Positions 1 through 64,000 of a DNA stretch of 64,000 nucleotides are shown piece after piece; the first letter of the stretch is position 1; each line of letters begins with the position of its first letter. The notes below the pieces were generated by a model. That model saw only the letters and a list, made by a program, of their open reading frames with translations. It was not told the origin of the DNA and did not search any database. This DNA is from Kocuria turfanensis (GTDB lineage: Bacteria > Actinomycetota > Actinomycetes > Actinomycetales > Micrococcaceae): positions 70,900 through 134,899 of the forward strand of contig NZ_CP014482.1 in the NCBI RefSeq assembly GCF_001580365.1. The letters run 5' to 3'. The translations under genes and the position numbers were made by a program.

Positions 1-321
1 GTGGAGTACACCTGGCGGCTACGAGAGATCATGGCCGCGCGCGGGATGAACAACCTCTCCGACCTGATCCCCCTCCTGCAGGACCGCGGGGTGAGTCTGT
101 CGTCCTCCCAGATCTACCGGCTGATTGGGTCCAGGCCCGAGCGGATGAACCTGGCTCTGCTGGCGGCGTTGCTCGATGCCCTGGACTGCACCTTCGAGGA
201 ACTCTGCCCCACCACCGTCGTCGCCACCGAGACCCGCCACCGCCTGACCGGCACCGAGGCGGGCATCGCGAAGAAGGACGCCATCCGCCCGATCCGGGCC
301 CGGATCCACCGACCCGAATGA
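1..321 (+). CDS. XRE-family helix-turn-helix regulator
   Basis: A 106-residue protein, read from a GTG at the window edge; the true start could lie upstream. Residues about 5-70 form a Cro/C1-type helix-turn-helix, with SLSSSQIYRLIG as the likely recognition helix and DALDCTFEELCP as the typical C-terminal end of the fold. The rest is a basic tail. Its stop overlaps the ATG of the next gene (ATGA at 318-321), so the two are translationally coupled. That gene is a zinc-ribbon tyrosine recombinase, and this regulator/recombinase pairing is common in actinobacterial mobile elements. I infer that it controls the recombinase. Confidence 0.8.
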   Translation: MEYTWRLREIMAARGMNNLSDLIPLLQDRGVSLSSSQIYRLIGSRPERMNLALLAALLDALDCTFEELCPTTVVATETRHRLTGTEAGIAKKDAIRPIRARIHRPE

Positions 322-1775
322 GCAGGCCCGCCCACGGCGGTGGCTGCACCCGCTGCCACCGCACCGGGGTCAGGATCGTCACCATCTGGCCCGAGGGGCG
401 GATCTGCCGGCGCTGCTACGAACGCGCCACCCGCATCCACGGCACCTGCCCCGGCTGCGCCCAGCACCGGCTGTTGCCCGGACTCCTGGAAGGCGCCCCG
501 GCCTGCACCGACTGCACCGGGATCCCGAGCAACTTCCGCTGCACCCGGTGCGGGCGCGAGGACGAACCCGTGCGCACCGGGCTGTGCGCGCACTGCTGCC
601 TCGCCGATGACCTCACCACCGTGCTCGATGACGGCACCGGCACCATCGCCGCACCGCTACGGCCCTTGTTCACCGCCCTGACCTCGCAGAAGAACGCACG
701 CAGCGCCCGGATCTGGCTCACCGTCAACCGGCAGGCCGAACAGCTGCTGCGGGACATCGCCTAGGGACATGTCCCCCTGACGCATGAGACCTTCCGGAAC
801 CACCCGTCAGCGGCCAAGGTCGCCTTCCTGCGCGCCCTGTGCATCGAGCACCAGCTGCTGGAGCCGGTGAACCTCGACATCGAAGGCTTCCACACCTGGC
901 TGCAGACCAAGACCGGCGCCCTGCCCGACCCAGACGCACTGCTGATCAGCCAATACGCCCGCTGGACCCACCTGAATCGGATGCGCCACCTCGAGAGCAC
1001 CGGGGCGCTGAAGAAGGGCACCTTCCTGGCCGCCAAGCAGTCCACCACCATGGCCATCGGCTTCCTGGACCACCTCAGGGCACGCGGGCACTGCCTGCAG
1101 GAATGCACCCAGCACGATGTGGACTCCTGGCTGGCCGAGGGGCCCACGACCCGCAGCCTGGCCCGAAGCTTCGTCCGCTGGGCCATCGAGCACGGACACC
1201 TGCCAGCCGTGGAATTCCCTTACCGCACCGCGCAGACCACACCGGTCATCAGCCAGGCCCAACGCCTGGCGCACATCCGCGCCCTCGCCGACCCCTCAGC
1301 GCCGATCCCCGGAGCACAACGAGTCGCGGCCCTCTTCCTGTTGCTCTACGGCCAGCCCCTCACCCGCATCTCGCGCATGAGCCTGGATCAGGTCCACGAC
1401 ACCGGAGACCGGCTCACTGTGGCCTTCACCAATGATCGGCTCGAGATCCCGCCCCCGTTCGACGAGATCGTTCGCGCCCACCTGAATGCCCTGCCGAACA
1501 CGAACACCTCCGCGCACCGCCAGAACACCTGGCTCTTCCCCGGCACCCGGCCAGGACAGCACATGCACCAAAACTCGATCATGATGGCCCTGCGTGAGCG
1601 CGGCATCGAGATCCTCGGCGCCCGCAACGCCGCACTCCGGGCCCTGGTCCTGGAAATGCCCGCGCCCGTCGTGGCCGACGCCCTCCACTACAGCTACTCC
1701 GTCACCGACCGCCACCGCCGCGACGCCGGCGCAACCTTCACCGACTACATCACCAGCAGAAGCACCGGCCCCTGA
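318..1775 (+). pseudogene. Zinc-ribbon tyrosine recombinase interrupted by an in-frame TAG
   Basis: Two open stretches in one frame are separated only by TAG at 762-764. The first (148 residues) has repeated CxxC pairs (CTRCHRTGVR, CRRCYERATR, CPGCAQHR, CTDCTG, CTRCGRED, CAHCC), a multi-zinc-ribbon region. After the stop the frame stays open (GHVPLTHETFRNHPSAAK) into a 300-residue integrase-like domain containing LTRISRMSLDQV, which looks like the first catalytic-Arg box, and a C-terminal block around ALRALVLEMPAPVVADALHY. From memory of the family, zinc ribbons and integrase form one polypeptide. The gene is therefore probably inactivated by a nonsense change, or expressed as two pieces; a downstream GTG at 867 could start the second. 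Confidence 0.72.
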
Positions 1776-2130
1776 CCGCCAGACTCCCCCGCCCCGAACC
1801 GCCTTGCTCACGCAGAAAGTCGATCGAATACGCCGGTCTCGAACACGTAAGGCCAGCACTCATTAGGACAAACTCCCCCGTCGCCCAGTATCCAGGACCG
1901 ACCGGTAAATGCACAGCGGCACCCTCGGACCTCGGCTGTGCCCGCCCTGGGGGCAAGTCAGATCAAAATGTCACCTGATCGCGCGGCAGTCCCCTGCCAG
2001 CACTGGCTCGACGAGACTGACCGACAACACCTTAAACCGATTGACGCCAATAGGAGCATCCGTTCCTGCGACAGTTCCTCAGAAACCGGTAGGGCTCTGG
2101 CCGGCCGGAGTGCTTTGGCAGGATGAGGCC
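1776..2130. other. Intergenic region upstream of egtE
   Basis: I find no convincing gene here. It lies between the broken recombinase and egtE and probably holds the egtE promoter. An open frame continues upstream of the egtE ATG to about 1909, but its translation (HSGTLGPRLCPPWGQV) does not resemble the family. Confidence 0.5.
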
Positions 2131-3294
2131 ATGAGCATCGATGTCAAGGCCGCGCGCGAGGACACCCGGGGGACGGGGCACGTCACCCACCTCAACAACG
2201 CAGGTAGCTCCCTGGCTCCGCACCCGGTGATGGACACCGTGGTCGGACACTTGCGCCGTGAGGAGGAGATCGGCGGGTATGAAGCCGCCGCGGAGGCCGA
2301 AGAACGGATCGCGAGCGTGTATTCGTCCCTGGCTCGATTGATCGGCGCGACCCCGGGCGAGGTCGCCGTGCTGGAGAGCGGGTCCACCGCGTGGGCCGCC
2401 GTGGTGTCCCGCCTCCCGTTGACCGGTCGGCGCATTCTGCTGGGCCGCACGGAGTACTGGCACAACGTGCTGGTCCTGCGTCAGCTGGCCCGCCGCGACG
2501 GCCTTGAGCTGGTGGTGCTCGACGACGACGCGCACGGGCAGGTGGATGTGAAGCACCTGCAGTGCGAGCTGGACCGGGGCGGGGCCGGGATGGTGGCCCT
2601 CACCCACGTGCCCATGGGCGGGGCGCAGGTCCAGCCGGCGGCCGAGGTGGGCCGGGCCTGCCGGGCTGCTGGCGTGCCGTTCGTGCTGGATGCCTGCCAG
2701 TCGGTGGGGCAGCTGCCATTGGACGTGGAAACGCTTGGTTGCGATGTCCTGGTCGGTACCGGGAGGAAGTTCCTGCGCGGGCCCCGGGGCACCGCCTTCG
2801 TGCACGTGCGCCGCGAGCTGCTGGACCGGCTCGAACCCGCCCTGCACGACCGGCACCGCTCGGCCGGTGGCACAGACAAGATCGAGGCCCGGGCGCTGGA
2901 GAGCTGGGAGACCAATGTGGCGGGCCGGTTGGGGTTGGGCCGGGCGGTGGACTACGCCCTAACGCTGGGGCTGGAGCCAATCCGTGGACGGGTCACCACG
3001 CTGGCCGAGGCCCTGCGGGCCCGGCTCGCGGCGGTGCCCGCGGTGCGGGTGCACGACCGGGGGCTCCGCCGCGGCGGGATCGTGACGTTCTCCGTCGACG
3101 GGCGAACGGCCGAGCAGGTGAAGAACCAGCTGAGCAGGCAGACAATCAACGTCTCCACCGTTGCGCTGCCGCCGTCGGCTGCTCCCCTGGTCCTGGACCC
3201 GGCCCCCGAGCAGCACACCGTGGCGGTGCGGGCATCGGTGCACTACTACAACACCGAGGACGACCTCGACCGGCTGATCACCGCGCTGCCTTGA
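2131..3294 (+). CDS. egtE: EgtE, PLP-dependent hercynylcysteine sulfoxide lyase
   Basis: A 387-residue fold-type I PLP enzyme of the cysteine-desulfurase/EgtE group. EgtE cleaves the C-S bond of hercynylcysteine sulfoxide in the last step of ergothioneine synthesis. The N-terminus has HLNNAGSSLAP, as in NifS-like enzymes; Asp187 (VLDACQSVGQ) should contact the pyridine nitrogen, and Lys213 (GTGRKFLRGPRG) is the predicted Schiff-base lysine. I chose ATG 2131 because the aligned N-terminus begins there. The gene converges on egtC and their 3' ends overlap by 49 bases. egtABC on the other strand supports the assignment over a generic desulfurase. Confidence 0.88.
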   Translation: MSIDVKAAREDTRGTGHVTHLNNAGSSLAPHPVMDTVVGHLRREEEIGGYEAAAEAEERIASVYSSLARLIGATPGEVAVLESGSTAWAAVVSRLPLTGRRILLGRTEYWHNVLVLRQLARRDGLELVVLDDDAHGQVDVKHLQCELDRGGAGMVALTHVPMGGAQVQPAAEVGRACRAAGVPFVLDACQSVGQLPLDVETLGCDVLVGTGRKFLRGPRGTAFVHVRRELLDRLEPALHDRHRSAGGTDKIEARALESWETNVAGRLGLGRAVDYALTLGLEPIRGRVTTLAEALRARLAAVPAVRVHDRGLRRGGIVTFSVDGRTAEQVKNQLSRQTINVSTVALPPSAAPLVLDPAPEQHTVAVRASVHYYNTEDDLDRLITALP

Positions 3295-4055
3295 GCAGGG
3301 GCGGGTTCTGTCCGTCGAGGGACGATGGGGCGCACGTCCACGTGCTCGGCGGTGGCGGTGAGCACGGAGCCGTCCGGGACCTGGTGCCATCCCGGACCGT
3401 CGTCGGAGGGTTCGCTGGCCACCACGGTCCCGGAACCGTTCCGGCGCCAGCACAGGGTGTCCCCGGCGGCCGTGGCGGCGATCGTGGTGCCGTCGGTGAG
3501 CAGGAAGTTGAACCGGCCGGTGGTGGCAGCGGAGACGTCGGCGACCACCGTGGCCAGTGCCTCCGGCGCGGCAGCCCCGGCGGCGAGCCGGTCCTGGACC
3601 AGGGCCCACAGCACGGCCGAGTCGACGCGCGCCTCCAGGCTCAGCAGGCGGGCCGGGGGCAGCTGCGCGGCCAGTGCGGCCACGGAGGTCGGCCAGCCGT
3701 CCACCCGTCCGTTATGGCTGAACAGCCAGTTGCCGTCCGTGTAGGGGGCGGCCGCGGCCTCGTCGGGGGTGGTGCCGGGTGTGGCCGAGCGCACCGCGGC
3801 CAGTACCGCGGTGCTGGTGGTCACCCGGGCCACGTCGGTGAAGGAGGCATCCGCCCACATCGGTACCGCCCTCCGGTATCGGGCCGGCACCGGGTCCCCG
3901 GGGGCGTACCACCCGGCGCCGAAGCCGTCGGCGTTCATGGTGCCGTTGCGTTGGCGCCGCGGTGCCCAGGACTGGGTGAGCAGCCCGTGCGCCGGGGCCA
4001 GCAGGAGATCCGCTAAAGAGGTCGGCGGGCCGAGGAAGGCCAGATGGCGGCACAC
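3246..4055 (-). CDS. egtC: EgtC, class II glutamine amidohydrolase of ergothioneine synthesis
   Basis: 269 residues starting at GTG 4055, which places Cys2 (MCRHLAFLG) as the N-terminal nucleophile typical of class II glutamine amidotransferases. FSHNGRVDGW, the Asn/Gly oxyanion-hole segment, is also visible. EgtC removes the gamma-glutamyl group from gamma-glutamyl-hercynylcysteine sulfoxide. It follows egtB by 4 bases in a tight egtA-egtB-egtC operon. The final 49 bases overlap egtE on the opposite strand, so the C-terminal tail (rich in Ser/Arg) may have been extended by loss of an earlier stop. Confidence 0.9.
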   Translation of the reverse strand: MCRHLAFLGPPTSLADLLLAPAHGLLTQSWAPRRQRNGTMNADGFGAGWYAPGDPVPARYRRAVPMWADASFTDVARVTTSTAVLAAVRSATPGTTPDEAAAAPYTDGNWLFSHNGRVDGWPTSVAALAAQLPPARLLSLEARVDSAVLWALVQDRLAAGAAAPEALATVVADVSAATTGRFNFLLTDGTTIAATAAGDTLCWRRNGSGTVVASEPSDDGPGWHQVPDGSVLTATAEHVDVRPIVPRRTEPAPAQGSAVISRSRSSSVL

Positions 4056-4059
4056 CCGT

Positions 4060-5412
4060 CTACCGCCCCTCGGCCGCGGCGTCGCGGGCGGTGCGGAAGC
4101 CGGTGAAGATCTGCCGCCGGATGGGGTAGTCCCAGTTGCGAAACGTTGCCCGGCAGGCGGCCGCGTCGGTGGCCCAGGACCCGCCGCGCAACACCTTCTG
4201 CTCGGATCCAAAGAACACCTCGCTGTACTCCCGGTAGGGGAAGGCACGGAACCCTGGGTACGGGAGGAAGTCGCTGGAGGTCCACTCCCACACGTCGCCG
4301 ATGAGCTGGCGCACGCCCAGCGGGGAGGCGCCGTCGGGGTAGGAGCCCACCGGCGCCGGGCGCATCGCCGTCCCGCCGAGGTTGGCGTGGCGGGCCGTTG
4401 GCTCCTCGTCCCCCCATGGGAAGCGCCGGGACCGGCCGGTGCCCGGGTCCCACCGGGCGGCCTTCTCCCACTCCGCCTCGGTGGGCAGCCGGCGTCCGGC
4501 CCACCGGGCGTAAGCCTCGGCCTCCCAGTAGGACACGTGCTGGACCGGTTCGTCGTCGGGCACGGCTTCTTCGACGCCGAAGCGCCGCCGCCACCATTGT
4601 CCGCCCTCGCGCCGCCAGAACCCGGGGGCGCCGAGCCCCGTGCGCTGCCGGTGCGCCCAGCCCACGGGGCTCCACCATTCCTCCCGGTCGTAGCCGCCGT
4701 CGGCCACGAACCCCGCGAACTCAGCGTTGCTGACCGGTACGGTGTCGATCCAGTAGCCCGGCACGTGTACCTCGTGAGCGGGGCGTTCATTATCCAGGGC
4801 CCACGGCTCCACGGAGGAGCCCATGGTGAAGGGCCCCGCGGGCACGTGCACCTCCCGCGGCAGATTCGCTCCCCGGGTGCCGAGCACGGCCGGATCCAGC
4901 GGCTGCGCGTGCAGCACCGGTTCCCCGGCGCGCAGTTGGTGGGTGGCGAGCATGGTCTCGGCGTGCTGCTGCTCGTGCTGGATGATCATCCCGAAGGCGA
5001 AGCCGGCCTCCAGCAGGGGCGAGCCTTCCAGGGGCACGCGGTCCAGGATGTCGAGGGCCTTGGCGCGGACCTCGCCGATGTAGGCGCGGGAGTCGGCCGG
5101 GTCGAGCAGCGGCAGCGACGGGCGGGCGCTGCGGGAATGCTCGAAGGCGTCGTAGAGGGAATCGATCTCCGGGCGCAGAGGATCCAGCCCGCCCACATCC
5201 CGCACCAGCCACAGCTCCTCCTGGCTGCCCACATGGGCCAGGTCCCACACTAGCGGCGACATCAGCGGGGAGTGCTGGGCGAGGAGCTCCTCCTCATCGC
5301 AGGTGGTGAGCGCGTGCACCCGGCGGCGGGACCGTTCCAGGCCGCAGGCGATCCGTTCCTTGAGCGCGCCGGCGGCCTCGGGGCCGTGCGGGGGGAAACC
5401 GGGGTGGTTCAT
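4060..5412 (-). CDS. egtB: EgtB, iron-dependent hercynine sulfoxide synthase
   Basis: 450 residues. EgtB is a nonheme Fe(II) enzyme joining gamma-glutamylcysteine (or cysteine) to hercynine with O2. An N-terminal DinB-like four-helix domain (about 1-160) carries the 3-His iron site: His60 in WDLAHVG, and His146 and His150 in the HX3HXE motif HEQQHAE. A formylglycine-generating-enzyme-like domain follows (about 170-450), with GEVWEWT-type and LRGGSW signatures seen here as GDVWEWTSSD and LRGGSWATD. The ATG at 5412 overlaps the egtA stop (ATGA), so the two are coupled. Clear family member of normal length. Confidence 0.93.
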   Translation of the reverse strand: MNHPGFPPHGPEAAGALKERIACGLERSRRRVHALTTCDEEELLAQHSPLMSPLVWDLAHVGSQEELWLVRDVGGLDPLRPEIDSLYDAFEHSRSARPSLPLLDPADSRAYIGEVRAKALDILDRVPLEGSPLLEAGFAFGMIIQHEQQHAETMLATHQLRAGEPVLHAQPLDPAVLGTRGANLPREVHVPAGPFTMGSSVEPWALDNERPAHEVHVPGYWIDTVPVSNAEFAGFVADGGYDREEWWSPVGWAHRQRTGLGAPGFWRREGGQWWRRRFGVEEAVPDDEPVQHVSYWEAEAYARWAGRRLPTEAEWEKAARWDPGTGRSRRFPWGDEEPTARHANLGGTAMRPAPVGSYPDGASPLGVRQLIGDVWEWTSSDFLPYPGFRAFPYREYSEVFFGSEQKVLRGGSWATDAAACRATFRNWDYPIRRQIFTGFRTARDAAAEGR

Positions 5413-6689
5413 GCGGCGTTCTCCTTGTCGTCGGTGATGTCCCAGAAGTTTCCGGTGCGGTGCCAGTGCTCCAGCCGCTCGTCGGCCGGGCACCGCCCAC
5501 GGGCCGTATGGCGCTCGAGGAAGCGCTCCACCAGGAAGCGGGTGCGGGCGTCGACGCCCAATCGGCCAAGTGCCCCTAGGGCGGCCTCCGCGCATAAAAG
5601 CCCAGCACGTGCCAGCGCCGGCTCGGCCATGGCGTTCCGGGCAGCGGCGCGCATCGGGTCTATCAAGACGCCCACCGGGCCGCAGGCTTCGGCCGCTGCG
5701 TCCGCGGCCTGCTCATCGTCCACCACCGCGGTGGTGATCGCCGCCACTGCTTCCCAGTCGGCACCAGCCTGAGCGTCGATCACCCGGATCTCCAGGAAAC
5801 CGCGCGGACGCACGAACGGGAACAGGGTGCTGAGGTGATAGTCCAGATCGGCGCGGGTCACCGGCCGTGGGCCCTGCCCGCGCAACCACCCCCGCATCGT
5901 CAGGCCGCGGGGTGCGTCCCAGGACCCGTCGTGGGACGGGATGCACAGCACCGAGGCGTCCAGCGCGTAGTCCGCCCAGGCCTGCGCCGGATCGCCCGAG
6001 GGCGGCACCGGGGCGGTGCGGGACGGGTCGGTGGCCAGCCACACCGACTGCCGGGTGCTGGCCCAGCCACTGGGAGTGCCGTTGCGGAAAGGTGAGTTGG
6101 CGAACAGTGCCACCAGTACCGGAGCCAGCCGGTGCAGGCGCTGCCACCGCTGCACCGCGCTGCCCGTGCCGGTGCCCGGCAAGCCGGCGTCCAGGCACAC
6201 CTGCAAGGAGGCGGTGGAGCACATCATCGTGCGCCCGGCCACCCCGTCACGGTCGAAGTGGCGTTCCATGGTCGCGTACCGCGGATGCTCCAGCGTGCGC
6301 GCCGGGGCGCGCACCGGGTCCATCCCCAGCGGCCCGAACCGCAGTCCGGCATCGGCGAACCGCCCGTCAATCGCCGCCAGGTCGGCCCGCACCGCACCGA
6401 TCACGGAGGGAAGGTCCGGTGCGCAGGCTGAGCTCAACTCCAGCTGACCGCCCGGTTCCAGGGTGATCGCCCCGGCACCCGGCAGATGGCCCTCAAGGCC
6501 TGCGGCCACCGCCCTGACCTCGGGCACCGGCACCGGGCGGGCGCAGTTACCGGCGTCGTGGATGGTGCGCTCCAGTTCCAGCCCCACGGCCCCGGCGGGT
6601 CCAGTCCGGAAACAGCCGGCAGTCACATGCTCCTCGGCCTCCGCCTCGGAGAGCACCTCGAGATCGTGTTCCAGACCTGGATGGATCAT
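5409..6689 (-). CDS. egtA: EgtA, glutamate-cysteine ligase
   Basis: 426 residues from ATG 6689, which has the Shine-Dalgarno-like AAAGGGCGAGG a few bases upstream; a TTG at 6710 would add seven residues without a better site. The family is the plant-type glutamate-cysteine ligase that makes gamma-glutamylcysteine for EgtB. Visible signatures are GLELERT near the N-terminus, LEPGGQLELSS for glutamate and ATP binding, and MMCSTASLQVCLD. First gene of the egtABC operon. Its upstream region (6690-7326) should carry the operon promoter. Confidence 0.9.
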   Translation of the reverse strand: MIHPGLEHDLEVLSEAEAEEHVTAGCFRTGPAGAVGLELERTIHDAGNCARPVPVPEVRAVAAGLEGHLPGAGAITLEPGGQLELSSACAPDLPSVIGAVRADLAAIDGRFADAGLRFGPLGMDPVRAPARTLEHPRYATMERHFDRDGVAGRTMMCSTASLQVCLDAGLPGTGTGSAVQRWQRLHRLAPVLVALFANSPFRNGTPSGWASTRQSVWLATDPSRTAPVPPSGDPAQAWADYALDASVLCIPSHDGSWDAPRGLTMRGWLRGQGPRPVTRADLDYHLSTLFPFVRPRGFLEIRVIDAQAGADWEAVAAITTAVVDDEQAADAAAEACGPVGVLIDPMRAAARNAMAEPALARAGLLCAEAALGALGRLGVDARTRFLVERFLERHTARGRCPADERLEHWHRTGNFWDITDDKENAA

Positions 6690-7326
6690 GACCACACCTC
6701 GCCCTTTCAATGGACACCCCCGGGGACTGACAACGACCTCCAGTACCGGCCTCAGGGATCACCGGCAACGGGCGCACCTGCTCGTGGCCGCAGCCGTCAA
6801 GAACGCGCAATGCACCGTGCATGACGCCTCGCTGCTCACGGCATGACAGCCAGCCTTCCGGGGACAACCGAAATACTCAACCCGTACCGCCACGATCGCC
6901 GCTGCTTCCCGAGGCGTCATGTCTGGCCGAGGACCGGCCAGAGCGGAAAAGACACGCAGCCCGCCACACACGCGCCGAAGGCCCCACCAGCGCCTGTCCG
7001 CCTCATCCGTGCTGACCGCTGACCGTGAAGACCGGGCCAGAGCTCGCCGCGTCGCATAAGCTGACCATCACGCCAAATCAGGGCCGGACACTCTCGGTGG
7101 AGGAACCTGACATCGGGAGGCCCCAGCGGAAGCACAGCAGCAGGTCACCGGCGGCAACACCATGCGCTGGTGCGAACACGGGAGAGGGAAGCCCATCCCT
7201 TGCTGCACGGAATCCCGGCCTCACCGACGCCATCGGGCCACGGCATGCCTTTCATCACGGGTCCAGCTTGACCCGGCAGATGCCCCGGTGGGCACCTGCA
7301 AGACACCAACTGATAGGAAAACCACG
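6690..7326. other. Intergenic region between egtA and the binding-protein gene
   Basis: This 637-base stretch lies between two divergent genes and must hold both promoters. I see no coding region I would defend. The stretch 7060-7300 is rich in short G/C hairpins upstream of the binding-protein ATG, so a structured leader is possible, but I could not match it to a known riboswitch class. Confidence 0.45.
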
Positions 7327-8265
7327 ATGACCCTTGGTGCTGCAACCCGCCCAGCTGTCCCCGTATCGACCCTGGGCGCAGCCCTGCTTCTGGGGCTGAC
7401 CGCCTGCGGGGGTGGCGGGGACCCCCTCGCCGGGGACGGCGGGTCCGCGGAGTCGGCGGTGGAGACCGTGACCGTGGGCTCGGCCGACTTCCCGGAGAAC
7501 GAAATCCTGGCCCAGCTCTACGCCGGAGCACTGGAATCAGCCGGGATCCAGACCGAAACCAACCTCAGCATCGGTTCCCGCGAGGCCTACGTCGGGGCCG
7601 TCCAAGACGGCTCTATCGACGTCATCCCGGACTACTCCGGCAACCTCCTGCTCTTCGCGGACCCCGAGGCCACCGCCAGCTCCGCCGAGGAGATCATGGA
7701 CGCCCTGCCCGAGGCCCTGCCCGAGGACCTCATTGTCCTGGAACCGGCGCAGGCGCAGAACAAGGACACCCTGGTCGTCATCCCCGAAACCGCCCAGCAG
7801 TACGAGCTGGAGAGCATCGCCGACCTGGCCGAGGTCTGCGACCAGCTGGTGCTGGCCGCCACTCCGGAATTCGCCGAACGGGCCTACGGGCTGAAGGGGT
7901 TGGAGGAGAACTACGGGTGTGTGCCGGCTTCCTTTGAGCCGATCAACGACGGCGGCGGACCTCTGACCCTCCAGGCGTTGTTGGACGGGGACGTGGACGT
8001 CGCTGACATCTTCAGCACCACACCCTCGATCGCCGAGAACGACCTCGTGGTCCTGGAGGACCCGGAGAACAACTTCATCGCCCAACAGGTTGTGCCCCTC
8101 ACAGCACAGGATCGGCTGCCCCAGGAGGCTGTGGACGCCCTGAACGATCTCTCCGGCAAGCTCACCACGGAAGATCTGATCGGGCTCAACCAGCAGGTCA
8201 GCGGAGAGAACCCGATCAGCACCGCCGACGCCGCACAACAGTGGCTGTCCGCCAACGGCTACTGA
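7327..8265 (+). CDS. Lone OpuBC/ProX-type substrate-binding lipoprotein
   Basis: 312 residues. A hydrophobic signal ends in the lipobox LLLGLTACG, so the mature protein is a membrane-anchored extracellular lipoprotein. VTVGSADFPENEILAQLYAG and DVIPDYSGNLLLF are signatures of the quaternary-amine (glycine betaine/choline) binding family, which also includes the ergothioneine-binding domain of EgtUV-type transporters. No permease or ATPase gene is adjacent. Because it sits next to egtABC, ergothioneine or a related trimethylammonium compound is a candidate ligand, but osmoprotectant uptake is equally possible. ATG 7327 was chosen for its compact signal peptide. Confidence 0.8.
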   Translation: MTLGAATRPAVPVSTLGAALLLGLTACGGGGDPLAGDGGSAESAVETVTVGSADFPENEILAQLYAGALESAGIQTETNLSIGSREAYVGAVQDGSIDVIPDYSGNLLLFADPEATASSAEEIMDALPEALPEDLIVLEPAQAQNKDTLVVIPETAQQYELESIADLAEVCDQLVLAATPEFAERAYGLKGLEENYGCVPASFEPINDGGGPLTLQALLDGDVDVADIFSTTPSIAENDLVVLEDPENNFIAQQVVPLTAQDRLPQEAVDALNDLSGKLTTEDLIGLNQQVSGENPISTADAAQQWLSANGY

Positions 8266-8290
8266 GCCCAGCAACAGCACACCATCCCAG

Positions 8291-8419
8291 CTACACATGG
8301 TCCTCATGGAAGGCAGTCCTTGTTGGGGTCGCCAGTGAAACTGGGATCGCCGCGGCGAAAGCACCACCACCAGAACCGATGATGGCCAGATCCGTCTCGA
8401 TCACTGCAGTTCCACCCAT
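8291..8419 (-). pseudogene. merA: 5' stub of mercuric reductase (merA)
   Basis: A start codon at 8419 with a strong ribosome site (CGGAGG) begins MGGTAVIETDLAIIGSGGG, followed by AFAAAI. This is the FAD-binding GxGxxG start of MerA-type flavin reductases. After about 25 codons (near 8345) the homology ends abruptly and the frame reads unrelated residues to a stop at 8291. No other part of merA is present downstream. It is a truncation relic left by deletion or rearrangement of a mercury-resistance locus. Confidence 0.75.
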
Positions 8420-8485
8420 GACAACCTCCGCAAATCGGTGAGGACCACTCCCACCGGAAACTTTCCGTGTGCCCTTCTCCGACCC

Positions 8486-8517
8486 AGCCTGCACCCTCCC
8501 CCACAGGGGAAGGTCAA
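8486..8517 (-). promoter_or_regulatory. MerR-family-type operator/promoter upstream of the merA stub
   Basis: On the minus strand TTGACC (8517-8512) is followed by a dyad with arms ACCTTCCCC and GGGGAGGGT around TGTG (8514-8493). The -10 is weak (CAGGCT) at a 19-20 base spacing. A long spacer with the dyad between -35 and -10 is the hallmark of promoters controlled by MerR, CueR or ZntR-type regulators. It points towards the merA stub about 70 bases away. No MerR-type regulator gene is in the window. Confidence 0.6.
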
Positions 8518-8719
8518 GGTGTCACTGCGACAACAGCCCCCTGCCGGCGCCGGCTGAATACTGACCCTCGGGCGCCGGGCGGATGCAACGGTGGGTTCAC
8601 CCCAAGCTCATGGCCCCATCAGCATCAGCCTGGTCGACCCTGACGTGGCGATCCCGCCCAGAACGCAGGACGCCCACTGGGCCGTCCCGACCGCACTACT
8701 CAGCTCCTCAGGGGCCTCC

Positions 8720-9256
8720 TCAGGATGGCCGGCCGATAGTCAGCTGCTGCCGGTGATGGTCGTAGTGCTGAGTGCCGTAGTGGTAGATCTCGGCCAGGCT
8801 CATCCAGTCCCGGAAGTACGGGTCCCAAGACACGGGCATGTGCATCCCACGGGCCAGTGCGGCCGCGGCCTCGGTCTCCAGCTGGGCCTGCAGGACCTCG
8901 ACGGTGCGGTCGAACCACCGGATCAGCCGCGGACCGTGGATCACCCGCGCGGCCCCACGGTCGCTGAAGTAGTTGATCAGGTGGAAGAGCCGGGTGCCGG
9001 CCTCCAGCACCCGGGCGAAGGTGCGGCTGACCGGCTCGGGGAGACGACCCATCAGACGCACCAGCGGCAACAGGCGCCGCACGATCAGGTAGCCGAAGAA
9101 CATGTGGAACAGCAGCTGCCCGTTGGTCCACCGGGTGCCTGACGAGAGCCGGTGCACATCCGCAGGGGTCGCTTCAGTGACCAGGGCGTGGAAGTCCGCG
9201 CGGACCCGCTCCAGCTCCTCATGGATGGTTCCGGGGGTGATGGGCGCGCTATTCAT
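8720..9256 (-). CDS. DinB-family protein
   Basis: 178 residues from ATG 9256, preceded by AGGAGC. Four-helix DinB/YfiT-like fold. Candidate metal ligands are His in NGQLLFHMFFG near the middle and the pair in IYHYGTQHYDHHRQQL near the C-terminus, a spacing typical of DinB metal sites. Members include thiol-dependent transferases and proteins of unknown function; substrate not predictable. The start overlaps the stop of the methyltransferase gene (ATGA at 9253-9256), so the pair is co-translated. Confidence 0.75.
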   Translation of the reverse strand: MNSAPITPGTIHEELERVRADFHALVTEATPADVHRLSSGTRWTNGQLLFHMFFGYLIVRRLLPLVRLMGRLPEPVSRTFARVLEAGTRLFHLINYFSDRGAARVIHGPRLIRWFDRTVEVLQAQLETEAAAALARGMHMPVSWDPYFRDWMSLAEIYHYGTQHYDHHRQQLTIGRPS

Positions 9257-9885
9257 CGGCTGCTCCTGGAAGTGATGTCGCTGCCGGGAGCGTTCTGGGC
9301 ATTGCCTGGCTTGTGGGCGATAAAACGTATGACCCGACCGCCGAAGGACAGCCGGAGGGCGAGTGGGGCAAGGCCGGCCTGGTCGAAGACTGGTCCGAAG
9401 GCTTCCGGTTCGATGAGCCGGTGCGGTGACCGGTCGGCACGGTGCACCAGGGATGCCATCGGTGAGGCCAGCAGGTCGTACCCCACGAAGGCCCCGCCCG
9501 GTCGCAGGACTCGGGCCGCCTCGGTCACCGCGTGTTCCCACTCGATGACGTGGTGGAGCATCAGAAAGCTCAGAATCGTGTCGAACGACTCGTCCTCGAA
9601 GGGCAGCCGAGTGGCATCGGCCTGACGCGCCTGGACCAAGGGGTGTCCGGCCAGGCGGTCCTGCGCGGCCTCCACCATCACCGGGTCGGCATCGGTCATG
9701 GTGAGCCGCACCCCGGGATGGGCTCGGGCGATGGCCTCGGCCATCGCACCGCTGCCTCCACCGATCTCCAGCACGTCCCCGGTGACGGGGAACCCCTGGG
9801 TCGCCCAAGGAACCATCCGCCGGGCCACAAGGCCCCATGGCGCGCTGCGACAGAAAGAGGCCTCTAAGGCGGACATCCTCGGCAT
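9253..9885 (-). CDS. Class I SAM-dependent methyltransferase
   Basis: 210 residues from ATG 9885, placed just after AAAGGTGG; a GTG at 9894 is an alternative. Motif I is VLEIGGGSGAMAEAIA, motif II is LTMTDADPVMV, and the post-I region reads RQADATRLPFEDESFDTIL with LMLHHV, typical of Methyltransf_11 proteins. The substrate is unknown. It lacks the EgtD fold, so it is not the missing histidine methyltransferase of the nearby ergothioneine cluster. First gene of a two-gene operon with the DinB protein. Confidence 0.85.
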   Translation of the reverse strand: MPRMSALEASFCRSAPWGLVARRMVPWATQGFPVTGDVLEIGGGSGAMAEAIARAHPGVRLTMTDADPVMVEAAQDRLAGHPLVQARQADATRLPFEDESFDTILSFLMLHHVIEWEHAVTEAARVLRPGGAFVGYDLLASPMASLVHRADRSPHRLIEPEAFGPVFDQAGLAPLALRLSFGGRVIRFIAHKPGNAQNAPGSDITSRSSR

Positions 9886-10055
9886 GGTTTCCACCTTTCG
9901 GCGTACGCATCGTGTGCGCCGAGCCTAGTTCCACGATCGACGGTAGTGAACCGTTTAGGCAAAGGATGGGGGCGACCTGGCCATTCACACCGCCCGGGGG
10001 CGGGCCCGAGGGAGCCGGGGTCCCGTCGTAGGGCTGAGCTCAGCAGGCGGATGGG

Positions 10056-10661
10056 TTAGAGGCCGAAGGCGCCGCCTTCGAGGAGGATGACCACGCCCAG
10101 GCCGATCAGCACGATCGGGAACAGGATGTGTTCCCATCGTTCCAGGACTTCGGCGATGGGTTTGCGGGTGGCCACGTACTTGGCGATAGCCACCAGCACC
10201 GCGACCATGGCCAAAAAGGCGATGCAGTAGGCCACCATCGCGGTGGGGCCCACGGTGACGAATACGGGCACATAGACCCCGATGTTGTCCCCTCCGTTGG
10301 CGAAGGTGACTGCGGCGACGGTCCAGATGCTGACCTGTTTGCCGGCGACCTTCCCCTCGTCATCGTCATCATCGTCGTCGCTGCGCCAGACCTTCCAGGC
10401 CGCGATGAGGCCGAGGATCAGGGGGATGAGGCCGAAGTAGGGAATGGCCTCGGGCGGCAGGAAGGTGCTGGCGCCCAGGGTCACCAGCACGGAGGCGACC
10501 AGGATGCCGCCGAAGCCCAGGTACTGGCCGATCCCGATTTTGGCGGTGGTGCCGCGGGCCCCGGCTCCGCGGGCGAAGAACAGGGAGAGCACGATGATGT
10601 CGTCTATGTTGGTGGCCGCGAACAGCCCGATCGCCTGCAGCACGGGGGAGATGAGTTCCAT
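10056..10661 (-). CDS. cadD: CadD-family cadmium resistance transporter
   Basis: 201 residues with about five to six membrane segments. The N-terminal ATNIDDIIVLSLFFAR and FANGGDNIGVYVPVF are conserved acidic membrane motifs of the CadD (Pfam Cad) family, which confers Cd(II) resistance. A run of seven Asp residues and a Glu (RSDDDDDDDEGK) sits in the central loop and could bind metal. The gene follows an ArsR-family regulator on the same strand with a 236-base gap, so it is probably its target. Confidence 0.85.
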   Translation of the reverse strand: MELISPVLQAIGLFAATNIDDIIVLSLFFARGAGARGTTAKIGIGQYLGFGGILVASVLVTLGASTFLPPEAIPYFGLIPLILGLIAAWKVWRSDDDDDDDEGKVAGKQVSIWTVAAVTFANGGDNIGVYVPVFVTVGPTAMVAYCIAFLAMVAVLVAIAKYVATRKPIAEVLERWEHILFPIVLIGLGVVILLEGGAFGL

Positions 10662-10897
10662 AACCTGTCTTTTCTTCAGTGGGGAGAACCGCCGACCGGG
10701 ACCTGGCGTGCTGCGCTGTGTCGGGCGGCCGAGCGCGCAGGCAAGGGAAGGCTGCCGGGAGCCGATGCCCCGGGCACCATCACCGGGGCACTGTCACCGG
10801 GTATGGGTCGCGGCGCCCGTCATGGGCACCCGAAGGCGCATCAGCACCCGCTTTCACCCTCAGTGCGTGGGCGGGCCCGGTGAGGGTGATGTATTTG

Positions 10898-11245
10898 TCA
10901 GTGTTCTTGGGTGGAGGTGCCGTAGGCGGGACACAGCGCGACCTGGGAACCGGTGGCTGCCAGCAGGGTCTCGGCGGCGGCGAGCACATCCATCAGCTCC
11001 GGGCGGGTCAGAGCGTAGAAGATCTGCCGCCCCTCGACGCGTCCGGCCACCAGCCCGCACTCGCGCAGGCAGGCCACATGGGCCGAGACGGTGGATTGAG
11101 CCAGGCCCGTTTCCTCCACCAGGTCCCGCACTCGGGCTTCACCGCCGGCCAGGCGCCCCACGATGGCCAGGCGAGTGGGATCGGACAGGGAGTGAAACAG
11201 GGCCACAGCCGGGGCCAGGCCGGTCGTACAACTAGTGTTCGTCAT
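10898..11245 (-). CDS. ArsR/SmtB-family metal sensor (CmtR/CadC-like) of cadD
   Basis: 115 residues with a winged-helix core. HSLSDPTRLAIV opens the fold, LAQSTVSAHVACLRECGLV is split over the recognition helix, and FYALTRPELMDVL forms the wing and dimer region. Cysteines in ACLRECGL plus a C-terminal LCPAYG match the arrangement of Cd/Pb sensors such as CmtR. Such proteins repress until metal binds. A -10 box TAGGAT lies 6 bases before the ATG, so the mRNA is probably leaderless, and the dyad ATCG-N8-CGAT overlaps this promoter. Strongly similar to the regulator at 14055-14441. Confidence 0.88.
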   Translation of the reverse strand: MTNTSCTTGLAPAVALFHSLSDPTRLAIVGRLAGGEARVRDLVEETGLAQSTVSAHVACLRECGLVAGRVEGRQIFYALTRPELMDVLAAAETLLAATGSQVALCPAYGTSTQEH

Positions 11246-11251
11246 GACCCG

Positions 11252-11272
11252 ATCCTATCGCCTAATTCCGAT
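11252..11272 (-). promoter_or_regulatory. Leaderless promoter and ATCG-N8-CGAT operator of arsR-cadD
   Basis: On the minus strand the -10 hexamer TAGGAT (11257-11252) is followed by 6 bases and the ATG. ATCG-N8-CGAT occupies 11257-11272 and overlaps the upstream edge of the -10. The same dyad with the same spacing recurs at 14434-14449 and 16584-16599, both at promoters. Confidence 0.6.
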
Positions 11273-11541
11273 TGATTGGACGGGGTGGATCTGACGTTGC
11301 CCGCAAGGGACGGTGCAGGGCCTTTTGTCCAGGGAGTGGTGGGTCTCGGGCTGAAGACTACCTCGACCCGAGCCTACCCGGCAGAGAAGCTGTTGTGGCC
11401 GCCGTGCAGGGGCCTGAGATAGTCATCGGCTCGGTGCGACGGGAGGCCCGGGGGCCTCGCCTGCGGTGGCTGTGGCCAAAGAGCGGCGGGCATGGGCGTG
11501 ACGAGTAAAGGCCCGGGGCGGGACCCGTGGTGGCCTGGGCC

Positions 11542-11570
11542 AGGGCCGCCGAGGAGGTCTCGGCGGCCCT
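11542..11570 (-). terminator. Hairpin downstream of lspA
   Basis: Twelve-base arms AGGGCCGCCGAG and CTCGGCGGCCCT around a 5-base loop, 27 bases past the lspA stop. It probably ends the arsR-P1B ATPase-lspA transcript. No U-tract is evident, as is common in high-GC genomes. Confidence 0.6.
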
Positions 11571-11596
11571 GACGTTACGCGATGAGCAGGTGGGGG

Positions 11597-12112
11597 CTAT
11601 TCGGCGGAGATGTCCTGGGGGCGCGGAGCCAGCAGCGTACCCAGGATCAAGAGGCCGACCCCGGTGGTGACGAAGACGTCGGCGAGATTGAAGGTGGGGA
11701 ACCACCCGGTGTGCAGGTAGTCCACCACCCCTCCCCCGTCGAGGCGGTCCAGGAAGTTTCCGATAGCGCCCCCGAGCATCAGGGTCGCTCCGGTACGGGC
11801 CAGCCCGGTCAGGGTGGGTGCCGCAACGAGCAAATACCAGATCAGCCCGGCGATGATCGCCCCGGTCGCGGCGATGATGACCCAGGAGGGCAGGGCCGCC
11901 CCGAGGCTGAAGGCCACCCCGGTGTTGTGGTGCAGCTGCAGCGTGAGCGGCCCCAGATCTACCGTGGTCCCGTCGGTGAGACGGGCTGAGGTCACGGCTT
12001 TGAGAATCAGATCGACGGTGGCCAGCGCCGCTGCCCCGGCCAGCAAGAGGGTCCGGGACCGGCGAGCAGATCGGGACGAAGGGCCGACCTGCCCGGCGAC
12101 GGGGGCGCTCAT
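11597..12112 (-). CDS. lspA: Lipoprotein signal peptidase LspA, metal-cluster copy
   Basis: 171 residues with four membrane segments. The catalytic Asp boxes are visible: GNFLDRL with GGVVDYLH, and PTFNLADVFV. HHNTGVAFSLG is the conserved NxG loop. LspA cleaves prolipoproteins after diacylglyceryl transfer. Its ATG overlaps the stop of the P1B-ATPase gene (ATGA at 12109-12112), so the copy belongs to the metal operon; LspA-like proteins occur in lead-resistance (pbr) clusters. Possible clients here are the lipoproteins at 7327 and 16743. Confidence 0.92.
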   Translation of the reverse strand: MSAPVAGQVGPSSRSARRSRTLLLAGAAALATVDLILKAVTSARLTDGTTVDLGPLTLQLHHNTGVAFSLGAALPSWVIIAATGAIIAGLIWYLLVAAPTLTGLARTGATLMLGGAIGNFLDRLDGGGVVDYLHTGWFPTFNLADVFVTTGVGLLILGTLLAPRPQDISAE

Positions 12113-14058
12113 GCGGCCGGTTCCAGAGCCGGTGCGGGCTGGGCGGTGGGCAGCTGGGTGCGGCGGGAGATCCGCCCGGCGCGTACCCCGTTGGCGATGA
12201 TCAGGATTTCGGCCACCTCGTGTACCAGCACCACCGCGGCCAACCCGAGGATCCCGAACAGGGCCAGGGGGATCAGCACCGCGATCAGCGCTAGGGACAC
12301 CCCGACGTTCTGCAGCATGATCGAGCGGGTCCGCCGGGCGTGCTCCAGCGCTTGGGGCAGGTGGTGGAGGTCCTCGCCCATCAAGGCGATGTCGGCGGTC
12401 TCGATGGCCACGTCGGTGCCCATTGCGCCCATGGCGATGCCGATGTCGGCGGTGGCCAGGGCGGGGGCGTCGTTGACGCCGTCACCGACCATCGCCGTGG
12501 GGCGCTGCGCCTTGAGGGTGCGGATGATCTCGGCTTTGTCCTCCGGGCGCAGGTCGGCGTGGACCTGGGTGATGCCGGCGGCTGCGGCCAGGGCATGGGC
12601 GGTGAGAGTGTTGTCCCCGGTGAGCATCGCGGTGGTGTATCCGGCGCGGTTGAGCCGGGTGATCACCTCTCGGGCTTCCGGGCGCAGCTCATCGCGCACC
12701 GCGATCGCCCCAAGAACCTTCCCGTCCTGCTCGATGAGCACGGCGGTGGCCCCGGAGCGCTGCATCCGCTCGATCTCGGCGGCCAGGGGCCCGGGGTCGA
12801 TCCACCCGGGCCGGCCCAGGCGCAGGCGGGCGCCGTCCAGGGTGCCGTAGAGCCCGGCCCCGGGCACGGTGTCCACCTGGGTCACCTCGGCCCGCTCAGG
12901 TGTGGCGGCGAGGATGGCCCGGGCCAGGGGGTGTTCGCTGCGGGCCTCCAACCCGGCGGCCAGCCCCAGCACCTGCTGCCGGCTCACCCCGCCAGTGGTG
13001 GCGACCTCGATGACGGCCGGGGCGTTGCGGGTGAGGGTGCCGGTCTTGTCCAAGGCGATGGTGCGGATCTTGCCCAGGGTCTCCACCGCGGCCCCGCCCT
13101 TGATCAGCACCCCGATGCGGCTGGCGGCTCCGACCGAGGCCACCACGGTGACGGGCACCGAGATCGCCAGGGCGCACGGGGAGGCGGCGACCAGCACGAC
13201 CAGGGCGCGTTCGAACCACAGGGCCGGCTCCCCGACGATGAACCCGTAGGCGATGATCAGGGCGGCGACGATGAGGATGCCCGGCACCAGGCGTTTGGCG
13301 ATCGCATCGGCCAGTCGCTGGCCGGGGCCTTTGCGGGACTGCTCGGTCTCGACGATGTGCACGATCTTCGCCAAGGAATTGTCCTCGGCGGTGCTGGTGA
13401 CCTCGACCTCCAGCGGGCCGGTGCCGTTGATGGACCCGGCGTAGACTTCCGCGCCGGGGCCGGCCTCCACGGGCACGGACTCCCCGGTCAGCGCCGAGGT
13501 GTCCAGGGAGGTGCGCCCGGTGAGGATCCGCCCATCGGTGGCCACCCGCTCCCCGGGCCGCACCACCATCCGGTCCCCCAGTACCAGCTCAGCCGGGGGC
13601 ACGGTGACCTGCACCCCGGCCCGGAGCACCGTGGCCTGATCCGGGACCAGCTCCAGCAGCGCGCGCAGCCCGCGCCGGGTGCGCGCCACCGAGTACTCCT
13701 CCAGGGCCTCGGCGATGGCGTAGAGGAAGGCCAGCATCGCCGCTTCCTCGATCTGCCCCAGGGCGACCGCTCCGACGGCGGCGATGGTCATCAGGGTCCC
13801 GACCCCGATCTTGCCCCGGGCCAGCCGGCGCAGCGTGGAGGGCACGAACGTCCATCCGGCCGCCAGCAGCGCGCCCGTCTCCAGGCTCAGCGCCACCCAC
13901 AGAGGAACCCCGGCCAGCGACAGGATCCAGCCGGCCAGCAGCAGGATCCCGGCCGCGGCGGCGAACCGGACGTCGCGCACCTGCCAGAAGCCCTCGGCCT
14001 CCTCCCCGGCCTCACCGGTTTCGTTCTTCTCGTCGCTGCATCCGCAGGCATCGCTCAT
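12109..14058 (-). CDS. P1B-type heavy-metal exporting ATPase
   Basis: 649 residues. No classical N-terminal HMA domain; instead a short Cys/acidic N-terminus (MSDACGCSDEK). The actuator TGES is at about 191-194, the membrane metal site SPC at 293-295 (AASPCALAIS), and the phosphorylation site DKTGT at 337-341, followed by LTGDN and GDGVNDAPAL. SPC rather than CPC, with VLVHEVAEILI in the last helices, resembles the P1B-4 (CtpD/CoaT-like) group, which handles Co, Ni, Fe or Cd/Zn. The genes on each side overlap it by 4 bases, giving an arsR-ATPase-lspA operon. I infer Cd/Pb/Zn/Co efflux. Confidence 0.9.
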   Translation of the reverse strand: MSDACGCSDEKNETGEAGEEAEGFWQVRDVRFAAAAGILLLAGWILSLAGVPLWVALSLETGALLAAGWTFVPSTLRRLARGKIGVGTLMTIAAVGAVALGQIEEAAMLAFLYAIAEALEEYSVARTRRGLRALLELVPDQATVLRAGVQVTVPPAELVLGDRMVVRPGERVATDGRILTGRTSLDTSALTGESVPVEAGPGAEVYAGSINGTGPLEVEVTSTAEDNSLAKIVHIVETEQSRKGPGQRLADAIAKRLVPGILIVAALIIAYGFIVGEPALWFERALVVLVAASPCALAISVPVTVVASVGAASRIGVLIKGGAAVETLGKIRTIALDKTGTLTRNAPAVIEVATTGGVSRQQVLGLAAGLEARSEHPLARAILAATPERAEVTQVDTVPGAGLYGTLDGARLRLGRPGWIDPGPLAAEIERMQRSGATAVLIEQDGKVLGAIAVRDELRPEAREVITRLNRAGYTTAMLTGDNTLTAHALAAAAGITQVHADLRPEDKAEIIRTLKAQRPTAMVGDGVNDAPALATADIGIAMGAMGTDVAIETADIALMGEDLHHLPQALEHARRTRSIMLQNVGVSLALIAVLIPLALFGILGLAAVVLVHEVAEILIIANGVRAGRISRRTQLPTAQPAPALEPAA

Positions 14059-14441
14059 CGGGTGATCTCCTGAATCTGGGGGGTGTCACGGGCATCCAGC
14101 CCGTAGTTCGGGCACAGACTCACGGCGTTGCCGGTGGCCGCCAGCAGCACCTCAGTGGCGGCCAGCACGTCCATCAGCTCCGGGCGGGTCAGCGAGTAGT
14201 ACACGCTGCGCCCCTGCGCCCGACCCTGCACCAGCCCGCAACCACGCAAGCACGCCACATGGCCGGACACGGTCGACTGGGCCAGCCCCAGCTCGCTGGT
14301 GAGATCACGCACCCGCACCTCCCCGGAAGCCAAGCGCTGCACAATCGCCAGCCGGGTCGGGTCACTGAGGGAGTGGAACAACGCCGCCGCCGGATCCAGC
14401 ACCTCACAGGGGGCATCCGGAACATACTCTGAAATCGTCAT
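14055..14441 (-). CDS. ArsR/SmtB-family metal sensor of the P1B-ATPase operon
   Basis: 128 residues, close paralogue of the regulator at 10898-11245: HSLSDPTRLAIVQRLASGE, LAQSTVSGHVACLRGCGLV and LTRPELMDVLAATEVLLAAT are nearly shared. Cysteines in ACLRGCGL and in LCPNYG are the candidate Cd/Pb ligands. Its stop overlaps the ATPase ATG. TATCAT lies 6 bases before the ATG, consistent with leaderless mRNA, and the operator dyad ATCG-N8-CGAT spans the start codon, suggesting tight autorepression. Confidence 0.9.
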   Translation of the reverse strand: MTISEYVPDAPCEVLDPAAALFHSLSDPTRLAIVQRLASGEVRVRDLTSELGLAQSTVSGHVACLRGCGLVQGRAQGRSVYYSLTRPELMDVLAATEVLLAATGNAVSLCPNYGLDARDTPQIQEITR

Positions 14442-14453
14442 GGACCGATGATA
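14434..14453 (-). promoter_or_regulatory. Leaderless promoter and operator of arsR-P1B ATPase-lspA
   Basis: On the minus strand the -10 TATCAT (14453-14448) is followed by CGGTCC and the ATG at 14441. ATCG-N8-CGAT covers 14434-14449, so a bound repressor would cover both the transcription start and the start codon. The divergent ccdA promoter lies in the same 81-base gap and could be affected too. Confidence 0.6.
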
Positions 14454-14522
14454 ACCGTGTTTTGGGCTGACAGTGGTCATGTGCGGTAGTCTCAGGGCGC
14501 CCCCTGGCCCGAGGAGATGGTG

Positions 14523-15272
14523 ATGACGATTGGCGGCTACTTCGCCGAGACGGTGAACTCCGGGGCCCTGCTCATCGCCGTGCCCTTGGCGGTGATCGCC
14601 GGGATCGTCTCTTTCATCTCCCCGTGCATCCTGCCGTTGGTGCCCGGCTACCTCGGCTACGTCTCCGGGCTGACCGATCCGACCCGGGCCGACAACCGGC
14701 GGCGGATGCTGGCCGGGGTGGGGCTGTTCATCCTGGGTTTCGCGGCGGTGTTCACTGTCTACGGGGCGGCCTTCGGCGCCATCGGGGGCTGGTTGGTGCG
14801 GTGGCAGGATCCGCTGATGCGGGTGTTGGGGGTGTTCGTGGCGCTCATGGGCCTGGTGCTGGTCGGGAAGTTCCCCTTCCTGCAGCAGACCAAGAAGCTG
14901 TCCTTCCAACCCCGCACCGGCATCGCCGGCGCCCCGCTGCTCGGGGTGGTCTTCGGCCTGGGTTGGACCCCCTGCATGGGCCCGACGCTGAGTGCGGTGC
15001 TGGCGCTGAGCACCACCACCGGCGGGGCCTGGCGCGGAGCCCTGCTGGGCTTCACCTACTGCCTGGGCCTGGGCATTCCATTCGTGCTGGTCGCGGCCGG
15101 GCTCAACTGGGTCACCACGACCCTGAGCTACATCCGCCGCAACATCCGCACCTTCAACATCGCCGGCGGATCCGTACTGATCGCCGTGGGGCTGCTGATG
15201 GTGACCGGGATCTGGATGCAGTGGATCTATCAGCTCCAAAGCCTCGCCGGCACCTTCATCACTCCTGTCTGA
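14523..15272 (+). CDS. ccdA: CcdA, membrane thiol-electron carrier for cytochrome c maturation
   Basis: 249 residues and six predicted membrane helices (DsbD core). Redox cysteines lie in [17 protein letters not shown] (helix 1) and [13 protein letters not shown] (helix 4), the signature of CcdA. It carries reducing equivalents from cytoplasmic thioredoxin to extracytoplasmic thioredoxin-like proteins such as ResA. GAGGAG ends just before ATG 14517, too close for use, so ATG 14523 is the better start. Divergent from the metal operon; resA, resB and ccsA follow after cysK. Confidence 0.92.
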
Positions 15273-15353
15273 GCCCGGGAGAACATCCCCGGCTTGTGAC
15301 GCACCGAATCCCAACACCCACCGATTCACCACACCACCACCCAGGAGCACACC

Positions 15354-16289
15354 ATGGCGAAGATCTACCACGACGTGACCGAGCTCGTGGGTCGCACCCC
15401 GCTCGTCCACCTCAACCGGCTCGACGAGGGCCTGCCCGGCAACGTGGCCGTGAAGCTGGAGTTCTACAGCCCCGCCAGCTCCGTCAAGGACCGCATCGGC
15501 GTGGCCATCGTCGACGCCGCCGAGAAGTCCGGGAAGCTCAAGCCCGGCGGCACGATCGTCGAGGGCACCTCCGGCAACACCGGCATCGCCCTGGCCATGG
15601 TCGGCGCGGCCCGCGGCTACAAGGTGATCCTCACCATGCCCGAGACCATGTCCACCGAGCGGCGGGTCATGCTGCGCGCCTACGGCGCCCAGATCGTGCT
15701 CACCCCGGGCGCGGAGGGCATGCGCGGGGCGGTCGAGAAGGCCCAGGAGATCGTCGAGTCGACCGAGAACGCCGTGCTGGCCAAGCAGTTCGCCAACGAG
15801 GCCAACCCGGCGATCCACTACGCCACCACGGGCCCCGAGATCTGGGCGGACACCGACGGCGAGGTCGACGTCTTCGTCTCCGGCGTGGGCACCGGCGGCA
15901 CCATCACCGGGGCGGGCCGCTACCTGCGCGAGCAGAAGCCGGACATCCGCCTGCTCGTGGTCGAGCCGGCCGACTCCCCGCTGCTGACCGAGGGCAAGGC
16001 CGGCCCGCACAAGATCCAGGGCCTCGGCGCGAACTTCGTCCCCGACAACCTCGACCGGCAGATCTACGACGACGTCTACGACGTGACCGTCGAGGACTCC
16101 GTGCGGGTCGCCCGCGAGCTCGGCACCAAGGAGGGCATCCTCGGCGGGATCTCCTCGGGCGCCATCGTCTGGGCCGCCCTGCAGGAGGCCGCCAAGGAGG
16201 AGAACCGGGACAAGCTGATCGTGGCGATCGTGTGCGACTTCGGGGAGCGCTACATCTCGACGCTGCTCTACGAGGACATCCGCGGCTGA
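15354..16289 (+). CDS. cysK: Cysteine synthase (O-acetylserine sulfhydrylase) CysK
   Basis: 311 residues. The PLP lysine is in SSVKDRIGVAIVDAA, the substrate loop is EGTSGNTGIALAM, and the phosphate loop is SGVGTGGTITGAGRYL, all classical for CysK. Makes cysteine from O-acetylserine and sulfide. It lies between ccdA and resA, separating two parts of the cytochrome c maturation set, and could supply cysteine for thiols under metal stress. No serine acetyltransferase gene is nearby. CAGGAG precedes the ATG. Confidence 0.95.
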   Translation: MAKIYHDVTELVGRTPLVHLNRLDEGLPGNVAVKLEFYSPASSVKDRIGVAIVDAAEKSGKLKPGGTIVEGTSGNTGIALAMVGAARGYKVILTMPETMSTERRVMLRAYGAQIVLTPGAEGMRGAVEKAQEIVESTENAVLAKQFANEANPAIHYATTGPEIWADTDGEVDVFVSGVGTGGTITGAGRYLREQKPDIRLLVVEPADSPLLTEGKAGPHKIQGLGANFVPDNLDRQIYDDVYDVTVEDSVRVARELGTKEGILGGISSGAIVWAALQEAAKEENRDKLIVAIVCDFGERYISTLLYEDIRG

Positions 16290-16579
16290 GGCCCTGCCAG
16301 GGTTGCCGACCCACATCACCGATCCGCAGCTGCCGCAAGCCATCACTAAGGCCGAGCTGATGGCCCGCGTGCTGGCCGAGAACGGCCTGGGGCACGTGGG
16401 TCTCGCCCTCGATTTGGAGTCCCCGTAGCTGTCCGCCGGAGGAGAACTGCGCGTGGTCATTCCCTGGAGTCCGCCCTAACCGCGGCACCTCCGTCTCGGG
16501 CCGCATCGCCATTGCCCGGAGAGCCAATGCCCCCGCAGCCGGTGGTCGCCGCCCCGACGGCAACGGTGATTCCCGTTGC
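16290..16579. other. Non-genic stretch with a possible coding relic
   Basis: A short frame from about 16303 to a TAG at 16426-16428 translates with coding-like character (HITDPQLPQAITKAELMAR) but has no convincing start and I do not recognise it. The remainder leads into the resA promoter. A decayed gene end is possible. Confidence 0.35.
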
Positions 16580-16602
16580 TATGATCGACGTATAACGATC
16601 AT
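16580..16602 (+). promoter_or_regulatory. Promoter with ATCG-N8-CGAT operator upstream of resA
   Basis: ATGATCG (16581-16587) and CGATCAT (16596-16602) form a perfect 7-base inverted repeat around 8 bases. Inside it is the ATCG-N8-CGAT core seen at both arsR promoters. TATGAT at 16580-16585 is a plausible -10. The leader to the resA ATG at 16743 would be about 150 bases. Confidence 0.6.
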
Positions 16603-16742
16603 CTCTGAGTGTGCCGGCGTGCGCCTCAGGTCCTCGACAACAGGCCCGCCGTGTTGCGCTCAGAGGCCTATCGGCTTCCCGGTTCATCGTTTCCGGGGTC
16701 AGCCCCTACCCGTCCCCGAGCCCGTTTCGACCCTGAGGTGAA

Positions 16743-17372
16743 ATGCCCGTGCCCTCGAACTCTTCACTGCCCACCCACCCGTCCCGCCGCCGTGTGCTCT
16801 CCTTGGCCGGTGCAGGAGTCCTCGGGGTGGTCATGGCCGGCTGCGGTGCGGAGGAAGATCCCCTGGCCCAACAGGCCAACACGGGAGATGAGAAGGGCTA
16901 CATCGCCGGGGACGGCACCGTCTCGGAGTACGCCCCGGATCAGCGGGGGGAGCCGGTGCAGTTCAGCGGCACCCTTTTCGATGGGACCGAGCTCTCGGCC
17001 GAGGACTTGCGGGGGAAGCCCGCGCTGCTGAACTTCTGGTACGCGGCCTGCCCTCCGTGCCGGGTGGAGGCCCCGGACCTCGCCGAACTCGCCCAGCAGT
17101 TCGAGGGGCAGATCGCCTTCTACGGGGTAAACCTGCGCGATGATCAGGCCACGGCCGAGGCCTTCGAGCGGACCTTCGGGATCCCGTACCCCTCCTTCGA
17201 AGACAAGGACGGGAAGGTGGTGATGGCCCTGAACGCCTATGTGCCCCCGCGGGCGGTGCCCACCACGCTGGTGCTCGACGCCCAAGGCCGGGTCGCAGCC
17301 CGCATCCTCGGGATCGCAGACCGGTCCATCCTCGAGACCCTCCTCGAGGACACGGTGGCCGAGACAGCATGA
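16743..17372 (+). CDS. resA: ResA/CcsX-like thioredoxin-fold lipoprotein
   Basis: 209 residues. The N-terminus combines a twin-arginine-like SRRRVLSLAG with a lipobox VVMAGCG, so export is probably by Tat followed by lipidation. The thioredoxin active site is NFWYAACPPCRVEAP (CxxC), and cis-proline lies in PPRAVPTTLVLD. In System II such proteins reduce apocytochrome c CxxCH cysteines before heme attachment, taking electrons from CcdA. First gene of the resA-resB-ccsA run, behind the dyad at 16581. GAGGTGA precedes the ATG. Confidence 0.9.
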   Translation: MPVPSNSSLPTHPSRRRVLSLAGAGVLGVVMAGCGAEEDPLAQQANTGDEKGYIAGDGTVSEYAPDQRGEPVQFSGTLFDGTELSAEDLRGKPALLNFWYAACPPCRVEAPDLAELAQQFEGQIAFYGVNLRDDQATAEAFERTFGIPYPSFEDKDGKVVMALNAYVPPRAVPTTLVLDAQGRVAARILGIADRSILETLLEDTVAETA

Positions 17373-17421
17373 CTTCCGGCACCCCCTCCGCCGTCCCCGC
17401 ACAGGGAGCTGAAAGGTCACC

Positions 17422-19170
17422 ATGAGCACCACTAGCAGCAGGCAGAGCACCCCTGAGGACACCCCCGGCAGGGGCCCCCGAGGCTCTTCGCCCACCGGAC
17501 CCGGCAAGAACCCCAGGGATGTCGAGCTGCCGGCGCTGGGGCCGGTCGGGATGGCCCGGTGGGCGTGGGCGCAGCTGACGAAGATGAACACCGCCCTGTT
17601 CCTGCTGCTGTTGCTGGCGGTGGCGGCGGTGCCCGGCTCGACCTTCCCGCAGCGGATCCAGGACACGGGTGCGGTGGCCGACTACATCGATGCCAACCCG
17701 ACCCTGGGCCCGTGGCTGGACCGGCTGCAGTTCTTCGACGTGTTCTCCTCCGTGTGGTTCTCCGCGATCTACATCCTGCTGTTTGTCTCCTTGGTGGGGT
17801 GCGTACTGCCCCGGGCGGGCAAGCACTGGCGGGCCTGGCGGGCGCAGCCCCCGCGCACCCCTAAACGGCTGGAACGGCTGCCCGAGCACCGCCGCCTGGT
17901 CCTCGGTGGGCCCGCGGACGCCCCGGCCCCGGACGAGGTCGTGGCCCAGGCCGCCCGCCTGCTGGGCAAGCGCGGCTACCGGGTGGCCGTGCGCGACACA
18001 GGAGGACCGGCGCCGTCGGTGGCCGCCGAGCGGGGAATGTGGAAGGAGGTCGGCAACGTCGTCTTCCACCTGGCGCTGCTGGGCGTGCTGGTCTCCGTGG
18101 CCGTGGGGTCCCTGTTCGGCTTCAAGGGCCAGAAGATCCTCGTGGAGGGCGATTCGTTCGCCAACTCGTTGATCAACTACGACGCGTTCATCCCGGGCAC
18201 CAACTTCGACGCCGACCAGCTGGAGCCGTTCTCCCTCACCCTGGAGAACTTCGAGGTCGAGTTTTACCGCGACACCGCCGTTCCCAGTCAGTACGGGACT
18301 CCGGTGGACTTCACCGCCGAGGTCACCGTCCAGCAACCCGGAGGACAGCCGCGGCAGGAGACCCTGAAGGTCAACGCCCCGGTCAACGTCGACGGGGTGA
18401 AGTCGTTCCTGATCGGCAACGGCTACGCCCCCCTGATCCGGGTGACCGACGGCAACGGCGACGTCGCCTTCGAGGGGCCGGTGGTGGGCATTCCTTCCGA
18501 CGGGGTCTACACCTCCTCACTCGTGCTCAAGGTCCCCGACGCTGCCCCGGACCAGCTAGGCTTCACCGGCCTGCTGCTGCCCACCGCCGTCACCGGGGCC
18601 GATGGGCTCCCGCGGTCGGCGGATCCGGGACTGGCCAACCCGAAGCTGATCCTGTCCTCCTACTCCGGGGACCTCGGACTGGACTCCGGAGTCCCCCAGA
18701 ACGTCTACGCGCTTGACGTCGAAGGGCTCACCGAGCTCAACGGCATGCTCACCCCCGATGGGCCGATCACCCTGGATGCCGCGGGCCCGGTCTACGAGCT
18801 GCCCCAGGGCAAGGGCAGCATCGAGTTCCTCGATGTGAAGCGCTACGTGGGCCTGGATATCGTCTACGACCCGGGACGGACGGGCGCCTTCGTGTCCTTC
18901 GTGCTGGCCTTCACGGGCCTGTTGATGTCGATGTTCATCGCCCGCCGCCGCCTCTGGGTGAGGGCCTCGAAAGGCGTCGACAAGGACGGGGCCCCAACCA
19001 CAATCCTGGAGTACGGTCTGCTGGCTCGCGGGGAGGACCCCCGGCTGGCGGCCGAGGCGCAGCGGCTGGGCGAGCTGTTCACCCAGCAGTGGGGCACCGC
19101 GCCCCCGCCCGCTGACGCTGCCGCACACCCCAAAACGAGCAGGGCCCACAGCGGGCCGGCCCACAACTGA
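17422..19170 (+). CDS. resB: ResB (Ccs1), cytochrome c synthetase subunit
   Basis: 582 residues, normal for the family. Membrane segments occur near residues 50-70 (NTALFLLLLLAVAAV), 105-125, 205-230 and near the C-terminus (FVSFVLAFTGLLMSMF), with a large extracytoplasmic domain between the third and fourth. SQYGTPVDFTAEV falls in this soluble domain. ResB and CcsA together form the System II heme transporter and synthetase. Follows resA after 49 bases and precedes ccsA by 13 bases. Confidence 0.93.
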   Translation: MSTTSSRQSTPEDTPGRGPRGSSPTGPGKNPRDVELPALGPVGMARWAWAQLTKMNTALFLLLLLAVAAVPGSTFPQRIQDTGAVADYIDANPTLGPWLDRLQFFDVFSSVWFSAIYILLFVSLVGCVLPRAGKHWRAWRAQPPRTPKRLERLPEHRRLVLGGPADAPAPDEVVAQAARLLGKRGYRVAVRDTGGPAPSVAAERGMWKEVGNVVFHLALLGVLVSVAVGSLFGFKGQKILVEGDSFANSLINYDAFIPGTNFDADQLEPFSLTLENFEVEFYRDTAVPSQYGTPVDFTAEVTVQQPGGQPRQETLKVNAPVNVDGVKSFLIGNGYAPLIRVTDGNGDVAFEGPVVGIPSDGVYTSSLVLKVPDAAPDQLGFTGLLLPTAVTGADGLPRSADPGLANPKLILSSYSGDLGLDSGVPQNVYALDVEGLTELNGMLTPDGPITLDAAGPVYELPQGKGSIEFLDVKRYVGLDIVYDPGRTGAFVSFVLAFTGLLMSMFIARRRLWVRASKGVDKDGAPTTILEYGLLARGEDPRLAAEAQRLGELFTQQWGTAPPPADAAAHPKTSRAHSGPAHN

Positions 19171-19183
19171 GAGGACATCACCG

Positions 19184-20263
19184 ATGACCGTCAATGAGGA
19201 CCTGGGCGCCTGGAGCCAGTTGTTCATGCTCCTGGCCGCCATGACCTACCTGGTGGCCTTTGTGGCCTTCGCCTGGGACATGGCCTCCCACTCCAAGATC
19301 CTGCGCAGGGCCCGACCCGAGCAACACAACAGATCGGAAGGGCAACTGGTCGGCGCGGCAACCACTGCCACGGTGAACACGGTGGAGGCCGATGATTCCC
19401 GGGCCGGGCTGGGCACCGGTGACCGCGGCCGCGGGTACCCGGCCTCCGCCCAGTCGGTGCTGGCCGAACACGTCGCTGACTCCTCCATGCGCTACACCGG
19501 GACCCGCCGCCCAGCGGCCCGGGCGGCCGTGACCGTCATGGTCCTGGCCTTCGCCCTGCACGCCGTGGCCGTGATGGCCCGGGCGGTGGCCGCCGGACGG
19601 GTGCCCTGGGGCAACATGTACGAGTTCGCCACCACCGGGGCACTCGTCGTGGCCGGGGTCTACCTGGGTGCGCTGCTGCTGAGGGACCTGCGCTTCGTGG
19701 GCACCCTTGTCACCGGGCTCGTGGTGATCATGCTCACCGCCGCCACCATCGGCTTCCCCACCCCGGTGGGCCCGCTGGTCCCCGCGCTGCAGTCCTGGTG
19801 GCTGGTCATCCACGTGTCCATCGCCGTGGCCGCCTCCGGGATCTTCACCATCACCTTCGCCATGGCCGTCCTCCAACTGCTGCAGGCCCGCCGGGAGAAA
19901 GCCATTCTGGCCGGTGAGGCCCCCGGCATGGGCTTCCTGGGCATGGTGCCCTCCGCCCAGGCGCTGGAGAACCTGTCCTTCCGGCTCAACGCGATCGGCT
20001 TCGCGTTCTGGACCTTCACCCTGGCCGCCGGCGCCATCTGGGCCGAGCAGTCCTGGGGCCGCTACTGGGGCTGGGACGTCAAAGAAGTCTGGACGTTCGT
20101 GATCTGGGTCGTCTACGCCGCCTATATGCACGCTCGCGCCACCCGCGGCTGGACCGGCACCCGCTCAGCCTGGCTGTCCATCGTCGGATACCTGTGCGTC
20201 ATCTTCAACTTCGCCGTCGTCAACACGGTCTTCACCGGCCTGCACTCTTACTCCGGGCTGTAA
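19184..20263 (+). CDS. ccsA: CcsA/ResC, heme-handling subunit of cytochrome c synthetase
   Basis: 359 residues. The heme-handling WWD-type signature appears as WGRYWGWDVKEVWTFVIW near residue 300, with conserved histidines in flanking helices (VIHVSIAVAASG, YMHARATRGW). A long soluble linker between helices 1 and 2 (about 45-100) is actinobacterial in style. Last gene of the maturation operon. With CcdA, ResA and ResB it completes System II. No cytochrome c gene itself is in the window. Confidence 0.94.
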   Translation: MTVNEDLGAWSQLFMLLAAMTYLVAFVAFAWDMASHSKILRRARPEQHNRSEGQLVGAATTATVNTVEADDSRAGLGTGDRGRGYPASAQSVLAEHVADSSMRYTGTRRPAARAAVTVMVLAFALHAVAVMARAVAAGRVPWGNMYEFATTGALVVAGVYLGALLLRDLRFVGTLVTGLVVIMLTAATIGFPTPVGPLVPALQSWWLVIHVSIAVAASGIFTITFAMAVLQLLQARREKAILAGEAPGMGFLGMVPSAQALENLSFRLNAIGFAFWTFTLAAGAIWAEQSWGRYWGWDVKEVWTFVIWVVYAAYMHARATRGWTGTRSAWLSIVGYLCVIFNFAVVNTVFTGLHSYSGL

Positions 20264-20584
20264 CCCCGGCGGCGTAGACCGCCAGCTACGGGGCGGGATT
20301 CGTCGTGATCCAGCAGGGAACGGATTGCAGAAACAGGCACGGAAAGAACCCATGGGCCGCTGCCCCGCGGCGCTGGGGCGCGCATCAGGGATACTCCCGG
20401 CGCCGCCCTGCGATGGCGTCCCGATCACGGCACCCCGCCCCAGCACTTCCTTGATTTCCGGGCCCGAGAAGGGCCCCTTTCGCAGCGCCCATCCAGGCAC
20501 CACCACGGCCAGGCGGATATCTTCTTGGCGCATCGACCGGCCGGTGCCGGTGCCCGGTACTCAGACATCCAGCAAAGGTCACCC
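20264..20584. other. Intergenic region with a motif shared with 46957-46975
   Basis: No gene seen. GGCGGATATCTT, one variable base, then TTGGCG (20512-20530) is repeated almost exactly at 46957-46975. Both copies lie about 55-70 bases before a paralogous small-protein gene, which suggests a conserved promoter or leader element. A GGGCCC-type hairpin is near 20460-20476. Confidence 0.45.
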
Positions 20585-20788
20585 GTGAAGCGCTCTGCCA
20601 CCATCACCGCCCTCGTCCTGGGGTGCGCTCTGGTGCTGCCCGGATATACCGGCAGCATCGAAGAAGCAGCCGAGGAGAAATCCTCCGGAACTCCCTTTGC
20701 TGCAAGCGGAGTCAGCGCCCTGGAGGCGGTTGGCATTCACCTAAGGCTTCCCCCCAGTAACATGCACGCGAACCACGTGCCGGAGTGA
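20585..20788 (+). CDS. Small secreted protein, paralogue of 47028-47192
   Basis: 67 residues from a GTG. The N-terminus MKRSATITALVLGCALVL is signal-like, followed by PGYTGSIEEAAEEKSSG and a short tail. The paralogue at 47028 shares ALVLGCALVLPGYTGSIEEA. The nucleotide identity through codons 10-30 and the shared upstream motif argue for a real gene. The Cys in GCALV could be a lipidation site, but PGYTG does not follow a classical lipobox. Function unknown. Both copies lie just after respiratory or assembly genes or their relics. Confidence 0.5.
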   Translation: MKRSATITALVLGCALVLPGYTGSIEEAAEEKSSGTPFAASGVSALEAVGIHLRLPPSNMHANHVPE

Positions 20789-20832
20789 ATCGCACCAGGT
20801 CCCGTGGAGGCTCTGTCCCAGGTTTCGCCCTA

Positions 20833-21849
20833 TCAGCGGCCGCCGGCTCCGGCCAGGAAGAAGAGAACGGCGGCAGTGCACAGGAGATATGCGATCAGAG
20901 CCCCACCGAGCATGACGACATCGCGGAGGATGAACCCGTAGGAGTCGTGGCGTTCGCGGCGGTAGCTCAGAACGGCGAAGAGCACCGGCATGAGCGCAAC
21001 GAAAGCCATGACGGTGAGCACGACCGGGTAGTTCTGCACCGGCACGGTCACGATCGCCAGAGGCAGCACCGCAAGCGTGAAGGTCATGGTGTGGTCGGCG
21101 AAGACGCTGGTGATCCCGCTGGTCACCTGCCCACTGCGGACCACGGACCAGGTGGTGAACACCTGCGGCAGAGCAGTCATGAACGCGGTGATGAACAGCC
21201 CGCTGACCAGCGGTGCCAGGCCAAGCGCTGAACCGATCTGCTGGGTTCCGGTGACGAGGACGTAGGAACCCACGGCAAGTGCGGCTACACCGCCGAGCGT
21301 CAGCAGGGTCTGTTTCCCCGACCACGAGACCTGACCACGTTCACCACCACGACCGCGGAAGAGGGCCTGCCCGAGGTAGATGACGTATGCGACCACGGCG
21401 ATCAAGCCATCGATCGGCTGCAACCCTCGCCAGGCCGGAGGCAGGATGAGCACCGCGAACAGGGCGACGACGGCAAGGTAGGGCAGTGCATCGATGAGCA
21501 CCGCGCCCTTCTCGATCCGCAGGCCCTCGCCCTGCTCGGCAGGTTTCTTGTCGCTGGTCGCCCGGTTCTTCCGAAACGCCGCGTAGCCGACCGCGACGGT
21601 GATCGGGATCGAGACCACGGTGGAGCCGAGCATGCTGCCCAGTCCGACCGCTCCGGCCCCGGTGGCCGCGCTGACGACGTTGATGCCGACATCGGGGCTG
21701 GCGCTGCCGAGAGCGACCAGTGGGCCGCCGGCGGCGCCGGTGAACCCGTACCGCTGCCGTACCGCCTTCAGGGGAGCGGCCAGCTGCTCAGCGCCCCAGC
21801 GGGTGGCGAATGCCGCCAAGACCAAGCCCACCACCCACACCCACGTCAT
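20833..21849 (-). CDS. Sodium/calcium exchanger-family (CaCA) membrane protein
   Basis: 338 residues with about ten to eleven helices and two inverted repeats. The first repeat carries LVALGSASPDVGINVVSAAT and LGSMLGSTVVSIP, and the second LFITAFMTALPQVFTTW, matching the alpha-repeat GS(A/L)PE/D pattern of CaCA exchangers. Likely exchanges Ca2+ or another cation for Na+ or H+. Its ATG overlaps the P450 stop (21846-21849), so both are in one transcript. Substrate not determinable. Confidence 0.78.
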   Translation of the reverse strand: MTWVWVVGLVLAAFATRWGAEQLAAPLKAVRQRYGFTGAAGGPLVALGSASPDVGINVVSAATGAGAVGLGSMLGSTVVSIPITVAVGYAAFRKNRATSDKKPAEQGEGLRIEKGAVLIDALPYLAVVALFAVLILPPAWRGLQPIDGLIAVVAYVIYLGQALFRGRGGERGQVSWSGKQTLLTLGGVAALAVGSYVLVTGTQQIGSALGLAPLVSGLFITAFMTALPQVFTTWSVVRSGQVTSGITSVFADHTMTFTLAVLPLAIVTVPVQNYPVVLTVMAFVALMPVLFAVLSYRRERHDSYGFILRDVVMLGGALIAYLLCTAAVLFFLAGAGGR

Positions 21850-23126
21850 CGCGGCCCTCCCCCCACCGTTGCGCTCGACGGTACGGAGCGCACGTCGGAG
21901 ATCACGAATCCGCTGGATGGCAGGGTGGGCATGCGACGCAGGCTGATCCGCAGATCCTGGGACGGGACGTCATAGGTCATCTCCCGCGTCAGGATGGCCA
22001 GCGCCGCCTTCATCAGGGCGATGGTGATCCACTCCCCCGCGCACCGGTGGCCGATGTGGTGATCCCCGCCGCCTTGTGGGATGAGACCGTAGGCGCCGCC
22101 GTCCCAAGTGGTGAAGCGGTCCGGATCGAAGATCTCGGGGTTCTCCCACAGGTCGGGGTGGTGGTTGGTGCCGTACAGGTCCAGGAGCGTTCTACGCCCC
22201 TGGGGGAAGTGCACGCCCTGCCAATCGAAGGCAGTGCGCACCCGAGCACCGACCATCGGGAAGAAAGGATAGAAGCGGCGGACCTCCTGAACGAACAACT
22301 CGGCGTCGCGGTCACCGCCCTGGCGCAACCGGCTTCGCCACTGGGGGTGCTGGTGCAGGGCCAAGGCCGCGAAGATGATGAAGCGGTCGACCGCGACCGT
22401 GGGACGCACGAGGTTGAGCAGCTCGACCGCGGCAATCCGGCTGCCCAACAGCTGCCCACCAGGCTCGCGGTGAGTGGACACGACCTGCAAGGCGCTGCCC
22501 TCCGGGGCAGCGTGCTCCCCGCGGCGTACCCGATCCACCAGGTCCGCAATGGCTTGTTCGGCCCCGTGGCGGGCGCGCCGGCCCCGCCAGTGCCGGGGAC
22601 CGACCGCAGCGGGAGCCTCGATCATGGCGTGCAAGGACTGGGTGCGGCCCCTGACCTGGGACTCGGTGACGGGGACACCGACCCAGCTACTGACCGCCTG
22701 GCACAGGATCTGCCCGACCTCCTCGTACAGCACGATGCGGTCAGCGGCTTCCCACCCGATAATCCGGGCTCTCCAGCCGTCGGCGACCAGGCCCGTCAAA
22801 GTACGGATGTCGTGCGGGGTCATGAGATCCATGAACATCTGCTTGCGCGCCCGGTGGGTCTGTCCGTCTAGGCCCTGCACGCCACCGACACCGAGCAGCG
22901 TCTTCTGCACCCGCATTGGGAAGGCACCTCGTCGCTGGAACCGGTCGGCGTCGTAGAAGACCTGCGCGGCCTCCGCACCGCGCAGACACACCGTCGGCTC
23001 CAGCAGCAGGCGGGTCTGGAACACATCGGTTCCGTACCGTTCACACCGCCGGGACACGAACTCATAGCCCTGCCAAGCCAAGGCCAGAGTGCTGTCCATA
23101 CTGAGGTCGTACGCCATGCGTCCCAT
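21846..23126 (-). CDS. CYP152-family fatty-acid peroxygenase P450
   Basis: 426 residues. The heme loop is PQGGGDHHIGHRCAGEWI, and the I-helix carries LVRPTVAVDRFI, the Arg-Pro pair that binds the fatty-acid carboxylate in CYP152 in place of the usual acid-alcohol pair. EVRRFYPFFPMVGARV is also typical. These enzymes use H2O2, not a redox partner, to hydroxylate or decarboxylate fatty acids. In GVGGVQGLDG the residue aligned with position 85 is Gln, as in the mainly hydroxylating P450-BSbeta type, where OleT has His. GAGGGAG precedes the ATG. Confidence 0.9.
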   Translation of the reverse strand: MGRMAYDLSMDSTLALAWQGYEFVSRRCERYGTDVFQTRLLLEPTVCLRGAEAAQVFYDADRFQRRGAFPMRVQKTLLGVGGVQGLDGQTHRARKQMFMDLMTPHDIRTLTGLVADGWRARIIGWEAADRIVLYEEVGQILCQAVSSWVGVPVTESQVRGRTQSLHAMIEAPAAVGPRHWRGRRARHGAEQAIADLVDRVRRGEHAAPEGSALQVVSTHREPGGQLLGSRIAAVELLNLVRPTVAVDRFIIFAALALHQHPQWRSRLRQGGDRDAELFVQEVRRFYPFFPMVGARVRTAFDWQGVHFPQGRRTLLDLYGTNHHPDLWENPEIFDPDRFTTWDGGAYGLIPQGGGDHHIGHRCAGEWITIALMKAALAILTREMTYDVPSQDLRISLRRMPTLPSSGFVISDVRSVPSSATVGGGPR

Positions 23127-23163
23127 CAGGACTCCCTCTCACGGTGGACTCGCGGCATCGTGG

Positions 23164-23198
23164 CCTCGGACCTCGGACCTCGGACCTCGGACCTCGGA
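23164..23198. repeat. Five tandem copies of CCTCGGA
   Basis: Five perfect head-to-tail copies of a 7-base unit lie 38-72 bases upstream of the P450 start. The array probably varies in copy number by slippage. With 7-base steps it would alter spacing in the P450 promoter region rather than any reading frame. Confidence 0.9.
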
Positions 23199-23467
23199 AA
23201 GCATGATCGCGACTGAAGGATGACATTACCCTGGCGAGGTACCAACGTCAGATGCCGATCGAAGCGCTACAGCGGTAATACCTTCCAAGACGGGATCCCG
23301 AGCCCCTGCGATGGCGACCTGATGCAACGCGTCCGACCGGACGCGGCCGGCGATCACCCGATGTCTGTCAGCGGAACATGGGCCACGGATGATGAGTCTG
23401 ATGGGCAAGCTGGGTCTGACACCGTCGACGGTGTCGACCCCCGTGGGAGCACCGCGACCGGTGGGTG
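23199..23467. other. Non-genic stretch with an 18-base perfect palindrome
   Basis: No gene recognised. GACACCGTCGACGGTGTC (23418-23435) is a perfect palindrome 33 bases past the VKOR stop. It could be a terminator stem or a protein-binding site. Confidence 0.4.
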
Positions 23468-24115
23468 TCAGAGGCCGGTGAAGGCGGTGAAGAAGCGGAA
23501 GAACACCGAGGCGGCCACCGCGACGTAGGTGATGGACACCAGGGTCCAGGCCCAGTCGGCGGCGAAGCGCACCAGCCCCGCCGGGGCGGGGATCACGCCG
23601 TGGGCGAGGTTGCGGACGGTGAGCAGGATGGTCAGCGGGATCATCGCCGCCCACACGATCATGCAGTACAGGCACAGGATGTAGATGGAGAACAGCGCCT
23701 GGGACCACAACCAGATCGCGAACACCGCCCCGGCGGTGACCCCGACCTGCAGCCCGATCCAGTACCAGCGCCCGAACCGCGCCCCCGAGAGGGCCGCCAT
23801 GGCGGTGGTAATGACCACGGCGAAGGCGACGATGCCGATCAGCGGGTTGGGGAAGCCGAACAGTTCCGACTGCCAGGTGCCCATGACCTGCCCGCAGGAG
23901 ACCCAGGGGTTGATGTCGCAGCTGGTGACGTGGCCGGGGTCGCGGTAGAGGGCCAGGCGCTCGAGCACCAGGACACCGGAGGCGATCCAACCGATCACCC
24001 CGGTCACCAGCAGCAGGACCGCGAAGGGCCGGTACCGGGCGAAGCCGGGCAGGTGGGTCTCGGTGGCCGGGCCGGCGTCGGTGTGATGGGTGGTGCTGGT
24101 GGTGGGGTCAGCCAT
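23468..24115 (-). CDS. Vitamin K epoxide reductase (VKOR) family protein
   Basis: 215 residues with five membrane helices. Loop cysteines occur in TSCDINPWVSCGQVMG, and the active CxxC is ILCLYCMIVW. Bacterial VKOR re-oxidises DsbA using quinone, standing in for DsbB in actinobacteria. Its ATG overlaps the end of the CopD-CtaG gene by 8 bases, and the DsbA gene is at the head of the same run, so VKOR and DsbA are almost certainly partners. Confidence 0.93.
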   Translation of the reverse strand: MADPTTSTTHHTDAGPATETHLPGFARYRPFAVLLLVTGVIGWIASGVLVLERLALYRDPGHVTSCDINPWVSCGQVMGTWQSELFGFPNPLIGIVAFAVVITTAMAALSGARFGRWYWIGLQVGVTAGAVFAIWLWSQALFSIYILCLYCMIVWAAMIPLTILLTVRNLAHGVIPAPAGLVRFAADWAWTLVSITYVAVAASVFFRFFTAFTGL

Positions 24116-26108
24116 GGTGGGTGTCCTTGACGGTTCCGTTGTCGATGACAGGGGTGTCGGCCTGGGGTCTTCGGGCCAGGACGGCCAGGGCGGTGGCCAA
24201 CAGGGGCAGGGCCCCGGCCAGGAGGATGGAGCTGGCCGCGGATTGCTGGTCCGCCAGCGGGGCGGGGCCCCAGTCCCTCCCCAGCCCGGAGAACCACTCC
24301 GGTTGGATCAGCGCTGGGGACAGGGCGGTGGCCCCCGCCCAGAGCCCCAGGGCGGTGGCTGTCCCGACCAGCGTCAGAGCTTGGGTGTGCACCGCAGCCC
24401 GGTCGCGTGGTGGGACCAGCACGGCGGCGGCGAAGATCAGGCCCAGGACCAGGGCGGTGGTATTCATCAGTTCGTGGCCGACGTGGGTGTGCAGGGCCAG
24501 GGCGAAGGCGGGGGTGTAGTAGAAGACACCGAGCCCGGCCAGGACCAGGACCGCGGCCGGGATCGGGTGGGCCATCAGCGCCCCGGTCCGGGAGGTGCGC
24601 CATGCGGTGGTGAGCTCGCGCGCCCCGGTGGAGCCGTCGGTGCGGGCCGGCACCAGGGCCGCGGCCAGAAGCCCGGGTCGTCCGGCGATCAGCAGCAACG
24701 GCACCGGGAAGGCCAGCAGCAGGTGGGCGGTGGTGTGGATGCTGAACAGGATCGGGGCGTAGACGGCCGGCAGCCCGCAGGTGACATAGACCAGCAGCAC
24801 GAGTCCGGCCAGGAACGCCACCGTGCGCGCCACCGGCCACGGTGTCCTGGTGTAGCGCAGGCGTCGCGCCCCGGCCAGGTAGAGGCAGGCTGCGAGGATC
24901 GCCACGGCGATCCACAGCCAGTCCAGGCGCCACTGGGTGACCCACCCGGAGGCGCTCAGCGGTGGGGGCAGCAGGTAGCCGGTGAGGATCTCGGCGGCGG
25001 TGATGTCCGGTTCCCGTTCCAGGGGCACCGGGGTGGGGGTGCGCCCCAGGGCCACGCCCAGGGCCATCACCGCGCAGAGGATGAAGGCCTCCACGGTGAT
25101 CAGCCGCCACACCCTGCCCCGGCTCGCAGGCCCGGCAGCAATGACCCGGCCGTTGAGGTACCCGAGCACCCCCAGGGCCACGGTGGCGATCGTCTTGGCG
25201 ATCACCAGTGCCCCGTAGCCGGAGGCCAGCCCGTCCCACCCACCGATCCGGTAGACGGTGTTGATAACCCCGGAGACGGCCACCACGACGAAAGCCACCG
25301 CGGCCAGGGCGGAGAAACGCACCAGCACGCCGTGCGTGGCCTGCGGGGTGGTCAACAGCGGGACGAGCAGGGCGAGCACGATGATCCCGCCGGTCCAGAT
25401 CCCGGCCCCGAGCAGGTGCAGGGCCAAAGCGTTGACGGCCCCGTTGTGGTCATCGACCCCGGCCACGTGCCCGAGCTGGGACAGCGGAATGACGGCGGCC
25501 AGGGCCGCCACGGTGGTGGCGGTCACCGGCCCCGGGGAGCGGGCGAGCACGGCCAAGGTGGTGGTGAGCGCGGCCATCACCGCGGTCACCGCCCACGCCT
25601 GGCCGGGAATCAGGCGGGTCACGTAGTAGCCCAGCTGTCCGGTGAACTCGGTCGAGCCCGAGACGGGGGCACCGATGGTGTCGGCGTAGCTGAGCACGAT
25701 GATCGCCACCGCGGCCAGCGTCCACACCGCCGCCGCCCCCGCGGCCACGTTCAGCACCCGGGCGAAGGCCGGGTGCTCGGCTCCGGGTGTTCTCGCGCCG
25801 TGGGCCGGGGTGGACCGGGGCACGACGGTGGTGGCGAAGACCAGCCCTGCCCAGGTGATGGACATGGCCAGATGGTGCACGGTCGTGGCCGCCGGCAGTC
25901 CCCAGCGCACCATCGCCCCGGGATCGAGCACCTCCCGGGCCGCGGTGGCCCCGGAGGAGCTCAGGGCCACCCACAGCACGGTGAGGGTCATCAGGCCGAC
26001 AACGATGAGAGCAGCGGTGGCGACGCCCCGGCGCCGTCCAACCACTGCCAGGGCCGGCGCCGACGGGGCGGGCGGTGGTGTGGTGGTGGTGCGGGATGGA
26101 CTGGTCAT
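24108..26108 (-). CDS. CopD-CtaG fusion membrane protein, copy 1
   Basis: 666 residues. The N-terminal half has CopD-like helices with PLSQLGHVAG and ALALHLLGAGIWTGG; the C-terminal half is a CtaG/Caa3-type domain with FSIHTTAHLLL, ALHTHVGHELMNTT and WFSGLGRDWGPAPLADQQ. CopD-type proteins import copper and CtaG helps insert Cu into cytochrome oxidase, so a copper-delivery role is likely. It starts 4 bases after dsbA and overlaps the VKOR gene by 8 bases. Paralogue at 39096-41255. Confidence 0.88.
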   Translation of the reverse strand: MTSPSRTTTTPPPAPSAPALAVVGRRRGVATAALIVVGLMTLTVLWVALSSSGATAAREVLDPGAMVRWGLPAATTVHHLAMSITWAGLVFATTVVPRSTPAHGARTPGAEHPAFARVLNVAAGAAAVWTLAAVAIIVLSYADTIGAPVSGSTEFTGQLGYYVTRLIPGQAWAVTAVMAALTTTLAVLARSPGPVTATTVAALAAVIPLSQLGHVAGVDDHNGAVNALALHLLGAGIWTGGIIVLALLVPLLTTPQATHGVLVRFSALAAVAFVVVAVSGVINTVYRIGGWDGLASGYGALVIAKTIATVALGVLGYLNGRVIAAGPASRGRVWRLITVEAFILCAVMALGVALGRTPTPVPLEREPDITAAEILTGYLLPPPLSASGWVTQWRLDWLWIAVAILAACLYLAGARRLRYTRTPWPVARTVAFLAGLVLLVYVTCGLPAVYAPILFSIHTTAHLLLAFPVPLLLIAGRPGLLAAALVPARTDGSTGARELTTAWRTSRTGALMAHPIPAAVLVLAGLGVFYYTPAFALALHTHVGHELMNTTALVLGLIFAAAVLVPPRDRAAVHTQALTLVGTATALGLWAGATALSPALIQPEWFSGLGRDWGPAPLADQQSAASSILLAGALPLLATALAVLARRPQADTPVIDNGTVKDTHHG

Positions 26109-26112
26109 CGGG

Positions 26113-26796
26113 TCAGTCGGTGGCTGCGGTCTCGACAGCGGCCCGGAAGGCTTCCAGGGATTCGGGGTTGAGCACTTCTCCGTCGAGGTAGAACGTCGGG
26201 GTCCCGGCCACGCCCAGGGCTTCACCGTCAGCCACATCGAGCTTGATCCGCTCTTCGGTGGCCGGGTCGGCCACCGCGGCATCGAAGGCGGCCATGTCCA
26301 GGCCGAGGTCCTCGGCGAAGCCGCGGAAGAGTGCGCTCTGGTCCTCGGCCGATTCCCCCCATTCGGCCTGGGTCTCGAACATGCGCTGATACATGGCCTC
26401 GTACTGTCCCTGCTGGGCGGCGGCCTCCACGGCCACCGCGGCGTTGACGGAGTTGCGGTGACCCGGCAACGGGAAATAGCGGTGCACGAAGGTGACGGTG
26501 TCGCCGTACTCGGCCCGCAGGTCTTCGACGAAGGGGTAGGCGGCCCGGCAGGCCTCGCACTCGTAGTCCAGGAACTCCACCAGCACCGCCTGCTCATCCG
26601 GGGCCTTCGAGAGCACTCGGCTGTTCTCTCGCACCAGCTGCCCCACATCTTCGGGTACTTCAGGGGTGGAATTGGCACGGGCGATGAGGATCGGGATGGC
26701 CACGGCGGCCACGATGGCGACCAGGAGGATCCACACGAGGATCTTGGCCTTCGAGGGTTTCCGCTGGGGGGCGCTCGTACTGGCGGTAGTGCTCAC
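26113..26796 (-). CDS. DsbA-like thiol oxidoreductase
   Basis: 227 residues. A single N-terminal membrane anchor (about 20-40, LVWILLVAIVAAVAIPILI) precedes a thioredoxin fold. The active site is FLDYECEACRAAYPF (CxxC), and the cis-proline loop is GVAGTPTFYLDGE. It should oxidise exported proteins and be recycled by the VKOR encoded two genes later. Copper proteins and cytochrome assembly factors in the window are plausible clients. It begins a dsbA/copD-ctaG/VKOR operon, 53 bases after the CDF gene. Confidence 0.92.
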   Translation of the reverse strand: MSTTASTSAPQRKPSKAKILVWILLVAIVAAVAIPILIARANSTPEVPEDVGQLVRENSRVLSKAPDEQAVLVEFLDYECEACRAAYPFVEDLRAEYGDTVTFVHRYFPLPGHRNSVNAAVAVEAAAQQGQYEAMYQRMFETQAEWGESAEDQSALFRGFAEDLGLDMAAFDAAVADPATEERIKLDVADGEALGVAGTPTFYLDGEVLNPESLEAFRAAVETAATD

Positions 26797-26849
26797 AAGG
26801 GGTTTCCGTTCTGTCTCAGGCAGCAGGGCATACCGGGAGTGGAGGGGTT

Positions 26850-27764
26850 CTAGTGGCGGAGAGTCTCGTCCCCGCGGTGGGAGGCCGGTTCGATCTGGAA
26901 GGTGGAGTGCTCGATGGCCACGTCGAAGTCACGGGCCACACAGGCCTGCAGATCCGCCAGCACGACACCGGCGTGCTCGGCGCTCAGGCAGCCGTCGTGG
27001 ACGGTGACGTGGGCCGAGAGCACCGGGGTGTCGGAGTCGATGCGTGAGGCGTGCAGGTCGTGCACCCCCACCACGTGGGGCAGGGACTCCAGGCGGGTGC
27101 GGACCTCATCCAGATCCAGACCCTTGGGAGTGGTTTCCATCAGGACCTCGATGGTGTCGCGCAGCAGAATCAGGGCCCGGGGCACGATCAGGGCGGCGAT
27201 CAGCAGGGACACGATCGCATCCGCCTGGGTCCACCCAGTGGTGGCGATGACGATCGCGGAGACGATGACCGCCACCGAGCCCAGGGCGTCGTTGGCGACC
27301 TCCAGGAAGGCGGCCTTCATGTTCAGGTTCTCTCCCCGCCCCGAGGCCAGGATGATCAGCCCGATGATGTTGCCGACCAGCCCGATCACCCCGAACCACA
27401 GCATGGCCGAAGACTCGACCTCCGGGGGCTCCAGCAGCCGGCGGATACCTTCGACGGCAACGAACCCGCCCACGGCCAGCAGCACCGAGGCCTGGGCGGC
27501 CGCGGCGACGATCTCCGCCCGCTTGTACCCCCAGGTGCGTTTGTCCGTGGCCGGCTTCAGGGCCAGGGTCGCCGCGATCAGCGCGATCAGCAGCCCGGCG
27601 GAGTCGGTGAACATGTGCCCGGCATCGGCCAGCAGCGCCAGGCTGCCCGAGATCACCGCGCCGATGATCTCGGCGACCATGATCGTGGCGGTGATGGCGA
27701 AGACTACTGCCAGCTTTCCCCGCCGCCCGGTGGCACCGTGGGCGTGATCGTGCTCACCGCTCAC
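26850..27764 (-). CDS. CDF-family cation efflux protein (CzcD/ZitB-like)
   Basis: 304 residues from GTG 27764, which overlaps the regulator stop. Six helices carry the metal site: ALLADAGHMFTDSAGL (HxxxD, helix 2) and LEVANDALGSVAVI (NxxxD-type, helix 5). The first position is His and the second Asn, which departs from the Zn-selective HxxxD pair and may change selectivity. A C-terminal cytoplasmic domain includes HDLHASRIDSDTPVLSAHV. Probably exports Zn, Cd or Co under control of the ArsR-type gene before it. Confidence 0.9.
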   Translation of the reverse strand: MSGEHDHAHGATGRRGKLAVVFAITATIMVAEIIGAVISGSLALLADAGHMFTDSAGLLIALIAATLALKPATDKRTWGYKRAEIVAAAAQASVLLAVGGFVAVEGIRRLLEPPEVESSAMLWFGVIGLVGNIIGLIILASGRGENLNMKAAFLEVANDALGSVAVIVSAIVIATTGWTQADAIVSLLIAALIVPRALILLRDTIEVLMETTPKGLDLDEVRTRLESLPHVVGVHDLHASRIDSDTPVLSAHVTVHDGCLSAEHAGVVLADLQACVARDFDVAIEHSTFQIEPASHRGDETLRH

Positions 27765-28129
27765 GCCGGAACCTCTTGGGTGCTGGCCGCACCGGCGAGC
27801 TCCTCGGCGGCGCACTCCGGCGTGCCGCACTGGCACACCGCCTCGACGGTGAGAATCGTGCCCAGCAGGTCCTCCAGGGCGTGGGCCAGCTTCGGGTCCG
27901 AGAGCTCATAGCGCACATTGCGTCCGGCCGGCACGCCCACGACCAGCCCGCAGTCGCGCAGGCAGGCCAGGTGGTTGGACAGGATCTGCCGGCTCACCCC
28001 GATCTGGGCCGCCAGTTCCGAGGGCACCGCCGGGCCCTGCTGCAGCTGCAGCAGCACCGCGGCCCGGGTGGGATCGGCCAGTGCTTTGCCGAACCGGGAC
28101 ATCACCTCGACCGGGGACAAGATCCTCAT
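27761..28129 (-). CDS. CmtR-like ArsR-family metal sensor
   Basis: 122 residues. GKALADPTRAAVLLQLQQ opens the winged helix; SRQILSNHLACLRDCGLVVG is very close to the Cd/Pb sensor CmtR, whose two recognition-helix cysteines are in that position. A Cys-rich C-terminus (AVCQCGTPECAAEE) supplies further ligands. It overlaps the CDF gene by GTGA, so it is its likely repressor. TACGGT is 7 bases before the ATG (leaderless), beside the dyad TACAG-N6-CTGTA. Confidence 0.9.
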   Translation of the reverse strand: MRILSPVEVMSRFGKALADPTRAAVLLQLQQGPAVPSELAAQIGVSRQILSNHLACLRDCGLVVGVPAGRNVRYELSDPKLAHALEDLLGTILTVEAVCQCGTPECAAEELAGAASTQEVPA

Positions 28130-28136
28130 GCCACAA

Positions 28137-28155
28137 CCGTACAGCAGAATCTGTA
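28137..28155 (-). promoter_or_regulatory. Operator and leaderless promoter of the CmtR-like/CDF operon
   Basis: TACAG (28140-28144) and CTGTA (28151-28155) form an inverted repeat around 6 bases. On the minus strand TACGGT (28142-28137) is a -10-like box 7 bases before the ATG. The dyad differs from the ATCG-N8-CGAT type, in line with the different recognition helix of this regulator. Confidence 0.55.
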
Positions 28156-28559
28156 TCAAAGAGGGGCGGGGTCGAGCGAGGCTCGGGCAATGTCCAGCTT
28201 GTGTCCCTACGGTGTGGGCGGATGGGGGTGCCGTCCGCCACTGCGGCGCCCCCGTCCTCGAACCACCACGGCACCTCGTGCGGCCGTTGCCGCAATGCCC
28301 CTGCGGGGAGGGAAGGCGATTGTCTGCCTCCGGCAGGAGACGGGTGGAGCCCATGATCACTTTCTGCGCTGCTCCGCTGGGCAGCCCGCCCGTGCGCCGT
28401 TTCCCGACCGGGTGCAAGGCGGCCGGGCCGTGGCGACCGATCGACTCTGCGATCCAGGCACGAAGTACCCCAAATATGTCGCCGATGACGATCCTCTCGG
28501 AGCACTTCGCACCTGACGGAAGGCCTCCCGTCAACCGGCCACCACTGGTGGGGCGAAGC
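28156..28559. other. Intergenic stretch between the cmtR operon and an NlpC/P60 gene
   Basis: About 400 bases without a gene I would defend. Minus-strand frames between 28230 and 28500 look coding-like in composition (VIGDIFGVLRAWIAESIG) but do not match anything I recognise and have no good start. This may be a decayed gene. Confidence 0.35.
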
Positions 28560-29177
28560 TCAGCGGTAGGTGTAGTACCCATCGAGGGGCATGGCGTTGA
28601 CGGAGTGGACGAAGGTGCCCTGGGTCGGGTTCAGCGCAGAGACCATCTTGCCGCCACCGATGTAGATGCCGATGTGGTTGCCACCGTTCTGAGACACCAG
28701 GTCCCCGGGCTGCGGAGTGGAGGTCGGGGTGGCGGCTGCGATCTGCTGGAAACTGGTGCGGGGAATATCGATACCCTGCTGGGCGTAGACCCACCCGGTG
28801 AATCCAGAGCAGTCCCAGGCACCGAAGGAAGTGCCGCCCCAGACATAGCCGGTGCCCACACCCTGCATGGCCGTACCCACGATGCCGCCAGTGGCGGGGG
28901 CGATCTCGGTGATCGCGGTGGACTGCGGGCTCACGCTCGAAGCCGTCTGCGCCGCCACCGGGGCCGGGGTGACGTAGGAGCCCTGGCTCCCCAAAGAGGA
29001 CGAAGCCGGGGCCCACGACGTGGCGGCCGGGGCAGCCGGGAGCTCCGCATAGGCCTGGGCCGGGGCCACGGATCCAAGGATTGCCACGCCAGCAGCAGCA
29101 GCGATGGTGGTGTTACGCGCCCGGCACGAGGGGGTCTCGGCGCGGTGACGAGCAGAAGTGTGCTTGAAGAATGCCAT
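28560..29177 (-). CDS. Secreted NlpC/P60 (C40) peptidoglycan hydrolase, copy 1
   Basis: 205 residues. Signal peptide (about 1-44, ending near VAPAQAYA), an Ala/Pro/Ser linker, then a compact C40 domain. Catalytic Cys is in GAWDCSGFTGWVYA and His in GGNHIGIYIGG; CTPQPGDLV-like TPQPGDLVSQ precedes it. Such enzymes cut peptide cross-bridges in the wall. The paralogue at 47934-48593 is nearly identical over the last 120 residues. A c-di-AMP riboswitch precedes both genes. Confidence 0.93.
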   Translation of the reverse strand: MAFFKHTSARHRAETPSCRARNTTIAAAAGVAILGSVAPAQAYAELPAAPAATSWAPASSSLGSQGSYVTPAPVAAQTASSVSPQSTAITEIAPATGGIVGTAMQGVGTGYVWGGTSFGAWDCSGFTGWVYAQQGIDIPRTSFQQIAAATPTSTPQPGDLVSQNGGNHIGIYIGGGKMVSALNPTQGTFVHSVNAMPLDGYYTYR

Positions 29178-29187
29178 GGATGTACTC

Positions 29188-29340
29188 CTCCCTTTGCCTA
29201 CGAGGTGAGCTGTCGGATGCGGGTGGGAGACACCCGGTCGCAGGGCGGGATGCTCTGGCGACTTAACCCCTAGGACCCGAATCATCGGGACCGCATGTGG
29301 TTCCCCCGCTTCTGCCAAGCAGTTTCTGTGTAATGAACCT
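29188..29340 (-). promoter_or_regulatory. ydaO-type c-di-AMP riboswitch upstream of the NlpC/P60 gene
   Basis: On the minus strand the leader contains GCGGGGGAACCACATGC, TAGGGGTTAAGTCG, CGGGTGTCTCCCACCCG and CCGACAGCTCACCTCGTAGG in order, the conserved blocks of the ydaO/yuaA class. It ends about 10 bases before the start codon, next to the ribosome site. The class senses c-di-AMP, generally turning off wall-hydrolase genes when the signal is high. The copy at 47774-47920 carries the same blocks. Confidence 0.85.
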
Positions 29341-29765
29341 CGGGCACCGGCAGAATTCGGCGATGTGCCCGAAGGCGCCGACAGGATCAGTGGCCGGCAC
29401 GCATCGAAGAGTACAAGAAGATCACGAAACAATCACAATCCCATTCGGGAATGTATAGGAACTATAAAGAAAACAATCAAGATTTGATGAAGTTGTAAAT
29501 TTTTCTCGACTTTTTCCTATTAATGTCCTGCAAATTATGGCGCCTCGTGGCGGGCGGCACATGCCTTTGTGGTGCGTGCGGACGGTACGGGGAGCCGTTG
29601 ACCGCGCTGTGGCGGGGACGCGTGCCGCCCTAAAAGGCTCGGTGGCCGATGTCAGGGAAATTTCCACGGATGGCGGTACAAGAATCGTCCCCGAGCAGCT
29701 CCAGCTATGTGCGCTACGGTAATCGGCGTTTGAATACGTACGGCATTTGGGCCCGAGGAGACCGC
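29341..29765. other. AT-rich divergent promoter region before ctaD
   Basis: Contains the most AT-rich stretch in the window (about 29430-29540, with TATAAAGAAAACAATC). No gene seen. It probably drives the riboswitch-NlpC transcript leftwards and ctaD rightwards. Confidence 0.5.
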
Positions 29766-31481
29766 ATGGCTATTTATGATTACACCGCCGACCAGCTCCG
29801 AAGCACAGCCCACCCGACGGTCGTGCCGCGCTCCAAAGGCCGGATGGTGGTGCAGTGGTTGACCTCCACCGACCACAAGACGATCGGGTACATGTACCTG
29901 ATCACCTCCTTCGCCTTCTTCTGCCTCGCCGGCGTCATGGCGCTGCTGATCCGCGCCGAGCTCTTCGCCCCGGGCATGCAGATCCTGGAGACCAAGGAGC
30001 AGTACAACCAGCTGTTCACCATGCACGGCACGCTGATGCTGCTGATGTTCGGCACCCCGCTGTTCGTCGGCTTCGCCAACGTCATCGTCCCCCTGCAGAT
30101 CGGCGCCCCCGACGTCGCCTTCCCGCGGCTCAACGCCCTGGCGTTCTGGTTCTTCCTGTTCGGCTCGCTGATCGCGACCGCCGGCTTCCTCACCCCGCAG
30201 GGCGCGGCCTCCTTCGGCTGGTACGCCTACGCACCGCTGAGCAACGCTTCTTTCACCCCAGGCTCCGGTGGTGACCTGTGGGTGTTCGGCCTGATTTTGT
30301 CCGGTTTCGGCACGATCATGGGCGCGGTCAACTTCATCACCACGATCATCGCGATGCGCGCCCCCGGCATGACCGTGTGGCGGATGGGCCTGTTCACCTG
30401 GAACACGCTCATCACCTCGCTGCTCGTGATCATGGCGTTCCCGCCTTTCACCGCTGCACTGTTCGCCCTCGGCATGGACCGGACCCTGGGTGGGCACATC
30501 TTCGACCCGGCCAACGGCGGGGCGGTGCTGTGGCAGCACCTCTTCTGGTTCTTCGGCCACCCCGAGGTCTACATCCTGGCGCTGCCGTTCTTCGGCATCG
30601 TCTCCGAGATCATCCCGGTGTTCTCCCGCAAGCCGCTGTTCGGCTACAAGGGCCTCGTGTTCGCGACCATCACCATCGCCGCGCTGTCGGTGACCGTGTG
30701 GGCCCACCACATGTACGTGACCGGAGCCGTGTTCTTGAGCTTCTTCGCGTTCATGACCATGATGATCGCCGTACCCACCGGGGTGAAGTTCTTCAACTGG
30801 ATCGGCACGATGTGGCAGGGCTCGATCACCTTCGAGACCCCCATGCTGTGGGTCCTGGGGTTCATGTTCACCTTCCTCTTCGGCGGCCTGACCGGGGTGA
30901 TCCTCGCTGCCCCGCCGCTGGACTTCCACCTCAATGACTCCTACTTCGTGGTCGCCCACTTCCACTACGTCATCTTCGGCACCGTGGTGTTCGGCATGTT
31001 CGCCGGCTTCTACTTCTGGTGGCCCAAGTTCACCGGCAAGATGCTCAACGAGCGGATCGGCAAGATCCACTTCTGGCTGCTGTTCCTCGGCTTCCACATG
31101 ACCTTCCTGATCCAGCACTGGCTCGGGGTCTCAGGGATGCCCCGGCGCTACGCGGACTACCTGCCGGAGGACAACTTCACCTGGATGAACCAGATCTCCA
31201 CGGTCGGGGCGATGCTCCTCGGCGTCTCGATGATCCCGTGGTTCTGGAACGTCTACACCACCTGGCGCAACGGCACCAAGGTCGAGGTCGACGACCCCTG
31301 GGGCTTCGGCGGATCCCTGGAGTGGGCGACGTCCTGCCCGCCGCCGCGGCACAACTTCACCTCGCTGCCGCGCATCCGCTCCGAGCGGCCGGCGCTGGAC
31401 CTGCACCACCCGGAGCTGGCCGCGGAGTCCCCGCAGCAGTCCCCGGTCGACGACGCCGCCATCGCCACGCGGAAGGAATAA
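29766..31481 (+). CDS. ctaD: Cytochrome c oxidase subunit I (aa3-type)
   Basis: 571 residues with about twelve helices. [16 protein letters not shown] begins helix 1; [15 protein letters not shown] holds a heme a ligand; [20 protein letters not shown] contains the Cu-B His and the cross-linked Tyr; WAHHMYVTG gives the two other Cu-B histidines; [12 protein letters not shown] has the heme a/a3 ligands. Full length. GAGGAGACCGC precedes the ATG. No ctaC, ctaE or qcr genes adjoin it, so it is an orphan copy that must use subunits encoded elsewhere. Confidence 0.96.
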
Positions 31482-31640
31482 TTTTCTCGCTGCCAGGATC
31501 TTCATCGGTGCGGTGACGGCCAGGGAAACCCTCGTAGTGCTGCGGCACGGGAGGGGCGGATTGGCCCTGCAACCGAAAAGGGACGAGGCTCCTGCTGGTC
31601 GCCGACACACCACGGGGCTTCTCCGAAAAAGGGAGATGGC

Positions 31641-31793
31641 ATGTCCGCTTCACCTCCCGGCCGAGTTCTACTGGTCGACGGCGAAACGAACCGGGCGCCA
31701 CTCATCCAGGGACATCTGCCCAACGCCGGTGGTGAAGTTGCGCTACGGCACACCGGGACAGGGGCGAGATGTGGGCAAGGGTCACCACGCTTC
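31641..31793 (+). pseudogene. N-terminal stub of a response regulator
   Basis: ATG 31641 follows GGGAGATGGC. The first 40 residues read MSASPPGRVLLVDGETNRAP and on to LIQGHLPNAGGEVALRHTG, the beta1-alpha1-beta2 part of a receiver domain. The usual acidic pair (DD/DE) is DGE here. Similarity ends near 31790, and no phospho-acceptor Asp or output domain follows. A relic of a two-component regulator gene. Confidence 0.6.
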
Positions 31794-31831
31794 CCCCCTA
31801 AAAGTACAGGTTTCCGTGTACTGTTAGGGGG
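31794..31831. promoter_or_regulatory. Large inverted repeat with TACA/TGTA core
   Basis: Arms of 15 bases (CCCCCTAAAAGTACA and TGTACTGTTAGGGGG, one mismatch) flank the loop GGTTTCCG. It lies 72 bases before the methyltransferase ATG and beside the response-regulator stub. It could be an operator or a strong hairpin. The TACA...TGTA core resembles the half-sites of BlaI/CopY-type repressors, one of which is encoded at 61199. Confidence 0.6.
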
Positions 31832-31902
31832 TGGTTTGAGTATGCCTCCACGCCCCGCCAGGGCCAGCCCGGGGGCTGGAATGAGCCTGATCGAGGAGGA
31901 CT

Positions 31903-32535
31903 ATGATGGCCGCGGCTCTGGCGCTGAGCCTGTATCTGGCCGGCCTGGCGGTGGCCTTCGGTGCGCGGTCGTGGATCCATCGGCGCCGCACCGGGTCCAC
32001 CGGTTTCCGCGGGTTGAGCGGGGCGCCTGGCTCTGCTGAGTGGTGGGGCGGAATACTTTTCGCGATCGCTCTGGTCCTCGGCGCAGCAGGGCCTGTCCTC
32101 GCCCTCACCGGCGCCGTGGCCGCGCCCCGACTACCAGCGGCTTTCACCTGGGCCGGGGCGTTCATCACCATCGTGGGGTTCTTCGGTGTACTGGCCGCCC
32201 AGGCCGGCATGGGCGCCTCCTGGCGGGTGGGCGTCGACGCCACCGAACGGACAGAACTGGTCACCACCGGGGCTTTCGCCGTGGTGCGCAACCCTATTTT
32301 CACGGCGATGCTCACCACCATGGCCGGCTTGGCCCTTCTGGTGCCCACCGCGGTCAGTGCAGCAGCCCTGCTGTGCCTGCTGGTGGCCGTCGAGCTACAG
32401 GTCCGTCTCGTCGAAGAGCCTTACCTGCTGCGCACCCACCGACAGGTATACGCCTCCTATGCCGCAGCCACCGGCCGGTTCGTGCCCGGCCTCGGCCGGC
32501 TCCGCCGCGCAACCCCGGGTAAGCCGAGATCCTGA
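31903..32535 (+). CDS. Isoprenylcysteine carboxyl methyltransferase (ICMT)-like membrane protein
   Basis: 210 residues with four to five helices. The C-terminal half carries the PEMT/ICMT signature: ELVTTGAFAVVRNPIFTAML, then VELQVRLVEEPYLLRTHRQVY and YAAATGRFVPGLG. Bacterial members are SAM-dependent membrane methyltransferases with mostly unknown lipid or peptide substrates. They often lie beside metal or redox genes. GAGGAGGA precedes ATG 31903. It may be regulated through the inverted repeat at 31794. Confidence 0.82.
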   Translation: MMAAALALSLYLAGLAVAFGARSWIHRRRTGSTGFRGLSGAPGSAEWWGGILFAIALVLGAAGPVLALTGAVAAPRLPAAFTWAGAFITIVGFFGVLAAQAGMGASWRVGVDATERTELVTTGAFAVVRNPIFTAMLTTMAGLALLVPTAVSAAALLCLLVAVELQVRLVEEPYLLRTHRQVYASYAAATGRFVPGLGRLRRATPGKPRS

Positions 32536-32704
32536 GCGTGTCGTGCCACCGCCACTGGCCGGCAGTTCACCCGCCCGGGAAGCCCGCACCTCTGACGTTC
32601 CGCGCCACTGTGATCGGCCGTCGATGCCATCCACCTTTCGTGGAGGCGAAGCCCGGGAAATCATGAGCGTGCCCGGCAGTCAGGCTTCCGGTTCCCCGCA
32701 GCGA

Positions 32705-32726
32705 AAAGTTCGTATAGGTTAACTTT
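32705..32726 (+). promoter_or_regulatory. Operator overlapping the mntH leaderless promoter
   Basis: AAAGTT (32705-32710) and AACTTT (32721-32726) form an inverted repeat around 10 bases. Inside it TAGGTT at 32715-32720 is a -10-like box 8 bases before the ATG at 32729. The layout suggests a leaderless mntH mRNA blocked by a bound repressor, most simply the DtxR-family protein encoded downstream. Confidence 0.55.
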
Positions 32727-32728
32727 CT

Positions 32729-34009
32729 ATGAGGATCGGGACGGGGCGCACCGGCTCCACGGGCGCTGCCGCCTCTTCCCCCGGGGAGCGGTGGGTGCGC
32801 CGGCAGCCGCTGCCGTGGTTACTGGGCCCGGCTTTTGTGGCCGCCGTGGCCTACGTGGATCCGGGCAACGTCGCGGCGAATCTCACTGCCGGCGCCCAGT
32901 ACGGATATCTGCTGGTGTGGGTGCTGGTGGCCGCCAATGCCATGGCGGTCCTCATCCAGTACCTTTCGGCCAAGGTCGGGCTGGTCACCGGATCGAGTCT
33001 GCCCGAGTTGCTGGGTGACCGTCTGCCCCGGGGCCGGCGACTGGGGTACTGGGTCCAGGCCGAGCTGGTGGCCGCGGCCACGGATCTGGCCGAGGTGATC
33101 GGTGGGGCGATCGCCCTGCACATTCTCTTCGGGATCCCTCTGCTGGCCGGGGGCGTGATCGTCGGGGTGATCTCGATGCTGCTGCTGGTCCTCCAGACCC
33201 ACCGCGGCCCCCGGTTCTTCGAGTTCGTCGTGACCGGATTGCTGGCGATCGTCACCGCGGGTTTCGTCACCGGCCTGTTTTTCGGCCCCGTGTCCTGGGG
33301 TGAGGCCGTCGCCGGGATCGTGCCGCGGTTCGAGGGCACCCCGACGGTGCTGCTGGCCGCGAGCATGCTCGGGGCCACGGTGATGCCCCACGCCATCTAC
33401 GCCCACTCCGCCCTGGCGCGCGATCGCCACGGGCGCTCAGTGCCCACCGAGGCCTTGCCGCGGCTGCTGAGCGCCACCCGGTGGGACGTGCTGCTGTCCC
33501 TGCTCGTGGCCGGGTCGGTGAACATCGCGATGCTGTTACTGGCCGCGGGCAACCTCGCCGGGGTGCCCGGTACCGACAGCATCGAAGGAGCCCATGCGGC
33601 GATCACCGCCGCCCTCGGTCCGGCCGTCGGGATCGCCTTCGGCATCGGGTTGCTGGCCTCCGGGCTGGCCTCGACCTCGGTGGGCTCCTACGCCGGGTCG
33701 GCAATCATGGGCGGTTTGCTGCACCTGCGCATCCCGGTGTTCGTCCGTCGGCTGATCACCTTGATCCCCGCCTTGGTCATCATCGCGGTCGGAGTGGATC
33801 CGACCTGGGCGCTGGTGCTGTCCCAGGTGCTGCTGAGCCTGGGCATCCCTTTCGCTCTGATCCCGTTAGTGCGGCTGAGCAGCAGCCGCGCCCTGATGGG
33901 GGTCTTCGTGAACAAGGTGGCTCTGACCGTCGCCGCCTGGGTGGTGGTGGCCCTGATCGTGTCGTTGAACGTGGCGCTGATCATCCTGACCGTCGCCGGA
34001 GCCGATTGA
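32729..34009 (+). CDS. mntH: Nramp-family divalent metal (Mn2+) transporter MntH
   Basis: 426 residues with eleven helices. The metal-site motifs are both present: VAYVDPGNVAANL in helix 1 (DPGN) and GATVMPHAIYAHS in helix 6 (MPH). These bind Mn2+ or Fe2+ for proton-coupled uptake. Length is normal. A DtxR-family regulator gene follows after 44 bases, supporting manganese as substrate and regulation by metal status. Confidence 0.95.
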   Translation: MRIGTGRTGSTGAAASSPGERWVRRQPLPWLLGPAFVAAVAYVDPGNVAANLTAGAQYGYLLVWVLVAANAMAVLIQYLSAKVGLVTGSSLPELLGDRLPRGRRLGYWVQAELVAAATDLAEVIGGAIALHILFGIPLLAGGVIVGVISMLLLVLQTHRGPRFFEFVVTGLLAIVTAGFVTGLFFGPVSWGEAVAGIVPRFEGTPTVLLAASMLGATVMPHAIYAHSALARDRHGRSVPTEALPRLLSATRWDVLLSLLVAGSVNIAMLLLAAGNLAGVPGTDSIEGAHAAITAALGPAVGIAFGIGLLASGLASTSVGSYAGSAIMGGLLHLRIPVFVRRLITLIPALVIIAVGVDPTWALVLSQVLLSLGIPFALIPLVRLSSSRALMGVFVNKVALTVAAWVVVALIVSLNVALIILTVAGAD

Positions 34010-34053
34010 ATGGGCCCGGCAGCTGCGGTGCGGCACTCGGTAGCGTGGGTCCT

Positions 34054-34743
34054 ATGGACTTGAGTGAGATCACCCCGGTCGCCCAGGACTATCTCAAGGC
34101 GATCTGGTCGGCCACCGAATGGGGCGACCCGCCGATCACCACCACAGCCTTGGCGGCACGGATGGGGACCTCTGCCCCCAACGTCACCGACACGGTCAAG
34201 CGATTGGCCGGCCAGGGGCTCGTCGAGTACCAGCCCTACAAGCCCGTCACCCTCACCCCTCAGGGGCGTGCGTACGCGGTGGCGATGGTGCGCCGGCACC
34301 GGCTGCTGGAGACCTTCCTGGCCACCACGCTGGGGTATCCGTGGGAGGAGGTTCATGATGAGGCCGAACGTCTTGAGCACGCCGCCTCCGACGCCATGAT
34401 CGAACGCATCGACGCCCGGCTGGGTCGCCCCACGGTGGATCCACACGGGGACCCGATCCCCACCGCGCAGGGACGCACCCGCCGCCCGCTCAATACCACC
34501 CGACTCACCGAGGCGAAGCCGGGACGATACGAGATCATTCGTCTTTCCGATGCCGACCCACACCGCCTCACCCGGTTCCGCGACTGCGGCCTCGTGCCGG
34601 GTGGGGCTTTTCGTGTCATCGCTCAGGAAGCCAGCGGAACGACCGGTGTACCGGGGTATCACCACACCGCGATCGAGCTGGCACCGACGGAAGCCGAAGC
34701 CATCTGGGTGACACCCACCCTCAAGACTCACCGGAGCCTCTGA
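34054..34743 (+). CDS. mntR: DtxR-family metal-dependent repressor (MntR-like)
   Basis: 229 residues. Winged helix at about 1-65 with AARMGTSAPNVTDTVKRL, a dimer/metal domain (VRRHRLLETFLATTLGYPWEEVHDEAERLEH) containing the usual His, Glu and Asp ligands, and an SH3-like FeoA domain at the end (DADPHRLTRFRDCGLVPGG). The context with mntH favours an Mn-responsive repressor. TAGCGT followed by 7 bases and the ATG suggests a separate leaderless promoter. Confidence 0.9.
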   Translation: MDLSEITPVAQDYLKAIWSATEWGDPPITTTALAARMGTSAPNVTDTVKRLAGQGLVEYQPYKPVTLTPQGRAYAVAMVRRHRLLETFLATTLGYPWEEVHDEAERLEHAASDAMIERIDARLGRPTVDPHGDPIPTAQGRTRRPLNTTRLTEAKPGRYEIIRLSDADPHRLTRFRDCGLVPGGAFRVIAQEASGTTGVPGYHHTAIELAPTEAEAIWVTPTLKTHRSL

Positions 34744-34748
34744 AAGCT

Positions 34749-34778
34749 GCGCCCACCGGGGAATGCCCCGGTGGGCGC
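34749..34778. terminator. Bidirectional terminator between mntR and the DUF3093 gene
   Basis: Perfect 13-base arms GCGCCCACCGGGG and CCCCGGTGGGCGC with a 4-base loop. It lies between convergent genes, 5 bases from one stop and 6 from the other, so it can serve both. Confidence 0.85.
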
Positions 34779-34783
34779 CGCGC

Positions 34784-35329
34784 TCAGCCGGCGGAGAGAA
34801 CCTCGACCATGCGCTCCGGGTGACGGGTTGAGGTCAACCAATACGGGGTGGGGTCCACGGGATCGGTGATCTGGATGCGCACCACCGGGCCCACGGAAAC
34901 GCGGAAGTTCATGTAAGCGCGGGCGTCCAGTTCAGGGCCGCGCACTCTTTGGACGGCGCTGCCGCGAAACGCTTCAGCCTCACCCACGAATCGGCGCTCA
35001 ATACGAGCGCGCCCCACTTGCAACGACTCCCCGGTGATCACGATTCCGGTGCTCGAGGCAATCAATGCCACGGCAGTGCCGCCGGCGACCACAGCCCCCA
35101 CCGCCGCCCCGACCCACATGTTGATCGGAGCCAGGGCGATCAGACCCACCAGACCCGCGAAGAGCACGAGCAACCACATCCACCACGCGGCAGATAATCT
35201 CTCCTCGTACAAGACCGTTTTCGGGTCGACCTTCGCGGGAGGGTCCTCGACAAGTCTGTCCGGCGACGTCCCCTGGGCGCCGCGGGATTCATTGGGCGGG
35301 AAGGCGCCGAGCGTCGCAGGGTAGGACAT
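34784..35329 (-). CDS. DUF3093 membrane protein
   Basis: 181 residues. Two adjacent membrane helices (about 50-95, WWMWLLVLFAGLVGLIAL and VGAAVGAVVAGGTAVALI) follow a polar N-terminus. The C-terminal half reads LQVGRARIERRFVGEAEAF, LDARAYMNFRVSVGPVVRI and DPTPYWLTSTRHPE, all typical of DUF3093, an actinobacterial family of unknown role. In many actinobacterial chromosomes it lies next to dut; here it does not, which may mark an island boundary or rearrangement. Confidence 0.85.
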   Translation of the reverse strand: MSYPATLGAFPPNESRGAQGTSPDRLVEDPPAKVDPKTVLYEERLSAAWWMWLLVLFAGLVGLIALAPINMWVGAAVGAVVAGGTAVALIASSTGIVITGESLQVGRARIERRFVGEAEAFRGSAVQRVRGPELDARAYMNFRVSVGPVVRIQITDPVDPTPYWLTSTRHPERMVEVLSAG

Positions 35330-35377
35330 GTTCCAATTCTCTCATGACAGCGATCCGGTGGACCGGCTGGTCTGCCA

Positions 35378-35586
35378 TCACGGGGCGCAGACCCAGTGCA
35401 TGCTGAGGCTCCTGGGCTGATCGGACAGTCCAACCGTGTGCTCCGTGGCACAGGCGATGGTCACCCCCCGGCATCCGTGGTTGGCAGAGTGGAGTACCTG
35501 ATCTATCACCTCGCCCAGGACGGCCTGGTCCTTGGGGACCGGCTGTGCAGAGGGGCCCGGCGGGGTGACCCCCTCCTGCCCCTCCA
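35378..35586 (-). pseudogene. Possible decayed GAF-type domain fragment
   Basis: A minus-strand frame from ATG 35586 reads MEGQEGVTPPGPSAQPVPKD, then AVLGEVIDQVLHSANHGC and RGVTIACATEHTVGLSDQ. The pattern is like the first strands of GAF domains in GAF-ANTAR proteins. The frame stops where the domain should continue. The match is by eye only and weak. The rest of 35330-35847 holds no gene I recognise. Confidence 0.25.
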
Positions 35587-35847
35587 TCTCGTGGGCTTCA
35601 GCCCTCACCCGTAACGGGGAAGCTTCCCTCCCTTCATCTTCGCGACGGCGCGAAGGACACCCTCTACGTGGGGGGACGGAACCGTGCCGCTGCCCACGGA
35701 GTTCGACCCCCGAGACCGGGACGGTTCAGTCATGGTTCCGTCGCCCCAGAACTAGTTTTCGCGAGTGGTGCAAGACGGGATGCTGCGGGGCGCCGTGATC
35801 CGCTACGGCGGTGTGCGGAGAAGGCCCTCGCCGCGGTCGAAGAGTGA

Positions 35848-35872
35848 GGGCCAGCCGCGAGCCGGCTGGCCC
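35848..35872 (-). terminator. Terminator of the IS-disrupted secreted-protein gene
   Basis: Ten-base arms GGGCCAGCCG and CGGCTGGCCC with a 5-base loop, 14 bases beyond the stop of the disrupted gene. Confidence 0.75.
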
Positions 35873-36088
35873 CCACCAGAGCCCGATCAGTGCCCGAGGC
35901 TGGTCTTGTGGCTCACATCCTTGTACCAGTCCGACCAGCCGTGACCGTCCCAGTAGCGGTACTTGACCACGTGGTACACCTTCTTGTCCTGGTGGTGATT
36001 GACGTGGCGCCAGTGTCCCCCGCCCCAGGTTTCACCGCCGTGGTGGTTGAAGCTGTACTGGTAGTAGTCGCTGCCGTGCTCGTGGGAA

Positions 36089-36096
36089 TTACCGTG
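36089..36096. repeat. Left 8-base target-site duplication TTACCGTG
   Basis: Identical to 37508-37515. An 8-base duplication is normal for IS256-family insertion. Confidence 0.93.
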
Positions 36097-37507
36097 AGTT
36101 GAGCCCCGCATAGTGGTGTAGCCCGGTGGCCTTGCTCATCGTTCCCGACGAGAGCGCGGCCACCGTGTGATCCTTCGAGTGAACCTCTCACAGCACTCTC
36201 GAACGGAGTCATCACGATGACCGCACCTCATATTGTCGACCCGGCCGGCCTGCTCGGTGAAGCCCTGGCCGACGCCTCCCCGGATCTGATGCGGCAACTG
36301 CTGCAGTCGATGATCAACCAGCTGCTCTCCGCCGATGCCGAGGCGGTCGCCGGCGCCGAGTGGGGCCGCCCGTCCCCGGATCGGGTAGCCCAGCGCAACG
36401 GCTACCGTCACCGCGACCTCGACACCCGCGTCGGCACCATCGACGTCGCGGTCCCCAAGCTGCGCTCGGGCACGTACTTCCCGGAGTGGTTGCTCGAGCG
36501 CCGCAAGCGGGCCGAGTCCGCCCTGATCACCGTGGTCGCCGACTGCTACCTCGCCGGAGTCTCGACCCGCCGGATGGACAAGCTGGTGAAAACCCTGGGC
36601 ATCAACTCCCTGTCGAAGTCCCAGGTCTCGCGCATGGCCGGCGACCTCGATGAGCACGTGGAGTCCTTCCGACACCGGCCCCTGGACGAAGCCGGGCCGT
36701 TCACCTTCGTCGCCGCCGACGCGCTGACCATGAAAGTCCGCGAGGGCGGGCGCGTGGTCAACGCGGTCGTCCTCGTCGCGACCGGGGTCAACGGCGACGG
36801 GCACCGCGAGGTCCTGGGGATGCGCGTGGCCACGTCCGAGACCGGGGCGGCCTGGAACAGCTTTTTCGCCGACCTGGTGGCCCGCGGCCTCGGCGGGGTC
36901 CGCCTGGTCACCAGTGATGCCCATGCCGGGCTCGTGGAGGCGATCGCCGCCCACCTGCCCGGGGCTGCCTGGCAGAGGTGTCGCACCCACTACGCGGCGA
37001 ACCTCATGGCCATCTGCCCGAAGTCGATGTGGCCGGCGGTGAAGGCGATGCTGCACTCGGTCTACGACCAGCCCGACGCGGCGGCGGTCAACGCCCAGTT
37101 CGACCGGCTGCTGGACTACGTGGGCGAGAAGCTGCCCCAGGTCGCCGATCACCTCGATGCCGCCCGGGTCGACCTGCTGGCCTTCACCGCGTTCCCGAAG
37201 GACGTGTGGATGCAGATCTGGTCCAACAACCCCGCCGAGCGGCTGAACCGGGAGATCCGGCGTCGGACCGACTCGGTGGGGATCTTTCCCTCCCGCGAGG
37301 CGATCATCCGCCTGGTCGGGGCGGTGCTGGCCGAGCAGACCGATGAATGGGCCGAAGGCCGCCGCTACCTCGGCCTGGAGGTCCTCACCCGCTGCCGGCT
37401 CGGCGTCGTGCCCGACGCCGGAAACGAGGTGACCACCGACCCCCTGACCGCGCTCACAGCCTGACCCCCAACCGGAGGACCGTTACACCACTACTCGGGG
37501 CTTGACC
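36097..37507. mobile_element. IS256-family insertion sequence, 1411 bp
   Basis: Bounded by the 8-base direct repeats. The terminal inverted repeats match at 20 of 26 positions: the left end has GAGCCCCGCATAGTGGTGTA and the right end, reversed, AAGCCCCGAGTAGTGGTGTA. It contains one transposase gene on the plus strand, opposite to the disrupted host gene. Intact ends, an intact transposase and a perfect duplication suggest a recent insertion. Confidence 0.93.
36217..37464 (+). CDS. IS256-family (Mutator-type) transposase
   Basis: 415 residues, full length. DDE residues are seen in FTFVAADALTMKV (first Asp), VRLVTSDAHAGL (second Asp) and WSNNPAERLNREIRRRT (Glu), the last being the hallmark of IS256-type transposases. 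NGYRHRDLDTRVGTIDVAVP in the N-terminal part is also typical. It occupies nearly all of the element, with short ends on both sides. Confidence 0.97.
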   Translation: MTAPHIVDPAGLLGEALADASPDLMRQLLQSMINQLLSADAEAVAGAEWGRPSPDRVAQRNGYRHRDLDTRVGTIDVAVPKLRSGTYFPEWLLERRKRAESALITVVADCYLAGVSTRRMDKLVKTLGINSLSKSQVSRMAGDLDEHVESFRHRPLDEAGPFTFVAADALTMKVREGGRVVNAVVLVATGVNGDGHREVLGMRVATSETGAAWNSFFADLVARGLGGVRLVTSDAHAGLVEAIAAHLPGAAWQRCRTHYAANLMAICPKSMWPAVKAMLHSVYDQPDAAAVNAQFDRLLDYVGEKLPQVADHLDAARVDLLAFTAFPKDVWMQIWSNNPAERLNREIRRRTDSVGIFPSREAIIRLVGAVLAEQTDEWAEGRRYLGLEVLTRCRLGVVPDAGNEVTTDPLTALTA

Positions 37508-37515
37508 TTACCGTG
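37508..37515. repeat. Right 8-base target-site duplication TTACCGTG
   Basis: Second copy of the duplication at 36089-36096; it directly abuts the right inverted repeat. Confidence 0.93.
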
Positions 37516-38055
37516 CTTGTCCTCGGCGTAGTAGTACTGCTTCACCTGCACCTTGGTGTAGCCCTTGTCGCACTTCACCTTGAAGGGGAACGCGGCGTAA
37601 TGCTTCCCCTGATACTTCTTGTAATGCGGCTTGTAAGCATCCACCTCACAGCCCTTCTGCTGCTGTTGACCCTGGGTCTCCACCGCGGCGGATGGCACCT
37701 GGGTGGTCGGCGTGAGCGCGGCTTGGGCCGGTGCACCGAGGGTGGCGAGGCCGCCTGCGGCCAAGGTGAGCGAGGCCATGGACAAAATAGCCTTGGAGAA
37801 GTAACGCCGGCTGTTGAGATTGGCGGTAGGCGTGGACGATGCGGGAGTGGAAGACATTTTGATCTCCTGGCGAGATGCGGGGATTGAGTGTGCCAGAGTC
37901 CCTGCCCCCGATGTGGGGGCTAATTCTTGGTGGGCCGACATCTAAAGCATGTCGGCCAGGTCGTTGCGCAACGTCCACCCGGAGGTTGATTTCCCCGGTA
38001 CACCCAGGGGTGCACACGAGCCAATCCGAAGGCCTGCCGTACGGCGCGACGAAAC

Positions 38056-38205
38056 TTACTGACCCACCAGGTTGTCGACGCGGTGTGAGACCCGTGGGTC
38101 CGGTGTGGAGTTGTCCAGAACTCCGTCCGCCCAGACCTCCCCCTGGCGCAGCACCGGCAGGCGGTGGGTGGCCTGACGCTGGCGCAGGACGTCCTGCCGA
38201 GTCAT
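38056..38205 (-). CDS. Possible small protein of unknown function
   Basis: 49 residues from ATG 38205, with AAGGGGA 6 bases upstream. The sequence MTRQDVLRQRQATHRLPVLR is basic and soluble; the C-terminus is GVLDNSTPDPRVSHRVDNLV. I recognise no family. The good ribosome site is the main support; it could equally be a gene fragment. It lies in a 1.2-kb region that otherwise holds only the DUF305 relic. Confidence 0.3.
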   Translation of the reverse strand: MTRQDVLRQRQATHRLPVLRQGEVWADGVLDNSTPDPRVSHRVDNLVGQ

Positions 38206-38534
38206 GCGAGTCCCCTTGAGCTCGGAAGACCCGGGTGACACCAATCTTTGTCGGGTCTAGAACGAGCTGGTTCAAACCGTTAGGGGCTTGACCCTAGCTC
38301 GCGATCAGGAGGGAGAAGTAAAATAAGAGGGCAAGACTGGCGTTGGTCCCGCCAAGGACCGGGAAGTATCTAGATGGACATTGCTCCCCGCCTGGGGCGA
38401 TGTCAGGAGCTCGGGGGCACTGCGGAAACCGCTGTGCGCAGTGCAGACTGTGCGCGGCGGAGAGCTCCGGGGCTGAGGGCGTGAACCATCCTTTCGTGGA
38501 TGGGCACGCCCTTCTTGCGTGTCCAGTCCGTTAT

Positions 38535-38915
38535 GGCCGACACCCGCCAACAACAGGCCAGGCCCACGGGCGGGTGGCTTTCGGTGTGGGGATGACCCTC
38601 GGTCTCGACCCAGCCGGTCCTGGCATGAATGAACGAGGACGACGGCCACGGTGGGCCGCGCAGGTCCATCCTGGCTGCCCCACCAAAAGTTGCGGCGATG
38701 CTGGGCAGCTCGCCAGCCTCGAGAACGCTGAGAGGGCAGAGGCCGGAAGACGGGACCTGTAGCTGATGACCCCCCGCCACCAGGCCGGCCCCAGCGGGGC
38801 TGCCGCCATCCCGGGGTGCACGGAGGATCCAGCCGTGACGTCCTTGGCGTAGTCGATCGTCACCAGCCAGCCGCCCGAGATCCAGTACCTGGAAAAGTTG
38901 CTGGCCACCCACTGG
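38535..38915 (+). pseudogene. Decayed DUF305 gene
   Basis: Base-by-base comparison with the intact DUF305 gene at 49974 shows continuous similarity. CAACAACAGGCC and GTGTGGGGAT match its middle; AGCTGATGACCCCCCGCCAC corresponds to its LMIPHH codons; GTGACGTCCTTGGCG, TAG, TCGATCGTCACCAGC corresponds to VTSLAQSIATS, with CAA changed to TAG at 38850-38852. GAGATCCAGTACCTGGAA matches EIKYME. Frameshifts and stops prevent expression. It lies directly upstream of the second CopD-CtaG gene, as the intact copy lies upstream of ctaG. Confidence 0.8.
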
Positions 38916-39095
38916 CCCCCGAGCCACCCAGAGGCCGCGTATGAGGCGGTGAGATTCCCGGCGCAGCCCAGAAGGCCGTCGCTGAGACCTGCTGAGGGGC
39001 GGGGCCGATCCTGTGGGGCTGGGTGGGGTGCCCGGCAGGGACAATGGAGGCAACCCGCCTCCCCTTCTGCAGCGGCGGGTGAAGGAGATCAGCTC

Positions 39096-41255
39096 ATGAG
39101 TACGAGAACGCCCGAGCACACCGGGCAGGCGCACCCCGGGCTGGGCAGGCTGGGCGGTCCCGGGGTGAGGCCGTGGCAGCTCGTTGTTGCCGTGGTGGTG
39201 GCCTTGGTGGTGTTGATTCTGGCGATGGTCTACAGCGGCTCGGGGGCCGCTCGTCTGGCGGCGGATCCGGGGGCGTTGGTGCGCTGGGGTCTGCCCGTGG
39301 TCGAGGTGGTGCACAACAGCGCCTTGGTCGTGGTGCTGGGTTCCCTGCTCTTCGCTCTGGGGGTCGTGCCGAAAACACGTGGTGGGTTCCGCCGCCGCGC
39401 AGACGGGCGCAACGGTGGCCAGGAGGCGGAGCACCCCCTGTTCACGGCCACGATGGGTCTGGCCGAGGTGGCGTCGGTGGTGTGGACGGTGGCTGCCGTG
39501 GTGGTGCTGGTGCTGTCTTATTCCGATGTGGCGGGGGTGCCGGTGGGCGGGGACGAGGCCTATGCGCAGCAGCTGTTGTACTACGCCACGGATCTTTCCC
39601 TGGGGCAGGCGCAGGCGGCGACCGTGGTGGTCGCTGCCGTGGTCACCACCCTGGTCTTCGGCGTCCGGGCCCTGATGGGGCTGTTGCTCACCTTCGGCCT
39701 GGCGTGCACGGCTTTGGTGGCGATGGCCCTGACCGGTCACTCCTCCGGAGGCACGGACCATATGGGTGCGGTGAACTCCTTGGGCCTGCACCTGCTGGGC
39801 GTGTGTCTGTGGACCGGTGGGCTGGTGGTGCTCGCCTGGCTCTCCCCGCAGCTGAGCGGATCGGCTGCCGGCACCGGCAGCCTGCCGGCAGGGGCCGGCC
39901 GCGGCGCTGGTGTGCGGCCTCAGGTGCCGATAGCCGCCGTGGTGCTGCGGCGCTTCTCCACGGTGGCCTTCGGTGCCTTCTTCTTGGTGTTTCTTTCCGG
40001 GACCATCAATGCGGCGGTGCGCATCGGATCCTGGGAACAGCTGTTCAGTCCTTACGGGCAGCTGGTGCTGCTCAAGGCCGCCCTGACCCTGGGGCTGGGT
40101 TTGGCGGGGGTGGCTCACCGCCGGTGGCTGATTCCGGCCCTGGAGGCGGGCCGTCTCACCGCGACGCGTGCCGTGTGGCAGCTGGTGGCCGGGGAGGTGC
40201 TGGTCATGGGTGCGGTCATGGGCGTGGCCGTGGCCCTGTCGCGCACCGCCCCACCGGTGCCCGAGGAGATCGCCCCGGATGCCACCCCGGCCGAGATCCT
40301 CACCTGGTACCCACTGCCTCCCCAGCCCACCGCCGCCTCCTGGTTCACCACCTGGCGGGTGGACCCGCTCTGGTTGGCGGTGGTGGTCTTCCTCGCCGCC
40401 CTCTACCTGTGGGCGTTCGTGCAGGTCCGCCGGCGCGGGGACTCCTGGTCGGTGCTGCGCAGCCTCTCCTGGTTGACCGGGCTGGCGGTGCTGTTCTACG
40501 TCACCTCCGGTGGGGTCGCCGTCTACGGGCTGGTGTTGTTCTCCGCGCACATGGTCGAGCACATGATGTTGACGATGGTGGTGCCGATCTTCCTGGTCCT
40601 GGGGGCGCCGGTGACGCTGGTGCTCAAGGCCCTGGAGCCCCGCCAGGACGGTACCCGCGGGCCGCGCGAGTGGATCCTGGCCCTGGTGCACTCCCCGTTC
40701 TCCAAGATCGTGACGCACCCGATCGTCGCCGGGGTGAACTTCGCGGCCTCGATCGTGATCTTCTACTTCACCCCACTGTTCGGATTCACCCTGCAGTACC
40801 ACGTGGGGCACGTGTTCATGATCACCCACTTCTTGATCACCGGGTACCTGTTCATGCTCGTGCTGATCGGCATCGACCCGATCCCGCACCGTCCCGGCCA
40901 CATGATGCGCCTGATTCTGCTGCTGGCCACGATGGTCTACCACGCCTTCGTCGGGGTGGCCCTGATGGGCTCCGACACCCTGCTGCAGGCGTGGTGGTTC
41001 GCGAACATGGGCCGGGATTGGGGCCGTAGCCCGATCGAGGACCAGCAGTTCGGCGGGGCCCTGATGTGGGGGATCGGAGAGTTCCCCACCGTCGTCGTCG
41101 CCGTGGTCGTGGCGATCATGTGGGCGATCGAAGGCAAGAAGGAAAACCGTCGCGTGGACCGCCAGGCGGACCGCACCGACGACGCCGAGCTCAAGGCCTA
41201 CAACGCGATGATGGCCGGGCTCGCCGAGCGGGACGAGTCCACGAGGCGCCCCTGA
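39096..41255 (+). CDS. CopD-CtaG fusion membrane protein, copy 2
   Basis: 719 residues, same architecture as the 24108 copy but longer. CopD half: ALTGHSSGGTDHMGAVNSLG and LHLLGVCLWTGGLVVLAW. CtaG half: LFSAHMVEHMMLTMVVPIF, QYHVGHVFMITHFLITG and FANMGRDWGRSPIEDQQFGG. Conserved His/Met residues in these helices probably bind copper. GAAGGAG precedes ATG 39096. It starts a run with a membrane protein and copC, so it is the copper-uptake or oxidase-metallation gene of this segment. Confidence 0.9.
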   Translation: MSTRTPEHTGQAHPGLGRLGGPGVRPWQLVVAVVVALVVLILAMVYSGSGAARLAADPGALVRWGLPVVEVVHNSALVVVLGSLLFALGVVPKTRGGFRRRADGRNGGQEAEHPLFTATMGLAEVASVVWTVAAVVVLVLSYSDVAGVPVGGDEAYAQQLLYYATDLSLGQAQAATVVVAAVVTTLVFGVRALMGLLLTFGLACTALVAMALTGHSSGGTDHMGAVNSLGLHLLGVCLWTGGLVVLAWLSPQLSGSAAGTGSLPAGAGRGAGVRPQVPIAAVVLRRFSTVAFGAFFLVFLSGTINAAVRIGSWEQLFSPYGQLVLLKAALTLGLGLAGVAHRRWLIPALEAGRLTATRAVWQLVAGEVLVMGAVMGVAVALSRTAPPVPEEIAPDATPAEILTWYPLPPQPTAASWFTTWRVDPLWLAVVVFLAALYLWAFVQVRRRGDSWSVLRSLSWLTGLAVLFYVTSGGVAVYGLVLFSAHMVEHMMLTMVVPIFLVLGAPVTLVLKALEPRQDGTRGPREWILALVHSPFSKIVTHPIVAGVNFAASIVIFYFTPLFGFTLQYHVGHVFMITHFLITGYLFMLVLIGIDPIPHRPGHMMRLILLLATMVYHAFVGVALMGSDTLLQAWWFANMGRDWGRSPIEDQQFGGALMWGIGEFPTVVVAVVVAIMWAIEGKKENRRVDRQADRTDDAELKAYNAMMAGLAERDESTRRP

Positions 41256-41440
41256 GCCAGGACCACGTATGGAAGCCGTGACCTTCACGGCGACCTGACA
41301 ACAGAGGACACACGACGCACCGCGGTGTCGACCCGACCGGCACCTGCCGCCAGGGCCTGTCGATGTGGTGGGGCTCTCGAGGGCCCGCACATAATGGGAT
41401 CGCCGCCTCGAGCGGCTGATGAACTGAGAGGGGTGGAGGC

Positions 41441-42088
41441 GTGAACGCACGGGCGCACCGTCTTGCCCGCGGGTGGGCCGGAGCCGGGATGGCCACGGCC
41501 TTCGCCGCCGCCTCCCACGTGGCCGCCGGCGGTCAGGTCCCTCCGGTGTTGTTGGTGTTGCTGTCCCTGGCGCTGTCCGGGCCGGTGTGCATGGCTCTGG
41601 CCGGCCGGGTCCTCTCCCGCTCCTTATTGCTTACCGGCGTGCTGGTCAGCCAGGGCGTCTTCCACCTGCTCTTCACCGTCGCCGGATCCGTGACGACCGT
41701 GGTCGACGCCACCCACCACGCGGCGCTGAGCTCACCGCCCACCGGGCCGGCCCTGGTGCTCCAGGCCCAGGCTCACGCGGTGCACGGTGGCACCGGCATG
41801 CTGGTCTTCCACGTGCTGGCCGCCGCGGCCACCTACGCGTTCCTGCGCCACGGCGAAGTGGCCCTCGTGGACCTGCTCGACGCCCTGCGACTGCGCGTCC
41901 GCCGGCTGTGGCGGGTCCTGTCCGCCCCGGTCGTGGTGCACCGGCCCCGACCTGTTCCGCAGGGGCGCCCGCACGCACTGACGGATCAGTCGCTGCTGCA
42001 ACCGGTGCGCTCCTACCGCGGACCACCGACAGCTCGTCGTCGGAATCTTCCGCTCCCGACCGGGCCCGCCCGGTCGCCCGCCGGCTGA
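41441..42088 (+). CDS. Membrane protein of the copper segment, unknown function
   Basis: 215 residues from GTG 41441, behind GGGGTGGAGGC. Four hydrophobic segments: near 15-35, 38-55 (VPPVLLVLLSLALSGPVC), 62-85 (LLLTGVLVSQGVFHLLFTVA) and 115-135. Histidines recur in or near the helices (DATHHAALS, QAHAVHGGTGMLVFH). The C-terminal tail is basic and Pro-rich. I do not recognise the family. Position between CopD-CtaG and CopC suggests a role in copper handling. Confidence 0.65.
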   Translation: MNARAHRLARGWAGAGMATAFAAASHVAAGGQVPPVLLVLLSLALSGPVCMALAGRVLSRSLLLTGVLVSQGVFHLLFTVAGSVTTVVDATHHAALSSPPTGPALVLQAQAHAVHGGTGMLVFHVLAAAATYAFLRHGEVALVDLLDALRLRVRRLWRVLSAPVVVHRPRPVPQGRPHALTDQSLLQPVRSYRGPPTARRRNLPLPTGPARSPAG

Positions 42089-42228
42089 ACACCACCCCTG
42101 TTGGGGCCGGTGGTGGTCGTGGATTCGGACAGCAGACTCGACGACTCCCTCACGGCCGCCTCCGATCATCGGCTCGGCGGCCCTGTCTGACCCACTCACT
42201 CATTGCCCCTCGAAGGGACCCCTCTGCC

Positions 42229-42840
42229 ATGCTGACCATGACTTCTGCTCTGCGCCGTACCGCCGCCACTGTGAGCGCGGTAGGCGCCCTGACCGCCCTG
42301 GGACTGGCCCCCGCCGCCGCCCATGACGAGGTGCTGAGCACCTCCCCCGAACAGGATGCGGTGCTGGAGACCGCCCCCGAACAAATCGAGCTCTCCTACA
42401 GCGGGGAGATCATGGACATCGGCCACCAGGTGCTCGTGACCGGCCCCGACGGGCAGTCCGTGACCGAGGGCCCGCTCGAGCGCGACGGTTCCCAAGTGAT
42501 CCAGCCCCTGGCCGAGACCGGGTCCGAGGAAGGGACCTACCAGGTGGTCTGGCGGGTGGTCTCCAGCGACGGCCACCCCATCGAAGGCACCTACACCTAC
42601 GAGGTGGGTGACAGTGTGGACATCACCACCCCGGCCCCCACCCTCAGCACCACCCCGACCGAGACCCCGACCGGTGAGGGCGCCGACAGCTCGGACAGCT
42701 CCGCCCAAGCCCAGGACGCGGCCGTACAGGAGAATTCCGGAAGCTTCTCCGGATGGGCCGTCGGCGCCACCGTGGTGGTGCTGGCCCTGGCCGTGATCGG
42801 GCTACTGGGCTTGATGTCCCGTCGCCGCCGCAAGAACTGA
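42229..42840 (+). CDS. copC: CopC-domain copper-binding protein with C-terminal anchor
   Basis: 203 residues. After the signal peptide (ending LAPAAA) the mature protein begins HDEVLSTSPEQDAVL, giving the N-terminal His that is a Cu(II) ligand in CopC/YobA proteins. The beta-sandwich ends with VVSSDGHPIEGTYTYEV, which supplies the Asp and His ligands. A Thr/Ser linker leads to a single helix (WAVGATVVVLALAVIGLLGL) and a basic tail. Probably hands copper to CopD. ATG 42229 is preceded by GAAGGGA; an ATG three codons later is an alternative. Confidence 0.93.
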   Translation: MLTMTSALRRTAATVSAVGALTALGLAPAAAHDEVLSTSPEQDAVLETAPEQIELSYSGEIMDIGHQVLVTGPDGQSVTEGPLERDGSQVIQPLAETGSEEGTYQVVWRVVSSDGHPIEGTYTYEVGDSVDITTPAPTLSTTPTETPTGEGADSSDSSAQAQDAAVQENSGSFSGWAVGATVVVLALAVIGLLGLMSRRRRKN

Positions 42841-42877
42841 TTCCCCCACGCCGGGCCGGCAGATGCTCTACAGCACA

Positions 42878-42915
42878 GGCCCCAGGAGTGCGGCGACAGC
42901 CGTGCTCCTGGGGCC
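42878..42915 (+). terminator. Terminator after copC
   Basis: GGCCCCAGGAG and CTCCTGGGGCC form an 11-base stem, extended with imperfect pairing around the loop, 37 bases after the copC stop. Confidence 0.75.
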
Positions 42916-42967
42916 GCCGCCGACCGTCCGGTCAGCCCGACGGCGCACTCTGAGGAGCACGACCGCT

Positions 42968-43084
42968 GTGAAGTTCGACCTACTCGTATCGCTGTCACCG
43001 CGCGGCGCCGCAGCTCTCCTCCCGGTGGGGCCGGGCTCCCCGCCACTCTTCTGCCAGGGCTGCCGGGCCGATGGTGGGCTCTGA
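42968..43084 (+). pseudogene. Truncated copy of the small protein encoded at 46509
   Basis: From GTG 42968, after the shared leader TGAGGAGCACGACCGC, the frame reads VKFDLLVSLSPRGAAALLPV, similar to METDRLRSLSPHGSAAPPAG of the intact gene. It keeps QGCRADGG opposite KGCGADAA and then ends in TGA. The remaining 55 residues are missing, so a deletion has joined this stub almost directly to SURF1. Confidence 0.65.
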
Positions 43085-44105
43085 CATGGGCACCTACCGT
43101 TTCCTACTCAGCGGCAAGTGGCTGGGCTTCTTCCTCCTCGCCTGCGCCGCCGCCGTGGTCTCGGTGTACCTGGGCGGCTGGCAGATGGACCGCAACGACC
43201 ACCTGGTCGGTGAGAACGCCAAGATCACGCAGAACTACCGCGCCGAGCCCCTGGCCGGTGCGGCCGCCGTCGAGCAGTTCGCCGCCCACGACCCTTCCCT
43301 CACCTGGCGCCCGGTCGAGCTCACGGGCGAGTACCTGCCCCAGGACCAGGTGCTGGTCCGCAACAGGCCGCAGGACGGCCGCGTCGGCTACGAGGTCCTC
43401 GTCCCGTTCCGCACGCAGGACGGGGACGTCGTGGTCCTCGACCGCGGCTGGATCCCCACGGGCGAGGCGGCCAACGGGATGCCGGACGAGGTGCCGACCC
43501 CGCCCGCCGGCCGGGTCACGGTCACCGCCCGGCTCCAGCCCGGGGAGCCGGCCGTCAGCCGCGGCGCCCCCGCGGGCCAGATCGCCTCGATCGACCTCGA
43601 GGAGCTGCGCGAGCGCTGGGACCGGCCGAACGGGACGGCGGCCTACGGCGAGGTCTTCGCCGAGGACCCGGCCCCCGCGGCGGCCCCCGCGCCGGCTCCG
43701 GAGCCGGAGACCGACTCCGGGCCGCACCTGTCCTACTCGTTGCAGTGGTACGCGTTCGCGGCGCTGTTCTTCGTGGCCTGGGGCTACGCCGCCCGCCAGC
43801 AGGCCCGCAACGACGCCTGGGACCGCCAGTTCGCCCAGGAGATGGAGCGCCGGCTCGCACGGTTCTACGACGAGGACGGCAACTACATCGGCGAGGGCGA
43901 CGAGGAGCTCGTCGTCCGCCAGCTCGAGATGGCCGACGACATGCCCGCCCACCTCAGGTCGCTCATGCGCCCCCGGCCGCAGCGCCGGCGCTCCCGCCCC
44001 ACCTGTGAGGACGAGGAGGACGCGATGCTGGACGCCCTGGAGGCGTCGGCCGCGGACCGGAGCGGGAGCCGGGTCCCGCTCCGGTCCGCGGACGAATTGC
44101 ACTGA
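43071..44105 (+). CDS. SURF1-family cytochrome oxidase assembly protein
   Basis: 344 residues. An N-terminal helix (GKWLGFFLLACAAAVVSVYL) is followed by LGGWQMDRNDHLV, then the soluble SURF1 domain with VLVRNRPQDGRVGYEVLVPF and VLDRGWIPTGEA. A second helix lies at WYAFAALFFVAWGYAA. SURF1 helps insert heme a into subunit I. An Ala/Pro linker and a 100-residue acidic/basic tail extend beyond the core. ATG 43071, GTG 43074 and ATG 43086 are alternative starts. A 42-residue relic of a second copy is at 46784. Confidence 0.92.
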   Translation: MVGSDMGTYRFLLSGKWLGFFLLACAAAVVSVYLGGWQMDRNDHLVGENAKITQNYRAEPLAGAAAVEQFAAHDPSLTWRPVELTGEYLPQDQVLVRNRPQDGRVGYEVLVPFRTQDGDVVVLDRGWIPTGEAANGMPDEVPTPPAGRVTVTARLQPGEPAVSRGAPAGQIASIDLEELRERWDRPNGTAAYGEVFAEDPAPAAAPAPAPEPETDSGPHLSYSLQWYAFAALFFVAWGYAARQQARNDAWDRQFAQEMERRLARFYDEDGNYIGEGDEELVVRQLEMADDMPAHLRSLMRPRPQRRRSRPTCEDEEDAMLDALEASAADRSGSRVPLRSADELH

Positions 44106-44183
44106 CCCGCAGCGTTGTTGATGCACTCCGACACGAGACGGTGGGCCGGGACGGACAGTCTCCGCTCACCGCTCACGGCCGGC

Positions 44184-44987
44184 TCAGGAACTGGCGTCCG
44201 CCCCTCTGGTGCCCTGCCGGACAGCCTTGGCCGCCAGGAGATAGGCGAGGATCCACGGTTCGACGAGGTACCGGTGGCCCAGCCGCCGCGGCTGGGTGGC
44301 CAGCCGGTAGGCCCATTCCAGGCCCAGGGGCCCGAGCCAGCGCGGAGCCGATTTCTGGATCCCGGAGTACTGGTCGATCACCCCGCCGACGGCCGCATAG
44401 ATCGCCGTGGGCAACTCCTCCCAGTGCCGGCTCAGGAACTCCTCCTGCAGCGGCATCCCCAGGCCCACGATGACGAAGTCCGGCCGGAACTCCTGGAGGG
44501 TTCCGACGATGCGGTCCTCGAGTGCGAGGTTCCACCCTTCGCCGGGCCAGCCCTCGACCGTGCGCTCGGGGTCCCCCGCACGGAGGAGAGCAACCGTGGC
44601 GGCGTTGCTTTCGGGGCTCGCGCCAATGACGGCCACGCGCCGCACGGGGGTGCTCCGGATCAGGCCGGGCAACCAATCCATGGTGCCGATACGGTGGCGC
44701 CTGGCGCTGAGCGGCCGCCCGGAGCACCACTTGGCCATTTTCAGGATGGGAAAGCCATCCGTCAGCACCACGTCGGCCTTGTCGTAGAAAGCGCGGAACG
44801 TCGGGTTGACCTCCCACGTGTAGAGACTGTGCAGATTGTGGCCGAGAATCACGGTCTTGCGCCGCTCCTCCCAGGTGGCCGCAATCCACCGGTGCAGCTC
44901 ATTGGTGTCCATCGGTGTCACCCGGATGCCGCTGACCGGGATCTCGATCTCGCCCCGCTTGTCCGTCTGAGTCTGGTACTTAAGCAT
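44184..44987 (-). CDS. WecG/TagA/CpsF-family glycosyltransferase
   Basis: 267 residues from ATG 44987, with GTGGGGGAA upstream. Diagnostic blocks are present: DVVLTDGFPILKMAKW, RRVAVIGASPESN, PDFVIVGLGMPLQEEFL and GGVIDQYSGIQKSAPRWLG, with LGLEWAYRLATQPRRLGHRY near the end. GT26 enzymes add ManNAc or a related sugar to undecaprenyl-linked precursors of teichoic acid or exopolysaccharide. No other wall-polymer gene is nearby, so it may be an orphan or a horizontally acquired gene. Confidence 0.93.
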   Translation of the reverse strand: MLKYQTQTDKRGEIEIPVSGIRVTPMDTNELHRWIAATWEERRKTVILGHNLHSLYTWEVNPTFRAFYDKADVVLTDGFPILKMAKWCSGRPLSARRHRIGTMDWLPGLIRSTPVRRVAVIGASPESNAATVALLRAGDPERTVEGWPGEGWNLALEDRIVGTLQEFRPDFVIVGLGMPLQEEFLSRHWEELPTAIYAAVGGVIDQYSGIQKSAPRWLGPLGLEWAYRLATQPRRLGHRYLVEPWILAYLLAAKAVRQGTRGADASS

Positions 44988-45656
44988 GTGTTCCCCCACT
45001 GGCTCGGCAGTTGCTGCCTCATCGATTGTTGGTCGGCACGTTCGCCCACCGCCGTGGGACTCCCAGATCCTGATTGGCGCATGGGACACGATCCCGTGGG
45101 CGCAGCATTCGGGGACACCAGCCCGTATTCCCCCGAATACCCGCCAACATTCACGTTAGCAACGACGGGCCTCCCGGTGTGCCCCCACTTCCGGGTTGCG
45201 CCGTCCCCCAATATGTACCTATTTGCATTGATATGCCTCCGTGCATCCAGCGAGGTTGCGCCCTGCAGAGTGGATGCTCTATTGGCGTCAAGGCGCTGTG
45301 AGGTCGCGTTGGGCGGTCTCGTCGAGCCAGTGCTGACAGCGCTGGAGGAGCATGACGGTGAAAACCATCAAACCCATCGTGGTAGACGTATCCACGTCTC
45401 TCCCACCCAGGTGCAGTACCCCTTGCCCTGCTCGCCTGCTCCACAGGGCCTCGGCGAAGCCCAACCGCTAATCCACCACATGTAAGGCAGTGGGTGTTGT
45501 GTCCTGGATGCGCAACCCCGCCGGGGACAGCTGAGGGCCCTGCCAGACACAAGGCCCCTCAGCGTTGCGTGGTGATCGTGACCAGCGTGGTGGAACGGGA
45601 TGTCGATCAGTCCTCGTCCTCGTCCTCGTCGTCGCTCTCGACAAGCTCGCCCCGGA
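44988..45656. other. Non-genic stretch between the glycosyltransferase and CDF relic
   Basis: About 670 bases with no defensible gene. The part near 45190-45240 is relatively AT-rich and may carry the glycosyltransferase promoter. A short (CCTCGT)n-like run lies near 45612-45630. Confidence 0.45.
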
Positions 45657-45902
45657 CTCCTTGCCCTCGGGGAGGGCGAAGGCGAAGAGGATAAGCCCGG
45701 CCACCGGGTCTACCCACGCCGCGCCGGTCAGCGGGAAGAGGATCAGCCCAGTCAGAGTGGAGACGGACAGCAGCGCGCAAATCCCGGTCTCGGCGGCACC
45801 AGCCAGGATCAGGTCGTCCCCCAGGGCCGTGCCGGCCTTCTTCTTGACCGCGACCAGCACCGGCATGATGACCAGCGAGAGCACCGGGATGATGATGCTC
45901 AC
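45657..45902 (-). pseudogene. Internal fragment of a CDF/permease-like cation transporter
   Basis: An 82-residue stretch reads VSIIIPVLSLVIMPVLVAVK, ALGDDLILAGAAETGICALL and AAWVDPVAGLILFAFALPEG. The motifs DxxxxxAxxTGIC and WVDPVAGL are the helix 4-6 region of a cation-transporter group related to CDF proteins. Neither the N-terminal helices nor the C-terminus are present, and the flanking frame is unrelated. It is a relic, distinct from the intact CDF gene at 26850. Confidence 0.6.
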
Positions 45903-46508
45903 CGGAGAGGGGTCGGGGGTCTTGCCCTCGGATTGCCAATTGAGGGCCCGCGAGCCAGTCTCGGATCCGTCGGATTCTTCGGTCCGGGCTACGTCGCTTC
46001 TCCACATTATCGACGGGTGCCCCAGCCTAAGGGGAGCAAAGACTGGGGCACCCTAACGCCCGTGCACGGGGTGATGAGAACGGGGTGTTCTCACTCGCAA
46101 ACTATGCCCTCACCGGTCCGGAAGAACAGCCCGTACAGCTACCAGAGGGCAAGTTATGGGGAATCTTCACGCCATCTTGAGGAAAACTATACAAACGACT
46201 TCGAAGTCAAAGCGGGAATCCTACGCTGAGCAGGGGCCACACTGCCGTGGGTGTCCTGATGACGGGGGGTCACTTCACCCCGTGTTGGCGGGTGAGTCCA
46301 TCACCGGTCACGGCGACGACGGAAAGACACCGCAACGAGAGCCCCGCAGACCGCGACATCAGGCCCTGGGAGCACGGTTGCTCCCAGCGGGAACCCGGCT
46401 TCCTCCGCTACTGTCGAGGACGACACCTCCCGGCGCCGCGGCGCGGCCTGAGCCTGACGCGGGGCTGTCCGGTGAGCCTGCCCGAGTACCCTGAGGAGCA
46501 CGACCGCC
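45903..46508. other. Non-genic stretch before the 46509 gene
   Basis: About 600 bases without a recognised gene. The final 20 bases (CCTGAGGAGCACGACCGCC) match the leader in front of the relic at 42968, so they belong to the next gene's ribosome-binding region. Confidence 0.45.
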
Positions 46509-46787
46509 GTGGAGACCGACCGGCTCAGATCGCTGTCCCCGCACGGATCCGCGGCACCACCGGCCGGACCCGACAACTTGCAGTGCTCCCGCAAGGGCTG
46601 CGGCGCGGACGCTGCGTGGCGGATCCGCTGGAACAACCCGCGCATCCACACCCCACACCACCGCAAGAGCTGGCTGGCGTGCCCCGACCACCGCGAGAAC
46701 CTCGAGAGGTTCCTCCGCGCCCAGGGCTTCTGGAAGGACACCGTCCCGCTCGGCCAAGGCGGGCCCGCCGGGCAGGACCGACCGTGA
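46509..46787 (+). CDS. Small Cys/His protein linked to SURF1
   Basis: 92 residues from GTG 46509 behind TGAGGAG. Candidate zinc ligands are NLQCSRKGCGADAAW and HHRKSWLACPDHRENLE, a C-x4-C ... C-x2-H pattern. The stop overlaps the GTG of the SURF1 relic, showing it was once coupled to a SURF1 gene. A truncated copy precedes the intact SURF1 at 43071. Function unknown; the association suggests cytochrome oxidase assembly. Confidence 0.6.
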   Translation: METDRLRSLSPHGSAAPPAGPDNLQCSRKGCGADAAWRIRWNNPRIHTPHHRKSWLACPDHRENLERFLRAQGFWKDTVPLGQGGPAGQDRP

Positions 46788-46912
46788 GCGACGACCGGTT
46801 CCAGCTCAGCGGGAAATGGCTCGACTTCTCTCTGTGGGCCGGCGCCGCCGCGGCGGTCTCCGTGGACCTGGCCGACTGGCAGATGGACCGCAACGACCAC
46901 CCCCTCGGGTAG
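46784..46912 (+). pseudogene. N-terminal relic of a second SURF1 gene
   Basis: Starting at GTG 46784, overlapping the previous stop, 42 residues read VSDDRFQLSGKWLDFSLWAG and VDLADWQMDRNDHPLG, then TAG. They match the first helix and WQMDRNDHLVG of the intact SURF1. Nothing of the soluble domain follows. Confidence 0.82.
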
Positions 46913-47027
46913 GAGGCGGTCATTTCGCAAGGGCATGGCAGGCGTCGCCACGGCGAGGCGGATATCTTGTTGGCGTCTCGAGCGGCCGATGCCGTTGCCC
47001 GCTCGCCCCGCCGGTTGGAGGCCCCCT

Positions 47028-47192
47028 GTGAAGCGCACCAGCACCGCCCTCGTCCTGGGGTGCGCCCTGGTCCTGCCCGGATATACCGGCAGTATCGAGG
47101 AAGCAGCAGACGAAGCATCCTCCGGATTTCCCGTTGCCGCAAACGGAATCAACGTCTTGGAGGCGGCCGTGTCGATGCCGTCTGAACACTGA
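47028..47192 (+). CDS. Small secreted protein, paralogue of 20585-20788
   Basis: 54 residues from a GTG: MKRTSTALVLGCALVLPGYT, then GSIEEAADEASSGFPVAANG and a short tail. About half of the residues are shared with the 20585 copy, and the GGCGGATATCTT...TTGGCG element precedes both. A signal-like hydrophobic N-terminus predicts export. Function unknown. Conservation of protein and leader between two distant loci supports it as a gene. Confidence 0.5.
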   Translation: MKRTSTALVLGCALVLPGYTGSIEEAADEASSGFPVAANGINVLEAAVSMPSEH

Positions 47193-47773
47193 CCCCCGGG
47201 CGTGCCCCTAAGGCCATGCAGTCGAATCACCTGCCGGCGAACACATCGATTCCTGTCCTGCCCTTGAGCGTGCCCGTTCTTCCTCTACACGCTGAAGGCA
47301 TGAAGATTCGATGAAGAAATGTGCTTCGTTCGGATGGCGGATGGCGGATTACGGCAGATATGAGTGCGCGCTGAATTTATCCTCCCGATATTCTCCGAAG
47401 CCACCGCCCGAGAGCCTCGATCGCTTTTCTTACCCTACGCGCGTAAACCGCCCACCGCAGCCACCGGCGGTCTCCCAGTGCTGACAGGCCGCCGCAGGCG
47501 TGCCGAGGGTGTGCATCTTCGGGCCCACCAGGGACTCTCCCCGGCCACGCCCCCGCTAACGGTGAACACCCTGACGTTCCCGCTCGAAACGAAGCTCCGC
47601 TGGGTCGGGAACACGGTGCTGAGCACCCTCGGCAACCAAGGCGACCACCCGATCAGCGGCCGTGACCAAAACGTGACATTAGGGGGTGGGCCCTGTATCG
47701 TCCTCCGCGTGCCGAGAGCTGATCTTCTTGGCGCCCCCGTGGCACATCGCCGAGTTCTGCCGGTGCCCGGGGT
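47193..47773. other. Non-genic stretch before the second riboswitch
   Basis: No gene recognised. The part from 47280 to 47440 is relatively AT-rich and probably includes the promoter of the riboswitch-NlpC/P60 transcript. Confidence 0.45.
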
Positions 47774-47920
47774 TCCTGAAGAGAAATCGCTTGGCAGAAG
47801 CGGGGGAACCATTACCGGTCCCGGTGTACCGGGGCCTTGGGGTTAAGCCGTGCAGAGCGCGTGCGTTCTGCGGCCGGGTGTCTCCCACCCGCATCCGACA
47901 GCTCACCTCGTAGGCAAAGG
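47774..47920 (+). promoter_or_regulatory. ydaO-type c-di-AMP riboswitch, second copy
   Basis: Conserved blocks in order: CGCTTGGCAGAAGCGGGGG followed by AACC, CTTGGGGTTAAGCCG, CGGGTGTCTCCCACCCG and CCGACAGCTCACCTCGTAGG. The 3' end is 14 bases before the ATG at 47934 and abuts the ribosome site GGGAGGA. Same class and order as the element at 29188-29340; the loops between blocks differ. Confidence 0.85.
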
Positions 47921-47933
47921 GAGGAATCCACCC

Positions 47934-48593
47934 ATGTCGCTTTTCACGCAGAACACTGCCCGCCACCGCGCCGAGACCTCCTCGCGCGCCGTGCGCACCA
48001 CCACCGTCGTCGCCGCCGCCGGCGCAGCACTGGTGGGCTCCATCGCTCCGGCCCAGGCCTACGCCGAGATCCCCGCCGCCTCCGGGTCCTCCTATGCGGC
48101 TCCGGCCTCGGCGATGGCCGATCTGGCCTCCTACACCTACCAGGCCCCGGTCGCCGCGCAGCCCGCCGCCCCCGCCGACCAGGCCCCGGCCCCGCAGCAG
48201 AGCGCCGCCACCTCGAGCGTGAGCCCGCAGTCCACCGCCACCACCGAACTCGCCCCGGCCGCCGGCGGCATCGTGGGCACGGCCATGCAGGGTGTGGGCA
48301 CCGGCTACGTCTGGGGCGGGACCTCCTTCGGGGCCTGGGACTGCTCCGGATTCACCGGCTGGGTCTACGCCCAGAACGGCATCGACATCCCCCGCACCAG
48401 CTCCCAGCAGATCGCCGCGGCCACCCCGACCGCCACCCCGCAGCCCGGTGACCTGGTGTCCCAGAACGGTGGCAACCACATCGGCATCTACATCGGTGGC
48501 GGCAAGATGGTCTCTGCGTTGAACCCGACCCAGGGCACCTTCGTCCACTCCGTCAACGCCATGCCCGTCGACGGGTACTACACCTACCGCTGA
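47934..48593 (+). CDS. Secreted NlpC/P60 (C40) peptidoglycan hydrolase, copy 2
   Basis: 219 residues. Signal peptide to about residue 44 (SIAPAQAYA), then a 65-residue Ala/Pro/Gln linker longer than in copy 1, then the C40 domain from GIVGTAMQGVGTGYVWGG. Catalytic Cys in GAWDCSGFTGWV and His in NHIGIYIGGG. The last 120 residues differ from copy 1 at only a few positions. Controlled by the adjacent c-di-AMP riboswitch. Confidence 0.94.
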   Translation: MSLFTQNTARHRAETSSRAVRTTTVVAAAGAALVGSIAPAQAYAEIPAASGSSYAAPASAMADLASYTYQAPVAAQPAAPADQAPAPQQSAATSSVSPQSTATTELAPAAGGIVGTAMQGVGTGYVWGGTSFGAWDCSGFTGWVYAQNGIDIPRTSSQQIAAATPTATPQPGDLVSQNGGNHIGIYIGGGKMVSALNPTQGTFVHSVNAMPVDGYYTYR

Positions 48594-48603
48594 GCCGGAC
48601 TCG

Positions 48604-48636
48604 CTGCTGCGGTGCCCCACATGGTCACCGCAGCAG
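48604..48636 (+). terminator. Terminator after NlpC/P60 copy 2
   Basis: Eleven-base arms CTGCTGCGGTG and CACCGCAGCAG with an 11-base loop, 10 bases past the stop. Confidence 0.75.
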
Positions 48637-48920
48637 ATCCCCGGACCGCTCTCACCCGGGGCCGGACCGCCTCTACCTCACGCGCACCTGCTGCGCCCTT
48701 CACCTGCTGCGGGAGTGCTCCTCTCCGAAAGCACCCCCGTCGGACATCGGTCGTTTCGGTGACACCGTCCGGGATCAGGCCTGCACTGGGGCGGTGAGTG
48801 ATGCGCTGGGCGCGGCCTGAACCAGTTTCCGCGGCTAACCGGCCGACCACTTGAGTCCGGCGCCCGCGTCTCCACCGTCCAGACCCAGACCGATGTCCTC
48901 GTCGACTGCTCCCCGGGGGC

Positions 48921-49040
48921 GCCCACATCGGGGTCCATCCCGGCGGCGGCGAGGCCGTGCACGGCGGCCGGAACGGCCACCAGGCGGTCCTCGACAGCGT
49001 CAACGTCGGCTCCGGGCCGGTCCAGGTTTGCCTACGCTGA
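48921..49040 (+). pseudogene. C-terminal relic of a third NlpC/P60 gene
   Basis: Forty codons read AHIGVHPGGGEAVHGGRNGH and QAVLDSVNVGSGPVQVCLR before TGA. This is the His-containing end of a C40 domain of a different subtype from the two intact copies (AVHGG and VLDSVN instead of VSALNP). No Cys-containing half is upstream in frame. The rest of 48637-49329 has no gene that I recognise. Confidence 0.6.
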
Positions 49041-49329
49041 GCCGGTTCAGGCATCACATACTCCGGGTGCGTCCTCTTTGAACGACCAGCAAGGAGTGCG
49101 CACCCGGTCCTCACATCCCGCCCCAGGCCTGGATCTTCTGCGTCGTCGCCGTTAGCCACCGAGGACGCGCCTCTCCTGCGCTCGAGGATGCACACTCGCC
49201 GACATGTCCAGGAGTGGATGGTGGACGATCTTCCGAAGAAGGCCTTGCAGGAAAGGCTCAGCGCAGTGAGCTACTGTCCTGCCCGTTCATGAGGAGCAAG
49301 ACCCTTTTTGGGCCTTTCAAGGAGGACGC

Positions 49330-49977
49330 ATGGCTGGCGGTACGGACCCGGAGCGGGCGCGGCAGCAACGTGCTGCGCTGCTGGATCAGCACTGGGCGGC
49401 CGATGCCCGGGCCACCCGCAGGCGGCGGCTCCTGGCGGGCGCGGGCGCGGTGACGGCTGTCGCGGCGGTCGGGGCCCTGGTGACGGTGGCGGTGATCAAC
49501 GATCCCCCGCCCCAGGCGCGGGAGGACATCGAGATCGCCGGGCTGCAGACCTACGAGGGCCTCGGCAACTCCCACGTGGAGACCGCGGTGGACTACGAGC
49601 AGTCCCCCCCGGTGGGCGGGGACCACGCCAGTGACTGGCTCAACTGCGGGGTCTACACCGAGCCGGTGCCCGAGGAGAACGCCGTGCACGCCTTGGAGCA
49701 CGGGGCCGTGTGGGCCGCCTACGACCCCTCCGCCCTGTCCGAGGACCAGGTGGCTGAGTTACGCCAGGCCGTCCCGGACACCTACGTGGTGCTCTCCCCC
49801 TACGAGGACCTGGGCGCCCCCATCATGATCTCGGCGTGGGGGGCTCAGGTCGCCCTGGACTCCCCGGAAGATGAGCGCCTGGAGCAGTTCGTGACCAAGT
49901 ACTGGCAGTCCCCCGACGCCCCGGAGCCCGGGGCATCCTGCACCGGCGGCATCGATGCCCCCAGCCGGGTCGCATGA
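49330..49977 (+). CDS. DUF3105 membrane-anchored protein
   Basis: 215 residues. A basic N-terminus and one helix (LLAGAGAVTAVAAVGALVTV, about 37-57) precede an extracytoplasmic domain with PPVGGDHASDWLNCGVYTEP and NAVHALEHGAVWAAYDP, the conserved His/Cys motifs of DUF3105. The family is of unknown function but often adjoins DUF305 genes, as here, where the stop overlaps the DUF305 ATG. AAGGAGG precedes the start. A metal- or copper-related role is inferred only from context. Confidence 0.85.
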   Translation: MAGGTDPERARQQRAALLDQHWAADARATRRRRLLAGAGAVTAVAAVGALVTVAVINDPPPQAREDIEIAGLQTYEGLGNSHVETAVDYEQSPPVGGDHASDWLNCGVYTEPVPEENAVHALEHGAVWAAYDPSALSEDQVAELRQAVPDTYVVLSPYEDLGAPIMISAWGAQVALDSPEDERLEQFVTKYWQSPDAPEPGASCTGGIDAPSRVA

Positions 49978-50657
49978 GCACCAGCACCACCGGCGCCGCC
50001 TCCAGGAGCTCGGCAGGGCACCGGGGACGGTGGGTCCTGCTGGTGCTGGCGGCCGTGCTGTTGGTGGCGGCCGGCTGGGCGGTGGGGCAGCTGAGCGCTC
50101 CGACGTCGTCCACCCCGGCGGAGGGCAGCCCGGAAGCCGGGTTCGCCCGCGACATGCAAACCCATCACCTGCAGGCGGTGGAAATGAGTTCCTTGGTCCG
50201 TGACCGTACGGAAGACCCGGAGATCCGCCGGTTGGCATACGACATCTCCCGCACCCAGCAACAACAGGCCGGGCAGATGTACGGCTGGCTCTCCGTGTGG
50301 GGATTGCCCCAGGCCTCATCCCAACCGGCCATGGCCTGGATGGACGACGGCGACCAGAACCACACATCCATGCCCGGCATGGACTCCACGAGCCCTGGTC
50401 CGGACGCGCGAATGCCGGGCATGGCCACCGCCGAGCAGCTGGCCGAGCTGGAGGACGCCCAAGGCCAGGAGGCCGAACGGCTCTACCTCGAGTTGATGAT
50501 CCCCCACCACCAAGCCGGAGCAGCCATGGCCCAAGCCATCCTGGAGCACACTGACAACCCCGTGGTGACCTCTCTGGCGCAATCGATCGCCACCAGCCAG
50601 ACCTCGGAGATCAAGTACATGGAGGACCTGTTGGAGAAGCGCCGCAACCCATCATGA
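49974..50657 (+). CDS. DUF305 ferritin-like four-helix protein
   Basis: 227 residues with an N-terminal anchor helix (WVLLVLAAVLLVAAGWAVG). FARDMQTHHLQAVEMSSLV and LYLELMIPHHQAGAAMAQA are the paired His/Met motifs of DUF305; a Met/Asp-rich loop (SMPGMDSTSPGPDARMPGM) lies between. These features suggest copper binding, and DUF305 genes are frequent in copper-resistance loci. Overlaps the DUF3105 gene by ATGA. A decayed copy is at 38535. Confidence 0.92.
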   Translation: MSTSTTGAASRSSAGHRGRWVLLVLAAVLLVAAGWAVGQLSAPTSSTPAEGSPEAGFARDMQTHHLQAVEMSSLVRDRTEDPEIRRLAYDISRTQQQQAGQMYGWLSVWGLPQASSQPAMAWMDDGDQNHTSMPGMDSTSPGPDARMPGMATAEQLAELEDAQGQEAERLYLELMIPHHQAGAAMAQAILEHTDNPVVTSLAQSIATSQTSEIKYMEDLLEKRRNPS

Positions 50658-50910
50658 TCTCCGTTCGCACGCCAGGATCAGCACCCGTGGCCGGGTCCGC
50701 GCAAAAGCTGACGGGCCCAGACGTGAACCGGTTCCCATGCTCGGCCCAGCTGTGCGCCGGGGACCGGAATCCACCGGGGCTCTTCGGCCCCGATCCCCAA
50801 TATCGCGGGCAGGTCCGGGGAGAGGCCGGCGTGGCAGGCCCGTCCCTCCTGGACCGGTCCTGGGCTCAGGGCCCGATCCGGACCTCGGGACCGTTCTGTG
50901 GCATGCAAAA

Positions 50911-51909
50911 ATGTCCTCATGGCAGTCGATGCTTTCCGTGACCATGGTTGACCGCAACATGGCCGGGCCGGTCTGGGTCCCGTCCGAGCCGCCGAGCTTG
51001 GAGAACTTCCTGGCCCCCACGTTGCAACCAATTCCACTCATCCCGGCCATCGCGCTGGTGCTGGCTGTGTTGTATTTGGTCGGAGCGGCCCGGCTGTGGA
51101 GGGCACGCCGGCGGTGGCCGGTGTGGCGGACCCTGTGCTTCTTCGCCGGGTGCGCGGTCACAGCGGTCATCATGGGCGCGGGAATTGAAGGCTACGGGTT
51201 GCGCATGTTCTCCGTGTTCATGTTCCAGCAGCTGACTTTGATGATGTTCGTTCCCGCGCTGCTGGTCCTGGGCAGCCCGGGCACTTTGCTGCTGCGGGCT
51301 GCACCCCATCGCGGGCCCGGCGCCGTGGTGCTGCGCCTGGCCCTGTGGGGGTTGCGTTCGAGGTGGGGCAGGCTCGCCATCCATCCTGCCTTCTTGGTTC
51401 CGTTGTTCCTGGTCAGTTTCTACGGGGTGTATCTCAGCGGACTTGACGACCGGTTGCTGCCCACCTGGTACGGCCACATCGGGCTGGAACTGCTGTTCTT
51501 GGCCTCCGGGATCCTGTTCACGATCCCGTTGCTGTCGGCCGACCCGTTGCCGGCCAAACAAACCTACGGCAGTCGCTTGGCCGACATCGTCCCCGAGATG
51601 CCGTTGCACGCCTTCTTCGGCGTCATCGTCATGATGGCTCCGCTACCCGTCGTGGAGTTTTTCGCCACCCCGCCAGGCAGCTGGAACCTTGACCCGATGG
51701 CCGACCAGGTCCTGGCCGGCTCGTTGGCCTGGTCCTACGGTGAATTGCCGTCCGTGCTGATTCTGCTGTTCATCATGAGCCAGTGGCACCGCGAGGATGC
51801 GCGCAACGCCGCCCGCGAAGAGGCCGAGGCCGCCGTCAGAGGCACCCCGGATTTGGATGCTTACAACGCCTACCTGGATCAGTTGCAGCAGCGCACCGAG
51901 GACCGCTAA
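50911..51909 (+). CDS. ctaG: CtaG-type cytochrome c oxidase assembly protein
   Basis: 332 residues with about seven helices, matching the C-terminal half of the CopD-CtaG fusions but free-standing. Signatures: MFSVFMFQQLTLMMFVPALL, WYGHIGLELLFLASGI, and the C-terminal LAGSLAWSYGELPSVLIL. CtaG-type (caa3_CtaG) proteins are needed for copper centre assembly in oxidases. The GRDWG-ADQQ segment is replaced by NLDPMADQVLAGS. The start is uncertain: ATG 50911, 50929 and 50941 are all possible. Downstream of DUF3105-DUF305. Confidence 0.85.
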   Translation: MSSWQSMLSVTMVDRNMAGPVWVPSEPPSLENFLAPTLQPIPLIPAIALVLAVLYLVGAARLWRARRRWPVWRTLCFFAGCAVTAVIMGAGIEGYGLRMFSVFMFQQLTLMMFVPALLVLGSPGTLLLRAAPHRGPGAVVLRLALWGLRSRWGRLAIHPAFLVPLFLVSFYGVYLSGLDDRLLPTWYGHIGLELLFLASGILFTIPLLSADPLPAKQTYGSRLADIVPEMPLHAFFGVIVMMAPLPVVEFFATPPGSWNLDPMADQVLAGSLAWSYGELPSVLILLFIMSQWHREDARNAAREEAEAAVRGTPDLDAYNAYLDQLQQRTEDR

Positions 51910-52315
51910 CCCCTATGTGGACCGGCTGACGTCACCGGAAGCCGGCTGGGACGGCCAGGGACGCCGACACGACCCGCCGCCCCCAACCGTTCCCAGGTGC
52001 GTGGCCTGCCGGTGGCCTGCAGGGTCCTATGGGACCAGGAGAGGCCGTCCAGGGTGTGGAAGACCCGGGCGCCGACCATCTCGGCCAGTTCTCGGCCTGG
52101 TGCACATCCGTGGTGCTGATGGTGGCGGACCTGGAGACGACCGTTCGCAGGCCCGCATGGCGCGCCCGGAGACGCGGCAGCGGACACAGCCAGGGCACAG
52201 GGAAAGGATAAGCCCGGGACAGTCCGCCCTGGTCAAATGGGGGTGGAGGGGCCTGGAGTGCCCGGACCGGTGGGCGGGGGCCCGCCGGTACATCCGAGAG
52301 AAGGAGCCCACCAGC
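51910..52315. other. Non-genic stretch between ctaG and the acyltransferase-like gene
   Basis: A minus-strand frame at 51906-52187 contains coding-like text (GRELAEMVGARVFHTLDGLS) but has no family I recognise and no good start. It may be a relic. Confidence 0.35.
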
Positions 52316-53551
52316 ATGGTCAGCATCCACCACCCGACCTCGGGGACGCGGGGGCCAACTGGGGACTCAGGTCTCCCGCTGGTGAAAAAATCCCGGCTGG
52401 TGGGCGTCGATGCCGCCCGGGGTCTGGCTCTGGTCGGGATGTTCTCCATCCACATCTTGCCGGCCTGGGACCCCGAGACCTACGAGGTCACCTTGCAGTG
52501 GCAGCTGTTCGCCGGCCGGGCCGCGGCCCTGTTCGCGCTGCTGGCCGGGGTCGGGCTGGCGTTCTCCACCGGCGGACGCACAGCCCACCGGGGCCGGACG
52601 ATGACCGCCGACCGGGTGGGGCTGCTCATCCGGGCCGTGCTGATCACTGTGCTGGGCCTGCTCGTGAACCAGGTCATGCCGGAGGACCCGCCCGCCTACA
52701 ACATCTTGACCTACTACGGGATGTTCTTCCTGCTGGCCATCCCCTTCCTGCACCTACCCGCACGGACCCTGTTCATCCTCGCCGGAGTGACCGCGGTGAC
52801 CGCCCCGGTGCTGATGCAGACCCTGCGCGGCGTGCTGCCCGCGATGGAGGTCTACAATCCCACCATCACCGGGGTGCTCACCGACCCTGGCACGGTGCTC
52901 TCCCAACTGTTGTTCACCGGTACCTACCCTGCGGCCCCATACCTGACCTACCTGCTTGCCGGCGTAGCCATCGGCCGGCTCAACCTGCGGTCCCTGCACG
53001 TCCAGGTCCGGCTGCTCGGGGCGGGCCTGGTCCTGGCTCTGGCCGCGTGGTTGGTCTACTGGGTGCTGATCATGCAGGCCGGCGGCTTTGACCAGCTGAT
53101 GAGCTCCACCCCGGGACTGAGCCAGGAGCAGATCGACGAGATCATCATCTGGGGCCCCGACCCCGTCCTGCCCGACACGTCGTGGTGGTGGCTGCTAATC
53201 CCCGGTCCGCACACCAACACCCCGATCGCGATCCTCTATGGCCTCGGCTCCGGTGCGGCCGTGCTGGGGGCGTTCCTGCTCATCGGGCGGAAGGCCGGCG
53301 CCTGGTTGCTGCCGCTCAGTGCTGCGGGCTCCATGACCCTGACCCTCTACACCGCCCACCTGCTGGCCCTGGCCGCCATGGTGCACTACGAGGTGCCCCT
53401 CCTGTGGTTCCTCATCCACGCAGGCGGGGCGGCGGTGTTCGCGGTGGCCTGGCAGCGCGCCTACGGCCAGGGCCCACTGGAGCTGGCCCTGGCCCGGACC
53501 GCCGGCGCCGGGCGTGGGCTCGTGCTCACCTCCGCTCGATGCGAAGACTGA
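52316..53551 (+). CDS. HGSNAT/DUF1624-like membrane protein with DUF418-type end
   Basis: 411 residues with ten to eleven helices. The start GVDAARGLALVGMFSIHILP is the conserved N-terminus of heparan-alpha-glucosaminide N-acetyltransferase-like (DUF1624) and DUF418 proteins. LLAGVGLAFSTGGRT and LLPLSAAGSMTLTLYTAH follow the same families. These are presumed acyl-transferring membrane proteins, with substrate unknown. GAGAAGGAG precedes ATG 52316. Not obviously linked to copper genes on its left. Confidence 0.82.
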   Translation: MVSIHHPTSGTRGPTGDSGLPLVKKSRLVGVDAARGLALVGMFSIHILPAWDPETYEVTLQWQLFAGRAAALFALLAGVGLAFSTGGRTAHRGRTMTADRVGLLIRAVLITVLGLLVNQVMPEDPPAYNILTYYGMFFLLAIPFLHLPARTLFILAGVTAVTAPVLMQTLRGVLPAMEVYNPTITGVLTDPGTVLSQLLFTGTYPAAPYLTYLLAGVAIGRLNLRSLHVQVRLLGAGLVLALAAWLVYWVLIMQAGGFDQLMSSTPGLSQEQIDEIIIWGPDPVLPDTSWWWLLIPGPHTNTPIAILYGLGSGAAVLGAFLLIGRKAGAWLLPLSAAGSMTLTLYTAHLLALAAMVHYEVPLLWFLIHAGGAAVFAVAWQRAYGQGPLELALARTAGAGRGLVLTSARCED

Positions 53552-53555
53552 GCCC

Positions 53556-53583
53556 GGACCCAACTGCAGCAGCGGGTGGGTCC
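53556..53583 (+). terminator. Hairpin after the acyltransferase-like gene
   Basis: Seven-base arms GGACCCA and TGGGTCC with a 14-base interior, 4 bases after the stop. Moderately stable. Confidence 0.45.
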
Positions 53584-53848
53584 GTCGAGGCGGCGGTATC
53601 AAGAATGGGCTCCCACAACACATCCGCTGAACCCACAGAATGGGAAAGCGCCTTCGCCAGTCCCCTCTCTGTCAGCCTTGAGTGAGGCGACCGACCAGCA
53701 AGGACCTGCTGTGGGGCCGACACATTTGAGCCCGTGCTCAAAAACCATTCAGCTAGCCGTGGTCCTATTGCAGCGGCGCCCGGCGCCCGGACTTACTGGC
53801 CTTCCCTTCTGGCCCTGCCGTGTCGATACAACGTTCAGGAGAACCCCT

Positions 53849-54763
53849 ATGACCGACAACACCGCACAACCTGCTGCTGCGGGATCCACAGCGCCCGCCC
53901 GTGATGCTGGAACGGCCGCCCTCGACTTTCAGGATTTGGTGGCTCCGGTTCCGAAAGCGGTGCGCAAAGATTCCGGCACCAACGAGGTGTCCCCGGCTCC
54001 CTCCACCGGTGCCCGGTGGGCGGCGGAGTTCGCGGGCACTACCGTGCTGATTTTCGCCGGGGTGGGCACCGGGATTTTCGCCACCCAGGTCATCGATTCC
54101 GCACTGGGTTTCGGGCTGGGGCTGCTGGCGGTATTGGTGGCTTTCGGGCATGTCTCCGGGGGTCATTTCAATCCTGCCGTGACCCTGGCGGCGGTCGTGG
54201 CCGGGCGCACATCACCCAAGGTCGCCATCGGTTACGTGGTGGCCCAGGTGCTGGGGGCCCTGGTCGCGGTGGGGCTGCTGTGGGCGGTGCTGATGACACT
54301 GATCGATGCCGCCACCACCGCCCAGGCTCTGGGGGCGGTGGCCAACGGCTACGGGCAGAACTCCACTTCCCAAGCCGGCTGGCCCACCGTGCTTCTGATT
54401 GAGTTCGTGGCGAGCACCTTGTTCGTTCTCGTGGTCCTGGGCTCAACCGCCCCACGGGCCAACGCGGTACTGGCCCCGGTGGCGATCGGGGCGACCTTCG
54501 CGTTCCTGCTCACCATCCTGGCGCCGTTCGACGGCGGATCGATGAATCCGGCCCGCTCCACCGGCACCGCGGCCATCGGTGGCGCGCAGAGCCTGTCCCA
54601 GCTGTGGCTGTTCTGGGTCGCCCCGTTGTTGGGGGGTCTGGTGGCGGGTTTGATCTACCGTGTGGTGGATTTGGGCCGCGCACCCCGCCCCGCCACTACG
54701 CAATCCACGGAAGACGCCACAGCAAACAACAGCACCGACACTTCCACCGCCCCGGAAGTGTGA
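53849..54763 (+). CDS. Aquaporin (MIP family)
   Basis: 304 residues: a polar 60-residue N-terminal extension, then six helices. Both NPA boxes are present, SGGHFNPAVTLAAVV and GGSMNPARSTGTA; the residue arrangement around them fits a water-type aquaporin (AqpZ-like) rather than a glyceroporin. A Thr/Ser-rich tail ends the protein. CAGGAG precedes ATG 53849. Osmotic adaptation is the likely role; no regulator is adjacent. Confidence 0.93.
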   Translation: MTDNTAQPAAAGSTAPARDAGTAALDFQDLVAPVPKAVRKDSGTNEVSPAPSTGARWAAEFAGTTVLIFAGVGTGIFATQVIDSALGFGLGLLAVLVAFGHVSGGHFNPAVTLAAVVAGRTSPKVAIGYVVAQVLGALVAVGLLWAVLMTLIDAATTAQALGAVANGYGQNSTSQAGWPTVLLIEFVASTLFVLVVLGSTAPRANAVLAPVAIGATFAFLLTILAPFDGGSMNPARSTGTAAIGGAQSLSQLWLFWVAPLLGGLVAGLIYRVVDLGRAPRPATTQSTEDATANNSTDTSTAPEV

Positions 54764-54785
54764 GGGAATCGAGCAGTGTCTCGTG

Positions 54786-54817
54786 ACGGGACGGTTCTAT
54801 GCACCATGACGTCCCGT
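54786..54817. terminator. Hairpin between aquaporin and cydDC
   Basis: Arms ACGGGAC and GTCCCGT around an 18-base interior, 23 bases past the aquaporin stop and between convergent genes. Confidence 0.5.
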
Positions 54818-54958
54818 TGGAGCCATGTGGATCAACCCGCGCCAGCGCAGGCCGGCCGAGCGTCGGCGGCTGAGGACAGGTCGCGCGGAGTCCCCGGGAG
54901 AGGTGTATCTCATCTGGGGCTGTGATGTCTTGGGAGATCGTCTGCGTTGGCGGGGCGG

Positions 54959-57900
54959 TCAGAGAACACGCGTCAGTGACCGGTCGCCGTTTCTGGCCTG
55001 CGCATGGTCCCTGGGTTGCGGTGGGCGGTGCTGGTGCACCCCTGGTAGGCGGAGGTGGACGTCTGCTCCAGCACGTTGTTCGGCGTGGTGGGTCACGAGC
55101 ACGACGATGCGGTCGGACAGTGCTGAGCGCAGGTCGGAGATCAGCGAGTCGGCAGCTGGTGCGTCGAGGTGAGCGGTGGGTTCGTCGAGGAGCATGACGT
55201 CGGCGCGGGTGAGCAGTGCCCTGGCCACGGCGACGCGTTGACGTTGCCCCCCGGAGAGCTCCCCGCCGCTGGGCCCAACTGGTGTGTCCAAGCCCCGGGG
55301 AAGGCTGTCCAGGAAGGGGCCCAGGCCCACACGGGTGAGGACCTCGTACATGTCCTCATCGGTGGGCCGATCGTCTTTACCCCGGGCGAGCAGGAGGTTG
55401 CCGCGGATGGTGGAGTCGAACAGATGTGCCTCCTGGGGGCACCAGGCGAAGCACCGCCGCAGCTGCCGGGCGTCGAAGGTGGTGCTGTCGGAGCCGTTGA
55501 CCTGCCATGAGCCCTCCGCGGCGGGCAAGTGGCCGAGGAGGGTCGCCAGCAGGGTGGACTTGCCTGAGCCGGAGGGACCTTCAACGACGAGCCACTGGCC
55601 GCGTCGCACGGTGGCCTGGAGGTGGCGGAATGCCGGGGCCGGCGCCTGGGGCCAGGTGACGGCCAGGTCGGCCAGCGTCAGCTCTTGGACCTGAGCCGGA
55701 ACCAGCCCGGCGGGGGGCTGAGGTCGCTCGTGACGGGTGGTTGTGGAGGTGACGGCATGGACCTTGCGCAGTGACTGGGCCAGCGCGGACCACTGCTGTA
55801 CCGCATCGACCACGCCGAGCAGCGGGTCGATCAGGCCCAGAGGCAGCAGCACGAGTCCGGCGACGACCGGTGTGGAAATCGTGCCCGCCGCCAGGGCTTC
55901 GGCGGTGGTAGCCAGCATCAGCACGGAGGAAAGAGAACAGGCCAGCACCACGACGGCCTCGCCCAGGCCCCGCGCCCAGGCACTGGAGCGGGTCGACGTG
56001 TCCGCGCGCTGCTCGAGGTCGTCCAGCCGGGCGAGCATGTCCTCGGTTCGATCGTTGGCGCGCAGCTCACTGGAGGCGGCGGCCATCGCGGCGAAGCGGC
56101 GGATCACTTTGGAGCGAACGACGGTGAGGTGGCGGGCCGCCGAGCGATCGGCCAGCAGCGCCGCGGCGGGCCCGGCGAGCAGCCCGCCGAAAACGGCGAC
56201 CAGGAGCGTGGGCACCGCGCTGGGACACAGGACCGTGACGGTGACGACAGCCCCCAGGGCGGTGCCGGCCCCGGCCATCGGTGGCAGCAGGACCCTTGGT
56301 GCCAGGTCACGGACCCGGTCTGCGGCCTCGACCAGGTGCTCCAGCGCCGCCCCACCGGTGGCCAGGGCCCGGGAGGCCAGGCCGCGGGCGGCTAGCCCGG
56401 CCCAGATCCGGGACCTGAGCTCGGTGGTGGCGGACAGGACGGCATCGTGGGTGGCCAGTCGCTCGGCGTAGCGCAGCACGGCACGGCCGATGCCGAAGAA
56501 GCGGACGCCGACGATGGCGACCATCAGGTACATGATTCCCGGTTGCTCGCTGGCGCGCACGATCAGCCAGCCCGACAGCGTGGTGAGGGCGGCGGCGAAC
56601 AGGGCTGAGGCCGTCCCCAGGGCCGCGGCCCCCAGCACGCGCCAGCGAGTGGAGGCGATGAACGCCCCGAGCTCGCCCAACGCACCACCGGAGGTCTCGG
56701 CGAGTGAAGAATTGGACGCCTCGCCCTGGCGATCGGGCACCGGCGGCTCCTCCGGGGCGGTGGTTCCTGGCCGGCGGTGCGCCCCCTCCCCGCGGGGGCT
56801 GGCGGGCTGCCCCAGGAGCACTGTCTGATCGGCGAGGGCAGTGATCTCGGTTTCGTGGGAAGCCAGGATCACGGTTGTGGTGCCGCGCAGGTTGTCGATG
56901 AGGTTTCTGATGCGGTGCGCGTTGGCGGGATCGAGGTGGGCGGTGGGCTCGTCGAGGAGCAGCAGCCTGGCCCCGGCGGTGATGCGGGCCAGGCCCCGGG
57001 CCAGGCCCAGGCGGCGCAGCTCCCCGGGACTGAGTTGGTTCGGGTCCGCCTCGGCCAGCCCGGTCAGTCCGACTCGCGCGAGGGCGTGGTGGGCGGAGGC
57101 GGTGTCGTGGGCGTAGAGCTGGATCTCGTCGAGGACGGTTTCGCCGACGGTGTGGATGTGCTGAGGCACCCAGGCCACTGCAGCCGGGTCGATCCCGTGG
57201 ATGGTTCCTTTTTGGGCTTCGATGGTTCCGGCGAGGACCCCGAGCAGGGTGGATTTGCCGCTGCCGCTGGGGCCTTCGACGCTGGTGATGGTTCCGCCGA
57301 AAATTTCGGCGTCGAGACCGGATACTGCTGGGGAGGCCCGTCCTGGGTAGCGCACGACCACGCCGCTGATCCGCACCAGGGGTGCCTGGTCCGCCGGAGT
57401 GTCCGGCCGGGGGTTGATCGTTGCGGGGTTCGATTCCGGCGGCGTCGTTCTGCGGATGTCGGGGGCCGGGGACTCGGCGACGATCTCCCGGGAGCGATGC
57501 AGGGCTGCCATGCCGTCCTGGGAGGCGTGGAAGGCTGCGCCGAGGTCGCGGAAGGGGGCGAAGCATTCAGGGGCGAGGATGAGGGCAACGAGCCCCACCA
57601 GGAGGTCGAGGTCACCGTAAACGAGACGCACGCCGACGAACACCGCCACGACGGCGACCGAGAGCGTGGCGATCAGCTCGAGCACCAGCGCGGAGAGGAA
57701 AGCGGTGCGCAGCGTCACCATGGTCGTGTGCCGGTGCTGCTCGGAGACATCGCGCAACGCCGCAGCCTGCTCCTCGATCCGCCCCAGGCCCACGAGGACG
57801 GGCAGTCCACGGGCGAGTTCGACCAGGTGGTGGGAGAGCCGTTGAAGAACGGCGGAAGACTCCCCGGCCTTGTCCTGGGAGTGCAGTCCGATCAGTGCCA

Positions 57901-58387
57901 TGAACACCGGGATCAGGGGCACGGTGAGCACGATGATGAGGGCGCTGACCCAGTCGGCGGCCAGAATCCTCGCCCCGACCAGCAGAGGCACGGCGGCGGC
58001 GGCGGTGACCGAGGGCAGCACGCGCGCGTAGTAGTCGTCGAGGGCGTCGAGGCCGATGGTGCCCACGGTGGTCGTGGCGCCGACGTCGTGGCCACCACCG
58101 GCCATGAGGCCGGTGGCGAGTTCTCGGCGCAGCCCCCGCTTCGCCCGACCGGCGGCGCGGACGGCGACGACCTGGGTGGCCCAGGTGGTTCCGGCACGCA
58201 GCAACCCGGCGCCGATCCCGACCAGCAGAGCCCGTTGCCAGGCCGCCGTGTCATGAGCGATGACCCCGACGATGCCGCGAGCCAGGGCTTCGGCCATGCC
58301 GATCAGGGCCAGAGCCTTGAGCGCTCCTAGGAGGCTGAGGGTAAAGACTGTTGCAGAGCCGCCGGGGCCCAGTGGGGGACGTTTCAT
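54959..58387 (-). CDS. cydDC: CydDC fused thiol-exporting ABC transporter
   Basis: 1142 residues: membrane domain, ATPase, membrane domain, ATPase in one chain. Two Walker A motifs VEGPSGSGKSTLL (about residues 374 and 940), signature sequences LSPGELRRLGLARGLA and LSGGQRQRVAVARALL, and Walker B LLLLDEPTAHLD and VMLLDEPTAHLD. In other bacteria CydD and CydC are separate subunits; fusions occur in actinobacteria. The transporter (cysteine/glutathione or heme-linked) is required to assemble cytochrome bd. Its ATG overlaps the cydB stop (58384-58387). Confidence 0.94.
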   Translation of the reverse strand: MKRPPLGPGGSATVFTLSLLGALKALALIGMAEALARGIVGVIAHDTAAWQRALLVGIGAGLLRAGTTWATQVVAVRAAGRAKRGLRRELATGLMAGGGHDVGATTTVGTIGLDALDDYYARVLPSVTAAAAVPLLVGARILAADWVSALIIVLTVPLIPVFMALIGLHSQDKAGESSAVLQRLSHHLVELARGLPVLVGLGRIEEQAAALRDVSEQHRHTTMVTLRTAFLSALVLELIATLSVAVVAVFVGVRLVYGDLDLLVGLVALILAPECFAPFRDLGAAFHASQDGMAALHRSREIVAESPAPDIRRTTPPESNPATINPRPDTPADQAPLVRISGVVVRYPGRASPAVSGLDAEIFGGTITSVEGPSGSGKSTLLGVLAGTIEAQKGTIHGIDPAAVAWVPQHIHTVGETVLDEIQLYAHDTASAHHALARVGLTGLAEADPNQLSPGELRRLGLARGLARITAGARLLLLDEPTAHLDPANAHRIRNLIDNLRGTTTVILASHETEITALADQTVLLGQPASPRGEGAHRRPGTTAPEEPPVPDRQGEASNSSLAETSGGALGELGAFIASTRWRVLGAAALGTASALFAAALTTLSGWLIVRASEQPGIMYLMVAIVGVRFFGIGRAVLRYAERLATHDAVLSATTELRSRIWAGLAARGLASRALATGGAALEHLVEAADRVRDLAPRVLLPPMAGAGTALGAVVTVTVLCPSAVPTLLVAVFGGLLAGPAAALLADRSAARHLTVVRSKVIRRFAAMAAASSELRANDRTEDMLARLDDLEQRADTSTRSSAWARGLGEAVVVLACSLSSVLMLATTAEALAAGTISTPVVAGLVLLPLGLIDPLLGVVDAVQQWSALAQSLRKVHAVTSTTTRHERPQPPAGLVPAQVQELTLADLAVTWPQAPAPAFRHLQATVRRGQWLVVEGPSGSGKSTLLATLLGHLPAAEGSWQVNGSDSTTFDARQLRRCFAWCPQEAHLFDSTIRGNLLLARGKDDRPTDEDMYEVLTRVGLGPFLDSLPRGLDTPVGPSGGELSGGQRQRVAVARALLTRADVMLLDEPTAHLDAPAADSLISDLRSALSDRIVVLVTHHAEQRAGADVHLRLPGVHQHRPPQPRDHAQARNGDRSLTRVL

Positions 58388-59478
58388 GCCTGCCTGTTCC
58401 CGTCCGCGCCTCTCCCCGGCACACCCTCACGTGGGGTGCCCGTGGCGAGTTTCGGGGCAACGGCGGGAAGGACGGGGTGGGGGGCGGGAAGATGGCCGGT
58501 GGTCAGGCGCCGGCGGAACACCCAGTAGCTCCAGCCCTGAGCGAGCAGCACCGCGGGCAAGCCGATGGCCGCCACGACGGTCATGACCCCCAGGGTGTAG
58601 TCGCTGCTGGAGGCATTGGCCACCGTCAGGTGGTGGGCGGGGTCGATCGTGGAGGGCAGGACCACGGGGTAGACGTTGGCGAAGATTGAGGTAAGACCGC
58701 AGAACAGCAGTGCGGCGGAACCGGCGAAGGCGCGGCCTTCCCGGCCCAGGCGGGCGCTGGTCCACCCGAAGAGCGCGGCGACGACCGCGACACCGACCAG
58801 GGGCCAGGTCCAGGCCGTGTCGTGGAGCACTTGAACGGCCAACACCCACACGGTGAGCGGCACCAGCGCAGCCGGACCGAAGCGGAGGAGGAACCGGCGG
58901 GCACGCACCCGGACCGGGCCCTCGGTCTTCAGTCCCAGGAAGGCCGCGGCGTGCACGAGGCAGAACCCGACCAGCGCCAGCCCCCCGAGCAGCGCGTAGG
59001 GCGTGAGCCAGGCGAAGGCCCCGCCGACGCGGTCGCCGTTAGCGTTCAGCGGCAGACCCGTAGTGGTCAAAGCCAAGGCAGCACCTAGCCCGAAGGCGAC
59101 CAGGAACGACCCCATCCCCAAGGCCCGGTCCACCCACCGCCGCCACCGGTCGCTGTGGACCTTCCCGCGGTACTCGATGGACACCGCCCGGAAAATCAGC
59201 CCGACCAGGACGAACACGAAGGGGACGTACAGGGCAGAGAACAAGGAGGCGTACCAGTCGGGGAAGGCGGCGAAGAGCCCGGCGGCTGCAGTGATCAGCC
59301 ACACCTCGTTGCCGTCCCACACCGGGCCGATGGTATTGAGCATCTGCCGGCGCTGGCGCTCATCGCGGGTACTGGTAAGCATGAGCATCCCCACGCCCAG
59401 GTCGAAGCCGTCCAGGAGGATGAACCCGGTCCACAGCACCGCGATGGCGATGAACCAGAGAGTGGGAAGCAGTTCCAT
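58384..59478 (-). CDS. cydB: Cytochrome bd oxidase subunit II
   Basis: 364 residues from ATG 59478. The first helix has LWTGFILLDGFDLGVGML, the CydB signature; IGPVWDGNEVWLITAAAGLFAAFPDWY follows as the conserved loop, quoted here in part. About eight to nine helices. The gene lies 28 bases after cydA and is coupled to cydDC. An upstream in-frame ATG at 59532 would overlap cydA and adds unrelated residues, so I did not use it. Confidence 0.95.
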   Translation of the reverse strand: MELLPTLWFIAIAVLWTGFILLDGFDLGVGMLMLTSTRDERQRRQMLNTIGPVWDGNEVWLITAAAGLFAAFPDWYASLFSALYVPFVFVLVGLIFRAVSIEYRGKVHSDRWRRWVDRALGMGSFLVAFGLGAALALTTTGLPLNANGDRVGGAFAWLTPYALLGGLALVGFCLVHAAAFLGLKTEGPVRVRARRFLLRFGPAALVPLTVWVLAVQVLHDTAWTWPLVGVAVVAALFGWTSARLGREGRAFAGSAALLFCGLTSIFANVYPVVLPSTIDPAHHLTVANASSSDYTLGVMTVVAAIGLPAVLLAQGWSYWVFRRRLTTGHLPAPHPVLPAVAPKLATGTPREGVPGRGADGNRQA

Positions 59479-59506
59479 GTCAGGGGCCGTTCTGTGGTCG
59501 TCGGGC

Positions 59507-61090
59507 TCAGTAGGCGAAGGCCAGCACGTCATCGCGCCGACCGGTCATGCCCTCGGGATGGGCGGGGTCATCTTCGTGGTGGGCGAGCTCGGGCATGGCC
59601 GAGGCGACCCCGCCGCGCACGTAGCGCACGAGCAGCATCGTCTCCACCACCAGCAGGACCGCGTAGATCAGCCCGAGGGTGACCAGGGAGAAAAGGATCT
59701 CCTCCCCGCTGACTCCCGGGGAGACGGCAGCGGCGGTGTACATGTACACCCCGTCCACACCACTGGGGTTGGGATTCGGGACGACCACGAACGGTTGCCG
59801 CCCCATCTCGGTGAACACCCACCCGGCAATGTTGGCCCCGAAGGGTGCCAGGATGGAGGCCACCGCCACCCACATCAAGGGCTTGGAAGCCGGGACGGTG
59901 CCCTTCCGTGTGATCCACAGCGCCAGCGCCGCGAACCCCGCGGCGAGCATGCCGAAGCCGATCATCAGGCGGAACCCCCAGTAGGTGACCTCCATCAGGG
60001 GCAGGTAGTCGATCTTCTGGCCGGCCCGTTGCCCGTACATGGGGTCCTCAGGCAGGTGGGTGCCGTAGGCGGCCTCGTACTGTGGGATGAGGGTGTTCAC
60101 GCCCTTGACTTCGGTGTCAAAGTCCCCGTGGGCCAGAAACGACAACAGGCCCGGGATCTCGATGACGTTGGTCACCTGGTCACAGTCCTGGGCTCCCAGC
60201 GGGCCCACCGCCAGCACCGAAAAGCTGGTGCCATCGTGGCAGGCCGCCTCAGCGGCAGCCATCTTCAGCGGTTGCTGCTCGAACATCAGCTTGCCCTGCA
60301 GGTCCCCGGTGGCGGCGACCCCGCCGAAGGCGACGGCGGCGACCACCGCACCGATGCGCAGACTGGACAGCCACACCGCGTGGTCGACCCGGTCCCGCCC
60401 GGGAATATCGGCCCGCTCCCCCACAACCACGGCACCGGAATCGTCGACGGTGTCGATGTTGTCCCGGCGGCGCTGCCACAGCTGGTACCAGGAAACCCCA
60501 ATCAGGAACGCCGCGCCCACTGCCACCGCTCCGGCCAGAGTGTGGGAGTAGGCCACCAGGGCCGTGTTATTGGTCAGCACCGCCCACACGTCGTTCATCA
60601 CAGGGCGGCCGTCCACCATCTCCACGCCCACCGGGTGCTGCATCCAGGAGTTGGCGACGATGATGAAAAAGGCCGAAACCACGGAGCCCAGCACCGCGGT
60701 CCACAGCGTGGCCAGGTGCAGCTTCTTGGGCAGGCGATCCCAGCCGAAGATCCACAGGCCCAGGAAGGTGGACTCGAAGAAGAAGGCGAGCAGGCCCTCC
60801 ATCGCCAACGGTGCCCCGAAGACATCGCCGACGAAGCGGGAGTACTCGCTCCAGGCCATCCCGAACTGGAACTCCTGCACCAACCCGGTGGCCACGCCCA
60901 TGATGAAGTTGATCAGGTAGAGCTTGCCCCAGAACTTCGTCATCCGCAGCCAACGCCCGTTGCCGGTACGCACCCACATCGTCTGCATGAGCGCCACCAG
61001 CAGACCCAGCCCGAGCGTGAGCGGGACCATCACGAAGTGGTAGACGGTGGTGATCCCGAACTGCCACCGGGCGATCTCCAACGGATCCAT
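59507..61090 (-). CDS. cydA: Cytochrome bd oxidase subunit I
   Basis: 527 residues. ARWQFGITTVYHFVMVPLTL carries the His ligand of heme b595, and EYSRFVGDVFGAPLAMEGLL and FFFESTFLGLWIFGW the conserved glutamates. The usual GRQPW reads MGRQPF, a Trp to Phe change. The Q loop is short. Cytochrome bd reduces O2 with quinol and gives resistance to low O2, NO and H2S. First gene of cydAB-cydDC; it faces blaI across a 55-bp palindrome that starts 22 bases upstream of the ATG. Confidence 0.96.
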   Translation of the reverse strand: MDPLEIARWQFGITTVYHFVMVPLTLGLGLLVALMQTMWVRTGNGRWLRMTKFWGKLYLINFIMGVATGLVQEFQFGMAWSEYSRFVGDVFGAPLAMEGLLAFFFESTFLGLWIFGWDRLPKKLHLATLWTAVLGSVVSAFFIIVANSWMQHPVGVEMVDGRPVMNDVWAVLTNNTALVAYSHTLAGAVAVGAAFLIGVSWYQLWQRRRDNIDTVDDSGAVVVGERADIPGRDRVDHAVWLSSLRIGAVVAAVAFGGVAATGDLQGKLMFEQQPLKMAAAEAACHDGTSFSVLAVGPLGAQDCDQVTNVIEIPGLLSFLAHGDFDTEVKGVNTLIPQYEAAYGTHLPEDPMYGQRAGQKIDYLPLMEVTYWGFRLMIGFGMLAAGFAALALWITRKGTVPASKPLMWVAVASILAPFGANIAGWVFTEMGRQPFVVVPNPNPSGVDGVYMYTAAAVSPGVSGEEILFSLVTLGLIYAVLLVVETMLLVRYVRGGVASAMPELAHHEDDPAHPEGMTGRRDDVLAFAY

Positions 61091-61111
61091 GGGTTGTCCC
61101 CCAAGCCTGTT

Positions 61112-61166
61112 TACAGTGGTGTAGAAGTAATTCTACGAGTCGTAGAACTACTTCTACACCACTGTA
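61112..61166. promoter_or_regulatory. 55-bp palindromic operator between cydA and blaI
   Basis: Two 27-base arms (61112-61138 and 61140-61166) match at 26 of 27 positions around one central base. Each arm holds TACA-N4-TGTA (TACAGTGGTGTA and its mate TACACCACTGTA), the half-site words of BlaI/MecI-type repressors, plus an inner TTCTACGA. A -10-like TAGAAT at 61187-61192 lies 6 bases before the GTG of blaI. The layout suits joint repression of cydA and blaI. Confidence 0.85.
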
Positions 61167-61198
61167 GAACACGTGGGTCGGTCCGCTAGAATCAGCCG

Positions 61199-61585
61199 GT
61201 GGCAACCAACGAATCGAAACGTGCAACCTCCTTAGGTGACCTGGAGCGATCCATCATGGAGATCCTCTGGCAGGCGGACACCCCCCTGTCGGCTTACGAC
61301 CTTCAGGACCAGCTCCCCCTAGCCACCGACAGCGGCCGCCCCCGCGCCGCCACCACCGTGCTCACCGTCCTGTCCCGCCTGGAGCGCAAAGGCTTCGTCA
61401 CACGGGAACGCACCTTCCGCCCCCACCGCTACTTACCTGCGGCCTCCCGGGAGGAGCACATGGCCTCCCTCATGCACGAGGTCCTCGGAACAGCCAACGA
61501 CCGGGCCGCCGTACTCGAACGCTTCGTCGGGGGCGTCAGTTCCGAGGAAGCACAAACGCTGCGGCGCCTCCTCGACGACCACTGA
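61199..61585 (+). CDS. BlaI/MecI/CopY-family repressor
   Basis: 128 residues from GTG 61199, with a probable leaderless mRNA. Winged helix: LGDLERSIMEILWQADTPLS, then RPRAATTVLTVLSRLERKGF as recognition helix and wing, and a C-terminal dimer helix ending SEEAQTLRRLLDDH. Family members bind TACA/TGTA dyads and are released by proteolysis. It faces cydA and is followed after 6 bases by its likely protease partner. No beta-lactamase gene is in the window, so the target is more likely respiration. Confidence 0.92.
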   Translation: MATNESKRATSLGDLERSIMEILWQADTPLSAYDLQDQLPLATDSGRPRAATTVLTVLSRLERKGFVTRERTFRPHRYLPAASREEHMASLMHEVLGTANDRAAVLERFVGGVSSEEAQTLRRLLDDH

Positions 61586-61591
61586 GTCCAT

Positions 61592-62542
61592 GTGATCAGC
61601 GCCTCGATCGCCCTCGCGGCATTTGCCCTCGCCCTGGCCTGGCCCGTCCCAATCCTTCTCTCGCACGCCAAGTGGCCGACCTGCGCCCCCGCCACCGCAC
61701 TGGTGCTCTGGCAGGCCGTCGCCCTGGCCGGCGGGCTGTCGATGCTCGGGGCCTTGCTCACCTTCGGCCTGACCCCTTTTGGGCCGGACCTGGTCACGGG
61801 CGGCATCAGCTTCGCCGCCAGCTTCTTGGGAGATCAGCCATGGGTGCCCGCAGGCCCGATGCACATCCTCGCGCTGTCCGGAGCAGTTCTGCTCGGCGGG
61901 CATCTGCTGCTGAACCTGATCGTCACGATTGTGCGCGCCGAACGCGATCGTCGGCGCCATGCCCAGCTGGTCCTGCTCCTGAGCACACCGCTGCCCGAGG
62001 CCCCCGGCACCCGGCTCCTCGACAACCCCGCCCCGATCGCCTACTGCCTCCCCGGGGCGTTCACCACGATGACCGTCCTCTCTGCCGGACTGCTGTCACT
62101 GCTCGATGAAAACGAGCTGGACGCGGTGATCGAGCACGAGAAGGCGCATGCCACCCAACGCCATGACATCGTGCTCATGCTATTCCGCGCCTGGAGGGCT
62201 TCCCTGCCCTGGTTCCCCATCGCCGACCGCGCCCACCGCGAAGTCGGGCTCCTCGTCGAGATGCTCGCCGACGACAGCGCCCGCCGGAGCGTCGACGACC
62301 GTACCCTCGCCCGAGCCGTCGTCCTTGTCAGCACCGGTGGATTCGCTGCTCCCTCGCACCGCTTCCAAGGCACCTGGACAGGAACGGCCCCTACCGAGGA
62401 TGCTCGTCATCGCATCCTGCGGCTGGAGGCCACACCCCTGCCGACGGGGCAAAAAGCAACAGTCATCGGCGCAGCCGCTGCGCTCATCTCCGTGCCCACC
62501 ATCTTGTTGCTCGCCCCCGGCCTCACCAACCTGTTCGACTGA
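61592..62542 (+). CDS. M56-family (BlaR1-like) membrane metallopeptidase
   Basis: 316 residues from GTG 61592. Helices at about 1-20, 30-60 and 85-105, the zinc motif HEKAH in VIEHEKAHATQRHD with a downstream Glu in LLVEMLADDSA, and a final helix (AAAALISVPTILLLAPGL). The extracellular penicillin-binding sensor of BlaR1/MecR1 is absent. It probably cleaves the BlaI-like repressor in response to an unknown membrane or respiratory signal. Confidence 0.9.
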   Translation: MISASIALAAFALALAWPVPILLSHAKWPTCAPATALVLWQAVALAGGLSMLGALLTFGLTPFGPDLVTGGISFAASFLGDQPWVPAGPMHILALSGAVLLGGHLLLNLIVTIVRAERDRRRHAQLVLLLSTPLPEAPGTRLLDNPAPIAYCLPGAFTTMTVLSAGLLSLLDENELDAVIEHEKAHATQRHDIVLMLFRAWRASLPWFPIADRAHREVGLLVEMLADDSARRSVDDRTLARAVVLVSTGGFAAPSHRFQGTWTGTAPTEDARHRILRLEATPLPTGQKATVIGAAAALISVPTILLLAPGLTNLFD

Positions 62543-62858
62543 CCACAGGCGCGAACCACGCTGGCTGCCACGGCAACATCTGACCCACGACAGGGCGCCC
62601 TGACATCGGTATCTACCGCGTCACATGAGGTACCTCAGCGCCACTCTGCCGCCACCGAACCAGGAACCTCGAACCGGAGGGCGGCAGCTCTGCGCGTCAT
62701 ACAGCGTTGCGTCCCCGCACGACGCCGCATTAACGGGAGCGAAGACGTATCCTCAGGAGAATTGTCCGTGCTCCTACGCGCACACCAATGTTTGATGCCT
62801 GCGGTCCGTTGCTCGATCTTTCCGTCGCTGCCTGCGACGTCCTGGGGGAAACACCATC
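62543..62858. other. Intergenic region before the M23 peptidase gene
   Basis: No gene seen. Contains the perfect 12-base palindrome TGAGGTACCTCA at 62626-62637 and several GC-rich stems that may be a structured leader of the next gene. I could not match it to the c-di-AMP class found upstream of the other wall-hydrolase genes. Confidence 0.4.
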
Positions 62859-64000
62859 ATGCCCCGCGACTCCTCTCGCCGCCCTGCCAAGCCCGACCTC
62901 CGTCACCGCGCCTCCTCGCCGGTGAGCGCCCTCGCCGCGTTCTCGGCCCTCGTGGCGCTGAGCGTGGCCGTCAGCTCGGGCGTCACTCCGGGGGCGGGCG
63001 AGGAACGAGGGGCTGCCTTCGGGATGTCGGCGGGCTCTTCGGCCTCCTCGGAGCGGTCGGACAGCGGGTGGAGCCTCTTCGCGTCGGGTCAGGAGCGGCA
63101 GCGCCATCCGGCGGCACCGTTGCGGCAGGACCGTTCCACCTCGCCCGTCCGGGACGGCACCGCGGGCAACGGGCCCTGGCGCCAAGGCACCGGCCGGGGC
63201 GACGGCGACCGGAACGCGGCCTCGACGGTGCGCCCGGGGCGACATGCACCGAGGCTGTACTCGGGCGAGCTTCCCGTCAACACCCTCATCGCCCCCACCA
63301 CTCCCGGGGCCGTCCTGACCGGGGGCACCTTCGGGTGGCGGATCGCCCCCGATCGCGGCGACCGCGAATTCCACAACGGCACCGATGTCTCCGCAGCCGC
63401 AGGGCTGCCGGTCGTGGCGGCCGCCGAGGGCGAGGTGACGGCCGTGTTCTGGGACGTCTGGGGCGGCAACCGAGTGGAGGTCACCCACGCGGACGGACTG
63501 AGGACCACCTATAACCACCTCGAGGACGTCAGGGTGGCCACCGGTGACCGGCTGGCCGCAGCCGAGCAGCTCGGTTCCGTCGGTGCCACCGGAACCCGAG
63601 TCACGGGACCAAACCTGCACCTCGAGACCTGGGTCGACGGGCAGGCCGTGGACCCCCAGTCCTTCGACTGGGTCGACGGTCTCCGCGTCATTCCCGCCTC
63701 CCGCAGCAAGTACTCCTTGGAGGTGCCCGTGCCGGCCCCCGTGGATGACGAGACCACCGCCAAGAAAAAGGCCGCCTCGGACGAAGAAGCTGCCGAGCAG
63801 AAGGCCGCTGCCACCAAGAAGGTCACGAAGGAGCCCCAACCCACGGCCGAGCCTTCCGCTCCTGCGAAACCCAGCCCCACACCGGCCCCTCCACCGTCAG
63901 CGGCGCAAAAGCCCACGGCCATCCAGACCAAACCCGTAAAACCCGCCCAACCGGCACCAGCTCCTGCCCCGCCCGGCCCCACAACGGCACCACCCCAACC
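62859..64000 (+). CDS. M23-family peptidase (LytM domain), incomplete at window end
   Basis: Starts at ATG 62859 (CTGGGGGAA upstream) and is still open at 64000, about 380 residues. N-terminal signal/anchor (VSALAAFSALVALSVAVSSG), a Ser/Arg-rich linker, then LytM at about 145-285. Zinc motifs: EFHNGTDVSAAAGLPVVAAA (H-x3-D), and LHLETWVDG in place of the usual HxH. The domain is followed by a charged Ala/Lys segment and a long Pro/Ala-rich tail. Predicted cell-wall endopeptidase or wall-associated activator. Confidence 0.88.
   Translation, partial: MPRDSSRRPAKPDLRHRASSPVSALAAFSALVALSVAVSSGVTPGAGEERGAAFGMSAGSSASSERSDSGWSLFASGQERQRHPAAPLRQDRSTSPVRDGTAGNGPWRQGTGRGDGDRNAASTVRPGRHAPRLYSGELPVNTLIAPTTPGAVLTGGTFGWRIAPDRGDREFHNGTDVSAAAGLPVVAAAEGEVTAVFWDVWGGNRVEVTHADGLRTTYNHLEDVRVATGDRLAAAEQLGSVGATGTRVTGPNLHLETWVDGQAVDPQSFDWVDGLRVIPASRSKYSLEVPVPAPVDDETTAKKKAASDEEAAEQKAAATKKVTKEPQPTAEPSAPAKPSPTPAPPPSAAQKPTAIQTKPVKPAQPAPAPAPPGPTTAPPQ

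Follow-up and report, generated by a model that had tools for sequence, protein, structure and literature searches.

The closest sequence relative of the repressors described here is CmtR (Rv1994c), the Cd/Pb-sensing regulator of Mycobacterium tuberculosis, whose metal ligands are a Cys-x3-Cys pair in helix 4 and a C-terminal cysteine. The portion of the CmtR literature available to us yielded no res genes under its control. The link between cadmium efflux and thiol reduction has been described elsewhere. The CadA-CadC-CadD locus of Bacillus vietamensis 151-6 holds cadA, an ArsR-family regulator, cadD, ccdA and a thiol-disulfide oxidoreductase gene within a few kb, as does the present locus, and in the accessible text ccdA and the oxidoreductase gene are up 131- to 373-fold under cadmium, with cadA, cadC and cadD not induced in the same table (PMC6975044). 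It differs in its CadC-type regulator, and neither ResB/CcsA nor an operator was found in the accessible text (PMC6975044). In Mesorhizobium metallidurans ccdA lies downstream of cadA and is Zn- and Cd-induced, and an lspA is Zn-induced; this organism, however, is a proteobacterium, and heme-ligation genes and a locus regulator were not found in the consulted part of that account (PMC3668242). The CYT module of Antarctic Arthrobacter plasmids combines ccdA, a thiol oxidoreductase and a transcriptional regulator, but the regulator belongs to COG3682 and, in the sections available, the authors read the module as sulfur metabolism (PMC6305408). The sequence-only reading of our locus had assumed that no link between metal efflux and cytochrome c assembly had been described. 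This does not hold for ccdA (PMC3668242) or for ccdA with a thiol reductase (PMC6975044), both metal-induced near cadA; it stands for ResB/CcsA under a Cd-type repressor, of which no description was found in the partly accessible literature. The new part is therefore heme ligation in a Cd-type regulon.

We analysed a 64-kb stretch of Kocuria turfanensis DNA (the window), which lies on a replicon that is probably a plasmid. The proposed identities of cadD, lspA, the P-type ATPase, resA, resB and ccsA are supported by Pfam, as is ccdA (Table 1). All four parts of bacterial System II (ResA-CcdA-ResB-CcsA) are thus present on the replicon, differing from a single block in that the order is resA-resB-ccsA, with ccdA apart beside arsR2 and cysK between ccdA and resA. 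A separate System II copy (resA-ccdA-resB-ccsA) resides on the 3.7-Mb contig of the host. CxxCH occurs in two open frames of the window, neither of which reads as a likely cytochrome; the c-type cytochrome substrates are assumed to be chromosomal.

Table 1. Features of the metal/res locus (positions in the window).
Feature	Position	Strand	Evidence
cadD-type cadmium resistance transporter	10056..10661	-	PF03596, 109.7 bits; TIGR00779, 118.5 bits (under cut-off 181.65)
arsR1, CmtR-type ArsR/SmtB repressor	10898..11245	-	NF033788 above cut-off; best equivalog CmtR
Operator dyad 1 (predicted)	11257..11272		exact; 13.1 bits; just upstream of arsR1 -10-like TAGGAT, one-base overlap
lspA, signal peptidase II	11597..12112	-	TIGR00077 and NF011362 above cut-off
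cadA-type P1B ATPase	12109..14058	-	TIGR01512, 520.6 bits, above cut-off
arsR2, CmtR-type ArsR/SmtB repressor	14055..14441	-	NF033788; Cys64-x3-Cys68 and Cys110; best PDB match of clade profile 2JSC
Operator dyad 2 (predicted)	14434..14449		exact; 15.0 bits; arsR2 start codon 14439-14441 inside; -10 TATCAT enters arm
ccdA (DsbD transmembrane family), divergent from arsR2	14517..15272	+	PF02683
cysK, cysteine synthase A	15354..16289	+	TIGR01139 above cut-off
Two-piece gene remnant, middle gone	16294..16483	+	query 5-77 (81%) and 64-194 (79%) versus G010:C41
Putative captured promoter and first codons of lost cmtR-like gene	16572..16614	+	-10 TATGAT 16580-16585; former start ATG now ATA, 16592-16594
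Operator dyad 3 (predicted)	16584..16599		exact; 20.4 bits; with flanks a perfect palindrome, ATGATCG-N8-CGATCAT
Homologue of usual Kocuria resA promoter	16665..16694	+	GTCAAC and CATAAT boxes lost
resA/tlpA-type thiol-disulfide reductase	16743..17372	+	PF00578/PF08534; alternative start GTG 16749 possible
resB (System II heme ligation)	17422..19170	+	PF05140, 458.5 bits
ccsA/ccsB (System II heme ligation)	19184..20263	+	TIGR03144 above cut-off
P450 gene	21846-23126	-	45% identical to P450 adjoining arsR on FB24 plasmid 3
Possible fourth operator, AACG-N8-CGAT (one mismatch)	23244..23259		14.8 bits; about 120 bp upstream of P450 gene

Both ArsR proteins pass the ArsR/SmtB winged helix-turn-helix model NF033788 (85.3 and 89.2 bits, cut-off 55). 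Their best equivalog is CmtR (NF047906), but the scores of 60.2 (arsR1) and 62.9 bits (arsR2) lie so far under its cut-off of 150 that we call them CmtR-type and not CmtR, forming no more than a sister clade. They share 70% identity and, as had been noticed from the letters alone, their recognition helices are nearly the same (AQSTVSGHVACLR and AQSTVSAHVACLR). Cys64 and Cys68 are invariant in 11 of 11 aligned members of the clade and Cys110 is found in 10 of 11. In the alignment with PDB entry 2JSC (Rv1994c, CmtR), which stops short of the C-terminal cysteine, the Cys-x3-Cys pairs coincide, in the helix region that reads DNA; a later cysteine is common to CmtR and the window clade. The same cysteines could in principle let ArsR2 sense reactive sulfur or oxidants, with ccdA, cysK and resA responding as a thiol-stress regulon. 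The position of cysK, matches of both proteins to the sulfur-sensing BigR model (51.7 bits for arsR1, 46.7 bits for arsR2) and the lowered DNA binding of Mycobacterium bovis CmtR under H2O2, as given in the available part of the source (PMC7863910), would fit such a regulon. We nevertheless regard it as decidedly unlikely: CmtR is the nearest sequence both among equivalogs and in the PDB, and a cadA-type ATPase gene follows arsR2 directly and lies within 1.5 kb of the regulator in 75 of 80 named loci (those kept from 554 CmtR-type loci).

An exact search of the window confirmed that the dyad ATCG-N8-CGAT occurs three times with identical spacing and nowhere else (Table 1). Each copy does overlap a -10-like box: TATCAT of arsR2 (minus strand) and TATGAT at the resA site enter the left arm, and TAGGAT of arsR1 shares one base. 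Could such a short 4+4 bp palindrome be an accident of AT-rich promoter DNA? In the window alone three dyads stand against an expectation of 0.82, and at least three were reached in 6 of 100 shuffles, a count too weak to be significant, and conservation was therefore used as the test. The dyad sits at the regulator start in 21 of 21 fetched loci from near genomes, with the start codon inside it in 20 of them. Among the named loci it is exact in 71 of 80, and the start codon occupies dyad positions 9-11 in 73 of the 75 in which the helix motif was located; the exact dyad is absent at the other nine named loci and at one CmtR-like gene of G016 (L101). An operator motif was built from 56 distinct sites, all outside Kocuria, and scored on the window, on all exact genome copies and on 701,933 bp of control DNA, where the maximum was 8.1 bits. 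The genome-wide scan that the sequence-only reading had called for returned 14 exact dyads in 4.16 Mb; only the three window copies resemble the operator motif (above 6 bits), the remaining 11 scoring at most 5.9 bits. These three fall within one 5.3-kb region, a clustering with a post hoc Poisson probability of about 1e-6 at genome density, and of about 1e-3 at the density of contig C3 only. The highest score in the window belongs to the resA copy, and TATNATCG-N8-CGAT occurs exactly only twice in the genome, there and at the arsR2 site. The resA copy also lies in a 43-bp match to an intact cmtR-like promoter (see below). An accidental dyad, already disfavoured, is thus barely credible. Conservation provides the decisive comparative evidence that the dyad is real, and ATCG-N8-CGAT is almost certainly the operator of the CmtR-type (Cd/Pb) ArsR clade.

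The third copy has a history of its own. Positions 16572..16614 are 91% identical over 43 bp to the promoter and start of an intact cmtR-like gene in G010, and the gene just upstream of that cmtR-like gene, likewise intact, is the counterpart of the two-piece remnant in the window. This counterpart shares 63% identity with the 'coenzyme F390 synthetase' found in the FB24 cluster; neither gene has a Pfam match at 1e-5. The GTCAAC and CATAAT boxes are present in 21 of the 23 resA leaders L050-L072 and absent from L054, L068 and the window copy. In origin, the resA site is what remains of the promoter of a third cmtR-like gene, now lost, and it has been fused to the resA leader; the resA-resB-ccsA operon has apparently taken over a promoter regulated by metal. 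The fusion was found in four of 27 Kocuria genomes (G000, G003, G018 and G023), whose intergenic DNA at the site is 98-100% identical, a near-identity that makes conservation among them weak evidence of selection. The site could instead be a dead scar of the deleted gene that may still bind ArsR2, with res transcription coming from elsewhere. Its origin as a remnant and its confinement to four near-identical copies speak for this, and, with the cysK-resA interval showing no terminator, ccdA-cysK transcription could reach resA; a consensus scan of 16200-16780 found no sigma-70 promoter, so that a -35 element is not evident, and an unrecognised promoter might likewise serve. Against a dead scar, the palindrome is perfect beside a broken remnant gene; the boxes usual in resA promoters are gone, yet the res reading frames are intact (ResA is 100% identical in three relatives); and other routes brought the same operator to res genes elsewhere. 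We consider the scar unlikely and favour a captured promoter that is probably functional.

Recurrence outside this locus supports, at the level of sequence, a tie of cytochrome c maturation genes to the CmtR-type operator in several lineages. The exact dyad lies between divergent resB and tlpA/resA in five Arthrobacter/Paenarthrobacter loci (L143, L160, L166, FB24 plasmid 3 and pSI-1); the exact operator stands at a res promoter in L143, L160, L166, L267 and L269 besides the window. In K. rosea/G016, L139/L181 and L195 the res genes follow arsR-cadA-lspA in line on one strand. In the ResB tree a one-clade origin of linked rows is rejected (p-AU 8e-55), and the eight strictly linked rows fall on separate branches with five state changes, four of which the starred branches make unavoidable; the tree does not separate gains of the link from losses. 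This strict set leaves out L191, linked by proximity only, and L131, in which resA-ccdA-resB near a CmtR-type gene was rejected as linked (about 5 kb apart, with apparent genes between); with both included (10 rows) the tree takes seven changes. Efflux and cytochrome assembly genes might also share plasmids simply as both help in polluted soils, the operators being by-products of shuffling and res induction bringing no specific benefit. Indeed, res and ccdA genes occur on such replicons in many arrangements beside several regulators, and COX1, CtaG and SURF1 genes lie in the window without a good dyad. The separate branches of the linked rows argue the other way, as does the result for the 40 single-copy res control loci, none of which has a dyad in the 400 bp upstream of any res gene, and mere co-travel appears to us rather unlikely. 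Chance can still place a dyad in a res operon, as a control dyad within the resB gene of L258 shows. In seven of the ten plasmid records opened from 94 with ResB, the res genes neither had a dyad at them nor stood in an arsR-cadA run, and 28 of 31 fetched loci from multi-ResB genomes had no dyad at all.

Other regulators accompany res genes as well. One more res operon, in G003/G018, has TACTA-N7-TAGTA upstream (by eye) and faces a gene of the penicillinase-repressor family (BlaI/CopY); COG3682, the regulator group of the CYT module, we take to be of the BlaI/CopY type. A second conserved palindrome, TTCTAC-N5-GTAGAA, is seen in the intergenic region of L143/L160/L166. A search of the opened clusters that combine resB-CtaG-SURF1 with other ArsR proteins found no dyads at their res genes.

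Our overall explanation, which we hold to be probable, is that resA-resB-ccsA captured a CmtR-type operator and is induced by metal. It builds on what can be read directly: the tie of dyad and regulator, the descent of the resA site, the fusion, the loss of the resA boxes and the recurrence. In its usual form the arsR promoter would be leaderless, the dyad spanning the -10 end to the start codon, and a bound dimer should therefore block RNA polymerase. Metal, presumably Cd or Pb, at the alpha-4 cysteines should free ArsR from DNA. As for the order of events, a deletion would have taken the third cmtR-like gene and spared its promoter and operator, the second resA-resB-ccsA operon would have docked behind the leftover promoter, and resA's own promoter would then have decayed while the old start codon became ATA. 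Joined to the leftover operator, the operon would consequently share repression by ArsR2 (probably also ArsR1) with cadD and cadA-lspA. Metal would switch on a spare System II cytochrome c maturation, which may replace metal-damaged thiol or heme-ligation steps. The metal regulon joining efflux to cytochrome assembly, as first proposed, thus gains support at sequence level from the predicted operator and its multi-lineage tie, with one refinement: the resA site is apparently a relic cmtR promoter, not one that arose at an ordinary res promoter.

More tentatively, and as something short of probable, Micrococcaceae replicons may carry a metal-switched spare respiratory-assembly kit, in which a CmtR-type repressor governs efflux and a full System II, perhaps with the P450, recruited in several lineages and in one case through capture of a cmtR promoter that had lost its gene; System II would have been recruited because heme ligation is a main soft-metal target outside the cytoplasm. 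Our results give a clade of metal repressors that is widespread in actinobacteria a defined, predicted operator, and yield the testable claim that Cd/Pb resistance includes replacing cytochrome c assembly. They also illustrate how a regulon may grow by promoter capture, the repressor gene being lost, its promoter and operator kept and a new operon docked. Arthrobacter sp. FB24, reported in the available part of the source to resist cadmium, lead and zinc (PMC3910542), bears the same dyad-res link on plasmid 3. A Rubrivivax cadA mutant, lacking the Cd pump, is described in the accessible text as having lowered cytochromes c and b under cadmium (PMC7283390); the bacteria considered here appear to respond by regulating the assembly machinery. 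A predicted repressor switch shared by metal pumps and spare cytochrome c assembly genes, in this Kocuria and separately on plasmids of related soil bacteria, suggests that the respiratory chain is rebuilt as part of metal resistance.

The three copies of the dyad ATCG-N8-CGAT picked out in the sequence-only reading are exact matches, and the window contains no others. Shuffled window sequence is expected to hold 0.82 dyads, and three or more occurred in 6 of 100 shuffles; the count by itself therefore proves little. A scan of the genome returned 14 places in 4,159,643 bases: seven on contig C1 (3.7 Mb), five on C3 (134,899 bp, including the window) and two on C5. At this density 0.018 dyads are predicted for the 5.3-kb stretch concerned, as calculated after the fact. 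From its size and from the plasmid that matches it best, that of Kocuria rosea strain 13, we infer that C3 is a plasmid; in the genome G003 this cluster is part of a 3.9-Mb contig. Sites were also scored with a symmetric weight matrix built from 56 distinct sites, all outside Kocuria. Below the four top window scores (see table) the fifth-best place reached 2.5 bits, control DNA (701,933 bp) peaked at 8.1 bits, and the other 11 exact genome dyads scored at most 5.9 bits. The form TATNATCG-N8-CGAT occurs exactly at two genome places, arsR2 and resA.

Dyad sites and respiratory assembly genes in the window
Feature	Position	Score (bits)
Exact dyad, arsR1	11257-11272	13.1
Exact dyad, arsR2	14434-14449	15.0
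Exact dyad, resA	16584-16599	20.4
One-mismatch candidate upstream of P450 gene	23244-23259	14.8
VKOR	23471-24115	
CtaG/CopD fusion	24111-26678	
COX1	29649-31478	
SURF1	43071-44102	
Second CtaG	50737-51906	

The joint regulon suggested by the sequence-only reading has one firmly supported half, the dyad and its tie to ArsR. ArsR2 was searched against 59 genomes (the host and relatives) and the loci returned were inspected. All 21 loci fetched with 52-100% identity (L015-L035, which include the host locus) have an exact dyad near the start, and in 20 of them a start codon lies inside it (the exception is L022). None of the nine fetched with 40-45% identity (L036-L044) has one. Just three of the lower-ranked copies in these genomes were fetched: L092 and L103 carry the dyad, and L101, an arsR1-like gene of G016, does not. 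In 80 named loci from GTDB genomes, a script located the helix motif in 75; upstream of it the dyad is exact in 71, has one mismatch in three and two mismatches in one. The remaining five show no exact dyad at arsR, giving 71/80 in total. An ATG, GTG or TTG triplet sits at dyad positions 9-11 in 73 of the 75, the consensus of 58 distinct sites is about GCTATC-ATCG-YYNT-ATG-RCGAT, and a -10 hexamer TATNAT is nearly invariant before the start. We read this as a leaderless promoter whose operator would extend over both the -10 and the start codon. In 75/80 named loci arsR is followed by a cadA-type gene within 1.5 kb, and lspA lies within 4 kb in 53/80; in L109 (Kocuria carniphila) ArsR2 is identical to the host's. 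A second ArsR clade (L028-L035; seven Kocuria genomes plus one from a different genus), with an SKHLxFLxEC helix and without the first Cys of Cys-x3-Cys, has the same leaderless operator, and cross-talk is possible.

Exact operators also lie upstream of a likely cation-efflux transporter (L119:8410) and a CadD-like gene (L178:7203), both judged from translation and likely regulon members. The P450 gene near 23244 is a possible further member; on FB24 plasmid 3 (Arthrobacter) a relative 45% identical to it adjoins arsR.

By sequence, the resA site descends from a regulator gene. In G010 (contig C41) an intact cmtR-like gene starts GTTGCTATGATCGACGTATGGCGATCATGTCTGACTGTGC, and its window counterpart is GTTGCTATGATCGACGTATAACGATCATCTCTGAGTGTGC (91% over 43 bp). 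The segments 16294-16366 and 16353-16483 match two separate pieces of the gene preceding arsR in G010; that gene shares 63% identity with the 'coenzyme F390 synthetase' ending the FB24 cad cluster. With this match to a cmtR-like locus upstream and, from about 16616 downstream, a match to resA leaders (G008 69%, G018 70%, G003 71%), the fusion junction is placed near 16615. A cmtR-like gene has shed its body and start codon (ATG to ATA, 16592-16594), and a res operon has been attached behind the remaining promoter. With minor variation, CAGGGGTCAACCAGCTTCCCGGTTCATAATG recurs in the Kocuria resA leaders, and 21 of 23 (L050-L072) hold both a GTCAAC/T and a CATAAT (or near form) box, which are missing in L054 and in L068, from another genus. 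The boxes are missing in the window copy and its three near-identical relatives, and by eye were lost too in the additional resA genes found in G016, G003 and G018 (L091, L097, L107). The fusion is present in 4/27 genomes of the genus (G000, G003, G018, G023) and in the named loci L108 and L109, which may be the same genomes as among the four. Between G003 and the window the fusion intergenic DNA has seven base differences, none in the dyad.

The link between res genes and operator is repeated, not general, as follows from mixed locus and plasmid counts. Among 139 genomes of the family, 137 yielded ResB, 16 of them with two or three matches. The 701,933 bp of 40 fetched single-copy res loci contain six dyads, of which none stands in the 400 bp ahead of a res gene and one is within a resB gene (L258); no ArsR of at least 50% identity lies in these stretches. 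Among 31 fetched loci from 14 genomes with several ResB matches, three carry the dyad, every one at an ArsR gene. ArsR identity is 75% in L195, where the gene stands in line with res, 70% in L191, where it is a neighbour, and 53% in L188, where some 5 kb separate it from resA. The 80 CmtR-type loci include ccdA at 50% identity or more in 20 and resB in eight, two of the latter being the window's own type and L131 a mere neighbour. Ten of 94 plasmid records with ResB were opened: the dyad stands at a res promoter in two, res lies inside an arsR-cadA run in one, the dyad is only at arsR in four and absent from the stretch in three, two of which have a CmtR-type regulator outside it.

Where the link recurs, its arrangement varies. 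In the genome G016, arsR2-cadA-lspA-resA-resB-ccsA share one strand with ccdA-cysK divergent, and this order is found again on the K. rosea strain 13 plasmid, where it runs across the record start. Two Arthrobacter loci of one tree clade (L139, L181) read arsR-cadA-lspA-resB-ccsA-resA-ccdA, L195 (G074) is a close-packed arsR-cadA-lspA-cadD-resA-ccdA-resB-ccsA, and L144 is arsR-cadA-lspA-resA-ccdA. In three loci, one from an Arthrobacter MAG and two from Paenarthrobacter nicotinovorans SSBW5 contigs (L143, L160, L166), an exact dyad, one of two well-conserved intergenic blocks, separates divergent resB-ccsA and resA; on FB24 plasmid 3 and on AK-1 pSI-1 this dyad also stands between ResB and TlpA. 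The resB/tlpA intergenic regions of L143, L160, L166, L267 and L269 share another conserved palindrome, TTCTACCTTANGTAGAATT, about 40-60 bp away from the dyad. On a quick ResB+CcsA tree (82 rows, LG+G4; linked group named after maps were seen) the eight strictly linked rows take five changes, which may be gains or losses; starred branches force four of them. A single clade for these rows was rejected (p-AU 8e-55).

Plasmid clusters of the type arsR - CtaG - resB - SURF1-type (L270-L274) encode different ArsR proteins, lack ATCG-N8-CGAT at their res genes, and represent a second type of respiratory cluster linked to metals. A further res operon (L107:9600-12410, also L097) is divergent from a BlaI/CopY-family regulator and, by reading, a likely M56 peptidase, with a TACTA-N7-TAGTA-like dyad between; it is perhaps another System II capture by a different regulator.

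Copper reportedly hits cytochrome c assembly. The sequence-only reading knew of no described link of the present kind. This stands for ResB/CcsA, for which a literature search, with subscription papers mostly beyond its reach, found no report of control by an ArsR-family metal repressor; it does not stand for ccdA, Cd-induced near cadA in Mesorhizobium (PMC3668242) and, with a thiol reductase, in Bacillus (PMC6975044). The latter paper gives cadA, cadC and cadD themselves as not induced in the Bacillus strain. In a Rubrivivax cadA mutant cytochromes c and b fall under Cd (PMC7283390), and CmtR is given as a Cd/Pb sensor (PMC10961391).

ArsR1 and ArsR2 both have the CmtR-type Cys-x3-Cys plus a later Cys. 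CmtR is their best equivalog match, but far under the cut-off, and the best PDB match for the profile of their clade. CmtR represses without metal and is released by Cd/Pb. By likeness, ArsR1 and ArsR2 would do the same, and the replicon would then supply CcdA, ResA, ResB and CcsA under metal. No convincing c-type cytochrome was seen in the window, and the substrates of this System II would be chromosomal. The respiratory assembly set (23471-51906; see table) shares its contig with the metal genes, and the window also has a CDF exporter and an Nramp. Control of the window res operon through the dyad is likely, if somewhat short of the firmness of the ArsR tie. We hypothesize that a metal-controlled res operon is of benefit, and the gene set fits, without proving, a toolkit that supports respiration during metal stress.
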